Below, piece by piece: positions 1 to 64,000 of a stretch of DNA of 64,000 nt. Made by a program: the position numbers and the translations under genes. The DNA is from Polytrichum commune (Eukaryota; Streptophyta; Polytrichopsida; Polytrichales; Polytrichaceae): assembly GCA_950295325.1 (NCBI GenBank), contig OX485809.1, forward strand, positions 25,126,144 through 25,190,143. The letters run 5' to 3'. Under the pieces are notes generated by a model, which was given only the letters and a program-made list of their open reading frames with translations, searched no databases and was not told the DNA's origin. The first letter of the stretch is position 1; each line of letters begins with the position of its first letter.

Positions 1-2117
1 CATGGAGATGAGGTGGACCACAATGTGTGACTATGGTCCACTTGTCATTTAACATATTGCCATCAACAACTCTAACACCACTTCCATGATGTCACAAATT
101 TTCATTAATTCCCCATTGAACCTTGCCAGTCTAAGATTTGGATTTGAGAATGTCCGCTCTTCTAAGTTGTGTGTTGAACACAATGAATTCGCAGTTGTAC
201 AAGCAATTAAATTGTTTTTCTCCTTACCCCTTGTGCTTTAGTGGAATTCCAAATTGCTTTGAATGCTTTTAATTATTCTATTTTAATATGATGAACTTGA
301 ATAATTTACTTCAACAATACTTACCTAGAATGAAATTTTAATTCCGAGGAACCTTGTGTATGAAATAGAAATTGCCACCCATGGCAATGTGCCCAAAATA
401 AAGGCACCCATGTAGGCTCCATAGTGACACAATCAATCTATGTGATAGTTTTAAGAGAAAAAAAATCTTTGCTTATGACCTCTTATATAAAATAATGCAT
501 CAACTCCAATCAAAACATTACTCAGTGTTCAGCTCTCATTTTGTGGGCCCTCGGAATATAACAGTTGAATGCTCGAAAAGTTGCGCATGGTGATTCATAT
601 TCAGACTGAGCTCCCAACATCCCATTGTTATATTCTAACGGCCCACGTCGTTGAGTAATGTTATGATTTTGAAACTTGAGATAACAATCATTATGATTGG
701 CAATTGCTAGCTAGAGGAGACAATTCCTAATCCAAATTAATGGCCAAAATGAGTCTGAAATTGTATGTGGAGTTGGAAGTGCCCACATAGGGCCACATAC
801 CTTAGTAATCTGAATTTCAGAATTCATGAATGACTCCAAATCACTGTGGACCACACCAATTTCAAGATGTGGACAGTCCACAATTAATGTAGATTAGTGT
901 TCTCCAATTGAAGCTGATGCTTTTAGGGCCCCAATCCCAATGTTTTTGTTGCCTTGCTATCTCAGGTCCCAGAGGACCTACCAATATACCTACAGAATCT
1001 TTCCGAATGCCTAGATTTTACTTTTTCTTGTAATTTTTGTATCCTGGGATGCTATAATAAGTGGCAACCGTGGTGATAAAGAATCAAGATGACACACAGA
1101 TAAGTCTGCAGTTCTTGTCTGAGATAATCAGTTCTCATGTATTGTGATCTATAAGATGGATCTTGTCTCCATGGACTCCAAGATGATGTATCTATCAGAT
1201 GTTATATATGTATGACATCTATGTCATAAAATATATGCATACGATGATGCACAAATTTGAAATTCATGAATCTGAACTTGCAATTGGAAAGACCACTGAT
1301 TAACCTCAAGAGTGATTCAACTTCTATATGATCCTCTGGCCTATCCAGATTGGTATTGATCCCAGCACCTGAAGGAAAATCCCAAGAATTGCAGCCATCT
1401 GCAGACTGAACTCAATCTATGTCACTTGCATTGCTGCACATTATAAGGAAACCGTGGCTGCTGAAGTGCCAGACGACAAATTTGAGTTGCTGCAGATTTG
1501 CTTCCAGACTCTAGTAGTGCAGACGAGTCACAATTTTCTTAATTCAATAACTTTGTCCCAACTTTGAGGTTGAGCTGAATCAGCAGTGATGCATCAAGCC
1601 CGAGCTGCAGCTTGGGATCCACCTTGAAGGTCACCGACCTGGAAGACAGAGCCTAGTAGCATGAACTAGTATTGTAGATGCCTGGATAGATAGACCACAT
1701 TATATACTACGTCCTCTAGCTCACTGCTTGGCTTTGCTGACTGCTTCTGCTGCCTGCATGGATGGTGTTGCGTCACTCGATCATGGTGCAGTACAACAGG
1801 TAATCTTACAGCTTGCAGATCAAGTTGACATTGCGGTGCAGTTGACTAAGTTGATGCAACGTTTCAACACCTTCATGTACTGTGGTTTTCGATAATTACT
1901 TAAAAACGTATTCTCGGATGGATCATTGTGTGAATCCACTGGAATTGGTATTGCATGCTGCCTGCAAGCTCATGTCTGTCCAAGAGAACATTATGTAAGT
2001 AAATGATGGCAGGCTTTCACACTGACACCTCGTTGACGTATATGCCCAACTCTGTCCCCAACCACGAGGGGACCACAACTTGCAAGCAACATTGAGCAAT
2101 ATAATTTACTCAATAGG
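1..2117. other. intergenic, no gene recognised
   Basis: This AT-rich stretch has no reading frame with recognisable protein features. The only structure seen is a short foldback at about 511-672. It is probably distal upstream sequence of the cysteine-rich gene that begins at 2726. Confidence 0.5.
511..672. repeat. imperfect foldback of about 160 bp
   Basis: The left arm (CAAAACATTACTCA, then TGGGCC and GAATATAACA) pairs imperfectly with the right arm (TGTTATATTC, GGCCCA, then TGAGTAATGTTATGATTTTG). The arms have bulges. It could be a small MITE or another hairpin-forming repeat; no target duplication was identified. Confidence 0.4.
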
Positions 2118-2555
2118 CAAAACACCATGTGGTAAAGTGGACCAAAACCAGGTGAATGGGCCTGGTACACTTACATTGGGTAAACATACCTAGTACCCAG
2201 GTGATTAGTAGTTGTGAGGTCATCCGCATCGACATGAGAAACCTTTGGGGAATATAAAACATGGGGAAACATAATGCCACGGTGAAGTGGACAAAACCTG
2301 GTAAGTGATGAGTGTGAATGGGCCTGGTTAACTTACATTAGATATACATATATACCTAGCTAGTACCTAGGTAATTAGTAGTTGTGATGTGCAAGGACAT
2401 AAGGAACCTTGGGCGATATAAAACATGGGGAAACATAATGCAGTGAACTGGAGAAAACCTGGTGAATGTACTGATGAATGGGCCTGGTTAACTTACATGG
2501 GTAATCATACATAGGTAAGTACTTGGGTGAAAGTGATAAGGTCTGTGATGATTAC
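2118..2555 (+). repeat. tandem repeat, about three units of 147-163 bp
   Basis: Three diverged units begin near 2120, 2268 and 2431. Each carries AAACAYMATG, a GTGAATGGGCCTGG-like stretch, a TTACATTGGGTAAACATAC-like stretch and, in the first two, a TTAGTAGTTGTGA-like stretch. The array ends just before the TATA box of the cysteine-rich gene, so it may form part of its upstream control region. Confidence 0.7.
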
Positions 2556-2570
2556 ACGGTAATTCCATTA

Positions 2571-2580
2571 GTATATAACA
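2571..2580 (+). promoter_or_regulatory. TATA box of the cysteine-rich gene
   Basis: The sequence GTATATAACA lies about 150 bp before the ATG at 2726, with a pyrimidine-rich leader between. Spacing and sequence fit a plant core promoter. Confidence 0.55.
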
Positions 2581-2725
2581 GGAGCCCATCTCAAACATAT
2601 TCAATCCATCACCACCTACTAGCGGCCTCTCTAGCCAGCCTCGGAGTTCGATCGTAGTCATCCATCTGCGACTGCACTCTCCAGCTGCTTGAAGTGCTTG
2701 GCTGAAGCTGCAGCACTACTTAGAC

Positions 2726-4680
2726 ATGGCGGCTTCGAATCAACATGCAACCAGCTGCACTATGGTCATCGCCACTTTGGTGGTGGTGATTTGTGCTCTC
2801 ACTGGTAATGCCAAGTTTCAATGCCTCCATCATGCAATTCGTTTCTTCAGGCAGCCACCTGATCTACTTCATAAGGAAATGTTAGTGGATGAATTTCAAT
2901 GCACGATGTGCAATAATATATCATGTGATCGGTATATATTGAAGCTGCTGGTCTGCAGCTGATGATGTGTAGCTAGCTACATTGTATGCTGACGTGTAGT
3001 CCTCCACCACTAGTGTGATGATAATACCCAATTCTTCTTCGAAATTCATATTTCTAACAATTTCATCATGATATGTGGGTTGACTTGTATAAATAGGTGC
3101 GGCTGATGCGTGGTGCAAAGCCGGATTCAAGGACTGCGACTACAACCCCCAGAATGGGTGCGAGACATGCATCAAGACGGATGTGAACAACTGCGGCAAC
3201 TGCGGCGTCAAGTGTCCTACCTACCCTTACAGCACCCCGACTTGCTCCAACTACAAGTGTGGTTACATGTGCAGCCCGGGATGGAAGGACTGCGACTACA
3301 ATTCACAGAATGGGTGCGAGACCGATGTGGGCAAGGACGTGAATAACTGCGGCAGCTGTGGAAACAAGTGCCCGACCTACCCCTACACCACCACCACCTG
3401 CTCCAATGGCCAATGCAATTCCGTGTGCAAGCCCGGGTGGAAGGATTGCAACAAAAACATGCAGGACGGGTGCGAGACCGATGTGGGCAAGGACATGAAC
3501 AACTGCGGTAGCTGCGGCACCAAGTGCGCCACCTACCCCTACACTACCACCGCCTGCAGCAGCGGTGTCTGCACCTCCGTGTGCACCCCGGGATGGAAGG
3601 ATTGCGACGGCAAGAAGGCGAACGGATGCGAGACTGATGTGGGCAAGGATGTGAAGAACTGCGGAGCCTGCGGTGTTACCTGCCCCACCTACCCCTACAG
3701 CATCCCTATCTGCTCCGGTGGCTACTGCGGATACACTTGCACCCCGGGATGGAAGGACTGCGATGGCAATAAGCAGAATGGGTGTGAAACCGATGTGGGC
3801 AAGGATGTGATGAACTGTGGAGGATGCGGCAAGAAGTGCCCCTGCACCGATCCCCACGGCCTACCCATCTGCAGGTATTTTTAAATTCATGTACTCTTTG
3901 GCTATACAGTCGTGTGATTTTTGGTAGGCTTGCCGAATTCGACTGTCAGATTAGGGGAAGTTTTTAGAAACATTCCTACTGGCATGAAAATCATTGTGCG
4001 ACTTCTGCTACCTGCGCCTGAAATGTGTCAAGGAACTGTATCGAATGGCCCATGGATTGCGCATTCACTAACTAGCAATGCAGCTGCTAGTAAGGCATAC
4101 AATCTAGTATCATCAAATCCAAAGAACAAATTCAGCTACACTGGATCACTTGGTGCATGTCCATCTCTTCAATTTGGGCTAGATAGTCAACAAGAGACTG
4201 GATAACGAGCTGCGGTCACGGCGAGTCATCCACCTACTTGAGTTGGTTGTTGGTCTTAACGATCCCTCATCCGAGCGAAGGGCACTTCTAACAACTACCT
4301 TGCACTTCTCTATCCACGCAGAGGACATTTCAGTCATAACCTATGGTTTACATCCATGAGCAGGCCGGTTATGTATTGCTTCTGACCCACTGACCTGACT
4401 CTGCAATTTAGAGCTTGACCTGCTCACATTATTTCTTCGGGAGAGTCGTGAATTGATCTATATATATGCTCAAATTCAATCAATTCTGGTCACAGGAACA
4501 AGTATCAATTTGTTTCACTTCGTGCCAGAACACTTATAGCTGCAAGTTCTACTGGGGGCTTATAGTGGTCATCATGACTAACTTGTAGTGCACTTTGGTT
4601 GATATGGCAGCAATGGAGCTTGCGGAGTGCAATGCAAGAGTGGATTCAAGTACGACAGCTACCAGCAGAAGTGTGTCTGA
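2726..4680 (+). CDS. secreted cysteine-rich protein with five 52-residue repeats
   Basis: Three exons are supported: 2726-2804, 3097-3874 and 4611-4680, with GT..AG introns of 292 and 736 bp. Together they give 927 nt, or 308 residues. Residues 1 to about 29 form a signal peptide with a hydrophobic VIATLVVVICAL core, so the product should enter the secretory pathway. The mature part consists of five tandem repeats of about 52 residues with the pattern C-x-P-G-W-K-D-C, NGCETDVGKD, NCGxCGxxC, PTYPY and C-S-x-x-x-C. The last exon supplies a partial sixth unit (CKSGF) ending in KCV. The NCGxCG spacing recalls STIG1-type and other extracellular cysteine-rich repeats, but family membership is not certain. 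An extracellular or wall role is inferred from the signal peptide only. Codon use is GC-richer than the flanks. Antisense frames over exon 2 are shadows of the repeats. Confidence 0.85.
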
Positions 4681-7600
4681 TATCAATTCTAATCTCACTG
4701 CTACATGATTTGACATGTTAACTTGCCTACAGCTTCAGCAAAGACATCAATCGATGTCAATACATACTAATTAAGTTGCAGACAGGAGATCAAATAGTCA
4801 TGTCAGGCATGTCTATTATAAATCAATTACAAGCCTTCTAGTTTCAATAAGTCGTTTGGCGTGAACTGGAACTTGCGTGCATGGTTTTCAAATAATAAGG
4901 CTACATTGAAAGTATATTCATGTATACTTGTGGGGAGTCCCAGTCCCTCGTGTAGATTGCAATTTCACTAGTCTATCTGCTGAAACTTGCCCCAGTTTGT
5001 ACTCACAAACTGAGGCTTTGTTGCTGCGATGTAATAGTTTCACATGTAACAAAATGCAAATTCATCGCTGAGTTTGTTGTTGACGACTGTCATGGTGGTG
5101 CAACCCTTTCAATATTTGAAAGGCTCATCAACTTTGTTCTGAATGAAATTCTCTATGAGAGTGAGTGAAGTCCCACCTCTGGTATATAGGAAGCGTTGTA
5201 TTTACAATTGTGTCACAATTTGTAGAAACAGTACACCTGTTATTTCAAATACTGTGGACTTTTGGATATTGGAAACCGAATTTTTTTCATGTGTTACAGA
5301 CCGTTTTATTGTAGAAAAAAGTGCTGTTGATGTTAAAATTGATGTGGTCCACATTAAGTTTTAAACGGATGTGATCCACAAATCTATTCAAAATAAAAAT
5401 TTTAGATGGTGTACCTACAGTTGTCAGAAGGGGAGAAGTAGGATTACACATACTTTCCATTGCTCACCATGTCGATGACAATTGTTTTTCTTTTGTTTTT
5501 TAGAAAAAAAAGCCAAGCGATTCAAACAAGCTTTACATTATTGCCAAATAACATACAAGATCACCAGGATCTCAAAAAGGAGAATGGAGAAACTCTCTTG
5601 GGCGTCAATGACAATTGTATCTCATCAGCAAAATGTTTTGAAACCTCCACAACCCTGTTTGAAACCCTCCTCGAGACGTTTAGAAATCCTCTTTGAACCT
5701 TCACAAAGCCTTTTTTTTTTACCCTAAACAACTAACAATGGCACAGTTCATGAACAAACCCCAAAGATGTTGATCTTTCCTCCAAATTTGTGTATGTCGC
5801 TCTTGGTCACCAAAGATGAACTCCCACGCGCCTGATGCCAAAGAGACGCCTCCCTCAATAGCGAAGAGATGCCTCACTCAATGGCCCAAACCCTAGATGG
5901 CGGAGATGGCAAAGAGACATATGTCACTCAATGGAGGATCTAATCAACCATGTCTCATCAAATCTGTAGTCATTGTACGCTCAAACCTCTCCTATCAAAC
6001 TCAAGACGGCCACACTTGAAGCGAGACGGATCTAAACACCTAACCACTCAATCTACCCATCAACATCCTGCACTCAATGTTTTACCTAACTCATTACTTC
6101 CAAAACCCTAGATGGCGAAGAGACAACAACACTCACTCGCAAACAAATCTAAGCTTAATCTCTCACCCACTCATTGAAAATCAACTAACAAACACAATCA
6201 TGAGAAAGATTTGCCATTGAGAGAGGCGGATCATAATGAATGACCTATATGAAGGACACCACCATTGAAAAAACACCTAACCTCGAAGGACGCCTATTCT
6301 TGAAGGACACGATCCTCTCCTTAGCGCGTCCCTCCAATCAACCTCGGCAGCTACAAACATCCTTCGGCCACGCCGCCCTTCCGTCATTTTGTTATTCCAT
6401 TAGTTGGTGACCGGCTATACCAGTCAATGTCGTCAACGGGCGGGCAGGGCATTTTTTGGGTAGAACCTGCCCCCTACAAGTTCATAGGGGGGTACTTTAA
6501 TGTCCGCCCCTAGACACTATCGTTCGAGGCCACACCTTGGCCATGCGAGCGTACATGCAGAGAGGCCATGGCAGGGTACAAGTTACCATTCCAAATTTGG
6601 AAAACCCCATAAGTTGCCAATGCAGGCCATTGACCAATGGAAGATATGTGTCGAAGTGAATCAAATGGTTGACGCAATCCTGCCGATGAACTTTCAGCAA
6701 CTTGAGGAGAGGAAGTCGAACTGGCGAGAACTGTTTTCAAATGGGGGTGTTGATGTGGACTAGGTGTGAGGTCGCCACATTGTCAAGGAAAGAATCAATC
6801 TCCTCCTAAGATGGTAAATTTATAGGTGATGTTGTCTAAGAAGCCACTAGTAGAAAACTATGCCTAAACTATCCCTGGGGCATTCCCTTTGGGAAGATGG
6901 ATCACCATGTTATCTATTTCGACCATCAAGAGGAGTGTTGTGAGCCAAGCATTCTGCTCTTCAGAAACCTTGCATGGAACCGACCTCAGACATATATTGT
7001 GAACAACATGGTGTCATGAGAATTGTGGGAGCATAATACAATGAACAATAAAATGATTCAGCATGAGATACCAATTTTTGCAATTCTGTTAAAATTATGC
7101 CTTTGTGATGAAGCTCCTTGATCATCATTGGGGCCTTGCCATGAGTGAATAATTCAAAGAACTAGGCATTACGACGGTCCGCAATACATGTCCAGGTACT
7201 TGCTCTCTCATGGAATTTATTGTCAAGTTTTTGTTAATGTACCTACTAAAAAAACAAATTGGATTGTGTCAAGGCTAGGGTCTCGCTAGCAAGAGGGTTT
7301 GTCCAACCATTTTGAAGAAATAGTTCAACCTCTTCCAAGGCTTTAAACTTGTGGAATTATTTGGCCCTTCATTGTTGTCGTTGACGTATGAAGTAGTTAC
7401 AATTCATTTGTAGGTTAGCCTTCCATGCTCCCAAACCCGACTTGCCTACATTTGATCAGCAGTCACAAAAATGACACATGTTGGGTCCTTTTGGCATAAA
7501 GGCAAATAACATAAAGAAAGAGATAATCACGACATAGAGACTTCGTAAACAAATGTAGCTCTCATCCTTGTTAAACCCTTAAGGCCGAGGCCTTAATACA

Positions 7601-7684
7601 CAAAAACTAGTCATAACTTTAATCTATTAGTCAAATCTATTCTACGTCAACTATCTCTATCCTAAGTACTTCAAGAAGGTGTCG
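4681..7684. other. intergenic, no gene recognised
   Basis: About 3 kb without recognisable genes. Short ORFs such as 5143-5364 and 6500-6763 lack family motifs, codon bias or splice support. The DNA around 5700-6350 is poor in G and repetitive in wording, which suggests decayed repeat DNA. Confidence 0.5.
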
Positions 7685-7692
7685 GATCCTTC
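7685..7692. repeat. left target-site duplication of the giant hAT element
   Basis: The 8-mer GATCCTTC directly abuts the left terminus CAGGGTTG and is repeated perfectly at 23930-23937. Eight base pairs is the length produced by hAT transposases. Confidence 0.93.
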
Positions 7693-7779
7693 CAGGGTTG
7701 TCTATCGCGACGTCATGACGGTGTCGTGCCGTCATGTCGTGTCGTGTCGTGACGGACCCCTCCGTCACGGCACAATAGG
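7693..7779 (+). repeat. left terminal and subterminal repeats of the giant hAT
   Basis: After CAGGGTTGTCTAT the end is packed with TGACGG and GTCGTG words, including GTCGTGACGG at 7746-7755 and the opposing CCGTCACGGCAC near 7762. The same words recur at the right end. Subterminal repeats of this kind are usual transposase-binding sites in hAT elements; binding is inferred here. Confidence 0.8.
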
Positions 7780-7977
7780 GTCCACGTAGGGTCAACATAG
7801 GGTGAATGGACTAGGGTGGGTAAAATACTTACCTTCTTGCCAAGGTGGCGTCCTATGTGGCAGAAAACGCCGACGTGGATGTGCATATTTCCCTTGCCAA
7901 GTAAACCATTTTGCCATTGTGTTTATCATTCTGTTAAAATCAAAGTAGAAAAATATGACTAAGGAGGGTGTGGGGCG
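7780..7977. other. left subterminal spacer of the giant hAT
   Basis: Short non-coding stretch between the terminus and the first G-rich array. No gene or clear TATA box was seen. Confidence 0.5.
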
Positions 7978-8957
7978 GACCGCGGGGGGGGGGGGGGGGG
8001 GGGGGCGGGGGCGGACGGGGGAGGGGGGTGGTGCGGACGGCGGAGGGGGGTGGAGCGGACGGACGGGGGGGTGGTGCGGACGGGGGAGGGGGGTGGAGCG
8101 GACGGACGGGGGGGTGGAGCGGACGGAGGGGAGGGGGTGGAGCGGACGGACGGGGGGTGGAGTGGACGGAGGGGAGGGGGTGGAGCGGACGGACGGGGGG
8201 GTGGAGCAGACGGAGGGGGAGGGGGTGGAGCGGATGGGGGAGGGGGTGTGGAGCGGACGGGGGCGGGGGGGTGGAACGGACGGAGGGGGAGGGGGGGGGG
8301 GGGAGCGGACGGGGGTGGGGGGTGGAGCGGACGGACGGGGGTGGAGAGGACGGACGGGGGGGTGGAGCGGACGGACGGGGGGGTGGAGCGGACGGAGGGG
8401 GAGGGGGTGGAGCGGACGGAGGAGGGGGTGGAGCGGACGGGGGCCGGGGGGTGGAGCGGACGGGGGTGGGGCGTGGGGCGGACGGAGGGGGGTGGAGCGG
8501 ACGGGGGAGGGGGTGGAGCGGACGGGGGCGGGGGGGTGGACCGGACGGAGGGGGAGGGGGGTGGAGCGGACGGGGGAGGGTGGTGGAGCGGACGGAGGAG
8601 GGGGTGGAGCGGACGGAGGGGGAGGGGGGTGGAGCGGACGGGGGTGGGGGGTGGAGCGGACGGGGGAGGGGGTGGAGCGGACGGGGGCGGGGGGGTGGAC
8701 CGGACGGAGGGGGAGGGGGGTGGAGCGGACGGGGGAGGGTGGTGGAGCGGACGGAGGAGGGGGTGGAGCGGACGGAGGGGGAGGGGGGTGGAGCGGACGG
8801 GGGTGGGGGGTGGGGCGTGGGGCGGACGGAGGGGGGTGGAGCGGACGGGGGAGGGGGGTGGGGCGGACGGAGGGGTGGAGCGGACGGAGGGGGAGGGGGG
8901 TTGGGAACGGGGGGGAACGCTGGAGCGGACGGGGGAACGCGGAGGGGAGCGGGGGGG
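7978..8957 (+). repeat. G-rich minisatellite 1, GGAGCGGACGGGGG type
   Basis: About 1 kb of degenerate units of roughly 18-25 bp containing GGAGCGGACGG followed by a run of G with A, T or C interruptions. A larger block of about 150 bp is also duplicated (around 8500-8650 and 8650-8810). Long open frames on both strands here are by-products of the repeat. The G runs could form quadruplexes. This copy is subterminal, with no gene identified on its left. Confidence 0.9.
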
Positions 8958-9135
8958 AGGGGAACAACGTGCAATTGCGGCCATATATTTTCTGGCAGTA
9001 GAAATAATATTGCATATTCATGTAGAGGACTTCATTACCTATCCATGGATACTAAGAACTCATTTTTTGAACTTCATATGAATTTTTGAGAGCCAAAAAA
9101 CCGAGACTATGTCCAAACTTCCAAAAAAAAATGTT
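8958..9135 (+). repeat. dispersed conserved segment, copy 1
   Basis: Starts GGAACAACGTGCAATTGCGG and ends near TCCAAACTTCCAAAA. Nearly the same sequence occurs at about 12511-12684 and, shortened, at 15862-16000, each time beside a GCGGACGG array. No coding potential is evident; it behaves as a module shared within the giant element. Confidence 0.8.
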
Positions 9136-9860
9136 TCTGAATTATATAAATATAAATATAAGCAATTGTGAAGAGTCCTTGTGAGAGAATACCATTCATA
9201 AAATTTCACACCCAATCAAAACTTTATTCAATATCAAGTTTACAAATCACGAGTGAATATGAATCAATGTAACTGGATGTGTAGTTTTTATCATCCATAT
9301 TATGGTTGTATTTCATCCGTTAACGTTTATAGAGTCAGATTTACAAAGAAGGGAGTACCATTTTGTTAACATTTAACACGTTTAACATTTATAGTGTGCA
9401 ATATGTGGGGAGTAGAAGAAAGTTAACATTTAGAGATGTTGAGGATCACGTGTACAACCGATATAACTATTGCAATATTGTGCTCAACTTTAGTTAACTA
9501 GATATAACTATAGTTGACTATATTTTATGGCATACCAAAATTAGAATAAATATAGGTAACTGCATTTTGGCAAGACATATCACAAACAACTATAGGTAAC
9601 TTGAACTTAGCACATGGATGTGATAACAACGATGTGAAAGAACGATGTGGCCTCACGAGAGGCGAGAACCTTGGTTAGCCTCCCATAGACTTCTTCTCGA
9701 TTATGGAGCAAAAGCCTCATGGAGTATGAACATTGCACTAAGATCCATAAACCTCATACAATATACAAGTTTTGTATGAAAAAATGATGGCTTTATTTAC
9801 ATCTCCAACGGTTACAAAATTGGTATGATTCAAAATTGTTGCAAAAAAAATTAAAAAAAT
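9136..9860. other. non-coding interval downstream of the kinase-like gene
   Basis: AT-rich DNA with no recognisable gene. It should hold the 3' end and terminator of the minus-strand kinase-like gene, but no poly(A) signal stands out enough to call. Confidence 0.4.
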
Positions 9861-11776
9861 CTATTTTGCAGTGTCACGGAAGCACATTGTCGGGTTAACC
9901 ATGTTGTATGGAGGGGACTTCAAAATGTTCACTACATGTGTGATGGTTGACCTTTCCGCTGGATTGGTCTTCGTCAATGAATCCAATGCTAACTCAAACC
10001 GCATATTCAAGCCATTTGGATCACTGTTTAGCTGAAACAAGGGGGAAGTCGCATCCCTGGCATAAATCTTCTTTGCCAAAGCACCCACTGAGAAGGACTC
10101 CGAGAGAAACGTGTGCCTATGTTTCCGAGCCATCCTCACCGGAGAGGTGGATGTTCCACGCTGCCCTCGTACATGAAATAATTCTGGACCAGCACAGTTG
10201 TATTTTGTTTTGTGCTTGTTCATCTCATCCACTGAATCTCTTCCATAGTTGGAGGGTACATCTTCACCTCCCCAGGATGCCATGCCCCAATCACACACAC
10301 CAATGTAAACCGTGTTATCACGGTCTTGTGGGAAATGCAGCATGACATTGTTGGGATTAAGGTCATTGTGTAACACGTCATGCTTGTGCACTACATCCAC
10401 AATGCACATTAGAGCCCATGCCAAATAAGCTCGATGCCTTCGATATACAACCAACCGTTTCCGTGCTTCAAAGTCTGCCCCAGGCATTTGAAGGATTGTG
10501 CGCTCGTGGGTTTCCGGAACGCTGAAGTCATAGACCCTCATGTTCTTCAAGGAGCCTCCATTCCACCACATCGAATAGGATTCGTATGTTTTTATATTGA
10601 GGTATTGTAGCTTGATTATTCCAGGATGATCTACTGGACACGCCAATGCTTCAATTGAACGCTCCTTTCGGTTCTCCAGACTATTCGTGGCCTTCATGGT
10701 CTTCCCAGCCCACTCTATCCAGCTAGGGATGAATGATGCTCCATGAATTGTGACTCTCCGCACCACTCCGAAGATCCCTTGGAAGATTTCCTTATCCAAG
10801 GCTTTGATCTCCGCATTCCTAGGCAACCATATGACACCCTGCCGGCCCTGAGTGGCAATGTTGTCTGCCATCTGCCTGTCAATAAAAATGGGAAGGTTGC
10901 GGGCGGATGTTCCTTTCGCTGCTATTACGCCTCTTTTCCAATTCTCTAGCTTCATGTACAGCTCGGACTTCCTGCCACTACTATTTCCCTCGCCAGGATG
11001 CAGAGCATCATATGCCATTGTTGGATTGTAGATTGCTTCCCTGGCTTGTTGTTCAATCCAGGTGTCCCAATCGTTCATGCCCCTAGCTTCTTCAAACTCC
11101 GGTCCAGCCGTGGCTTCCGTGAGAATAAGCATCAATTCGTTCCTGACCAACTCTAAACCCTTTGTACCATCATTGAGGTATTTTTTTTCCAAACAAACCA
11201 TGCTGTTATTTCTAAACCACTCCAACAGCACGACCCTACAATGGTTTCGAGCCTCATCGATCCGCGGGTCGCGTTTGCCTCTATTTTTTTTTTCCTCGAT
11301 TGCGAACCTGATACCGCGGACCCCTCCTCCGTCCCTTCCGAAACTGCTGGGCGTTTCTGTACCCGTCTTTCACCATGCTCCGAACCCTGAGGTACATCAC
11401 GTGCAGGGCTCTCCGGTCTTGATGTCTGCCGTGTCGGAGATCGTGGTGGCACGGACTCACCACGAGTGGCTGCATTTATATCTGTGGAACTGCCTGAGCT
11501 TGGTCCCCTTCCTGTTCTCCCTCTAAGGCCACTGTTTCCCCGACTCCCACGTGTTCCACGGCTTCCACGTGTTTGGTTGCCTCCTGAATGACCAACAACA
11601 AAGAACTCTTCGCCAAACCGAAAAAGATCTGGACGTGGGGGACGGGCTGCAGTACTTCCACTTCCGGCATCGCTTCCCGTACCCTCTCCAATATACGCAG
11701 ATGGAGTGCGTTGGAGCCAAGCACGGTGCACCCTCGTATCCTCGTCTTGGTAAGGAGCAATGTCCTCCCCCTCCAT
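9861..11776 (-). pseudogene. protein-kinase-like cargo gene with one homopolymer frameshift
   Basis: Two minus-strand frames form one gene: 11776 down to the A10 tract at 11284-11293, then a second frame to the stop at 9861, about 655 residues in total. The first frame starts with MEGEDIAPYQDED and is a low-complexity Arg/Gly/Ser-rich tail of about 160 residues. The C-terminal part has kinase hallmarks: a catalytic loop HNDLNPNN (HxDLxxxxN), a DWG triad in place of DFG, and an AGPELF motif where the APE motif is expected. The ATP-binding lobe is too diverged to assign. The frame change falls in a mononucleotide run, and both frames read KKK across it. It may be a true mutation, an assembly error, or slippage that keeps the gene functional. 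The TATA box at 11981-11990 and array 2 lie upstream. The substrate and role are unknown. Confidence 0.7.
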
Positions 11777-11980
11777 CGTGAAAAAAACCGCGTGAGTGAG
11801 TGAATGTAGAAATCAGCAAGTGAATCTGGAAAAAAAATTGCGAGGGTTCCCCCACAATTTGCCCTGCCCTCCCAAACCCCCTGAGACCCGCGTGGTGCCG
11901 CTGTCCTTGGGACGGCAACAAGGTCTCGGGTCCCTTTGTGGTGGGAGGAGAGGAAAGTGAGGGGAACTAAAGCCCCACGG

Positions 11981-11990
11981 CTTTATATAG
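11981..11990 (-). promoter_or_regulatory. TATA box of the kinase-like gene
   Basis: On the minus strand this reads CTATATAAAG, about 205 bp before the ATG at 11776. A G-rich array begins about 70 bp further upstream, the same arrangement seen at the other genes of the element. Confidence 0.65.
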
Positions 11991-12059
11991 GCAAAGCGGT
12001 GCACAATCATTATGGGATCCCGGTCAGATTTGACATGGGGCACGAAAAGGACGTATGGG

Positions 12060-12512
12060 GAGCGTGGGAACGCGGGGGCGGACGGAGGGAACGAGTGGGC
12101 GGACATAGGGGAACTCGGGCGGACGGAGGGAACGAGTGGGCGGACGTAGGGGAACTCGGGCGGACGGGAGGGAACGTGGGGCGGACGGGAGGGAACGAGT
12201 GGGCGGACGTAGGGGAACTCGGGCAGACAGGAGGGAACGTGGGGCGGACGGTAGGGGAACGTGTGGCGGACGGGAGGGAACGTGGGGCGGACGGGAGGGA
12301 ACGAGGGGCGGACGGGAGGGGAACGCGGGGCGGACGGGTGGGGAACGCGGGGCGGACGGGTGGGGAACGCGGGGCGGACGGGTGGGGAACGCGGGGCGGA
12401 CGGGAGGGGAACGTGTGGTGGACAGGAGGGGAACGCGGGGCGGACTGGAGGGAACGTGAACGCACGGAGGGGAACGTGGAGCGGACTGGAGGGAACGGGT
12501 TGAAGGGGGGCA
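12060..12512 (+). repeat. G-rich minisatellite 2, GGGGCGGACGGGAGG type
   Basis: About 20 units of roughly 20-21 bp centred on GCGGACGG and GGGAACG. It lies immediately upstream of the TATA box of the kinase-like gene. Open frames rich in Arg, Gly and Pro on both strands are artefacts of the repeat. Confidence 0.9.
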
Positions 12513-12684
12513 GGGGAACAACGTGGAATTGCGGCCATGTATTTTCTGGCAGTAGAAATATTATTGCATATTCATGTAGAGGACTTCATTACCTATCCAT
12601 GGATACCAAGAACTCATTTTTTGGACTTCATATGAATTTTTGAGAGCCAAAAAACGGACACTATGTCTAAACTTTTAAAAAAAA
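12513..12684 (+). repeat. dispersed conserved segment, copy 2
   Basis: Nearly identical to the segment at 8958-9135, including the CATATTCATGTAGAGGACTT and CCTATCCATGGATACCAAGA stretches. It abuts array 2 on the distal side. Confidence 0.8.
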
Positions 12685-12689
12685 GTGTA

Positions 12690-13279
12690 AATGACCGAGT
12701 TCACACTATGGCCGTCCAAGTCGAGAGGCCGTGCGATTGAGTGGCCCAACTTTGTTGAGAGTCCAAAGAAATGAACTGAAAATAGCCAATAAAATATAGT
12801 AAGGATAGCCTTAGTTGGGCATAGTGTGAAGCCTCCAAAGGCCAAGCGCAAAGTCCAAACCTTTGGCCATGAACTCCCACGGCCTCTCGGCTTGGATGGC
12901 CAAAGTGTGAAGCCTCCAAAGGCCAAGCCCAAAGTCCAAACTCAAAGGAGCATGCCACTTTATTCCTTGCTCAAAATAACCCCTCCAATCTAACGGCCAA
13001 GATCTTGTCAATGATTGATTATTTTAATGAAAAAAAAATTCGGCCTCTCAACGGAAGTTTGGGTTGAGCATTTTGCTATACCCAAACTTTGCTCGAGAGG
13101 CCGAACTCTTGGCGCCATAACTTCCTAAAAGTGTTGCCACCTAGGCTCTTTTGGAGGCGACATCCTTTGGACTTCGGCCTCTAGTGTGAAGGCCGAGAGG
13201 ACGGACTTTGGGCATTTCAGCATTTTCATTGGTCCAAATGTTGAACCTCTCAAAGTTTGGCCATATTGTGAACCGGCCC
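12690..13279. mobile_element. nested MITE-like inverted-repeat element
   Basis: The right end, read inward, is GGGCCGGTTCACAATATGGCC, and the left end has the diverged match TGACCGAGTTCACACTATGG. TTA follows the right end, but the left flank is not an exact TTA, so the duplication is decayed. The interior holds several short palindromes built on GAGAGGCCG and CCTCCAAAGGCC. The ends resemble the PIF/Harbinger-like MITE at 54212-54565. Confidence 0.55.
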
Positions 13280-14344
13280 TTAGATTTGCAATACATGTCT
13301 TATTCTTTTTTTGGCACAAATTGAAAATTCAAATTGAAAATACAACCAACTCAGCCGAAACAGCGCAGCCTAAGTGGAAATCTATAAATAATGCTCAAAT
13401 GAGGCCTATCCTTCCAAGTAGGGACTAAGTTGCTACGGATCACAATAAGACCTTTGACCCCCCAAATCAAATCAAATTTGTTAAGAATGTCATGGTAGGC
13501 CACGTCCGACCCTTTTTCCAAGTCCCTAAGCATATGTTTCCATTCAATCCTCCCATAATTTGATTTGTAATACATGTCATAAAAGCTAATGCAATTATTG
13601 TTTTGAAGTCTACCATCAAATGATATGTAAGATCGTATGTTCACATGTGGTTGGTTCTTTTTATGTACCAGTTTAAGCCAATACTAAAATAAAATAAGCC
13701 TTATTCTATAAAATCTAGTGACACTACCATACAAGTTAGTAGAGATGTTGTATATATTTTTAAATTATTCTATATATTTACATAACTACAACTTATAATT
13801 CTGTGAAGAATATGTATACATAATACAACAAAGTTCAAATCAATACTTCTTTTGTGCACTCACATATACTCATACGGATTTAGTATAGTGCACCCCCCCC
13901 CCAATTGATCACTAATGTGGGCCACATTAAATTTAAGCCCACACCAATTCCCTAGTTTAATATCAATGTGGACCAGATTAATTTTCTTTTCTATAATGTT
14001 CTAATTTGTGTAAGGTGTTGGTAAGATATCTTTATAAAGCCTATGGGAACTCGGGGGATGCACTCTACATTATGTTTGAGAATCACGTGCGTTCATGACC
14101 CCTTCTAAAAACCCCAATGTATACCATAAGTTATATGTCTAAGTAGAGATTGTGCCAACTTGAAGTAGTCCTCGCGATTTGCGAACGTTTATCTTTCGCT
14201 GTAGGCATCGTAAAAAAAAGCGGGTGGGTTCGTTGGAAAGCTGGGAACCTAAACCCTCAAACCATGTATGGAAACATTTCTACATGAGTGTGAGAACAAA
14301 ACAATGGCACATATGTGTAGCAATTTGGAATGACGTAGACGTAG
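13280..14344. other. intergenic interval inside the giant hAT
   Basis: AT-rich, with a run of C near 13895. No gene recognised. Confidence 0.4.
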
Positions 14345-14374
14345 GGTTTAGGGTTTAGGGGTTTAGGGTTTAGG
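14345..14374 (+). repeat. short TTTAGGG interstitial telomere-like repeat
   Basis: Four or so imperfect copies of TTTAGGG, the plant telomere unit, stand directly before the 82-bp tandem repeat. This is too short to be a telomere. Confidence 0.7.
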
Positions 14375-14690
14375 GTTGTGAAACCATATAAACCACAAAG
14401 GTTGAAACACAAATATGTACTTTGTTGAATTAAAATGACATTCGAATGCGTGTGGGTTGTGAAACCATACGAACCACTAAGGTTGAAGCACAAATATGTG
14501 ATTTGTTGAATGAAAATGGCATTCGGATCCTGAAATGCGTTGTGAAACCATATGAACCACAAAAATTGAAACACAAATATGTACTTTGTTGAATTAAAAT
14601 GACATTCGAATGTGTGTGGGTTGTGAAACCATACGAACCACTAAGGTTGAAGCACAAATATGTGATTTGTTGAATGAAATGACAACCCAT
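14375..14690 (+). repeat. 82-bp tandem repeat with a dimeric higher-order pattern
   Basis: Units start at 14375, 14456, 14539 and 14620, each opening with GTTGTGAAACCATA. Units 1 and 3 resemble each other more than their neighbours, as do 2 and 4, so the true period is a dimer of about 164 bp. Confidence 0.85.
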
Positions 14691-14897
14691 CCAATATAGA
14701 AGCTTCAAAGAGGTATCAAAGAGGTTTCCAATGCGGGTGTCGGGGGCACTTTTTCAAAAAGTGCAACTAACTTTTTGACTTCACCAACTTTCTTTTTATT
14801 CCTATTGTGTTGTCTTTATCTTACCAACGAGAATTGGATCCTCTACATCTTGGATTACATCAAATATTGTAAATTTCATAAAGTCCTTTGAGCTCAG

Positions 14898-14907
14898 TAT
14901 ATAAATA
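14898..14907 (+). promoter_or_regulatory. TATA box of the acidic-protein gene
   Basis: TATATAAATA, followed by the ATG at 14947 only 40 bp on. No G-rich array adjoins this promoter, unlike the other three genes of the element. Confidence 0.65.
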
Positions 14908-14946
14908 GAGCATTTAGACTCATACATATAACGAGGGTAGAGTATC

Positions 14947-15501
14947 ATGGATAGGATGGGAGAGGAGAGAGACATGTTTGAGGGTCTAGGATGTGATGAG
15001 GAGATAGCAAATTTAGGTGAACCCGATATTCCATTCAATCCATCACCCGAGCTTGAGAGAGATGAGAGAAGTGCTAGAGATCGATTTCGTGATGACTATG
15101 TCATGACCCCCTTTTCACAATCTACACAAGCATAGAAGTTGAGGGCGGAGGAGGACCAACGACGATATGCGGCGAAATTCGAGATCAATGCAGTGGAGAA
15201 TGACCAAATAAAAAGCGTGGGTGAAGACCCAAATGATGTGGTTGATTTAAGCGTGGATATTTGGGTGAAGCCCGGGGATGTGGATGACAATTCAATCGAC
15301 ATTGAAGATGTCAAGGTAGCAGGAGAATCTTCAAGGACTTTGTCTTTTCGTAAGAAGAGGAGAGGATTATCGCCTCATCGGCTATCATTGAAGGAACGGA
15401 TGAAAGACCGAACGATTAGCTATATTGATTTACTTCGACCGAATCCTCTCCCAAAAATGGACCCTCGACGGAAGCCACAAGCATCTACGAGGTTGCCATG
15501 A
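14947..15501 (+). pseudogene. small acidic cargo gene with one in-frame TAG
   Basis: One frame runs from the ATG at 14947 to the stop at 15499-15501, interrupted only by TAG at 15133-15135. The total is about 184 residues. The first 62 are acidic (DEEIANLGEPD, ELERDER), and the rest is mixed charge with a basic patch (FRKKRRGLSPHR). No known family was recognised. A TATA box at the right distance supports transcription. The TAG may be a disabling mutation or may be read through; its following codon AAG does not match the strongest leaky contexts. The function and its link to transposition are unknown. Confidence 0.5.
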
Positions 15502-15861
15502 CGGAAGTTAAGTTGACGGAATGAAGTGGAATATTAAATCGTGCATGGTTTGTTCATGTATGTGATTTATAAAAGGCATTTATACCGTCGTCGCAATAAT
15601 AAAGTTATTACTTGTACAATATGTTGTACCACTTCTATGATATATATTTTTTTATAAAATTTCAACCAACCGCTTATTATTGCATACTTCTATGGGGTGA
15701 TAATTTGTTGGTCATCATACTACATTAGTTACTTTGTTGCTTGAGGGATCCTTCATTAGTTTTGTGTGAATAAGTACACCGGTTATGATATTTAGTGTCA
15801 CATATATTATTTGCGAAGGGCCTAAGTTAGATGGGGTGCGGATGGGGGGACGCGGGAATGT
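15502..15861. other. intergenic interval inside the giant hAT
   Basis: AT-rich 3' region of the acidic-protein gene. Near 15833-15857 there is a short stub of G-rich array (GGTGCGGATGGGGGGACGCG) before the third conserved segment. No gene seen. Confidence 0.4.
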
Positions 15862-16000
15862 GCAGTAGAAATATTATTCCATATTCATGTAGAGGACTTC
15901 ATTACCTATCCATGGATACCAAGAACTCATTTTTTGGACTTCATATGAATTTTTGAGAGCCCAAAAACCGAGACTATGTCCAAACTTCCAAAAAAATTAA
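15862..16000 (+). repeat. dispersed conserved segment, copy 3
   Basis: Begins GCAGTAGAAATATTATTCCA and matches copies 1 and 2 through CCAAACTTCCAAAAA, lacking their first 40 bp or so. It has G-rich array on both sides. Confidence 0.8.
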
Positions 16001-16013
16001 AAAATGCAGATTC

Positions 16014-16433
16014 AAGGGGAGTGCGGGAGCGGACGGATGGGAACTCTAAAGCGGACGTAGGGGAACATGGAGCGGACGAGAGGGAACGTTGGAGCGGACG
16101 AGAGGGAACGTTGGAGCGGACGTAAGGGAACATAGGGCGGACGGGGGGAACGCGGGAGCAGACTGAGGGGAACATGGGGCGGACGGAGGGGAACGAGGGG
16201 GCGGACGTACGGGAACGGGTGTGGACGTAGGGAACGAGGGGGCGGACGTAAGGGAACGGGTGCAGACTCGGACGGGGGGGGGGGGAACGGGTGCGCACGG
16301 GGTCGGGAACGGGTGCGGACTGGGGGGGAATGGGCGCGGACGGTAGGGAACAGGTGCGGACTGGAAGGGGAACGGGCGCGGACTGGGAGGGGAACGTGTG
16401 CGGACTGGGGGGGGAACGGGGAGCGGATGGAGG
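16014..16433 (+). repeat. G-rich minisatellite 3
   Basis: Degenerate units of 19-25 bp with GCGGAC, GGGAACG and G runs. It ends within a few bases of the TATA box at 16436 that precedes the RING gene. Confidence 0.88.
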
Positions 16434-16435
16434 GG

Positions 16436-16443
16436 TATATAAG
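16436..16443 (+). promoter_or_regulatory. TATA box upstream of the RING gene
   Basis: TATATAAG at the edge of array 3. The first credible ATG (16909) is about 470 bp downstream, so a leader with an intron is likely but could not be defined. Confidence 0.5.
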
Positions 16444-16908
16444 TGGAGGGGACCACTTACATGCCCCACTCCACTCCTTGTGGGCGCCCGGACGACCCTC
16501 CTCTACTATAGAGTGCGGGATAGCGGGGTGCTCGGAGGAGTTTAGGATCCCTTTTTTGGGATTTTTTTATACTTTTTTTACTGACCTGTTTGTAGGTGTG
16601 ATCCACGTGGACCCGTTCCCTTGTGACGTGGCATATTGCCTTTTTGGCATATTCCTTGTGACGCGCCCAGTCAACTGGCCTCTGCGTGAGCGCTGGTAGC
16701 GGGGTGCTCGAAGGGTGTGCTGAATTTTTGTACTTTAATTTTTAACGACATTTTTGAACTAATTCCATAGCAACACTATTTTGAAGTGTATGCTTGGATG
16801 TTTTGTAGCACTATTATGAAGTGCAATTAGTAATTTAAAAATTAGAGTTCTAGATTAGAATTAGAAACTACAATTTGGGTGGATACGGCAAGTGAAGGAT
16901 TTCCAGAC

Positions 16909-18730
16909 ATGGCAAGTGGAGGATCAGGTTGTCACAGATCACATGTACGCAAGGCCGCTGGGTTGGAGTGGGATGTTTATGATGACAACACCCAAAAAGC
17001 CAGGGCAGGTTGGGAGAATGTACCACAACCGTGGTCAGCGAAGACTGCACTTTGATCGGTTGAAGGCTTTCCTCACTTTGATCGGTTGTGGTCAAGACCT
17101 TGTCACGAGCGACATTGCAAGGCCATCAGTGCGAGTTATATGCAGCTTGATGACGTGGAGGAAAAATGGAGATTCCTAACGATACTTAGAGATATCTCCA
17201 ATTTGGATAGATGGCCCAAGAGTGCAATTCCAAAGTCGGTGGCGTGTATGATGTATGCGGAGCACGTGTTGCGAGTTAAGGTGGATTGGCCAAGTTTGGC
17301 TGCTCTGCATAATCAAAAATTTGGGGGTATTGGAATTGCATTCACTAAATGCACAGTTCCAGATATTCCATACACTCCCGTTCCGGAGTGGTTCAGGAGG
17401 AATCCTCGACTAGTGGATGAGCCTGGGGCCCCAATTCCAGAGGGTCGGGAACCAAAAAAACCACGTAATCGTAAACGACCAGCCAATGACATGGAGATAG
17501 CCATCGAGGAGGCGTTTGAGCATATGGATGAGGGCATGAAGGCAAATGTCGAGGTCAACAACCTGATCAACAACGTGGTTAACGAGGTCCTAGACGAGGT
17601 AAACCTTGGTGAACTTGGAGCGGACCCGATAGAGAGCAGAATGGAGGAATTGCGTAAGCAACATGCGTTGGAAATTCGTGAGTAAAACGATAATTTTCGA
17701 GTTGGAAAATCGAGTTGCAACACTTACGATGGGGGAGGCTAGCAGTTCAAGTAGTACACCACTTAACCTTCAGTCTTTGGAAGCAGAGAGGGACGCAGCT
17801 TTACAAGAGGCCAAGATTGCAAAGTCACAAGCTCTGGAAGTATGTATGAGGAATGAAGTAATGCGAGGAAAGATAGAGGCTTTGCAAAAGGAGGTGGTGG
17901 ACATTCAACAACAACTTTAAGTGTTCAATGAAGTGGTTGTTGATCACAAAGCCAAGATTGGCGGACTGGAGGAGCAGAATGTAAGGTTGAAGAAATTCCT
18001 GTTGGATGCGATTGTGGTGTGCAAGAATATGAGGACAAGCACATTGCTTGCTATGGCCAAGGCTCGTCAATTTGAAGCTGAGTTTGAGAGCATCCAGAAT
18101 GAATGGAACCGCAGTCAGAGAATGCGGAACATGATGCTCACGTCATGGCCAGAAGATGAGCATATGTACCCTAGTAGGTGGGATATAACTAATGAGTGGA
18201 CATTGCCAAACGGGAGCATCGATTGGCGTCAAGTGACCGACCCAGATCACCATTGGGATGTGATCCAAGTGCATGAATATCCATTCCGCATGAGGGGTGA
18301 GTTGTTATGGCCAAATCCACATACAATGGTCTTCGACGGAACCACGTGTGCGATTTGTCAATCTCCATTTGGCCCGGAAGGATGCTATCAAGTTGGATCA
18401 TGTGGGGCCCAATTCCATCCACAATGTCTAATATGGAATATGATCAAGAAACGCCAATGTCCTCATTGCAGATCACCCTTCCACCCTCGTTTGTACCTCC
18501 AATTTGGCCTTCGGGATTACATGCCTAACGACTGGGTATTAAAGCCATGGGACTTTCCCTTCAATCTTCAAGAGTTTAATGGGGAGAATGTTGAGTGGAG
18601 TTGGTTATACAATTGTGCCAAGGTTGAGCTATGGCACGAGAACAGAGATGGCGACTGGACACGGAATGCACGTCAAATTTTATATGTTGCAGACGAGTTG
18701 TATCCCAACAAGCCCCCCGATCATGCTTGA
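16909..18730 (+). pseudogene. coiled-coil/RING-finger cargo gene, interrupted
   Basis: A series of plus-strand frames makes one protein-like track of about 600 residues. It begins MASGGSGCHRSHVRK at 16909, meets TGA at 17053-17055, continues in the same frame to 17685, shifts frame between 17663 and 17685, meets TAA at 17918-17920 and runs on to the stop at 18728-18730. The middle is a Glu/Lys/Gln-rich coiled coil (ELENRVATL, LEAERDAALQEA). The C-terminal third contains a RING-like zinc finger: CAIC, then SCGAQFHPQC, then CPHC. RING fingers usually recruit E2 enzymes for ubiquitin transfer; that role is inferred from the family. Three interruptions point to a decayed copy, although GTGAGT near 17680 could be part of a short intron. 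No hAT element known to me carries such a gene. Confidence 0.6.
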
Positions 18731-18803
18731 AAAGATTTTTGTACCAAACTCTTGAATGGCATTGGGATACAACCAGCAGATAATTAAAGAGAGGCATTCA
18801 GCC

Positions 18804-19158
18804 TCCTTAGTACAATGCAGCAGGTCTCGAATCAGTATCGGAGCATGATTTGGAAGGAGATGCAGATGACATGCCTACGGAACGGGATCCGAGATATGAA
18901 TTGCAGTTAGAGGTGGGGTACCACAAGAACAGGCTGCAGTTGGCTGCAATTGATGCACTCTTGCATAGAGTTGCGGATGATGTGGTATTGAGATGGCTAA
19001 ATCGTGGGCCTAGACCACGTAATGTCGTTCCATTGTCTCCTGGTAGTCGTCCATACCTCACCCATGGAACAACGCGAAGCATGGAAGCGGGGGAATCATC
19101 TCGAGCACAACGAGGATCTATTTCAGCTAGAATAGACCTCGATTCATATTCGGATTAG
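18804..19158 (+). CDS. small ORF or last exon downstream of the RING gene
   Basis: An open frame ends at 19158 and extends back to an acceptor-like TTAG at about 18803, giving residues such as ERDPRYELQLEVGYHKNRLQ and a Ser-rich end. It may be a terminal exon of the RING gene or a separate small gene. No family recognised. Confidence 0.35.
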
Positions 19159-19857
19159 GCATTTTTGTACCATGTTTAGAAAGTTGTATAGGAACGGAGG
19201 AAGACTTTGGACACAATGAACATATTTCATGTTCAAAGAATATGTAATATAAAGAGGATTTACCGACAAGTTGTCATTTCTAAGATCGTGTAAAAGATAG
19301 CATATGGATGCCACATGTTTTAATGTTATTTGAAACTTTTATAAACTTATTTGAATATTAGTAATTCATATGATAGTCTAACCAAAAGTACTATTGACTA
19401 CATAGTCAATATTGAATACCACATAAAGATATAATTATATAAAACGGATAGAAAGGTCCTCAAAAAGAGGATGTCACCAACAAAGCATGTACAATCGAGC
19501 AATAGGGAATTGCAATATTTATAAAAGCATTTTCTTTAAGAAGCTCAATAAATAAACATAAAACTCCATTCACAGTAAGAATAATACAAAATAATAATTA
19601 ATAAAGGCATAACATGTTGTTGGAGATTAATTGCAATGCTAAGTTGACAACCATATTGTATTTTAAAAAATTTAAAAAACATGCAATAAATAATTTTATT
19701 ACTATAATAAAATGATACAACTTCGAAGGTAACGTTCGCTTTGTGGTCTAAATGTCTTACCGAAGGCCCTAAGGTTGTAACTTGTATCAATTTTGACGTA
19801 AGTAATAAATTATGGGAGTACGTGGGAACACGAAAATACCACATTTGTGCAAAACCA
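19159..19857. other. convergent intergenic interval
   Basis: AT-rich DNA between the plus-strand RING region and the minus-strand transposase gene, where both 3' ends should lie. No gene recognised. Confidence 0.45.
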
Positions 19858-22800
19858 TTACGTTCGAATCCGTACTGTGGGATCATTTGCTTCGACACAT
19901 CTTGGGTCCTCTTCAGACTCGTCTGTGCTGCAATCATCATCCGTTTGGAGAGTCGCGCTCCGAAGATGCAACTCTCGGTCACGTTGTGAGAAAATTATCT
20001 TCTTGGTCGGCCGGGAGCCCTCTGCATCATGTATGCCATTTTCATCTAGATGTGGTCTACCCTCATCTTCATTGTAGTCTTCAGCAGTAAACGGAAGCGA
20101 TCTTCCCTGATACCTCTTCCTAGTACGTTTGACACCTCTCGTAGTTCTCTGACGCCCTCCACCCGTACCACGACTTGAGTGCACTTCATCTCTACTTCCA
20201 TCTATAAAAACATCCCCCGTTGTACTTCCGCCTCCAACTCCAAGGCCACCTGTTCCATTGGATTGACTATGTGAAAGTGAAACTGATGCGGACGGAATTG
20301 CAATTGGTATGTTCTCAACAACATGTCGACGAACAGATTGACGACGTGGCGCCTCAGTAGTAACATTTCTTGAAACATTGTGTATAGCAACCAAAGTAGC
20401 ACCCACCGTAGTTGCACGTGAAACACCCAATCTAGAAGTATTGGCAATACTTCGAGTGAGAGGACGACGTTGACCTTGTGCATGCACTTGCACCGTAGAG
20501 GTGGATGCAGTTCTTTGAAGAGCACGGAATCGAGTTGTAGGTATTTCAGGAACATTGGGCGTTTGATCTTCTACACGATGGTTGGATATGAGGGAGGCGT
20601 CTATGGATTCAGAATGTACTCGGGCTGGAAGTGGATCCTGTTGAACGTGCGTTGGCTCATTTGCGGGTAGTACATTGTCACCTTCACCAAAAGAAAGAGA
20701 ATCGCTCCGAGGTTGCAAGGAATCTATTTCAATTCCTACATTCTCACTTGCCCTCGTAGCAACATTATGGTCAGGGCGAAACCCTTGTCCAGTGTGGAGA
20801 GTTTCAAAAGGCGGTCCTCCAATAGACCCCTCATGATCATCATGCATTCCGTCGTTATGTTGGGGGACATCCGGTTCATCAAAATCAAACACCCCAAGGT
20901 TTCCATCACCACCATTGTCATCCTCATCTTCTGAATCATGATTCTCGGAATCGAGGTCATCCAAATCAAAGTCGATGTCATCAACATTGTTGTCATCATC
21001 ATTTCCGGCCCTATCATTTGGATCCACGTCATCTTCTTCGTCAAGGTCATCGTCAGAATGGACCTCATTCAATTCGTACCATTGCACAGGTCTTGGGCCC
21101 CTCCGATGTCGAATGAGCCTACTATTGGTATATATGTAGACGAGGTCCTCAGCACGACTATGCTTCAAGCGATTGCGACTCTTGTTGTGAACATATGAGT
21201 ATATGCTCCAATTGCGTTCACATGCGGATGCGGAACATACTTGTGCAAGGATACGTCTTGCTATTGTTTGGAGGGCTTTAGCTCCACCTCCCATTGCATC
21301 CCACCATTCATGGAGAGGTGCGGCATGCACGCTCGGGTCAGTAGAATCAGCAAAAGGCCCTCGATTTTCAAGGAAATCTTGGTACTGGTGGAGGATTTGG
21401 ACATAAGTGTCCTCATCTTGAGCAAGCCTGCGAAGAACTCGATTTAGGATTATCCTCGAATTGTCATCCTCATGGAGTGGGGCCCAACCACGTAGAAGCG
21501 GATTTAACATCGCTCCAGCCCAATGTAGATCATTCAACATCAACCTCCATCTATTTTGAAACGTTAGCATAGCATTTGCAGCAAGCTCAGGGCTTAAGCG
21601 AAATGGAGGTTTACTGAATCCACGAATATGGGTTTGTAAATCATGCATGACCCTCCAAGCCATTCCCATTGCAGGCGCCTTGCCATCAAATACACGAAGA
21701 GCTTTAACAACCGGGATCACCATATACAAGAAATTTTCGCACGTGTTCCAGAATCCATCAGAACGTATAAAGCTTCGCACAGCAGAGCCCTTCATGTAAG
21801 AGGTGCGAGATCTCCTCCTCATATCACGCATTAGAGTAGGCCAATCCTCATCAACCACCATTCTTTCCAAAGCATTGCGTACTTGGAGAAGACGTTCTAT
21901 CATGATGAAGTTTGTTGCAAAACGGGTCTCTACAGGTAGGCGGAGTGAGAGATTTGGTGACAACCTCTGGAATATAGCTTGAGAAACATGATGGTTTTTA
22001 ACAAATACACAAATATGGCGTGCTTTTTTTACCAACTTTTTCACCCATTCCTCCTTCCCCCAATCTTCTAAGAGGAGATCTAGGCAATGTGCAGCACATC
22101 CTTGAAAATATAGATCGGGATTTGCTCGAATCAAGTCGCGAGCAGCGGAGGCCATAACTGGGGCATTGTCGGTGCAAACTTGGACCACATTATGTCGACC
22201 AACCTTTTCCACAAATGGTTGAATTTGAGCAGCAACGTAGACATGATCCTTGTGATTTCCCGTGGTGTCAATGGTACCCAAGAAAACGTCTCCCTTTGTG
22301 CCACATTGAAGAACGTTTAGGAGAGGTCGGTTTTGCACGTTGTCCCATCCATCACAACATAGTGTAACGCCATATTTGTCAACGGAATTCCCCAGCTTCT
22401 CCTTCACTTGCCTATCTAGGTCAACATTTTTATCAGTTAACAACTTCGTACGGATGGCATTGTACGATGGTGGTGTGTAGGCTGGCATTCGATGACGGGC
22501 AGTTTCACGCACAGCATTAACAAATGCAGGATGTCTCACAATGTTGAAAAGAATGTTAGCTTCATAAAAAGCCGTTGCCCATGCTTTATCAAGGAGTTGT
22601 TTTGTTGACACATTGAACCCCTCCGTTATGTTGAGTTGACGTAGTTCACGAGGAGGTGTGCCATATATCACAACATCAGATTGTTGAGTGGATTGGGACA
22701 TAAGCAAAGGCTCTGTTTCACTAATTACGGAGTCCATTATAATAGGCTCCAGAGGTACAATATCTGGCACCGGAGAGTCCTCATTTACAATGCCTACATG

Positions 22801-23043
22801 TAAGGGCACAATGCCTCCGCAATGTTCAAACAAGACCCTAATATGCGGGGGAACCATCCTACATGTGGAAACATCACAAGCACCCCCTACAGGAGGTCTA
22901 TAACCAAGGTGGGCCAACATTCTATTTCCTCGGTAAGATATGACGAACGGGCAAAACCTACATTTAACCTGCCTTTGTGATTTACCGGGAACCATCCCCT
23001 TATCCTCGTACCAATGATCCCATGCATCATTTCGGCGTGGCAT
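19858..23043 (-). CDS. hAT-family transposase of the giant element
   Basis: Catalyses cut-and-paste transposition of the element in the nucleus. From the ATG at 23041-23043 the frame is uninterrupted for 1061 residues. I chose this ATG because the sequence just upstream is a 3' splice site (TTTGCAG then GTTTTG), so the few further upstream residues are probably intronic. Domains: a BED-type zinc finger at about 7-65 (CRFC, LAHL); an RNase H-like core with DGW at 231-233 and TDNAP at 291-295 giving two catalytic Asp; a CAAHC motif at 316-320; and a C-terminal hAT dimerisation region at about 595-640 with Glu609 in ACERNWS. This layout fits the plant DUF659/hAT group, usually about 700 residues. 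The extra 420 residues are a disordered, strongly acidic tail followed by a Ser/Arg/Thr-rich end, which is unusual. The gene reads inward from the right terminus. Confidence 0.92.
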   Translation of the reverse strand: MPRRNDAWDHWYEDKGMVPGKSQRQVKCRFCPFVISYRGNRMLAHLGYRPPVGGACDVSTCRMVPPHIRVLFEHCGGIVPLHVGIVNEDSPVPDIVPLEPIIMDSVISETEPLLMSQSTQQSDVVIYGTPPRELRQLNITEGFNVSTKQLLDKAWATAFYEANILFNIVRHPAFVNAVRETARHRMPAYTPPSYNAIRTKLLTDKNVDLDRQVKEKLGNSVDKYGVTLCCDGWDNVQNRPLLNVLQCGTKGDVFLGTIDTTGNHKDHVYVAAQIQPFVEKVGRHNVVQVCTDNAPVMASAARDLIRANPDLYFQGCAAHCLDLLLEDWGKEEWVKKLVKKARHICVFVKNHHVSQAIFQRLSPNLSLRLPVETRFATNFIMIERLLQVRNALERMVVDEDWPTLMRDMRRRSRTSYMKGSAVRSFIRSDGFWNTCENFLYMVIPVVKALRVFDGKAPAMGMAWRVMHDLQTHIRGFSKPPFRLSPELAANAMLTFQNRWRLMLNDLHWAGAMLNPLLRGWAPLHEDDNSRIILNRVLRRLAQDEDTYVQILHQYQDFLENRGPFADSTDPSVHAAPLHEWWDAMGGGAKALQTIARRILAQVCSASACERNWSIYSYVHNKSRNRLKHSRAEDLVYIYTNSRLIRHRRGPRPVQWYELNEVHSDDDLDEEDDVDPNDRAGNDDDNNVDDIDFDLDDLDSENHDSEDEDDNGGDGNLGVFDFDEPDVPQHNDGMHDDHEGSIGGPPFETLHTGQGFRPDHNVATRASENVGIEIDSLQPRSDSLSFGEGDNVLPANEPTHVQQDPLPARVHSESIDASLISNHRVEDQTPNVPEIPTTRFRALQRTASTSTVQVHAQGQRRPLTRSIANTSRLGVSRATTVGATLVAIHNVSRNVTTEAPRRQSVRRHVVENIPIAIPSASVSLSHSQSNGTGGLGVGGGSTTGDVFIDGSRDEVHSSRGTGGGRQRTTRGVKRTRKRYQGRSLPFTAEDYNEDEGRPHLDENGIHDAEGSRPTKKIIFSQRDRELHLRSATLQTDDDCSTDESEEDPRCVEANDPTVRIRT

Positions 23044-23270
23044 GACTTCAACAAAACCTGCAAATACAAACAAGTTAGAGCAAGTAACTTTGATCGCATA
23101 CTAGGTCCTGTTCAAGAGTGCCACAAGGGCAACCCTAATTCACAGTCACTAGATTGGACAAAGTATCCTCTGCATTCGGGTCTCACGCATTCAATCATCA
23201 CTCCTCAAAGGAGAATCAAAAGACTTGAGACACACTATGTCAGTGGAGGCAAAAATGGCACCTTGAACCC

Positions 23271-23280
23271 TCAATTTATA
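23271..23280 (-). promoter_or_regulatory. TATA box of the transposase gene
   Basis: Minus strand TATAAATTGA, about 230 bp before the ATG, with a leader intron implied by the acceptor at about 23057. Array 4 begins within 15 bp upstream. Confidence 0.65.
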
Positions 23281-23289
23281 GTATTCGAA

Positions 23290-23697
23290 TCGGACGGGGG
23301 AGCGGACGGGGAGCGGACGGAGGGGGGGGAGCGGACGGGGGGGCGGACGGAGGGGGGGGAGCGGACTGGGGGGCGGACGGGGGAGTGGGGGGGAGCGGAC
23401 GGGGGGGCGGACTGGGGAGTGGGGGGGGGAGCGGACGGACGGGGGGGAGCGGACGGGGGAGCGGACGGGAGAGGGTGGTGAGCGGACGGGGGGGGCGGAC
23501 GGGAGAGGGTGGGGAGCGGACGGGGGAGGGTGGGGAGCGGACGGGGGGGCGGACAGGGGAGGGTGGGGAGCGGACGGGGGGGCGGACGGGGAAGCGGACG
23601 GAGGGGGGGGAGCGGACGGGTTGGGGACGGGGCGGGGAGCGGGAGCGGACGGGGGGGAACGTGGGCGAACGGGGGTTGGGAACGGGGGCGGACGGGC
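23290..23697 (+). repeat. G-rich minisatellite 4, GGGGGAGCGGACGG type
   Basis: Units of GGAGCGGACGGGGGGGCGGA type, closest in wording to array 1. It is immediately upstream of the transposase promoter and about 230 bp from the right terminus. Confidence 0.9.
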
Positions 23698-23828
23698 TCT
23701 AGTAAATTTTTCCCCACTTTACCTTTACTTTGCTGACATGTCATCACACGTGGACATTGTAAATCCTACGTGTCCGAATTGGGTTAATGTAATTACACAA
23801 AAAAATCGGTAAAATTCAAGTCCGTCAG

Positions 23829-23929
23829 GATAAAGACAGCATCCGGCATAATGTCGTGACGGATATGTGTCGTGACGGCACGACATTATGCCGGGATTAC
23901 CCTCCGTCACGACACAATAGACAACCCTG
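23829..23929 (-). repeat. right terminal and subterminal repeats of the giant hAT
   Basis: Contains a 16-bp perfect palindromic pair, CCGGCATAATGTCGTG and its complement, separated by a spacer that repeats GTCGTGACGG. CCGTCACGACACAATAG follows, then the terminal ATAGACAACCCTG. The words match those at the left end. Confidence 0.85.
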
Positions 23930-23937
23930 GATCCTTC
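23930..23937. repeat. right target-site duplication of the giant hAT
   Basis: GATCCTTC, identical to 7685-7692. Confidence 0.93.
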
Positions 23938-25711
23938 ACCGAAAGCCTTTATATACTATGAAATTTTACAAGAAATTTTTTGGAAGTTTTACAAGAAATA
24001 TCCTAAATCTACTTACTCGTAGATGCGACACATAAATCCATCATAACATAGATATGACTAATATAGAAATTCCTACCTCATCAACTTCATGAGGTGTAGG
24101 CCTTGTCACCGTTCTATCAACTTGGACATGGGCAAGTAATGACCACTTGACCAATATCTTCTAGAACTTACCACAAATCCTTAACAACTTACATATTTTC
24201 TAATCCAAAGCAAATCTTCACAATGCTAGTGAATCCATAATTTTAACCATAACACACATTTTCAAGCTTCCACCATAGCAAGCCTTGGTTCTTGATGGTA
24301 GAGAAGCGCGATATTAAAGGATTTTCATTGTGGCCAAGGTGTGTTGTAAAATTGTATGTTAATGAACATTGATGCATGATCAAACGATTCATGCATGGTT
24401 ATCCATATACCTTGTTCCCTGCCTTTGTGATTCAGACCTTATGACAATTGATGATAGATGTGCTAGTTTCATCAAGTTAGCATTTTCATTCATTATTGTC
24501 ACATGATAAGCATTCCCAATGATTACCATGTTCGTTCATGTTAGGGTTTGCATTTGGATTGTAGATTTTTACAAATTGGATCAAAGCAGACTTATAATTT
24601 AACTAATCATATGATGGTGAATTAGATGTTATTATTACCTTAGCTTCAATGACATGTATTTTAGGGTTAGACTATTTACAAGTTATATCCTATGGACGAA
24701 AAATCTTCAATAACTTTCTCATTGGCAAGTGAAAGTCCATCATAATATATGTAATTAAGGCCTATTTATTCAAGATTTATATTTTTGTATGTAGTAGAGA
24801 CATTTATCACATTAAATTGAGAAGCTTAATATACATATATGAGTCCATTTCTAGCCTATCATTAGTACGTATACATTTGTCTTTCTCTATAGATTTCTCG
24901 TACGTAGGGAATTTTATTTCACCCACGCACATCACGCATGTCACCCAACCACGTCATTTCAAGTTCCAATAAAGAGTCCACCCCCAGGGACTTTTGAATA
25001 CATATTGTATTACTATATGTTGTGATGGAATGGTGACATAGTATGTACTTCTGGCAAACTTGGATAATTTCTTTATTATTGGAATATAATATGCTTGATG
25101 TACTAATTTAATCTAGTAAGCTATCATGAACAACATGTTCATATAAATCTAGATGTTTCCTTGATTAAGAACATACATGTACACTCTAGAGAAGTACTAC
25201 CTACTAAAAATATAATACGCTTTCTAAAGCATAAGAATAAAAACTAGATGGCCAAAGATTTCGACCACCAACCACATAAACTAATCCACAATGGATGAAA
25301 GGGATATGGTAAGAAAAATGTCTTTAAATATAGATTAACAATGAATTATACAGCTAGTTAGTACCAAGTACATTATAGATATCATATATGAACATGGTAT
25401 TCTATTGATGGGTTATTGGTACAATATCTACTTATGTACATGATCACTTTGATCTTTTCGTATTAAAATAATATACATTGACATCACATGCGTTAATAGC
25501 ACCTAGTATGTATTAGGTAGATTATAGATATCTCACTGTGGTTTTGTACAAACATAGAGATAACTTCAACTTCAAAGAAAGTGGAAGGGAGAGAGGGAAT
25601 TGTTGCATACAAGCAAACATCCACCATAAAAGTCTTGAAAATTATAGTATGAGTCTTGGAGGTTATTTTTTTAGTTGATTTGACACCAGAATTAATTTTA
25701 AAGACCACGAA
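23938..25711. other. intergenic, no gene recognised
   Basis: AT-rich DNA continuing the locus interrupted by the giant transposon. No ORF of interest or RNA gene seen. Confidence 0.5.
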
Positions 25712-25714
25712 TTA

Positions 25715-26281
25715 GGGCGGCTTTATATTAGGGCCCATTTGGCGGCCGGCCCATTTGGAGTAGAGTCCACTTGGACTTGAAGTGGGCCTTACTTTACTCT
25801 AACTTTAGCCCTACTTTACAAAGTGGGCCGTTGAGTGGGCCTTGCAATATAAAGTCCATAGGACCACTTGTAGGGTCCAAATTGGAAATTCCGCTTTAAA
25901 GTGGGCCTTCCAATTGGGCCTAGGGACTTTATATTGTAAGGCCCAATCCACGGCCCACTTTGTCTTAAATGAATTATGCCCTGCCCTTTCTTGAACTAAA
26001 GTCATAAAGTCATAAAGTCATAAATGACTATATGACGGAAGTTGGGTGAAGTGGGCCGTATATAGTGGGTCTCCATAAACCCTCGACCCATTTTTTTGCC
26101 GGCGGCCCACTTTTTTCCCTCCAAAACGCCACCATGTCACCCGCCACGCAAGCTTCAGGAGAAGTGGGCCGACTCTGAATATAAAGCCCTCGGGACCATA
26201 TTAGGGTCCATTTGGGCAATCTAAGCACTCTCATTGGTTGATGCCTAGGGTTTGGGAATGGGCCCTAATATAAAGCCGCCC
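25715..26281. mobile_element. PIF/Harbinger-like MITE, 567 bp
   Basis: Inverted ends GGGCGGCTTTATATTAGGGC and the complement GCCCTAATATAAAGCCGCCC are essentially perfect over more than 20 bp. TTA lies on both sides (25712-25714 and 26282-26284). The interior repeats AAGTGGGCC words and has no coding capacity. A 3-bp TTA duplication is typical of PIF/Harbinger elements. Confidence 0.85.
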
Positions 26282-26284
26282 TTA

Positions 26285-26919
26285 GTCTACTTGAGGTCAT
26301 TTGAGATGAATCAACAACAAACTTATTGGGGTTGAGTTCTTATGATTGATAGATAAGAGGTATGCTCAGATAGGATAATTCCCTCTCCAAATCATCACAT
26401 AAAACCATATCTCTCATCCATTCAATTTTAAAAAGTTGACTTGCCATCACTTTGTGACCAAATCGTCTCAAATGACTTGAGAACTAGACTAATTCAAGGT
26501 CTTTAAAGCTAATTATGATGTCAAAGCGGTTTTAAGTCACTCTAAAATAGTATTCTCCAGGCTGCATATAATTTGGGGGCTTTTAATGTTGGATGAAAGA
26601 GAGGTACAAATCGTATGCAATAATTCCCTCTGCCCAGGTGGAAGCTGCAGTGAAAGGCTGGTACCAATAACCATGATGGTAAAGGGTGTAGGTAATACCA
26701 ACATGATAGGAAACAAATTAGTACCAGGATGGCAGAGTTTATGTCCAGTACAAATTACTTCTTGACCTGAATGCCACATACAATAAGCGTTAGCTTGTCA
26801 CAGTTTTCAAAGCCAAGGCCTCCAAATATAGAATCTTTGACTCAAACCCCAATGAAGAACAGAGTAGCTTAAGTTATTTGATGGGCACATGGACACAACA
26901 TGGTCCAAACTGTTTGAAT
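26285..26919. other. intergenic, 3' flank of the DEG10-like gene
   Basis: No gene recognised; probably holds the 3' end of the protease transcript. Confidence 0.4.
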
Positions 26920-29900
26920 TCATACAGAAAGATTCACTGGAATGGGCTCCTTGTCCTCCCTGATGGGTTCCTCCAAATCAGCTCCATTGTCCTCTTTCTG
27001 CCAAGGAGCCTCCCAACACTCTAATGTATCCTCACTGGCATGCTCTTTCTGTAGGAGGTCGTTGGATGTGTGTGATGAGATCCGATGTCGCTGCAAAATT
27101 CTAAGTGATGCTTCTTTTGCAGCCCGAAAATCTAAGACCACCACACGACCATCATCCAAATCAAAGCGAAGGCTTGACTCTTTACAGTCTTCTACAAGTC
27201 TACATAAATGCCGTAAATTATGAACTTCAACGCCATTCACCATCTTCACCTGTCACAGTGCAGTAGGGTAACAGCCTTCAGCCATGAGCATTCCAGTGCC
27301 TATCACAAGCCAATAAGCTTCAGAAACACCAAAATCTTATGCAATGTCCTACTAAGTGCTTCTTCATTTGCATAAGATGTGACAAGTTGGACTTAGCTGA
27401 GACTGATTTTTTTTTGTCAACACTGACTTGTTTAAGACATCAATAAAGTGAAAGACCAAAGCTCTTGAATCAAGGTCAACTACAGCAAACAAGATTGCAT
27501 CGAAAGGAAAAACCTGAAGTTCAGCAAGTCTCTCATATCCAGCATTGATCTCATCCATCAGAACCTGTACACAACAATTATGAATAAGCTCAAAAAACCT
27601 TCACACACCATGTTTAGAAACTGTTGCAGCTATAGATTGCACAGTTATGATCGATTTCTGTGACAAACAAGGAGTCCAAGAATTTACAAATTGCAACACA
27701 GAAGGAAACCATCATGCAATCATATAAGTATAGACTAGCCAAGATGCATATATACGAAGCCCGCCTACCTGAGACAAGATGACAAGCTGTTGCCCAGGCT
27801 TGAGAGGATGGGCAGTCAAGGCACGCATGCAAAGCCGCCGAGGTGAGGTATTGTACCAATCATCCCCATATTCATGGAGATATGGTTGTGTAAGAGTTGT
27901 GAATACCAGACCAGCAAAAATATAGTAACTAGGTAGTCTATCAAATTGATGAATGGGCACCAAAGGTCTCAACTGCACACAAGAAGAAAATTTCAGTAGC
28001 AGGAAACTGAAAGAATATGACACTGAGTAACACTAAACATTCCTTCATTTTGATAACTAACCTATTCAACATTCATAAAGCCCTATTTTGGTACATTCCA
28101 AGGATCCAATATATTTCAATGCCTGTATCTTCAATGGTCTCACATCCCACAAAAAGACACTAACCCTTTAGAAAGAAAACATGTCCAAAAATATCGCCAA
28201 TACTATACTCTAGAGTTTGCACTTAACTTACAAAAGCAGAGTCTTTGACCACCTAGAGGTTTTCAGTAACCTTAGAAGGATCAAATGTATGCTAAGATAG
28301 CTCAACCTTAACACCAACACAGACCCTGTGACCACCCAAATGAATGGGAGGGCTTCATTTTGAGATGCAAATCTAGGACCTTTGAGGATCTCCCATTCAT
28401 TACAATTCTCCTAAATGAGAGATCCTTGGATATCCTAGATTTCTGTTTTAAAAGGAAGGCCCCTTTTCATTTGGGTGGTCATAGGTTTGGTGTTGGTAAT
28501 GCATTGAGCTACCTTATATAAAACAAAGAGATGCTTGACCTCAACTTAAGTTGACCCCATCCCAAGATTAATAGTGTGATTTCCATAGCCAAGGCTGCCA
28601 AAGTACACCACAGCTGATGTATTGCCCAAATCACCTGACAATTTCTGTGTTGACAAATCTCAAATGTGTTGAATCATGATCCTAATTAGAACATACTTGT
28701 CCCTGAAAGTGGCCTTACAAGGAAGTCAACAGGAAAGAAACTGAAATTTTTTGAGATGTACATACAGGGCCCAGCTTGATATCAAATTGGAGCTGTTGTC
28801 CTGAGCGCATCACTGTCAGCCGAGCTGTTTCACCAGCTTTCTTCATGGACACCAAGTGATCAAATGATATACGCTCCCTGTTACGAAAATGCACTGCATT
28901 TTTCAGCCATGTCAGCTCTCTCTCACCTGAGTGCAGGACATACTTTCTAGTCCTAGGGAGACTCCTAGATAGTGGAACCCTAATTTGGATCCAGCCAAAT
29001 CACCACACACAGAATGTCCACAAGCACAATATAAGGTGATTAAACGCAATTGACTATGGCAAGTCAATCATTAAGCATGTTAAACACACAATACCTACCT
29101 GTTCCATCATTGGCAATTGGTACAGAGTCAAAAGCCAAAATCACATCATCTTTCTTGAGGCAGCGATTGGTGTCTGTGAGAGGATGAATCTTGTTTATCA
29201 ATACTCCAGTCAATCCAGGGGGCATCCTGCAAACAGATGTTTGTTGGTAAGATGTATGTCATCATGTGCTGCAAATTTTCAGCTGAATCCAATGTGATTC
29301 TGAAGACTGTTTTGTCATATGCCCCAGTTGAAAGACAGAGCACTGGTAGTGCTAGTGGTAGTGGTGTACGTATTGATTGGGAACATAGACACCTAGTTCT
29401 TCCTTTGTTAAGACAAAAGAATAAGATATTCAAAAGAAGAGTGTGGACTTGACAGACAAATTATGATCAAACAAAATCTCCTTGACTGATAAGAGCTAAG
29501 TAGCTCCTAAGTAGCTTCTGCCGAATTCATGATCCATCCTCTTATTCAATACAACGTGAAATCATCATACTTGAGATGGTCCCGTAATTGCATGTTCTCT
29601 GTCGGTTGACATGTCACACCCAAGGAACAGAAGCCAATGTACTGTCCACTTTCTTCCACGTCTGCCAAAAAGTGATTGATAACTGGCACAGGTATAATGT
29701 ACCTGAAACGTCAAAACAACAATATTTTATAAGATTTGTGAAAATTATTTTGCAGATTCTTCTAGCAGTCTCTTATGAAAGACAACTCAGGAGAGGATTT
29801 TGAAACACATACCCTATATTTTCGGCACCTGCAAGATTTTGAAAAGCTACTCCTACCACCTTGTCCTCCATAAGAGCCGGACCTCCACTATTGCCTGGGT

Positions 29901-31441
29901 TAATTGCAGCATCAATCTGAATCGCCATTAGATTAGCTGCTCCATGTACATATTGAGTCGGTTCAACTCTAGAGACTACACCCCCAGTCACTGAGATGTT
30001 ATCACCTCCTGCAGCAATGACAAAGTAATCAATTAGGAGCAATTCTCACCAATGTGGCAAGCATCTACCAGCTGTCAGCAACCTCCACAGACTCATCAAC
30101 ATTTGATGAACTTATCAGACTGGACAATTGTAGTGGTCTAATGCCTAGTGTAAGAAACACTTCTTCAATACCTTGTGGATAACCAACAACCGCAACTGAC
30201 TCTTGGAGGAAAGGAATTTCTCCCAATTCAAGCTCTATCATTCCCTCCCAAAACTCCTCATCATGGACTCGTAGCAGGGCCAAGTCACATTCATGGCCAA
30301 CTGCCTCAACATCTGCACGGTACTTGATGGGAGAACCATGCTTGCGGACCAATACAAAGGTCTGGTCAGCCACCACGTGGGCATTTGTTACGATCCGGCG
30401 CCTTGAAATCACAAAGCCTGCAAATGCAACATGATAGATTATAGATAGAAAAATGAAATGTATAATTGCATCCACTTTGAAGACTGTATCCATCCCTGCT
30501 CTGTATGAATTTGAAGACCTAAATCAAGCACCACCTGTGATAAGGCAGAGGGATGATTTACAAATGTGAAGACTATGTCATATGTTATATGGTGAACCAC
30601 GACAAGTTGACTTTGTGAACTTTTCTGGTGGCATTCTCACACTAGAAATTCAACATGATAAGTTATGGATTAACAATATAAAATGTATGTCAATTCCGCT
30701 TCTAAAACTGTATACATTCCTGCTCTGCGAGAATTTAAAGACCTAAGTCGAGCACCACCTGCGTTAAGGCAGAGGAATGATGTATAAATCTGATGACAAT
30801 GTCATATATTATATGCTATGGTGAACTACGACAAATTAATTATATCAATCTCTTCTGCTGGCATGTTCACACTATATATTTTATTCCAGCAACATTTGAT
30901 TAGTTTCTATACACACTGGCCAGAATGCCATTGCTTCCTAACCCTATGGCTGAAGGAAAGACATAGCATGAATCAGAAACCAAAGAACAAAAAGCTGACC
31001 AGAGCCAGTGACTTCTCGCTGCGGCTTGTTCTGCCAAGGGAGGAAGTAGTTCGGGCTGCACGAAACAGTGAAGATTTTCACAACTGCATCCAATGCGATT
31101 TCAGTGGCCACATATGGATCCGGTGCCCGACGACTCTCAACATCATGGGCAGGAGGATTATGGCCCCCGGTCCTCGTGGAAAACAAACGAGTGCCATTCA
31201 AATTGATCAAAGAACAGCCTCTAGGCTGCTCAAATGCAATCGCTGGACACAAACGTCGTCGAGGAATAAATGGTAGCGATGGAGGTCTGGGCGTTAGTTC
31301 ATATCTTGCAAACCCATTTGCATTTGCAGTGACCTTGTCTGGTCTTGCTGCCGGGTGTGATGGCACTGACTTCAAAGTCAGTGTGTGTTTGGCTGAAGAT
31401 AGCCTCCTCCGAACCACCGAAAATCGGAGCTTGTTGTACAT
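26920..31441 (-). CDS. DEG10: DEG10-like mitochondrial serine protease (HtrA family)
   Basis: ATP-independent trypsin-like protease of the DegP/HtrA family. Nine exons were traced by GT..AG sites and continuity with the DEG9/DEG10 family: 31441-31000, 30417-30172, 30008-29813, 29702-29571, 29226-29099, 28893-28766, 27972-27769, 27564-27514 and 27249-26920. They sum to 1857 nt, or 618 residues, as expected for the family. The N-terminus ([16 protein letters not shown]) is Arg/Ser-rich and lacks acidic residues, like a mitochondrial presequence; an earlier in-frame ATG at 31477 adds 12 residues and disrupts it. The catalytic triad is visible: His161 in TNAHVVAD, Asp192 in HECDLALL and Ser270 in [12 protein letters not shown] region follows ([11 protein letters not shown], then DDVILAFD), and the C-terminal part contains [12 protein letters not shown] and [12 protein letters not shown], diagnostic of this subgroup. 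Intron 6 contains a foldback repeat. Mitochondrial location is inferred from the presequence. Confidence 0.92.
28293..28518. repeat. foldback element in intron 6 of the DEG10-like gene
   Basis: Arms of about 60 bp pair: GACCACCCAAATGAATGGG on the left and its near complement on the right, extending outward through ACACCAACA and TAGCTCAA. It lies wholly within the intron 27973-28765. MITE-like; no clear target duplication. Confidence 0.7.
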
Positions 31442-33287
31442 ATTTGATTTTTTTTCTTCTGCAGGACCCAAGCTCACTCATTCCCTTGCGATCTTTGTGT
31501 GTTACAAACTGCGTGATAATTCTGTGAATGCAGATCTATAGGGAATCTAATTCCCCTTTGATAGCTCAGGAGCTATGTGATTCTTTCATGTATCTGGTAC
31601 GCGCACAAGAAGCTCATCTCTTGTGTAAGAATCTCCTGTCCCTCTGATAATGCTAAAAGAGCCTTTTTTTACATGATAAAACAAGCACTTTTTAGCACAT
31701 TGCACCCTGCTACATTCACTCGGCACATCACTACAATCCAGGATCTAAGAGTCTGCAGGGAACCTCCGAGTGTTTCAAGGCACCCATTTGCATTGCAAAC
31801 AATGCTTCCACTCAATTCTAGACCTTAAACCCTTAAAATCCTCTAACCCCCTAATGTAAGTAGCAAGTCCAACCGCCGCAAAAATGCAGTGCTCATGCTT
31901 GAATCGATATTCGTAAAGACGTTCAAAACACGATGATAGCAACAACTACGGAAAAGAAGAGAATGCGACACGAGAGTATGGTGCAATCTAGGAGAGAGAG
32001 GAATTGAAGTGCTCAACCCTAACCCTAACCCTAAGTGGAGGTTTATGGACCTTCTATGCTTAGCTCAACCTTGTCTGTTACAGCTCAATTTTCTCCGCAT
32101 TGGGTCATCATTCTTGCGGAGAAGTACTTCAATATATATATCCTCCTGAATCGACATTGCTCGCAAGATAATCATATTGTGATTTTTGTCATCTCAATCT
32201 TCACAATCTTCAATCAAGCGTTCAACTCTCTCGCTGTCAAAATGCTACACTAAATATGGTATTTAGTGTGATATGGTATTTATTATCAGTATGGTAACTT
32301 TTCGGATGACACTTTTCATGAATAAGTGAACAAATATTGTCATGGATGATGGATGAGTTCATCCATTGGCCAAAAACCTATCTTCTCTTGTCTGCAACTT
32401 GTGATGGCATATTGACATGGATGATTGAAATTTGGATGAATAATCATTGGTAAGTGACAGTAATTGCAACACTGTAAATATATAATCCCAAAAAAAAATA
32501 CAAAGAATGACATATATTATTGGGTTAACATTTGGTGTTGGTGACACTATATTGTGGTTTACAATTAGTATTGAGCAAGACAATTAGAATTTGTGACACT
32601 AGATATCATATTTAGAGTAGTTTCCAATGCCAAAGAGGATTCTTAGAGTCTCAGATCTACGTTTTTTTAACATGTTGCAAAATAAATATATATTGCGCAC
32701 ACCTACTAGTATGGGCCCATGCCATCTCAACCCTTTGCACCCATGCATAACAACATATCATTGTAATGTGGTCCCCCTCCCTTGCCATAACGGGGCTAGG
32801 GTGAACCAACACCTTCACTCGTACCTGGAGTGGATGAAGGCCTTTCGGATGAGTTTCAAAAGATCATCCGAAATTATGGGAAGTCCCCCCCCCCCCCCAT
32901 AAACCCTATCTTTTCGGCATTCGGAGTGTTGTCTATGTCCAGCAAGTGGCGATGTGTTTCTTCCTCTTGCAGATTTCCTCCTCAACCAAAGTAAGCTCGA
33001 TTCTTGCTTGTGGCTTGTTTGTGGATGGCTTGCTTGTGGCTTGAGGTGAAGTGGAAGGTGGTAGATTGTGGATGCCTAATTGCACTCTGGAATTACTTGC
33101 AACGACGGTGAGACTAGGGGCCGGAACAAAGGGTGTGATGATTGGGGAATAATCTGAAGCTCTGAAATGGTCGGCGATCATCTCACTTTTCGCAGACCTG
33201 CTTACTCCATTTCTCTCTTTCTCCGTGTTTCTATTAATGCTCTGTTTCTATTAAGTAGACTCACTATCCTCTTTCATATATTACAAG
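31442..33287. other. intergenic, upstream of the DEG10-like gene
   Basis: Contains the presumed promoter of the protease gene (no clear TATA box), three CCCTAA-type copies near 32020-32036 and a dispersed repeat at 32740-32890. No gene recognised. Confidence 0.45.
32740..32890 (+). repeat. dispersed repeat, copy 1
   Basis: A block with GGCTAGGGTGAACCARCACC and GGATGAAGGCCTT, then GGATGA and TTCAAAAG, ending in a C run. The same block lies in reverse at about 50205-50340. Its start (GCACCCATGCATAA) recurs at about 63440. Confidence 0.65.
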
Positions 33288-33289
33288 TA

Positions 33290-34231
33290 CCGTAGGTTCA
33301 TAGCTGGTTTGACACATGTTAGCCGAATAATTAATTAAATTTCAAAAAGTCGGTTCGGCACCTAAAAATAGAATATTCATATTTTCGGCAATTTTCTCTT
33401 TCAATTTTAAAATTTCAGCTTAAATTCATTTTCTATCTTCTATTTAAGCTTATATCTTGTACATCTCTCTTGCATTGAATGACAAGTAAGATGTGAGTGA
33501 AGAGTTGAGAATGCTATGTCCTTTATGCAAGTAGAGTGGAGTTGTGTTCAACAATGCATATGGGATATGTAAACTTTGAGGTGAAGCACCAAGTTAGACT
33601 TCATTTTTATAACACGCATAACTTTTGCATAGAGTCTTCAAATGACATGAAATTTGTTGGAGGTGAAAGATTACTTGATTTCTAAACTTTTCTTAGACCA
33701 ACAAAATTCCAAAAAAGTTGATCTTCTATGCACAAATGAGCTCCGAAAAACTGTTATGAACGCATTTTAATTTTTTGATCTTTACACGCCTGCAATGTTT
33801 TGTCCATATCTTTTGCATAAAGACTTATTTTGACACAAAACTTGTTGGAGGTGGAAGAAGGATTGATTTCTCAACTTTTGTTAGTTGGACAAAATTCTAT
33901 AAAACTTCATCTTCTATGCTCAATTGGACTCCAAAAATTTGTGTATAACACATTTGAAAAGCCTCACCTAGAGTCTTGCTACTTCTTAACCCATATTCTT
34001 TGTGGACTAATGTAAGTGAGCTTGATTACAAAAGGAGCACCTTCTCTCTTTCAAAATTCACATATGCTTCCACTGTAAGTAAAACTCTAGTGAGAAGTAA
34101 AAATTTCTTACTTTTCGGAAATTTTGAAAAATAATTAATTTCATATTCGGCAAAAAATGTCAATAATATTCCAAAAATTTCGGCATCTATTTTTAGAATT
34201 ATTTTCTGTCGAACCAGCTATGAACCTACGG
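33290..34231. mobile_element. 942-bp inverted-repeat element with TA duplication
   Basis: The left end CCGTAGGTTCATAGCTGGTT and the right end AACCAGCTATGAACCTACGG are perfect complements, and the dinucleotide TA lies on both sides. Subterminal sequences also pair loosely (CTAAAAATAGA, CGGCA words). The interior holds a diverged direct duplication of about 130-180 bp (near 33600 and 33790). No transposase; a TA duplication suggests a Tc1/mariner-type non-autonomous element. Confidence 0.8.
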
Positions 34232-34233
34232 TA

Positions 34234-35018
34234 TGTGTTGGGCAATTTCAAGTCTAGGGCAGTTTTTGAACACTTTGCAACAAGGGCGCTAAGCCTAGTA
34301 TTGGGATGTACTGAGCAGAGGTTTTATCTATTGACCTCGGTGTTGAAAGCCATTCTTCTCTTGCCTGATTTGTTTTGCTCATGTGCCGCATTTACATCAA
34401 TTAATCTAGGACTTGTTGGTTTGCAGAGAGCTACAATCCAAATCACCCCTCTCAACATTGCAACATGTAAAGCGAGTTAACAGTACAAAAAGTGCAAGTA
34501 ATGCATTATGCTCACCTCAAGCACTTGCCAGTCCACTTAGAGGATACACAGTTAGGCGACATTGGAACACACTTCAATAAGATCATAATTTGAAGTGTTT
34601 ATTTAAATCGTTTGTGAAACAGATATAAATGCCAGCTCTCCTAAAAGAAAGCATGAATGAAGAGCCTATTTGCCCACATGCATGTCATTGAGAACATAAG
34701 AGTGCAAACTCATTTTAAATTTTTGCCAAGCTTGAATCATAGACTTGAAATTCAGCAACATCTAGGCATTCTCGTTTTGGATTTGGTCAGTGTGTTGCGA
34801 AACAATATACAGTGACACCCTTCTTAGTGACATTTTCCAGAATGCAGCTAGTCTAGTCAATTTACAGCTTAAATCTAAAGAGAATTTACATATAGATCCG
34901 TGTTCGGAAGCTCTGACCTCAAATTCCTCTTGTATGATTGATACACTGAATAATATATCAATTTAATGGTTGAGTGATTTAGCGACCTTACAACTGAGCA
35001 CAAGAAAACAATTTATGT
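34234..35018. other. intergenic, no gene recognised
   Basis: AT-rich; nothing recognisable. Confidence 0.4.
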
Positions 35019-35560
35019 GAAAACCGGTCTCTTGTGAACATGTAACCGGTTGGACTTGCGATCACTAGGATCTCAACTGGTCATGCCCAAAATTCTCCCC
35101 AATCACTGCTCGCAGGTAGTATGTAAATTTGATTCACTGGTTGATTTAGGGTTGCAAGGCTCGTGGCATCCTCCCCGGAATTAAGAATTGCCATCCTGTT
35201 GCAATTAGGCGAGGGCTAAGGGCGACATCATCGCCTGTATTCCACAGAAGCTGTTGAGTGAAAGAATCCGGGCTGGAATAACACGATGTTATTTAGCATC
35301 TCTTAATCCGGGTGCGGGTGTTCGTACCGGAGTTGGGAACTGGGGTCTTTGTAACATGTACGTGAGTGGTTGGTTTTGGGTGTCTGGCTTGTGTTGCACT
35401 GGAATTCTCTTAGGGCCTCTTAGGAAGTTAAATTTGTTGAAACTGGGGTCAAAACCGGAAGATGTCAACATCAGTGATCAGGGAGATTTTTGGGCATAAC
35501 CGGCTGAGATCCTAGTGTTTGCAAGTCCAACCAGTTACATGTTCACATCCTGCGGTTTTC
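35019..35560. mobile_element. inverted-repeat element with arms of about 90 bp
   Basis: The left arm starts GAAAACCGG and continues through CATGTAACCGGTTGGACTTG, GATCCTAG-type and GGGCATGACC-type words. The right arm is its near-perfect complement over about 64 bp, plus a weaker outer part. The interior is about 360 bp and does not encode a transposase. No target duplication was found. Confidence 0.75.
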
Positions 35561-36006
35561 CTTGATTAAAATGGGGTAGCTTCTAACATTTCCTCTACAA
35601 TGATCGAATTGTAGTTCTTTTAACCCTTTCCAAATTGAATGTTTGTATTTGGTGAAATGTAAGTAAAGTGATTATTTTTGTAGTATTTGTTGCGATTCAT
35701 TGCTTGATTTAGGGTTGCAAGATTCGTGGCATCTCTATGCTTTCATTTTTTACCACTTGTCCGGAATTTGAAGGATTTTTTTTTATGTTAGGTTTTTCAA
35801 ATACTGTTACGTATTGCATTAAAAATCAGCATAATATGATAAAATTTGTGTCAAGTTTTTTACTATCGTGTCACGTACATAATTCAATATCAGTATATAG
35901 TAGTGAGATTGATGTCAAGTTTTTCATTTCATGTCATTAACCATGAAAGTAATCATCGTATTTCATTTCAATCATACAAAATTCATTTCTATGTTTGTGT
36001 TTTCAG

Positions 36007-36887
36007 ATGGATTCATCTACTCCTGCCAACCTAGTGGAGAATTCCAACAACCTCCCACTTGCAGTCGGTGGGGAGCATTGGACATTTTCAACGCAAGAAG
36101 ACAAATATTTGTGTTTGGTTGAGGGTTGCAAATCTAAAGGATATGGGGCAAATAATCATTTTCGTAAGCATATGCTTTTGCATAACTTACATGTAGCTTG
36201 GGATAATCAAGGACATCCTAAAAAAATTATTGGTTAATCACGCATCCAGAACTACAAGAAGTATAATGTTTTGGTCTTGAGCGATGAAATGGCAAGAAAA
36301 CAAAAGGAACTTAACCAACACGAGAAAAAATGGTTTAAAGAAGCAACGAAGGCTTGGGAAACCTTGAAGTCGTTGGAGGTTGTTCACAAAAACAAGGAGA
36401 AGCCCGTTTTGGCATCGATGTTGGATCCGGTTTTGGATCGATTCCTGGGCATCCAAGAATGGGGCCATCACATTTTTCTGGTGCGCTTCAACAAGCTTAT
36501 CACGGAGATTGAATTTGCGGAATACTTGAGATCGACGAAAGGTATTACTGGTGTCAAGTCTTTGAAGCATGCTTGGGGAAAAGTGACGTGGAAAGAACAC
36601 GAAAATTCGCGCGAAGAATTTGTGGACGAGCTTTTTCGGTGGAACAAAAAAATGGAGCACACGAGATTGTAAGTTTTTAATTATTATTTTTGTTTATAAT
36701 TATTTTATGATTTGATTTGCACAAAAAATGCTTTATATCTAAAAAAATTATTTTTATGTGTAGATTGGTGATGGGCCGTGAGAACTATATAGCATCCATA
36801 GTGAATGCACACCGCATTTACTCTGAAGCGAAGGCTCCGGAACGAGAACAACGCATTGCACAAGCTTGTGCAAGCTACGCGGCTTGA
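36007..36887 (+). pseudogene. C2H2-like zinc-finger gene with one in-frame TAA, possibly MULE-associated
   Basis: The ATG at 36007 follows a splice acceptor (TTTTCAG). The frame runs to 36668, apart from TAA at 36235-36237. A 95-bp intron (GTAAGT to TGTGTAG, 36669-36763) leads to a last exon ending at 36887, about 260 residues in all. Residues 33 to about 60 contain a C2H2-like pattern: CLVEGC, then HFRKHMLLH. The second half is Lys/Glu-rich (KKWFKEATKAWETL, VKSLKHAWGKVTWKE) and helical-looking. I recognise no named family. The convergent MULE transposase beyond the retrotransposon, and inverted repeats on both sides of it, suggest this was a second gene of a MULE-like element. The stop codon suggests it is inactive. 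Confidence 0.55.
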
Positions 36888-37677
36888 AATCCCGAATTGA
36901 TGGAGGAGATTTACAATAGTGATGTTGATGCAAGTAGTGACTAATGTAGTTATAGGATTTAGGATTTAGAATTCGGTATGCTATTTTTTGGGTTTGATTC
37001 AAACAATTTTGAGGTTTTAATTTTTTATATATTTTATTATAAAAGACGAAAGTTTTTTATGAATACCCATGTTGTTTAAGGGTAAGTTTGATTGCCAAGT
37101 ACTAAAGGCTACCTAGGTGCATGATCAATGTTCAATAATGTAGTCTTCAATGCCGTTCGAGCGCAATTCGGCTCTTGAAAATATATTTTGCTCAAAACAA
37201 CCCTTGAAATCACAACTCCAAATTGAAAATGAAGACGTCACTTAAAGTCCTCAATATAATATGCCCGCCGAAAGAGCCATGAACATTGCAACTTCTGGGG
37301 GTATTCCAAAGAAATTGAGGTTTTCCATTTTGATCGTCATACTTACAATGAATTGGATAAAATTTATATGACATAATGTCACACTTTTGAATAGAACACC
37401 TTGATATTATCACCAAAAACTTTGAAACCAAATTCTATGGATTTAAGGGCTAGTCATGGTTCTCAAATTTTCAATACTATGGAGTTGTATGTGCCACTTG
37501 TACTATAAGTTTGTCAGATTAATGTTATTATGTCAAGTATAATATATGAAATAAGATTTAATGTAAGAGTTTGTCAGATTATTGTGCATTTGTCATGTAT
37601 AGCATATGAAATCAGAACTACAATAAGCGATTGTCAAAACTAATATTCAAATCTTCAAAGAGTAGACAAATCAAATC
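36888..37677. other. non-coding interval with 59-bp repeats, left flank of the retrotransposon
   Basis: At about 37508-37625 two units carrying GTTTGTCAGATTA, TTGTCA and GTATARYATATGAAAT occur 59 bp apart. Similar units lie inverted at 47820-47945 and about 49320-49410. No gene. Confidence 0.55.
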
Positions 37678-38010
37678 TGTCACGGTATGCGGCGTCGACG
37701 GCCGCACCTTATCCGTTGGATTTCATTCATCTAGACTTGGATGGATGAATCTAGATGTGGAGAGGAAGGCTCTTAAGTGAGGAGCCTCCTCCTTGGCTTG
37801 GCATTCTTGCCAAGTCAAGTCTTGTGAGTTAGTGTGTGGAGAGAGCTTGTGTGAGGTGTAGATTGCATGATTTTGTAATAAATCTTGAGTTTTTCTTCTC
37901 CTACTTACACTCTTGGATTCTCCCTTGGTGGAGTGAGAGATAGCTTGACTAATTTGTGTGCATTTGAAGAGATTTAGAGCTATTGTGAGTGTTCTACTAT
38001 ATTCCTTCTC
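37678..38010 (+). repeat. terminal block B, 5' copy
   Basis: Begins TGTCACGGTATGCGGCGTCG and is 333 bp long, the same length as the 3' copy at 45906-46238. It ends TTCCTTCTC, after which the two copies share nothing: here ACTTGGCAAG follows, there block A follows. A 5' copy of block A is absent. Confidence 0.9.
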
Positions 38011-38278
38011 ACTTGGCAAGAATGCTTGATTCCTTCTCTTTTCTTCAAATCTTGAGCTACAACATTCAAGCAAGAGTGTGAGGACAAGTGGTGGCGGGAT
38101 TGTGGAGTGGAGAACGACAAACATCGCGGATTAGCGGAGCAACAAGAAGAAAAATGTTGCTTGTGAAGTTTACACATCATTTTGAATTATGGTGCAGGTT
38201 GCCTTTGACCATTTTTCTCTTTGTACCTGGATACTAATTTTTGGGTTGTTGATTCGGTGACCATCCCATTGTGGGTTT

Positions 38279-41092
38279 ATGGTTACAACTCGTATTCAAC
38301 ACTATCGTTCTCCGTCCCCAGGAGCATCGGAAGGTCATCCCTCGGACCTCTCGGACGTTGAACCAGTGGTAGCACCCAACGAGGCTTTTCAGCCTACTTC
38401 GGCGTGGGGGACTATCACTCGGTCTCACGTCCTGTGGGTGGGAACCTTTGACGATATGGAGGAGGAGACTAGGGGAGGGATACGTGACCGGTTTTCCGGT
38501 CGAGCAGGGACCATTTCTCTGCAAGACTGGAAAATCCGGTTTCGTACGTGGATGCGAGAGAAACGCCAACGCAATACCAATTTTAACGATTGGTATGCGT
38601 TTGAGCTTCTGCCTCAACATTTGGAGCATGAAGCTCTCCAAACTTATGAGCAGTGGACGGACACTCATTGGATGGAACTGCGCCAGATCGAGCGGTACTG
38701 GGAGACTCGGGTTGAGTTGGTATCTGCATTGAAGGAAGGCGCAGCTTCCAGTTTCATGGCCGTCCCTGAGGCTAAGACGGAGGTACAGGAGGGAGTATAC
38801 GAAGTGAATGTGGAGGGAGCTTTTCCTATTAATCCCACGGCTCAGGGCCAAGCTCCCGCAGCGGCGAGTACCTCGAGCTCCATTTTTCCACTATCACGTT
38901 ATGCCCAGGCTACCCAGGCGGCATTAGCTTCTTTAGGAGTTCCGCCGGGTTTTGATCCTCTACAGGAATTCCAACTCCATTTGGAGGAGGAATATGGAGG
39001 CTTCCGCCGCGATCAAATGCAACGTATCCAGGACTTTCGACGGGAGAAAGATGACACACCTCGTACCATGTACACGAGGTTGGCGAGGTTTGCCAGGGAA
39101 TCTGGAGGTGTTTTTGCCGAGAACCAGTTGGTAAAGGTGTTTTTGTCAAAGATTGACAAACGCCTCATTGACTTAGCTTTACCCAGGATCATCATGGATC
39201 ATGGTGGCCGAGCGACACTTGCGAAAGCTTTCGCCATTGTTGAGCAGTGTGATCGTGCCTTGTGTCAGCACGACGCCACTGACTTGGTGTCCATGCTAGT
39301 GGATTCTAGCAAACCCCGGAAGGTTACGGTTGCGGCTGCGGGGTTGGCGGAGGCGGAGGCAGAGGTGGACAAGATCTTGCATTGTTGGTCTTGTGGACAG
39401 GCGGGCCATGCTAAGAAGGATTGTCCTTCGAAGCATAGGCAAGCCCAGACCGTCACTACTCCGAAGCGGAAACCATTTGTTCCCGCTAAGGGCTCGACGA
39501 AGGGGACGGGTAATCAGTTATCCAAACAGTTGAAATGTTCTCATTGCGGGCGGAACAATCACGCGGTGGAGAACTGCTTCGCTCTCCATCCTGAGAAACG
39601 TCCTTCTTCCGACCGGGAGAAGACGTTGGAGGCGAAGATTAGAGCCATGGAGGAGAGGTTCAAAAGCTTGGCTTCATCTGGCCAAATTTTGGCCTCACCG
39701 TCTTCCTCCGCAGCTCAGGCTAGTTCTTCCACTCCGGATTACTATATGTTCGGAGCCTCGGGCGAGGTGGTGAGTTCTGCAGCTGTGACACGTGCTCAAA
39801 CCGTGTCACGAGCCACGCCTTCGACCACAGGAGAGTCTATGGACAGCTTACGAACTCGGCACAATGGTCCCGCGGATCAGATTGGTCAGGCACGCCTTCC
39901 ATTGTCTTTTGGATTGGCTGATGCTGCCCAATCTGTCAGTGGTCGCAATTCGAGCTTGGAGGCTTCGAGTCCGTCGACCGACATGGTGCACACTTTGGCA
40001 TCCAAAGTGTTGCACATGCCTTTGTTCACAGCGATGGATTGGTCGTCATCCGATATCCAACCAGCTAAGGTTTTCTACCTCGTAGGTAGGATATTGGAGG
40101 GGAAGGCAACCCCGTCTTCTCTTACTGTGGCTCAAGCAACCGCAGACCTTCGTACCACAGAGGATCCTGAGGAAGCCGCCAAACGGCGAGCGAGGCTTGC
40201 GGAGGAGGCCATTGCGTCTTTTGACGCACACACCTTGGATGGCCAGGAGCCAACCACATCTTATCATTCACCAGCCTCTGCAGGCGCAGCTTATCTATCC
40301 GATGTAGCTGCTCGACCTGCTCGCGAGCGTCGAGGCATTCGACCTGGCGTTGTACGGATGGTGAATGATACCGGCGTTTTGGTGGTCAGTCGCACTGGGA
40401 GCAATGTTACTCAGGTTGCTCCCCGTTGTGTGATGATGGATTCAGGGGCACAGCCAGTTATGATCGGCAAGAGGCTTGCCCAAGAGTTGAGGTTGACGGC
40501 CGAGGATTTGGCTCCCTGTCCATTCACCATTGTTACATCTATTGGTCACGTGGAACGGGCCACGGGATATACTTGGGAGCCATTACAACTTAGCTTCCAA
40601 GTGAAGCCTGGAGATTCACCCGCACCTCTTCTTCTTAGGTGTGCGGTGACGAATGCGACCAACTATGACATTTTAGTTGGTCAGCAAGCACTTTACCCTC
40701 TTGGTTTTGGTTTGGACAACTGGACTGAGGAGGCGTGGATCCGACCAGGTTGGTCGGCTGGGGATGGCCGCATGGAACTTATTCCCGTGGCTTTCGCGGT
40801 GGCCGCGACCATAGCACCATTATCTATGGTTTTTGGATGTGGTGCTATGGTGAACACATTGCCTTATGGTTCCGCATTGTTGGAGGAGTCATTGGCATTC
40901 ATGGGGAGTACAGACGATCAACGGGATATGGCACCTAAGGGTGCACTGGTGCGCCATCCCAAGGATCCCCTTCCTCCTTGGCGTGATTCCGCCGAGCTAT
41001 TTCGGAGGTGCGAGAATATTGTTCACTCTCTCACTCCTAGGACACCGGTCATACCGGGTGTCCTCTCGGCATTGGCACATCCCATTTTATGA
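38279..41092 (+). CDS. gag-pro: Gag with aspartic protease of the Ty3 element
   Basis: A 937-residue frame from the ATG at 38279. The N-terminal third is the Gag capsid-like region, with helical, Arg/Glu-rich sequence such as DFRREKDDTPRTMYTRLARF. Two CCHC knuckles follow at about 368-382 (CWSCGQAGHAKKDC) and 419-433 (CSHCGRNNHAVENC), which bind RNA. After a Ser/Ala-rich linker comes the protease, with the catalytic DSGA at about 720 and a flap/C-terminal ILVGQQAL motif. The frame ends in TGA at 41090-41092, but the same phase continues directly into the methyltransferase, which has no ATG of its own before its first motif. Gag-Pro is therefore probably the major product and the start of a longer polyprotein. 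Confidence 0.9.
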   Translation: MVTTRIQHYRSPSPGASEGHPSDLSDVEPVVAPNEAFQPTSAWGTITRSHVLWVGTFDDMEEETRGGIRDRFSGRAGTISLQDWKIRFRTWMREKRQRNTNFNDWYAFELLPQHLEHEALQTYEQWTDTHWMELRQIERYWETRVELVSALKEGAASSFMAVPEAKTEVQEGVYEVNVEGAFPINPTAQGQAPAAASTSSSIFPLSRYAQATQAALASLGVPPGFDPLQEFQLHLEEEYGGFRRDQMQRIQDFRREKDDTPRTMYTRLARFARESGGVFAENQLVKVFLSKIDKRLIDLALPRIIMDHGGRATLAKAFAIVEQCDRALCQHDATDLVSMLVDSSKPRKVTVAAAGLAEAEAEVDKILHCWSCGQAGHAKKDCPSKHRQAQTVTTPKRKPFVPAKGSTKGTGNQLSKQLKCSHCGRNNHAVENCFALHPEKRPSSDREKTLEAKIRAMEERFKSLASSGQILASPSSSAAQASSSTPDYYMFGASGEVVSSAAVTRAQTVSRATPSTTGESMDSLRTRHNGPADQIGQARLPLSFGLADAAQSVSGRNSSLEASSPSTDMVHTLASKVLHMPLFTAMDWSSSDIQPAKVFYLVGRILEGKATPSSLTVAQATADLRTTEDPEEAAKRRARLAEEAIASFDAHTLDGQEPTTSYHSPASAGAAYLSDVAARPARERRGIRPGVVRMVNDTGVLVVSRTGSNVTQVAPRCVMMDSGAQPVMIGKRLAQELRLTAEDLAPCPFTIVTSIGHVERATGYTWEPLQLSFQVKPGDSPAPLLLRCAVTNATNYDILVGQQALYPLGFGLDNWTEEAWIRPGWSAGDGRMELIPVAFAVAATIAPLSMVFGCGAMVNTLPYGSALLEESLAFMGSTDDQRDMAPKGALVRHPKDPLPPWRDSAELFRRCENIVHSLTPRTPVIPGVLSALAHPIL

Positions 41093-41098
41093 CAGCCG
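41090..41098 (+). promoter_or_regulatory. in-frame TGA between Gag-Pro and the methyltransferase
   Basis: TGA followed by CAG CCG in an uninterrupted frame on both sides. Readthrough is inferred because the downstream part lacks an initiator before motif I. The context is not one of the strongest known leaky UGA contexts. Confidence 0.5.
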
Positions 41099-42367
41099 CC
41101 AGACACGGGAATTACTTTGGTGGAACTGTTTGGGGGCATCGGCACGGGCTTAGCGGCCGTATTGGAGGTTGGCCTCACGGTTAGACGGTATGTCTATGTG
41201 GACAACTCTCAAGTGTCCACCCGTGTGGCTCGTCACCATCTTCACCAATTGATGGTATTGTACCCCCCACAGTTACCTCCAACTGCCATTCGTGGGTGTT
41301 TTTCACGTCTCCCTCGTGATGTCACACTCATCAGTGAGGCCGATTTACGACATTTAGGTCCGGTGGATATGGTGATTGCGGGATGGCCATGCCAGGGCCA
41401 TTCACGTGCTGGAGCCGGCCGAGGTCTAGAGGATCCCAGGTCTAATTTATTTTGGGACCTCATCCGCCTCATGCAGTGGTGGTTTTCCCACCAACATACT
41501 CCTCCAGGGTATATATTCGAGAATGTACCATTGTTGGGCGACTCCCGGGATAAGGTGTTGGAAGGTGATCATTATGTTCGTCAACACCTTGGAGATCCCA
41601 TTTTTGTGGATGCCGCGAGCATTGGTTCTTATGCCCACCGGCCTCGGTGGATTTGGACCAACCTCGCACCATCATCTACTTTAGCTGCAACATTTTCTGC
41701 AGTACCTCTACCTTTGGATCAGAAGGTGGATGACATCTTGGATGCAAACCGGACCTCTTTGCCGGTTGTTCGAGATGATTTACCCCCGTTGGCATTGGTC
41801 AACAAAGTGGGGGCACCACGGAAAGCATTTTCCACCTTTATGACGTTTCCACAGTCATTCGCCTTCCGCGATCGGGGGCCGGGTATGGTGTGGGATGTTC
41901 ACACCAAAACCCACACCGAACCATTGGCTGACGAACGGGAACGTGCCATGGGATTCCGCACTGGCACCACCGCAGCTCCCGGCCTTTCTGAGGGCCAACG
42001 ATGCTTCGTGTTGGGCCAAACTATGGATCTTCATACTATGGTGTGGACTATTGTTTTATGCCTTTCATTGCAAAGGCATCGTAGTGACCAGTGCTTGTCT
42101 CTGGGGGCAGAGGACTCTGGTCAGGGGGCACAGCGGTCCACACCCATGGAGGAGGGAATTCACGCCATGGTTGGAGAAGCCGAACGAATTTTTCAATTCG
42201 AGCAGCATGTGATGGAGGAGCTTCGAGCTCAACATTTTTACACTGCTTCGGTTTCTTCGCATCCGGTGGTGGCTTCATCATCACATATTGGTGATGATGA
42301 AGAAATGTCAGACTCTAGTACTAGCACCGAGACTGGGGGCATGGTTAATGCCCCCTCCTCTCATTAG
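41093..42367 (+). CDS. C5-cytosine DNA methyltransferase domain of the Ty3 element
   Basis: Would transfer a methyl group from S-adenosylmethionine to cytosine C5 in DNA. It is in frame with Gag-Pro after the TGA. Conserved motifs occur in canonical order: I (VELFGGIGTGLAA, SAM binding), IV (GWPCQGHS, with the catalytic Cys at about residue 100), VI (FENV), VIII (AHRPRWIWTN), IX (ERERAMGF) and X (LGQTMDLH). The order I to X differs from plant DRM enzymes, which are rearranged, and is closer to DNMT3-like or other unpermuted enzymes. All core catalytic residues seem present, so it looks intact. There is no ATG before motif I; the first in-frame one falls after it. A Ser/Glu-rich linker ends in TAG. 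Possible roles are silencing control, self-methylation or target choice; none is shown by sequence. Confidence 0.9.
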   Translation, partial: QPPDTGITLVELFGGIGTGLAAVLEVGLTVRRYVYVDNSQVSTRVARHHLHQLMVLYPPQLPPTAIRGCFSRLPRDVTLISEADLRHLGPVDMVIAGWPCQGHSRAGAGRGLEDPRSNLFWDLIRLMQWWFSHQHTPPGYIFENVPLLGDSRDKVLEGDHYVRQHLGDPIFVDAASIGSYAHRPRWIWTNLAPSSTLAATFSAVPLPLDQKVDDILDANRTSLPVVRDDLPPLALVNKVGAPRKAFSTFMTFPQSFAFRDRGPGMVWDVHTKTHTEPLADERERAMGFRTGTTAAPGLSEGQRCFVLGQTMDLHTMVWTIVLCLSLQRHRSDQCLSLGAEDSGQGAQRSTPMEEGIHAMVGEAERIFQFEQHVMEELRAQHFYTASVSSHPVVASSSHIGDDEEMSDSSTSTETGGMVNAPSSH

Positions 42368-42373
42368 CAATTA
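42365..42373 (+). promoter_or_regulatory. TAG-CAA-TTA leaky stop before Pol
   Basis: The stop at 42365-42367 is followed in frame by CAA TTA, an exact match to the UAG-CAR-YYA readthrough motif known from tobamoviruses. The downstream Pol frame has no ATG until well inside the RT domain, so suppression of this stop is needed to express Pol. Experimental readthrough here is unproven. Confidence 0.8.
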
Positions 42374-45300
42374 GAGTCTGTGCCAGCATCAGGTGGTTCT
42401 CCTTTGGTGGAGAGGGAGACTACAGAGTTTGATGATTGGCCACTTGAATTAGGCCCTCGTCTCACTGGTGCTGAGGCACAGAAGGTACGAGCATTTATTC
42501 GCTCGTACCGTAGATGTTTTGCTTTTAGCCTACAGGATCTTGAAGGTTATAAAGGAAAACCCATCCACATTCAGTTGGAGGACGACCATCCCATTTTTCG
42601 GAGACCTTACAGGCTGAGTGTTTCCGAGCAGATTGGCGTTCAGGCTCGTTGCCGAGAGCTCTTGGCAGCAGGGCTAATCGAACTTTCCAACGGGGAGTAT
42701 GCTTGTGCTACGGTTATGCCATCGAAGAAGGATATCTTTGGCAATTGGACGGAGAAGCGGATGTGTGGGGATTACCGCCCAGTTAATCGGAAGACCAAGT
42801 CGGATCGATATCCCATGCCAATCCCGGAGGAGTTGTTCGATGCCCTCGGATTTGCTCGAGTTTTTAGCATGTTGGACTTGAGATCCGGCTATCACCAACT
42901 CCCATTACTTGTAGGAGACCGAGTGAAAACCGCATTCTGGGGAGTTGATCAAGATGGGAAGGATCAACTTTACCATTGGAAGTTTCTTCCATTTGGCCTG
43001 AAGAATGCACCCGCTGAGTTTCAGCGGGTGATGGATCAGGTTCTCTCTGGCTTGCCCTTTGCTCGGTGTTACATAGACGATGTGATCATCTTCAGCACAA
43101 CACCACAGGAGCATGTGAGGCATCTGCAAGCCGTTTTTGAACGGTTGCAGCGGTGGGGATTGTGCTTGCACCACGGCAAGTGCAAGTTTTTCCATGACCG
43201 GTTGGCATATTTGGGGCATATGATTGTTCCAGGAGGTCTTGGGGTACAACAAGCTAAGGTGGACGCATTGCAGAAGATTCCGGCACCGGTAGATGTGCCG
43301 AGACTTCGTGCTTTCTTGGGCTTGGCGAATTACTATCGGCGATTCGTCAAGAACTTTAGCTTGATTGCCAAGCCGCTCACCATTCTCACGAGCAAGGACC
43401 AACTGTGGACTTGGGGTCGTGAGCAACAACATGCATTTGAGACATTGAAGCAGAAACTGGGTACGGCTCCAGTGTTTCGACGTCCAGATGTCTCCAAATC
43501 TTTCCAGTTGCATACAGACTGGAGCTCATTGGGTTTGGGAGCAGTTCTTACTCAGAAAGATGATGTTGGCCGGGAGTATGTTGTTGTTTACGCGTCGCGA
43601 AGCAACAACACGGCGGAGGCCAATTATTCGTCCTATGAGGGAGAAGCATTGGCGGCGGTGTGGGCTATTGCCCATTTCCGGCCATATCTTTATGGTCAGC
43701 ACTTTACTTTGGTGACTGACCATCAGCCGTTACGATGGCTCATGGAGTCGGATAAGCTTACTGGCAAGCTTGCCAGGTGGGCTTTGTTGCTCCAGGAGTA
43801 TGACTTTGAGGTGGTACACCGTGCTGGGATTACCAACATGGATGCAGATGGACTCTCACGCAATCCAAGTCCTTCGGATGAGGACTTGACCGGGGCCAGG
43901 TGGCATGGAGATTGTGATCGAGAGGCGGTTCCAGGTTGGCACGCGGCTGCCTACCTCACTTTATTTTCTGGTGCATCTGTTGAGATTCCGATACAGGGCT
44001 CGGATGATGAGACTGACCGGCCTCAAGTTATTGCGGATATATGGGAGGATCATCCCGTATTGCATAAGCTTCAACAGGGTACCTTTCCTTTGTCTATTTC
44101 GGCAATGGAAAGGGATAGGATTGGACATCGAATAACAAGGTTCCGTTGGGAGAACGGTTTGTTATTTCGATTGTGGTCGGATGGGACAAGGCGTATTGTT
44201 CCTAGGCCGGATCAGCGGGCCTCCTTGGTGCGACAAGTGCACGAAGAACTTGGCCATTTTGGCATACGTAGGACACATTCGATGTTGCGTGGCCAATATT
44301 GGTGGACTGGCATGTATCAGCAGGTGGCTGTATATGTCGGGAGGTGTGAAGTTTGTGACTGGGTCAGGTCTAGCTTTAACACCTTATCACCTCAATTACA
44401 GCCCTTACCTATCATGGGATTAGGCTACCGTTGGTCGCTAGACTTCGCAGGGCCGTTGGTGGTTACACCACGTGGAGCAAAATATGTTTTGGTGATGGTG
44501 GAGCATTTTAGCAAATGGATTGAGCTTGTTGCTCTACCCCAGAACTCTGCAGAGTTGGCCGCGGCCGCCTTTTTGGATCGTGTGTTAGCACGTTTTGGAG
44601 CACCAGCTGAAGTGTTGACGGACCAAGGGAGGGAGTTCCTTGGTGTTTTTGAGGAGTTGTGCACTAAGGCTCTCATAGATCACCGCACCACCTCTCGGGA
44701 TCATCCGGAGGCAAATGGCTTGGCTGAACGGGTGGTTCAGACAACCAAGCGTGGCTTGAGGAAGTATGGATTACTTCGGGGAAGCCACCGGGATTGGGAC
44801 CTTATGTTGCCATGGATTGCTATGGGCTATCGATTTAGTAGGCAGGCCTCTTTGGCATCTTACAGCCCATATCAATTATTGTATGGACGTGAGCCTATAC
44901 TCCTGAGTTCTATTCGGGAAAAACTAGCTCCTGTTGTGAACTTGGATGACCCAGACCTTTGGGCAGAGTGTTTACAGGAGCGGGCTCAATTCTTCCAGAG
45001 GGCCATGCCTATGGCCATGGAGAATTTGTCCATTGCTCAGCACCGTGACACATTGCGTTATGCACGCATTCGTAGTGGTGCTTACCGACCTCAGTTGCGG
45101 AGATTTCGGCAAGGGGATTATGTTTATCTTCAACGTGAGGCGCCTACGACATTGGATGTCAGGGAGGGGCGCACTATCCTTCGAGTGAAGGAGGTGTTGC
45201 CGAGTGGTTTGTTATTGTTGGAAGGCAAGGATGGCAGGGAATGTCGCGAGCATTCCAAAAACTGTGCCCCATGTCATCTACATATTGAGGGTACAATTCA

Positions 45301-45514
45301 TCCTGAACTGGCCGTCGTGCTAGAGGGTCTTCCATGTTTTGTGTGTGGAGAGAAGAAAAGAGCGGCTACTATGCGATTGTGTGATCAGTGTCAACGCGGT
45401 TGGCACATGGCATGCTTGAGGCCACCCTTAACTTCTCTACCATCTGGACAGTGGAGTTGTCCTCGCTGTCGAGGATCTTCGGTATTTGGTGCTTCCACCA
45501 ATCATATTCAATGA
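42368..45514 (+). CDS. pol: Pol: RT, RNase H, integrase and PHD finger
   Basis: An open frame of 1048 residues after the TAG. RT has CGDYRPVN, LDLRSGYHQ, FLPFGLKNAP and the catalytic YIDD at about 234. RNase H has HTDWSSLGLGAVL, YEGEALAAVWA and TDHQPLRWLM. The integrase has an HHCC zinc finger (HEELGHFGIRRTH, then CEVC), the catalytic Asp in SLDFAGP, Asp in TDQGREF and Glu in HPEANGLAERV. The C-terminal 60 residues form a PHD finger: CFVC, CDQC, WHMAC and CPRC. Many plant Ty3 elements carry a chromodomain here; a PHD finger, a reader of histone H3 tails in other proteins, is unusual and may direct integration to particular chromatin. No disabling mutation was seen. Confidence 0.93.
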   Translation, partial: QLESVPASGGSPLVERETTEFDDWPLELGPRLTGAEAQKVRAFIRSYRRCFAFSLQDLEGYKGKPIHIQLEDDHPIFRRPYRLSVSEQIGVQARCRELLAAGLIELSNGEYACATVMPSKKDIFGNWTEKRMCGDYRPVNRKTKSDRYPMPIPEELFDALGFARVFSMLDLRSGYHQLPLLVGDRVKTAFWGVDQDGKDQLYHWKFLPFGLKNAPAEFQRVMDQVLSGLPFARCYIDDVIIFSTTPQEHVRHLQAVFERLQRWGLCLHHGKCKFFHDRLAYLGHMIVPGGLGVQQAKVDALQKIPAPVDVPRLRAFLGLANYYRRFVKNFSLIAKPLTILTSKDQLWTWGREQQHAFETLKQKLGTAPVFRRPDVSKSFQLHTDWSSLGLGAVLTQKDDVGREYVVVYASRSNNTAEANYSSYEGEALAAVWAIAHFRPYLYGQHFTLVTDHQPLRWLMESDKLTGKLARWALLLQEYDFEVVHRAGITNMDADGLSRNPSPSDEDLTGARWHGDCDREAVPGWHAAAYLTLFSGASVEIPIQGSDDETDRPQVIADIWEDHPVLHKLQQGTFPLSISAMERDRIGHRITRFRWENGLLFRLWSDGTRRIVPRPDQRASLVRQVHEELGHFGIRRTHSMLRGQYWWTGMYQQVAVYVGRCEVCDWVRSSFNTLSPQLQPLPIMGLGYRWSLDFAGPLVVTPRGAKYVLVMVEHFSKWIELVALPQNSAELAAAAFLDRVLARFGAPAEVLTDQGREFLGVFEELCTKALIDHRTTSRDHPEANGLAERVVQTTKRGLRKYGLLRGSHRDWDLMLPWIAMGYRFSRQASLASYSPYQLLYGREPILLSSIREKLAPVVNLDDPDLWAECLQERAQFFQRAMPMAMENLSIAQHRDTLRYARIRSGAYRPQLRRFRQGDYVYLQREAPTTLDVREGRTILRVKEVLPSGLLLLEGKDGRECREHSKNCAPCHLHIEGTIHPELAVVLEGLPCFVCGEKKRAATMRLCDQCQRGWHMACLRPPLTSLPSGQWSCPRCRGSSVFGASTNHIQ

Positions 45515-45788
45515 TCATGTGTGGTTTTCATCATCTTGTGCCTGCCCAAATGGAAAATGAGGAGTTATGGCATAGAGACGCGATCAACATGAGGCGGTGG
45601 ATTTAATTCTTTGGGATCTGATGGCCAAACATCAGAGGCGATTAAGGATGGGGCTCACCTTGCACCCAGCCTACAGTTTTTTGGAATAACGATTAGCACA
45701 CTAATTAGTTGCGGAGCAATCTTTCATTATCCATGCCCTTTAGATTGGCATTGGTCCTAGCTGCTTGGCGGGACTCCATAGTCAGCTG
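45515..45788 (+). other. 3' untranslated region of the Ty3 element
   Basis: Non-coding DNA between the Pol stop and the polypurine tract. No extra ORF recognised. Confidence 0.6.
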
Positions 45789-45798
45789 AGGGGGGGCA
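45787..45798 (+). promoter_or_regulatory. polypurine tract of the Ty3 element
   Basis: TGAGGGGGGGCA ends immediately before TGTCGAGG, the start of block A. This is the normal position of the plus-strand primer relative to the start of U3. Confidence 0.8.
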
Positions 45799-45903
45799 TG
45801 TCGAGGTGTGTTGTTTATGTGTGACTTTGCTATGTTTAGTGTTGTTTGTTAATAGTGGTTGGTACTCGAGCTGCAGTGACATACGATCGCTATTTACACG
45901 ACA
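45799..45903 (+). repeat. terminal block A, first copy
   Basis: A 105-bp block starting TGTCGAGG and ending ACACGACA, so its own ends are inverted (TGTCG/CGACA). It is separated by GC from block B, creating the palindrome GACAGCTGTC at the junction. Confidence 0.9.
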
Positions 45904-45905
45904 GC

Positions 45906-46238
45906 TGTCACGGTATGCGGCGTCGACGGCCGCACCTTATCCGTTGGATTTCATCCATCTAGACTTGGATGGATGAATCTAGATGTGGAGAGGAAGGCTC
46001 TTAAGTAATGAGCCTCCTCCTTGGCTTGGCATTCTTGCCAAGTCAAGTCTTGTGAGTTAGTGTGTGAAGAGAGCTTGTGTGAGGTGTAGATTGCATGATT
46101 TTGCAATAAATCTTGAGTTTTTCTTCCCCTACTTACACTCTTGGATTCTCCCTTGGTGGAGTGAGAGATAGCTTGACTAATTTGTGTGCATTTGAAGAGA
46201 TTTAGAGCTATTGTGAGTGTTCTATTCTCTTCCTTCTC
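45906..46238 (+). repeat. terminal block B, 3' copy
   Basis: 333 bp, about 97% identical to 37678-38010. Confidence 0.92.
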
Positions 46239-46344
46239 TGTCGAGGTGTGTTGTTTATGTGTGACTTTGCTATGTTTTAGTGTTGTTTGTTAATGGTGGT
46301 TGGTACTCGAGCTGCAGTGACACACGATCGCTATTTACACGACA
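46239..46344 (+). repeat. terminal block A, second copy
   Basis: 106 bp, differing from the first copy by one inserted T and two substitutions. It ends CACGACA, directly before the flanking AATC. Confidence 0.9.
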
Positions 46345-46888
46345 AATCCTAAATTCGCCAAAAATCCATTATTTTATTAAATAATAAAATAACACATCTC
46401 TTAAAAATACATACAAAAAGAATTTGAAAAAATATAATTTTCAAATAATTTTCTATTAAAAAAAATATCATTGAAACTTTTGTTTTTTGCATGAAGTCAT
46501 ATAAGACTCATGAAAATCCTTCATTTTTGCACCGTATTTGGTGCGTCTTCATCTATTCGTTGGAACACCATATTCGGGTGCAAATCATCTATTTTTCCTT
46601 GAATTCATATTTTATAAATGTCCGCCCAAATTCGGGTAAGTATCGCATGAGTGTGTTGAACGAATTGTTGACCTCTTTCTTCGCACTCGAATTTGATTGT
46701 AGCAAGTATGTCATCAACTTGGCGTAGGGTACCCTCCTGCGTAAGTGGTTGGGATATATTCATATCTGCAACTTCGTCTTCCAAAACATCGGCATCAAAT
46801 GAAACTATTTCATCATCATTAACTTCTTCATTTTCATCATTTTAAAAAAATCTTCGGGAATGGAGGCCTCAAACATAGCCATCAAACC
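46345..46888. other. flanking non-coding interval
   Basis: AT-rich DNA resuming the older MULE-like locus after the retrotransposon. No gene recognised apart from possible 3' sequence of the transposase. Confidence 0.4.
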
Positions 46889-49192
46889 TCATTTTTTTGT
46901 TCCGTAATATGTTCTACAAAATTCTAGAAGAAGATTTTCATAAACATCGGTATTTTGTAATATAATGGTACATTGATGCTTACAAAAGTTTCCGCGTAAT
47001 CCCCACGGGCATGAATAACATGCGAATTTAGAATATGGTCGATTAACCTCATAAAAAAATTGGTATAAAGAAATTTGACCTTCCAACTTCCGCCTGGATG
47101 TGTCGGTGGAATAGTGTGAGTAGACAAAGTGTCTTTAGCCTTGATAATGTTCTTTCGAAGTATATCTTCGACGGCTTTGTTTACAACAAAACCGTTGAAT
47201 TTTCGCTCCATCAAATAGATATAATGATTGGATACCGAATTCGAAAGGCGCCACAGTAGCCAATCTACTCTCCGACCCCGTAGTCCCCGCACATCTACAT
47301 TTAACCATCTTCTCAATGCACCATGGTAAGACTCAATACTAAATTGGGTATCCATGTTTTAATGTGGTACCCTTCGCGTACCTATTCTCTAAAGATCTAT
47401 AAGAAGACCGTTTGATAATAAATGTTAGTATTCAACATACATTATAATATATATTATAATTTGATCAAAAAATATAAAATATATTTTAGTAATGAACATT
47501 TAAATCATAATGATTGAAGATTACATATAATAGGAAAATAATGCATAGAAAAATATGCGGCAAAATCTTGAAGCATGACACCTCTGCGTTCCCAAACTTG
47601 TTTCGTACATGCAATAATGCGATTATAATGCGACTGTGATTCTTCTTCATATTGTAATTGGGCATACATGAATACTCAGCAAAGATTAAAAGTTGAATTT
47701 CGAACTGCAAAGTCTTTGATTTTGGTTATCGTAGTTTTTTTCCAATTTTTCAAAATGTGCCATGCACAAAGAAAAATATGAACATTTTCATCTCGCCAAA
47801 CAAATCTACATGACCAATATAAAATGTTAATGAAATTTTATATGCTATACCTGACAGATCAACAAAAATTTGTCAAACTCCTACAAAAACTTTGATTTCG
47901 TATACTATACCTGACAAAATAATATTAATCTGACAAACTCATAATTCCCAACCATAAACATAATCACAATCCACAATCCTAAACATAATCATAATTCATA
48001 ATTCATAATCATAGGTACAATCCGTAATCATAATCGTTAAGAAAATAAAAATTAGATGTCATAAGAATAATTAAAATTTGAAACGAAATAAATGTAAGAC
48101 TTACTTGATAGCATTGCGTTCATGAATTGCATCATCTACAATAAAATAACATGGTCGTCATTGGGATACAACATTGATGGCATTCAATTGCAAAGCCGTC
48201 AACTATTATATCAAATCATCTTCTTTCTGTCTTGAGGTAATGATCCAACTTATCGGTATTATGTGATGAAAATTATCAAAAACAAATAATGTGAATAAAT
48301 AATACTTCATATGGTTGATACCAAATATAGCGTTCATCGATATAGCTCCATCGTTTCTCCATTTCAATATGACATCGAATTGCCATTGCATTTGAATACC
48401 CAAGGTAAATGGATATTCAACTACATCATTTTTTTCTTGTGAGAAAAAAATTGAGTCTTTGTTTTCTAATGTTTACATTTGAACACTCAATGCATTGTTT
48501 TTGTGTCGATGCCAAGCACCCATTCATTGTTTTGATTCATAATAACGAATATTTCGCAAATCAAAAAAATCATCTTTTGTCATTTGTTGTTCATATTTAA
48601 CTCTTTCCATTCAAATTTTCTTATGGACTTCATAAATATATTTTGAAGTATGATCTTTATCTAATTGGTCTTTAAGTCAAACAACTAGTTGTTTACTAAT
48701 ACGAGGTTCAAATTGAGATTTTCTACAGGTAGAGTCCGGATCTTTGGGGCCGTGTGTTATTGACCCATCTAATTTCTTATGTTCAACAACATAGTATACA
48801 ATCTCTGCTACATCTGGATACTTATACAATTGCTTCACTGAAAACCGAGCAAAACAACCTCTTTTCATATAACGTTTATGTAAATGATCAAATTTATTAT
48901 CTTCTAGTCCATATGCACACTCGTAGTATGTGTGAGTAATGAAAGAATCAATCTGCGGACGTCGAATATTTTCTTCTTCTACAATGGTCTTCTCAATATT
49001 CCATCGCACTTTATCCTCAAATTCCAAGCCTTGACCATCTATAAAATCCGGAACACGCTCCCACAAAATGAAAGCAAAGATGACTAAACAAGAATTGGCA
49101 AATCCTTACCTTGTTTTTTCTGTCCATTGAAGATCTTCAAATTTGATAGGGATTGATGTTGGATATTGGATATTGAAAGTAGTTTTCTTCCT
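46889..49192 (-). pseudogene. decayed MULE (Mutator-like) transposase
   Basis: Separate minus-strand frames fit a MULE transposase. A start exon (MRRKKTTFNIQYPTS, near 49192-49107) ends at a GTAAGG donor. Frame 49066-48677 resembles the N-terminal zinc-binding domain of MULE proteins (GCFARFSVKQLY, DVAEIVYYVVEH). Frame 48403-48206 contains the core MULE motif, here MNAIFGINHMKYYLFTLFVF followed by WIITSRQKEDD; the usual first catalytic Asp (MDATFG) is replaced by Asn. Frames at 47355-46924 and 47086-46889 hold the C-terminal part, with a SWIM zinc finger (CYSCPWGLRGNFCKH), and are separated by a frameshift near 47080. The middle of the protein is missing or eroded. It is almost certainly inactive. 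Confidence 0.8.
47820..47945 (-). repeat. 60-bp repeats, inverted relative to 37508-37625
   Basis: Two units with GCTATACCTGACAG and AATTTGTCAAACTC words. They are the reverse of those on the left side of the retrotransposon and lie in a non-coding gap of the MULE locus. A third relative lies near 49320-49410. Confidence 0.6.
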
Positions 49193-49484
49193 TCTCATGA
49201 TTGCAAATCTATAAACACATCCAATACCAAACATGAATATTTACAATAAATAACTAATTCTATATAATTTTATATGTTATAAAAAATATAAACTTCATTT
49301 GAATTTCAATCATGTTGTTACCACATGCTATACTTGACAGCATGTAACCTTAAACTTGATGATGCCTAATAATACTTCTGATTTTATGTGCTATACCTGA
49401 TAGAAAAACAAAAGTTTGATCGAATCCGAAATGGCGGCATGTAATAAATTTCACTTTATTTGAAAATATCATCAAATCCTCACA

Positions 49485-50085
49485 AATGCAAGAAAATATA
49501 ATATTAGAATAAACAAGTCGTTGCATACCTCTTGTGAAACTCGATGTAGACGAGTATAAGAATGAGAGGCGGGCTCTTATATATGTTTGAAACTCTAAAC
49601 CCTAATCAAGATAGATGTATAGATAGAGAACATTTGTCGCATCATTTATGGCCGTTATGTACGATGAATTTGTGAGGTTCATATCTCTTTTTTGTCATAA
49701 ATATAGGGCTCTCAACCTTCACCACTTAGAAGTAATTCGAAATCAAAGTAAGACATCATAGAATGCTCCATCTTTATTGCAAATGCAAGAAAATATAAGA
49801 TTATAATAAACAGTTTCATTGCATACCTCTTGTGAAAACTCGTTGTAGACGAGTATAAGAATGAGAGGTGGGCTCTTATATATGTTTGAAACCCTAAACC
49901 CTAATCAAGATATATGTATAGATAGTGAACATTTGTCTCATCATTTATGGCCGTTAGATGTACGATGAAGATGTGATGTCATATCTTGTTCTTGCCCTAA
50001 ATATAGGGCTCTCAAACCTTCACCACTTAAAAATATTTTGAAATAAAAGTAAGACGTCATAGAATGCTCCATCTTTATCTAAATT
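49485..50085 (-). repeat. tandem duplication of 299 bp carrying the MULE promoter
   Basis: Copies of about 300 bp lie side by side (near 49485-49783 and 49784-50085). Each includes GCATACCTCTTGTGAAA, GACGAGTATAAGAATGAGAG, the TATA box and ATAGGGCTCTCAA. On the minus strand this is the upstream region of the MULE transposase. Confidence 0.85.
49574..49585 (-). promoter_or_regulatory. TATA box of the MULE transposase, proximal copy
   Basis: Minus strand CATATATAAGAG. A second copy lies at 49873-49884, 299 bp upstream, because of the tandem duplication. Confidence 0.55.
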
Positions 50086-50204
50086 AAAGGGGACAATATT
50101 AATTGTTGATTCATGCATGACTTGTAGTTAATCTAATACGGGCTTTGGATGCCAACTCATGTAGGTCCTATATTTCTCATGCCATAAAGATAGGGTTTCT
50201 AAGG

Positions 50205-50340
50205 GGGGAGCTTTCCCATAAAGAAGGATGAACTTTTGAATGTCATCCGCAAGGCCTTCATCCCCAAAGGGTATGAGTGTAGGTGCTGGTTCACCCTAGC
50301 CGCCATAACAGTGGGGGATAACAAGCCTCACCACCTCCAC
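50205..50340 (-). repeat. dispersed repeat, copy 2
   Basis: The reverse complement matches 32740-32890: TATGGCGGCTAGGGTGAACC, GGATGAAGGCCTTGCGGATG and TTCAAAAGTTCATCC. Confidence 0.65.
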
Positions 50341-52744
50341 CACCATATTTTTCATGATACATAGATAGTGTTGTGTATGACTACTCAAATGTGAAAAAAC
50401 AAACAAGGCAAGAAGACCAAAAGTCATGTCAAATAAATGTGCCCACGTTCAATTTCAGGTTATTAGTTGGAGGGGCACTATAAATGAGCCATCAATTTTA
50501 CAATTCACTTCGCAGTGACCAACCGAGGGAGGATCAAAAAGGTAAATAGATCATATATTTTACATAGTAAAGGCAAAGTGTAACTGGAGGTGAGTTATTG
50601 CATGTGGCCCTTGAAAGCATGTTATTCTTGAGAGTGGAAGTGAAGCGTTCGTCAAAATCTTTGATGACTATATCTTTTGTTTGTTAACCAATATTAGAAA
50701 TCATAATCTTGGAACCTACTAGAGCTTCACTAAACACAATCTTGTATATGAACGCAAAGAAGACCCAAGGAAGGGAGAGGGGAGAGAGGTCTAGAGGTAG
50801 CCATAACTGAAAGATGGGAAGAGATCTCTTGCCTTCCTTTGGTGTTTTATTGTTATTTAGAGTTACATTTTGAGGATGTGACATTTTTACAACTTTTAGT
50901 TTTGTAGATTATTTTGGGTACCACTTAAATTGATATTTGGTATGATATGTACACACGTAGGCTATGGCCACATGTTTAATTACTAAATTTACATTGGTTA
51001 CCTAAAAGGACTAGTAACTGACTGTCATATTACATACATATCAACGAAAATAAATAGAAGATTGAACTTCTAAAAGCTAATGTTTAAAAAAGAAGACTTT
51101 ACGTTTGAAATGGAAAAATCTTGTTTAAAAAAAAGTGAAACAAAAGATTCAAGCATACTATACTAAATATTGTATTTAGTGTCACTTATTATTTGGAATT
51201 ACGCAATGCTATATCTATTTACTATATACCTCATGTTTCACCAACAAATGTCAACTTAGTTGTTTTAATATTATAGAAAATTTAACAATTGCACTTGATA
51301 CAAAAGTTTTTATTGATAATAAAAAGATGCAACATTGTGTAACTCCAAACAATAAGTGACAATACATATCATATTTAATGTAGCCATTGAAATCATCTAT
51401 CACCCCATGAACAATGATCATTAAATTCATGAATGGTCAATATGTGAGTTCCAATTCACACCTTTCTTCACAAAAAAAAACTACAAGATGTAATTGTTGT
51501 GAGTGTATTTATAAGTTTTCATATGTAGAACTAACATGTTAAACTTAAGGGTGACTTGGTGCAGAACATGCAATTGTGTGATCTCTCCCTTACAACCAAC
51601 CATAGTCCACTAGCTAGTATCGACTCGCTCAATTGTGGATTTCAATGCAAGGGGTCTCCATAAATTGATCATCTTTGAGTGCCAATAATGTCATAGAATC
51701 AATGCCATGAGTGCCCAAGTGTGAATCATAATCCTTTCTTAAATAAATGATAATTTAGTGGATCATGAAATATTATGGGCAAAACCTTGTGGGTTAACAT
51801 GTTAGTTGAATTTACATTTGCTATAAGTGAGTATGTCTGGCCATTATCCTTCCCTAGATCAATTGAAGGACAACATCATGTAAGTTTCCAAAATCATTGG
51901 ACACAGCAAGATATGTAGGTGCCAAGGCCATTGTCCATTCCTTGACACGTTAGATGGTTCTAATAACCATGCAAAGTGGTCCCGATTTATTTAGATGAGT
52001 TTAGTTTTGACAATAATTGGAGCCATATTTAAGAGGAGGGGAGGGTTTTATCCCCATGTGCGAGCCACTCATGAGCTAAGAGCATACATGACTATACCAA
52101 AAAACAACAACAACATGGTTTACATATTTCATGGATATCCTCTTCATGCATCATGTGACCAAAATGTATGACATATGGCAAGAGAACATAAAGTTGTTGT
52201 TATGGTTGCCTTTAATCCATATGCAATTCTAAATGACGTGCATATTGCAAGACATGTATGACTAGATTTGTTGACTTTAGCTAGTCGTGCCTTGCATGCC
52301 CTACAACCATTAGGTGTGTTTGTTTTTAAACCGTTCAAGATTGTATTTAGAAAATTATGGATTTATGAACATTGTGCTACAAAGGCAAGAGAGTTGCAAA
52401 CGCATATCTTGCACAATAGGTCTTCCTAGCAGTGGATTTTTGATTTTTTGATTGACATCAAGCGGCATAAGACAAGGTTTATTGCCACTTGGATTTCGCA
52501 ATTGAATGTTAAGACGGCAAAGGGTAAGATGGACCCCAACAAGTTGTTTGCACAAACTGTTACAAATAATATGAATCATGGTATTAAAAGCCCATGATTT
52601 GCTTATATAGGAAATTAATTATGAAACATGTGACAAATGTACAACAATTTGTGGTATATTTGATTGGCATTGAGACTAAAGAAGATGTTTAACATGAACG
52701 GCTTAGTGTAAACACATTGGAGATAAATAGGAGGTGTAAAGAAG

Positions 52745-52746
<2 letters not shown>

Positions 52747-52783
<37 letters not shown>

Positions 52784-52784
52784 A
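52747..52784 (+). repeat. AT/GT dinucleotide microsatellite
   Basis: (AT)n followed directly by (GT)n, about 38 bp in total. Confidence 0.9.
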
Positions 52785-54211
52785 GAAATTAAATCTAACA
52801 TCCATATTGGCTCGTCCAAAAGTAACACAAGTTTCAAATTGTCATTGGGACACCCCGCACATAGATTGGTCCGAAACACAAGTATGATATCCAATGAAAC
52901 ATAACGACCTTGGATCACAAGCAAAATGTGGAGATGAACTTGTATGGGAGAAGGGAAAAATATTAAAATGCCTTTATGTGATTGTCAAAGTCTTGGTGAG
53001 CTAAGAAACAATGTCATAGTGTCGTATAAGGTCTCGGTCTCTTGTTGTAAAAATATTTCATGGTTTGTATCATAAACCAACGATTTACCATATAATATAT
53101 GGTGCAAGATGTAGTGTAATAATATGTCATTATACATAAAACATCGAATGAAAAGAGAACCTACAGTTATGCAATGAAAAGAGTATGAAAAGTAAGAAAT
53201 AAAAATAAACACACCCGCAATTAAATGAGAAATGAATCCAAAACTAAGCATTCAAGGAGTGTGAATGATCACCCTCAACGCACTTACTTTTCTCACTTGG
53301 TGTTCTAACCAAGTTGTCTCTAATTCTCAATTAAGTGAATACAATAGTATCCTTTAAGATAATGATTAAGCTCATTGAATGAAAAAAATTACCAATTATA
53401 TGAAGTGTAGACTCCCCAAGCAAACATTTTTTCAAATTTGGCAAGAGCATACGGAGAGTGTGAAGAAGCCATAGACAAGAAAGCGGCCAAAGCCAAGGGA
53501 GGGAGATGAAGTTCCCAACCTCTCGGGAACACGGTACGAATGTAGGAACAAAGAGCGAGATTCGGGAACACTGGTAAGGCCATTGGAACAAGAGTCCATT
53601 ATCAGGAGCACACACCATGCTTGGGAACAAGGGCCGATAGCCCTTATTTATAAGAACATGTGATTAGATGAATCGATAGATGGATGAGCCTTAAATGGAA
53701 ATCCAACCACTAGATGAACTTTGAAACCAAAAAATATGTAAATAGGAAAAAACATTTTGAGTGATTTAGATACGGGAATATAGAATTAAGTTACATGACG
53801 TCCTTTGGGTACGCTTTAATGAGTTACCAATCTAATTCTAAACTAATATTAACCTTGGTAGAACATTTCAAACCTTATCTCTTGTGATTTTTGATTTTTT
53901 TTTCCTTGATCATTTGCTTTGCTGTGTTCAAGTAAATATTTTAGAATTCTTCAAAACATGTAAGAAGGTTCAAGTTTCTCTATGCTTGTAAGTTTCTTAA
54001 AGTTGTTATGTTTTCATCATTTCCAAAGTCTTTAATATGCTCAAATCTAATTCCAACTCCGAAGTTTCCAACTTAAGTCTTAAAACCTAGTAATCAACAT
54101 ATTGTTTCCGAATTCACCTAAGTAATTCATTTTCCAAGTCGCAACTCTCATAGTCTCAAGCATCCACGTAAAAATAATTTTCCAAACATGGAACCTTCCA
54201 AGTAACCGTAA

Positions 54212-54565
54212 GGGCCGGTTTACACTACGGTGGAGAAGGCCTCCGGTCGGTCAAGAATGCTTGGCCAAGACATGGTTATATGAGGCAAATGGTGGATGTG
54301 CCGGAGAAGAATTAAAGGCAATAAAATATTTTTATTGAGTTGGGCTTCTCCGGCCTCAAGAGGCCGGAGAAGCCCAACTCCAAAAAGTGCCGCCATGTAG
54401 GCGGCCATGTCATTTTATCATCCATGAGAAAAGTTCACCACCATTGTTTTCTTCACCTAGTGTAAACACCCACCGGTCAAGAGTTGCATTTTCGACCAAT
54501 CACAATTGAGAAACGCCCTTTTTTTCATGACCGGTGGACTTCTCCACCGTAGTGTAAACCGGCCC
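54212..54565. mobile_element. PIF/Harbinger-like MITE, 354 bp
   Basis: GGGCCGGTTTACACTACGG at the left end and its complement at the right are perfect over about 26 bp, with TAA on both sides. Inside, at about 54335-54380, is a perfect 20-bp stem (GAGTTGGGCTTCTCCGGCCT) with a 4-base loop. Confidence 0.88.
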
Positions 54566-54624
54566 TAAGTGTCCAACTCGCACGGTTATTCAAATGCTCG
54601 AGTTCTCGAATTCCAAGGAACATT

Positions 54625-54974
54625 CCTCGGGGGGGGGGGGTAGTCATTGATTGGAGTAGCAATATACGTGCGAACAAATGATAGGGTATTTTAAAAACAT
54701 GGGGGCTAAAATTTATAAATGAACTTAAGAGTAATATAGGGTATCAAAAATGGCACTGGATATCTTTAAAGTACTATAGGGTATGGAATAATAGGTAATT
54801 TGGAATTATAAGTAATGCAAGCCATTTTTCTATTAACCCAAAGTAGAAATTTACATAATGATAGCATGTGAAAAAAAGAAGAGAATTGAAAGTAATACCC
54901 CCTTATAAAATAGTGGTTGTTCGCACCTATATCCTTAACTTTTTAACACACTGCCCCCCCCCCCCCCCCCGAGG
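54625..54974. mobile_element. 350-bp inverted-repeat element with poly(G)/poly(C) ends
   Basis: The left end is CCTCGG followed by a G run; the right end is a C run followed by GAGG. AACATT lies on both sides (54619-54624, 54975-54980). Subterminal ATATACGTGCGAACAA pairs with the right-hand complement of ATATAGGTGCGAACAA. No coding capacity. Confidence 0.7.
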
Positions 54975-54980
54975 AACATT

Positions 54981-56997
54981 CTCAAGTATCCAAATAAAGT
55001 CTCAAGTTTTCGAGTCACAAGTAAAAGTTCAAGTGTCAAGTTATCTGAGTGATCCAAGTAAAAGTTCCAAGTGCTCATGTTATCAAGTTATCGAAGTAAA
55101 AGTCTCAAATGTTCAAGTTATCAAGTAACATTCCCAAGGTATCAAGGTAACATCCCATGTAAGATTTGCGGGGCCAAATGAAGTGCTTTAGGGCCCTTAA
55201 CTTGGCCTTCTTACATGGTGTTTGACATCTACATATTTTCCAGATTTGCATAAATGTATATTGCAGCTAAAAGTAACATTGTATATAATTATAGCCTAAA
55301 TAAAAAAACCTCCCAAGTGATTGCCTGCAACTAAAGTAGCCCATTTTTGGGCTACATGCCTAGGCTTTCTAGACTTGTATTGAGAGTTAGGTCTAGCTTT
55401 TTGCTTGACCCAATTCCCAACACAAGCTCCAATTTTTTTTTTACATCCAATAATCAAGATCTAACTTTAATGGATATAAACCATATGTTAATGGTTTTAT
55501 TATGGCTCAAAAGATGGGACTTGGGACTTGAGACTTGGAAACTCATGTGAAATGGCTCTTGGTTAATAGGATTATTTAGTGTAGTACCTCTGGGTAAGAA
55601 AATGGAAATCAATTTCTTTTAGTTTGAAGTTTTTAAATTTATTATAATGAAATAAAAATAATTTTAAATTGTAGGATGTCAAAAGGTTGATGGGATTACA
55701 AATACATCATGATGGTTTCTAACCATCAAATTTCCTAGAGTGGCGAAATGCAGTAGTTCCAAGAGATAAAAGCTAATGTCAACTTGATGGTCCAATTGAC
55801 ATAATGAGTTGAGGCTCCCTAATACTACATTCTCAAATAATGATGAAGACTTATTTGTATAGGAGTTAGAAAGGGACCATTCCAATACAAAGTCAATAGA
55901 GAACCTAGTTAGATGCTTTGACGACAACCAAGTGTAATACTTGTGTTAATGTCATTATCCTAACCTAGATACCATAAATTCAATAAATCGTAGGTGTACA
56001 TCATCAAATTGATTTTTGGGAGGAAAAACATAACTAATTAATTAAGACCTTAAAATAGTATGAGATTTGGATGAAGCAATGATATATGTAAAATAAATTC
56101 CAAAACAACATCATAAATTGAAAGAAATATATTCATAATGATGTACGACAATTCATAAAGACATCATATAAAATTTTAAAATATTGAATGAATATTGAAA
56201 TATGTGAAATAATGAAATGATAAAGAGTAATCATATTATAGAGATTAGGTTAAGGTTTGGAGCATTGTTTTGGTGATTTGGGTATCGATTGTCAAACATG
56301 CTTTTGGTTGATTCCTTAACCAAGGCATCTGAATTGTTTAACTATTGGAATGAGATTCAACAAATCCATATAATAGTCCTTCACATGGCATGTTTATAAT
56401 ACAATATTTCTAATCACAATTTAGTGTTTTCAATGTCAGTATTTAGATTGCCTCAATAGAGTGCTATAATAAAGATCATAGTTTTGTGTTTGAAAATGTG
56501 TGGGCGGTTCTCAACCCAAAATAAAATAAAATAAAAATGTTCAATTGAATTCCAAAGATACGAGCAATTCAACAAATAAGGTGGGTTGGCGATAAAAAGT
56601 CATATATACATATATATAAACAATAATATATTAATTAAATGCCCAATTTAACAAGAAGGATCCAAAGCCACATTATGCATACCCTCTCAGGCTCTCATCC
56701 TCTCTGCCTTAATTTTGGAAAATAACAATCCAAGATCATCATGTGCACATGCTTTCCTCTTTTCTTTGAAATTAGTAAAGAGGGGACCAGGAGGACCTAC
56801 TTGCCACCTTGCATCCCACCCTCTAAAACATGTCCCATCCTACAAACCCGAAAATAAATAATACCATAATTAGCACAATCTATAGTCTACAGTCGACCTT
56901 ACCCATTGTAGAAATTCTTGCCAAAGCGGGTGTCCATGCTTGCTGCAATCTTGAGTTAGGGCTTGTCGTTGAATCTACTGAAGAGTAACCTTACTTA
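54981..56997. other. intergenic, no gene recognised
   Basis: Starts with about 170 bp of degenerate AAGTTATC/AAGTAAAAGT short repeats (54985-55160), then AT-rich DNA. No gene recognised. Confidence 0.45.
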
Positions 56998-57420
56998 GGG
57001 TGAGTTTCCATGTAGGCCGCTTGACCACCGGATTCTAGCGTGAATAAGGACAAACTTACCCAAATGACAAACTTACCCAAATGCAGAGGGAATCTAGTGG
57101 GGTAAAGTTCATATGTGCTGACTAACTCCTCCCATCTTTTCATGTCCAAGATCACCTCTTAACCTCCTCCTCTACATTAAAACCCCCTCCTCCTTCTAAA
57201 ATCAGTCTTCAATCCTTCAATGACCAACAGTTATAGGTTAAAGATTCTTTAATGAACGTATGAAAATCTAACGGCCCATGTCCACGGCCCTCCGTATTCT
57301 AGCGGACCACCAAAATATGGTTGGATGGTGGCTTATTATGCTTAACTACATGCGAACACCTCCGACCCACTATTTTCAAGAATCTAGTGAGCGGCGGCCT
57401 ACATACATGGAAACTCTCCC
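56998..57420. mobile_element. PIF/Harbinger-like MITE, 423 bp
   Basis: The ends GGGTGAGTTTCCATG and CATGGAAACTCTCCC are inverted with one mismatch, extended by TAGGCCGC, and TTA lies on both sides (56995-56997, 57421-57423). Part of the open frame 57278-57679 lies inside it. Confidence 0.8.
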
Positions 57421-57423
57421 TTA

Positions 57424-58293
57424 CACGGCTCCATGGATGTGCTGCTCTCAATCTGTTGCGGGAAGTGGGCACACAAAGCAATACCGATGTACTTACCCAG
57501 CCCAATTCGTGGTGATGGGCAACACGAAGTTGATAGACAAGACAAAGGCAGTTCAGTTGATGCTACATTCTCTAGATACGGCCGATGGAGGTGGCCAAGG
57601 AGAGGGTTGCGTTTTCACTCAGAAGGATGGGAGTTGCAATGACGTTCCCTGGCTGTGGCGCCGAGGTACACGAGGATAAAGAATCTATGGTGCCAGGAAC
57701 GAAGATGTGTTGGCAAATCGGCAGTATTCGAATTCTTGCATGCGAGGGTTGAGCTTATGGGGTTAGGGTTTCCAGAGGATGGCTTTGACTAGTTGCAATA
57801 TATGAGGAAGATACAAAAGTACAAAGTGGATGTGCTTCAGCCTTCTCACAGATGTAAAGGTGATCTCTGCCATTCGTTACACCATCGTCCATGTATATAA
57901 CGGTTAGCTTGCATGTACTTCGATGTATAGGAATGAGAAACTTCACATAGATTTTGTTCTTCGTTATCTTTCCATGGAGAAATAGCCACGAGGGACTTAA
58001 TTTTTGAACGTATATTTCTTCAGGGTAAAATCGGATAAGAATGTTGTCACTATGGCTATGGCTTCGCCAGTTGAACTTACTAAGTTTGCAAAACTTGGGG
58101 TAGGTCTGGTCTTTATGAAGTTGTGGGAGTTGGAGAACCAGTGTATGGGATAATATGGAAGAAACTGCAGGTTCTTGGGGTTCACAGCTGTGGCCCATAA
58201 AGAGAGCCCTCATGCTCTCTGTGTAAGTTCAGGAACCCTAGGAATTCAAATAACTTGATCCCTCCACTATTACCTTCAAATCCGTCTGCCAGT
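57424..58293. other. possible gene remnants, unassigned
   Basis: Several overlapping short frames lie here, and an acceptor-like TTTCTTCAG at about 58012-58020 precedes a 43-codon frame (VKSDKNVVTMAMASPVELTK) ending near 58152. It reads like an exon, but I recognise no family and could not link it to other exons. Confidence 0.25.
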
Positions 58294-58475
58294 TACTACA
58301 CTTAACATCTGATTTAGTGTGGCATTAAAATTGGTGTGCCATGTTAATTAGTGGTGTTCATAACTTGTCGTGGAACACAAGTGTCATATGACAGCCGCTC
58401 TAGTTGCGAACCACTGATTGCAAAACAGTTCATGTGGGTCAACGGGCCACACTAAATCAGATGTTTAGTGTAGTA
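58294..58475. mobile_element. 182-bp MITE with TACTACACT ends
   Basis: Left TACTACACTTAACATCTGAT and right ATCAGATGTTTAGTGTAGTA pair over about 28 bp including TTTAGTGTGG. Related CACTAAAT/ATTTAGTG words occur near 32250 and 51170. A TA duplication is possible but cannot be separated from the repeat end. Confidence 0.7.
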
Positions 58476-59711
58476 CAGATTGAACTGAAATTGTTTGTAA
58501 ATGACCATGAAAATTGTATTCATGCACTTTCACTAAGGATAGTCTTCTCACTCCATAAATAGGATTGCAGCGCTCTGCTTTGATCCGTTTGAGAATGAAG
58601 ATTGTGGATGACAATTGTAAGGACAAGAATTCAAGTTCTCTGCATGGCATGTAGATTTTAAAAGCATAAGTAATTTGAAATGGCCATGAACAGTTTTTGC
58701 ATACTGTAGGTGCATGAGTTGAAAACTTGTACTTTACTGTACAGACATTTTGTGCAAAAGAGAAGAAACGCTCTCGAACCCAACAAAGTCAGATAACATC
58801 CTTTAAAACTAGTATCAGTAGTACAAGCCTCGAAAAGAAACAGTTATATAACTTGGACTACGTGATATCTAAAGAATCACAAGGCCTGGTATCTTAAAGT
58901 AACAGGTGCTGAATTCCACATAGAACTATCATGGTACTTGGAACATACTGGGCGTTATTGTTAACCGAGAAACTAGGCATTATAGCTTTTCCATCACAAC
59001 TTTCAAGGATCTGCATGAACTTCAACACTGATGAAAGAACACTTTGTTACGAAGGGTCTGATATACCTAAGTCCAATATCATTTTCTGTAATATACATGT
59101 AATGATTTGTATATTTATTTTTTGACATTGTGATCTGTGGGGTAGGTGTATGACTCTCTAAAGGTTCCCATGCATCCATCTGCTGAGGGGAATAAAAGAA
59201 AGATACACAGGCAGGATCGAGCTCACAGCTATTCCAAAAACTGTCTTGGAGATCATTGATTCAGATGTAGTTGCTGTATGGCTCCCAATTTGATTCAGCT
59301 GATGAGCTAGATAATCATCTTTCGGTGTTTGCGAATTAGGCAATGGATGCAAGGAGCCCTGCCATGGGATCTAGTAGGCGCCCAACCTACCTCGCCGTAG
59401 TAGCAGTGAGGTAGGAACTGGATGACTGCCACAGCCAATGGCAGAGCGACGTGTGTACAGTGCTGGATGTAGTGGTCAGGGCATGGCAAGGTCATCAATT
59501 ATGGATGATAATGTCCCTCCTGAAAGCAAAATCACTTGGCCTGACCAGTGCGAATGGCAACATAGTGGACATTTCCCAAGTTGCAGGAGTTTTTTTGCCC
59601 CAGTGGTTTGGTCATGAACCACAAGTGATACACAAATGCTGTTCGCACTGGAGAATTTTAATGGAGACCCAGCCAACTCCCTGCCAAGCTTGTTTTGCGG
59701 TTTGTTCAAGT
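58476..59711. other. intergenic, no gene recognised
   Basis: The frame 59451-59789 has no recognisable motif. Nothing else supported. Confidence 0.4.
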
Positions 59712-60205
59712 TTCAACAAAAATAGTACAGGCTTTGCCTATGTATGTCTAAATTCAGATGAGAAGTTGGGAAATGACAATTTTGCTTAAAATACATGAAT
59801 CCACACAAGATGATATTCATGTCAAAGTTGAAATGAGAGGTCAGAAGAAGATGACTGAAGTCATAGTCATGTAGACAGTGAAGATCAACGTGGCCATGAT
59901 TGTGAAACAGTGGTTCTTACATTGCTAAATATGGATAACCACCGAGGTACAAATATTTCAACAAAAATAGGACCGGCTTTAGCAGTGTCTATGTAAATTC
60001 AGGTGAGAAAGTGGAAAACTACAACTTTATTCATAAGATTCATACAATCCATGCAATATGATGTGCATGTCAAAGTTGAGATGAGAGGTCAGAAGACGAT
60101 GACTCAAGTGATAGTGAGGTAGATGGTGAAGATCAACATGGCTATGTTTGTGAAATGATGGTGCTTATTTTGCTAAATATGGGAAACCACCCAGGTACAA
60201 ATGTT
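59712..60205 (+). repeat. tandem duplication, two units of about 245 bp
   Basis: Units starting TTCAACAAAAATAG at 59712 and 59957 share AGGTCAGAAG, GTGAAGATCAAC and TTGCTAAATATGG, at roughly 80% identity by eye. Confidence 0.8.
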
Positions 60206-62379
60206 TACTTTGAGTGCTAACCAGCACAGTGGACAAAAGGAGTTACTAGAGGCTGAGGAAGCTATCAAAATGATTTGTAAAGTTTTGTGGGGCGAATCAT
60301 GTATCCATTGAACAGGCTCTCACCAAAAGCATCCAGCAGTTGAAGATTTCATAAACTGGTTAAGTTCGTCATTCTGGCTAGAGGGCGATGTCCCAGGACA
60401 AACTATGCTGCAGGTATGTGTGATTGTGCATACATCTCCATTCTGTGGGTAAATACTTGTTGTTACTTAATTGCATGTTCAACATGTGCAATGAAGTCGG
60501 TTTTTCCTGAAGTGATATGATTTGTATTTAAGTCATTGGTTAAACCTTATTATCACTAAGAGACTTGTACCAATCATTGTAGAGGTTCAGAGAAATGTAT
60601 TCCCATGATGTTATTATGTACCTCTAATACATGCTTCCTACATATTCAAACAAGCTTTTTTACTGCACAGGCCACTGAAGGAATAGATTGGTGTTGGGGA
60701 AACTTTGAAACTTCACTATGAAAATTGAAGAAAGCGCATTGAAATTGAAGGGGCGCGGCACTACATGACCTTTTGGGGATATTTGTTCCACCTTGGATTT
60801 TAATATTCATGTATCATTGAGGAATCCAAGAGCTTAAACCATGAGTCTTCATGTGAATAGATTGTATTTTGCATCTGAGGGCTTGCTATTATTACGGATT
60901 GGTATGCAGTTGGATGGCATCCTGTACACTTGCTTATTACCAGTTTAGGACTTAAAAGTCTATTAAGAGTTTGGGTCCACGTACTCTTTTTCATTATTTT
61001 GAAGTAACAAATCTGACATTTTTTGGAACATGACACTAGATTATGGTCAAGCTTGTAGTTTTCAAAAGTTAAAATCTGGTGATTTAGAACCAAAATTAAA
61101 TAATTGATCTGGGTACATCACTCGTACATCAGAGGAATCATCTGTTGCTTAGTGTTTGGTGCATTGATGTCTGCTCTTCATGAATAAATGTAGTATGCAC
61201 ATTCGGTTGCCTGCCACTTATCACTGAGAGAAGGTGTAACATGATTTGTTGCCAAGTCTCATAAATTACAATTTTGCATCAGCTTTTGGATTTTCTTTTT
61301 CTCTCATTTTTATCAAGAGCCAAGGGGCTCAAGGTTTGCAAGTGTTGAAGTGGGAGAGGTCATCAATCTGGATTACTCTAATTGGCATGATGAGAAGGAG
61401 CAAGGATGACCATTTTTATTTACAGCGGTTGGCAGTCTGTAAATTTTACTTAAGTCAAAGAGGCCTTTCAGATGTGGTCCAAATGGCTAGACCACCTCTG
61501 TTCAAAGTTTATTGTATGAGTCCACCTTGCTGCCTGTAAGCAAGGCCATTTTCTCTAGCTTCAAGGTAACATGCTTTGATATATTTGAGAAATCTTCCAG
61601 AAAGTGTAAATTATACAATCTATTTTTTGGGGGGTTAAGTTATGAAGGCTTCACTAGTGATAGGGTAGTCGACTTGAAGACATAGAGCTGTGTATGGCAT
61701 GAACTTTTGCATTGCTACTAAGGTAGAGATTCAATTGGGTTGTTGCATAAATCATTTTTCTGGCTAAAAGGCTTGCCAACTTGAGTCTAGTTGTTTCATC
61801 TAAAGATCCTGGACACATAATGGATTTTCTTACATAACATTCTGAAGTATGCCACAGACAATTACAACAAATAGGGCTTATTAGCACCTAGAGTAGACAT
61901 CAGTATGTGGTTCATGTTTATTTCAAAGGTAATTCACATATCAGAGCTTTAAGGATTATTAGATAGTTCTTCAAATTTGATCTCAGAATGAGAATTATGG
62001 TCCTCTACCAAGGTCATTATTCTTAGAATTTAACTAGAATCATATGTGGCTGGAATTTGAAACAGTTGGAAGTGCCAGGTGGGATGGGTGGAGTTTCCAA
62101 TCACATTTCCTACCTATCTACAAATTGTTAGCAGTGAGAGAGTTCATATATACTGCAGCCTAACTTCTAGGTAGTTTGAGGTTCCACCACATTATATCGC
62201 ACATGTTTTGCTTTAGCTACAGTAGAGTGGTGGGGAAGACCTGGTCATAAATGACAGTCACAGAGCTGATCCACATAATCAAGCCAAGCCCTGCCACATG
62301 CCACAAAAGCAAAGTAGAACCAATAAAAGACTCCTTGTTCCAATCAGTCATGGGTCTTATTATGTAATAGAGGTATCCT
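60206..62379. other. intergenic, no gene recognised
   Basis: AT-rich DNA with short motif-less ORFs only. Confidence 0.45.
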
Positions 62380-62949
62380 TTAATTCAATTGGAGTTTTGG
62401 TCACGAGTTGGTTGTTTTGCATACATATTATCACTATATTCGTTAATTGGAGACTATATCATGATTTGGAGACTAATCAAGGATTTCAAGTCCGATATTG
62501 TGTTTAGTGCATGTTTTGATTATGATATAGATACTTATTATATTTAGAAATATATATACTCCTCATGCATGAATATGTAGAAAGTTCATTACCAATGTTC
62601 CCCACGTTCACAATATTGCATCCCAAACTATGAGGTAAGTTTATTTTGAGACTTTCCAAAGTCTCCAATTAGCGAATGTAGTGATCCATGTTTGGTATGT
62701 TTTTGGAGCATACTTGGAGTCAATATGGAGGTTTGAACAAAGAACATTCTAGATCGGTTCATTGGGGGGCAAACTCATTTTAGCACCTCATGGCATAACA
62801 AGATGAGATTGAACCCTTAATGAACTGATATGTAAAGTTCTATATTCAAGTCTCCACACTGACTCCATGCACGCATCAAAAATTTATTGAACATGGAAAG
62901 CATTGTATACAAAACAACTAATTCCCGACCAAAACTCCAATTGAATTAA
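62380..62949. mobile_element. inverted-repeat element of about 570 bp
   Basis: The left arm TTAATTCAATTGGAGTTTTG continues through GGTC and TTGTTTTG; the right arm is its complement (about 45 bp), with weaker similarity extending outward on both sides. Non-coding; target duplication not defined. Confidence 0.65.
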
Positions 62950-64000
62950 CGGATGACACTTATGTTGTACCAACATTTTTTTGACCCCTCACTTGGTGTA
63001 CTACACTAGTGCTTGCTTAAATTGCTAGGCAACTTCACCATTAGTTCCAGTGTATGAAAGTCAAATTTTAGGCCAACTTTGTTGACATTTTTATGAGCTA
63101 GGAGATAGTGTCGGTACTCTTAGGAGTATACTTTTTGATTGAATTTATGATATTAATTAGAAACTGAACATCTTGTGTGCTCAGGATATGGACATGCATT
63201 GATGTAAATAAATTATGCATAGGACAAGGCTCTAAGGAGGTAGTTCCGAAATTGAAGGGCCTGGCCATTGGGCTCCTGACCTCAGGGCATGGCCCTTCAT
63301 TTCTAGAAGGCTAACTCACATGGCCTTGCCTTGCTTGAACTTAATGTTGGATTTTGATAAGGGTGCTTTCCACACTCACATGATGTCTTAGTCACATTGT
63401 AATGCCACTAGTGTGAACTTGTGCCAACTTGGCCTTTTGCACCCATGCATAATTAAGAAAATCACTTCAATATGGTCCCCTATCTTTCCGGAGTGGTCGG
63501 GAATAGTGGAGTGACATCCACTACCACCACCTCGTTGTCTATTGTATATAGACGGTACATACTGTAATGCCTACTCTAAAATTGAAGAGAATTTTGGGAA
63601 TGAATACTTGAAACTAAACAAAGATAAATCTATCAGAGTCTTGTATGCACAGTAAGAATGGCTTGAGTGGAGGACTTTTGGTGTGAAGGGACACTGAGGC
63701 AGAGGGCAGGAGTGGACCAGTGCATTGAGGACATTGTAATTGCATTGGTGCACATGCATGAATTATGGCTTACAAGGGTACAATCCTGGTACGATTTTTA
63801 CACACACAAAGAACTAGCACCAATTTATGCATTTTTCAGATCTACTTTTGGTAAATCGGTCTAGTCTCTGAATGGGTCTGCTAAGTTGCCATAACTTGAG
63901 TAAATTCCAGTGTTATCCCTTTCCCCAACAAGTGAGGCTGCAGGCTAACCTCCTGCCCTTGCCGTTCACATGGACTGCCGAGGGAGGTGCACATCATCAG
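62950..64000. other. intergenic, no gene recognised
   Basis: Contains a fragment near 63430-63490 resembling the start of the dispersed repeat at 32740. No gene seen to the end of the window. Confidence 0.4.

Follow-up and report, generated by a model that had tools for sequence, protein, structure and literature searches.

The window considered in this study, the whole 64-kb stretch of DNA that was analysed, contains a transposon unit of 16,237 bp, read from the sequence as positions 7693-23929 and lying between two copies of GATCCTTC. Its ends, the 8-bp duplication beside them and its transposase firmly identify it as a cut-and-paste hAT element. The element very probably represents a family of large hATs that carry several genes, and what can be gathered from related sequences suggests that its kinase and RING genes are helpers belonging to the transposon and not stray passengers. 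The best explanation of the whole, a multigene hAT family with control through repeated arrays and with helper roles for the kinase and the RING protein, has in my judgment about an even chance of being right.

Ends and transposase of the element

The target-site duplication, 8 bp long as in other hAT elements, matches perfectly on the two flanks (left copy at 7685-7692, right copy at 23930-23937). Between its two copies lie terminal inverted repeats that are short, again a feature of hAT elements, and perfect over 13 bp: CAGGGTTGTCTAT at 7693-7705 on the plus strand is matched at 13 of 13 positions by the right end at 23917-23929 on the minus strand. The initial annotation, which proposed a 16.2-kb unit bounded by inverted ends and a perfect duplication, is therefore upheld. 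Sequence comparison distinguishes a left subterminal region (7693-7961) with GTCGTG/CGTGACGG repeats, sharing 13-mers with the right end, and a right subterminal region (23698-23929) with GTCGTGACGG repeats. GTCGTGACGG occurs four times in the 64-kb window, all four beside the ends of the element. The shared 13-mers, beyond the terminal repeats themselves, are two, GTGTCGTGACGGA and TGTCGTGCCGTCA, each oriented alike with respect to the nearer end.

Only a single copy with both ends has been observed, and it might be argued that the two ends come from unrelated insertions and that the unit is an accident. That is extremely improbable, given the perfection of the 13-bp ends and of the duplication, the 13-mers common to both sides, the hAT transposase inside and the confinement of the array motif (described below) to the unit. 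The chance expectation of 13 + 8 perfect bases is about 5e-4 among the roughly 2e9 position pairs in 64 kb, according to my own arithmetic, which assumes equal base frequencies.

The transposase gene occupies 19858-23043 on the minus strand and consists of 1,061 codons plus stop (ORF 19861-23043) with no in-frame stop. The protein matches two Pfam families well above their cut-offs: DUF659 (PF04937; E-value 8.1e-34, 116.9 bits against a cut-off of 34.7) and the C-terminal dimerisation domain characteristic of hAT transposases, Dimer_Tnp_hAT (PF05699; E-value 2.5e-10, 40.4 bits against 21.4). The intact hAT transposase claimed at the outset is thus confirmed. In an alignment of 12 sequences, residues D231, D292 and E609, which I take to be the catalytic triad D, D, E of hAT transposases, are invariant. 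Pfam gave no match to a BED-type zinc finger in the transposase, and a Cys-rich N-terminal stretch is conserved over the same 12 sequences. Three homologues with plant names are 27-33% identical to it. The present copy can probably still make transposase, which would bind the terminal repeats and move the unit.

The kinase and RING genes, here and in relatives

The kinase-like gene (9861-11776, minus strand) was delimited by the Pfam Pkinase profile, by tblastn with the related proteins P0051 and P0053 and by reading its start codon. The gene reported in the initial annotation is indeed present and has relatives, but the present copy is split by a frameshift: the same tblastn comparisons show a change of frame between the N-terminal part and the catalytic part, near a run of T at about 11281-11292. 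The Pkinase scores of the window protein (28.0 bits) and of P0051 (28.2) both lie below the cut-off of 31.7, which is passed by P0079, P0102, P0122 and P0131. Among 38 aligned sequences (37 of the 84 search matches, plus the window protein), no change is seen at Lys223, Glu240, His334 or Asp336, and conservation is at least 90% at Asn341, Asp360 and Gly362. A profile search of solved structures with the kinase returned three weak and partial matches, two to FUS3 sequences and one to a calcium-dependent kinase. The kinase of this copy is probably dead.

The coiled-coil/RING-H2 gene (16909-19155, plus strand) was located by profile PF13639 and by tblastn with P0138, P0144, P0135 and the RING protein of a related contig, L001, described below. 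The RING of the initial annotation is there, as a RING-H2 finger: PF13639 scores 28.2 bits for the piece in the window and 36.9 for the L001 protein, against a cut-off of 27.3 (P0144 and P0138, at 22.2 and 24.1, fall below it). The gene as a whole is broken, with in-frame stops at 17053-17055 (TGA) and 17918-17920 (TAA) and, according to tblastn, two frameshifts, one lying between 17529 and 17684 and the other at about 18700-18757. The protein is probably an E3 ligase; the gene of the present copy is dead. Sequencing error could account for single frameshifts in homopolymers, less easily for stop codons.

The acidic ORF (14947-15501, plus strand) is interrupted by an in-frame TAG at 15133-15135, and its inclusion in the gene set is unsupported. 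The transposase gene is thus the only one of four that is uninterrupted in this copy. Since the RING gene is dead here and the kinase probably so, any helper functions would need other copies of the element. An alternative genetic code in which TAA and TAG specify glutamine, an idea raised by the in-frame stops, was rejected: the 1,061 codons of the transposase include no TAA or TAG and 42 CAA or CAG. The element also contains a fold-back repeat and, at 14342-14377, TTTAGGG-type repeats. The latter, taken with the plant-named homologues of the transposase, suggest an origin in the green lineage, probably a plant or a green alga.

Protein searches found 50 matches to the transposase, 84 to the kinase and 56 to RING, the last with a 269-aa piece as query and with full-length RING proteins lying above the length limit of the search. 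Two transposase/kinase pairs come from contigs of exactly equal size (P0005 and P0079, 15,563 bp; P0034 and P0110, 6,480 bp), the linkage of these two genes being read from that equality in bp, and so do four kinase/RING pairs (302,499, 559,682, 350,579 and 727,345 bp). No transposase/RING pair of this kind appeared, in a comparison that full-length RING proteins could not enter because of their length. Near-misses of 1-100 bp between contigs of 5 kb or more numbered three for transposase/kinase, two for kinase/RING and none for transposase/RING; dividing these counts by 200 gives about 0.015 transposase/kinase and 0.01 kinase/RING exact coincidences expected by chance. The four kinase/RING contigs are long (300-727 kb), and their genes may sit in different copies. 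For the transposase/kinase pairs, identities to the window proteins run together, at 55% and 50% for P0005 and P0079 and at 45% and 36% for P0034 and P0110.

Genome contigs searched with the transposase yielded three loci, L001-L003, of which L001 alone is informative, L002 being a hAT-like match in several pieces and the match of L003 spanning 65 residues. L001 is a contig of 6,291 bp (CADCWO010000266.1) filed in a Synechococcales (cyanobacterial) MAG, where I read it as eukaryotic contamination. It carries a transposase represented by its C-terminal part, which is 51% identical to that of the window by BLAST and 53% identical across 642 aligned codons; a RING-H2 ORF of 855 aa, uninterrupted and related to the RING gene of the window; and, at one end, a G-rich array like those described below. 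Eight stretches of L001 match the window at the DNA level (E up to 0.01), none of them outside transposase, RING and array. One, in the transposase, is long (74% over 777 bp), three are in arrays, and the other four belong to the C end of the transposase and to RING or its coding part. The spacers between genes gave no match at that threshold. The order of the genes is not fixed, since the RING gene of L001 runs in the same direction as the transposase gene, while in the window the two converge. No match was obtained when genome contigs were searched with the kinase, and nothing was found in viral contigs scanned with the transposase, kinase and RING alignments, the array pattern and the end pattern.

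Constraint on the transposase and RING proteins was judged by codon comparison between L001 and the window, that on the kinase by its conserved residues. Over 642 codons of the transposase pN is 0.31 and pS 0.76, and over three pieces of RING (155, 251 and 97 codons) pN is 0.29-0.40 and pS 0.71-0.83; these values and the codon-position differences were used in place of a ratio because synonymous sites are saturated. The transposase and RING are under constraint at the protein level and the kinase keeps its catalytic residues, which argues that the genes are resident and not random captures. The kinase and RING-H2 genes are also met again alongside related transposases, at protein identities of about 36-55%, and look resident because they do so in such distant relatives.

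The competing possibility is a composite, in which the kinase, RING and acidic sequences, taken up by a hAT element or inserted into it, have no role in its life. The broken state of RING and kinase in this copy and the fold-back repeat inside the element are in keeping with such a history, and ToxhAT is described as composite in the accessible part of its report (PMC6737239). I nevertheless regard capture as quite improbable, since kinase and RING genes recur with diverged transposases, under constraint and with the same array. One hAT unit with resident kinase and RING genes, as the initial annotation had it, is the better account of the transposase, RING and array found together on L001, of the two transposase/kinase pairs and of the constraint.

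Arrays of a G-rich repeat and what they may do

The sequence GCGGACGG occurs 70 times in the 64-kb window, in every case on the plus strand and inside the element. All but one of the 70 instances lie in four arrays, the remaining one being at 20288 within the transposase gene. Array 1 (7962-8963, plus strand) has 34 instances and lies near the left end with no gene assigned to it. Array 2 (12066-12510, plus strand), with 12, is upstream of the kinase gene and is the closest to the array of L001 (best match 79% over 150 bp). Array 3 (16019-16435, plus strand), with 4 exact instances, is upstream of the RING gene, and array 4 (23291-23697, plus strand), with 19, is subterminal and upstream of the transposase gene. 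The counts were compared with 1000 draws from a first-order Markov model over stretches 7962-8963, 12066-12510, 16019-16435 and 23285-23697, which gave means of 1.5, 0.7, 0.4 and 0.9 and maxima of 7, 4, 3 and 5, respectively. All four of the arrays that had been annotated therefore hold more copies than any draw, array 3 being the weakest, as its count beats the maximum by one.

The distance from array to TATA-like box is about 10 bp for array 4 and the transposase gene (box at 23275-23280, minus strand), 76 bp for array 2 and the kinase gene (box at 11982-11989, minus strand) and 0 bp for array 3 and the RING gene (box at 16436-16442, plus strand), where the box directly follows the array. 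TATA-like strings are common, 43 having been listed on the two strands of the element, so the boxes alone mean little; what counts is their placement beside arrays and gene starts. The initial annotation gave every cargo gene a TATA box or array of its own; kinase and RING do have both, and the acidic ORF has a TATA-like box at 14898 and no array. The number of array units and their spacing vary, and beside arrays 1, 2 and 3 there is a block of 135-159 bp whose copies are 94-96% alike. The observed/expected ratio of CpG is 1.35-1.49 in the arrays and 0.56 outside the element; it is 1.09 and 1.31 in the subterminal regions and 0.29-0.91 in the rest of the element. The array unit itself contains CpG. 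A search of Rfam gave no matches.

By analogy with VANDAL elements and their VANC proteins, the arrays may be shared control or anti-silencing sites, a tentative reading to which I give somewhat less than an even chance. Arrays of GCGGACGG/GGGAACG, all in one orientation, near both ends and before the promoters of the transposase, kinase and RING genes, would constitute a shared control site. A protein encoded by the element would read them and so hold the promoters in an active, unmethylated state. The RING protein and the kinase would act on silencing, repair or cell-cycle proteins of the host and so favour transposition, roles in which I place less confidence than in that of the arrays. Against a scheme joining arrays to promoters are array 1, which has no gene, and the acidic ORF, which has no array; the raised CpG ratio of the arrays speaks for the reading in terms of methylation, but the high ratios of the subterminal regions and the CpG within the array unit weigh against it; and no VANC-like protein was found in the element.

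Subterminal repeats to which transposase binds are typical of Ac-type hAT elements, and the main rival to the proposed mechanism is that the arrays are repeats of this kind that have also spread inside the same multigene hAT, with no anti-silencing role. Array 1 does lie within 270 bp of one end of the element and array 4 about 230 bp from the other, and the use of subterminal repeats by hAT enzymes is on record for Kat1, in the accessible part of that work. Nearer the ends, however, are the shorter and different GTCGTGACGG repeats, while arrays 2 and 3 are internal, beside TATA boxes, and the RING gene of L001 has one array unit directly before its own TATA box. I consider binding of this sort a real possibility, on balance unlikely.

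It is distinctly less likely that the arrays are ordinary minisatellites, expanding by slippage and without function. Variation in unit number and spacing would be expected of minisatellites, and the block beside three arrays has been copied recently within the element. Yet the resemblance of the unit in L001 persists even though synonymous sites are saturated and the spacers unmatched, and in L001 as in the window an array or a unit stands in front of a TATA box. Shared control or anti-silencing remains the reading I prefer. The array unit and the two proteins offer a concrete, testable handle on how such elements meet host silencing.

Comparison with known elements

The usual picture of a hAT element is of two ends with a transposase between them. 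The initial annotation had most known hATs carrying nothing but the transposase, which is overstated in light of the accessible portions of the reports cited here and below: ToxhAT is 14.3 kb long with eight genes (PMC6737239), a TET/JBP gene is present in the hAT7 elements of rust fungi (PMC12730594), and histone H3 has been described as cargo of a hAT (PMC6710886). Multigene hATs are thus already known, and what appears to be new here is the set of kinase, RING and motif arrays. A search of the literature found no hAT with kinase and RING genes, which is weak evidence of absence, subscription journals being mostly uncovered. The longest plant or algal hAT consensus in one survey is Gulliver of Chlamydomonas, at 7,144 bp (PMC6027215), and the word "hAT" does not occur in the accessible text of a review of giant eukaryotic transposons (PMC6431247, word search).

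The element resembles others of the hAT superfamily (Ac, Tam3, Gulliver) in its transposase with DUF659 and dimerisation domains, its short inverted ends and its 8-bp duplication, and differs from them in its length of 16.2 kb, its kinase and RING genes and its promoter-adjacent motif arrays. ToxhAT of fungi is likewise a large hAT-like unit with several genes, but the genes are different, its inverted ends are 74 bp long and about 92% alike, and it is described as a composite of at least two transposons (PMC6737239), whereas the kinase and RING of the present element are met again with transposases that have diverged from its own. Recurrent helper genes are also a feature of fungal TET+ DNA transposons, hAT7 among them, and of IS3EU: hAT7 is, like the present element, a hAT, and IS3EU pairs its transposase with a kinase. 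The kinase of IS3EU is, however, an alpha-kinase and not a Pkinase-like protein, and hAT7, a fungal element, has TET/JBP in place of RING and makes 7-bp duplications (PMC12730594). If the set of kinase, RING and array has lasted over a long divergence, it would show that cut-and-paste elements can keep a lasting set of helper genes.

The VANDAL elements and Kaonashi/KIU also have several genes, with dense tandem arrays in a single orientation in noncoding DNA upstream of or between them (PMC5735166, PMC10398659, PMC13317346), and arrays of this kind are what is seen here. VANC proteins act on same-orientation motif arrays in VANDAL elements, which differ from the present element in being Mutator-like, in their motif, YAGTATTAY, and in encoding a VANC protein, of which no relative was found here (PMC5735166, PMC10398659). 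Because its transposase is of the hAT type and not Mutator-like, the element is not a member of the VANDAL group and is at most a possible analogue. Perhaps, though I consider it doubtful, the green lineage harbours undescribed giant multigene hATs that escape silencing by means of arrays and redirect the silencing or repair of the host by means of a resident kinase and E3 ligase. If that were true, hATs would have evolved, independently, a counterpart of VANDAL and VANC.

Repeats within the hAT element

Each of G-rich arrays 1, 2 and 3 of the multigene hAT element is adjoined by a block of 135–159 bp (window 8976–9134, 12530–12688 and 15862–15996), whose copies are 94–96% alike and which has no further copies elsewhere within the 64-kb window. 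Fold-back repeats are found at 12700–13105, where 12700–12754 pairs with 12856–12911 and 13039–13105 pairs with itself, and these may represent a small transposon nested in the element. Positions 14342–14684, which lie upstream of the acidic ORF (14947–15501, plus strand), hold five telomere-like units of the TTTAGGG type, followed by 81/164-bp tandem repeats.

Outside the element, an ORF at 3093–3884 consists of cysteine-rich tandem repeats (4.6 copies of a 156-bp unit).

Relatives filed under metagenome-assembled genomes

Three hAT-related contigs, matched by the transposase search, are filed under a cyanobacterial MAG (L001, CADCWO010000266.1), a Halorubrum MAG (L002) and a Lachnospiraceae MAG (L003). 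All three are apparently of eukaryotic origin, and I read their presence in these MAGs as contamination. P0098, a relative of the element's kinase-like gene (9861–11776, minus strand) with 53% identity, is labelled as coming from a Gyalolechia MAG. Gyalolechia is a lichen fungus, and the protein may belong either to it or to its algal partner.

A neighboring retrotransposon

The window also contains a Ty3/gypsy-like retrotransposon (37677–46204) whose two ends carry 300-nt repeats that are 98% alike. Among its products are a domain of the cytosine methyltransferase type (PF00145, 48.1 bits) and, C-terminally, a PHD finger (38.4 bits). The element's single long frame contains TGA at 41090–41092 and TAG at 42365–42367. 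Dnmt3-bearing gypsy elements have been described in Klebsormidium (PMC5890265).
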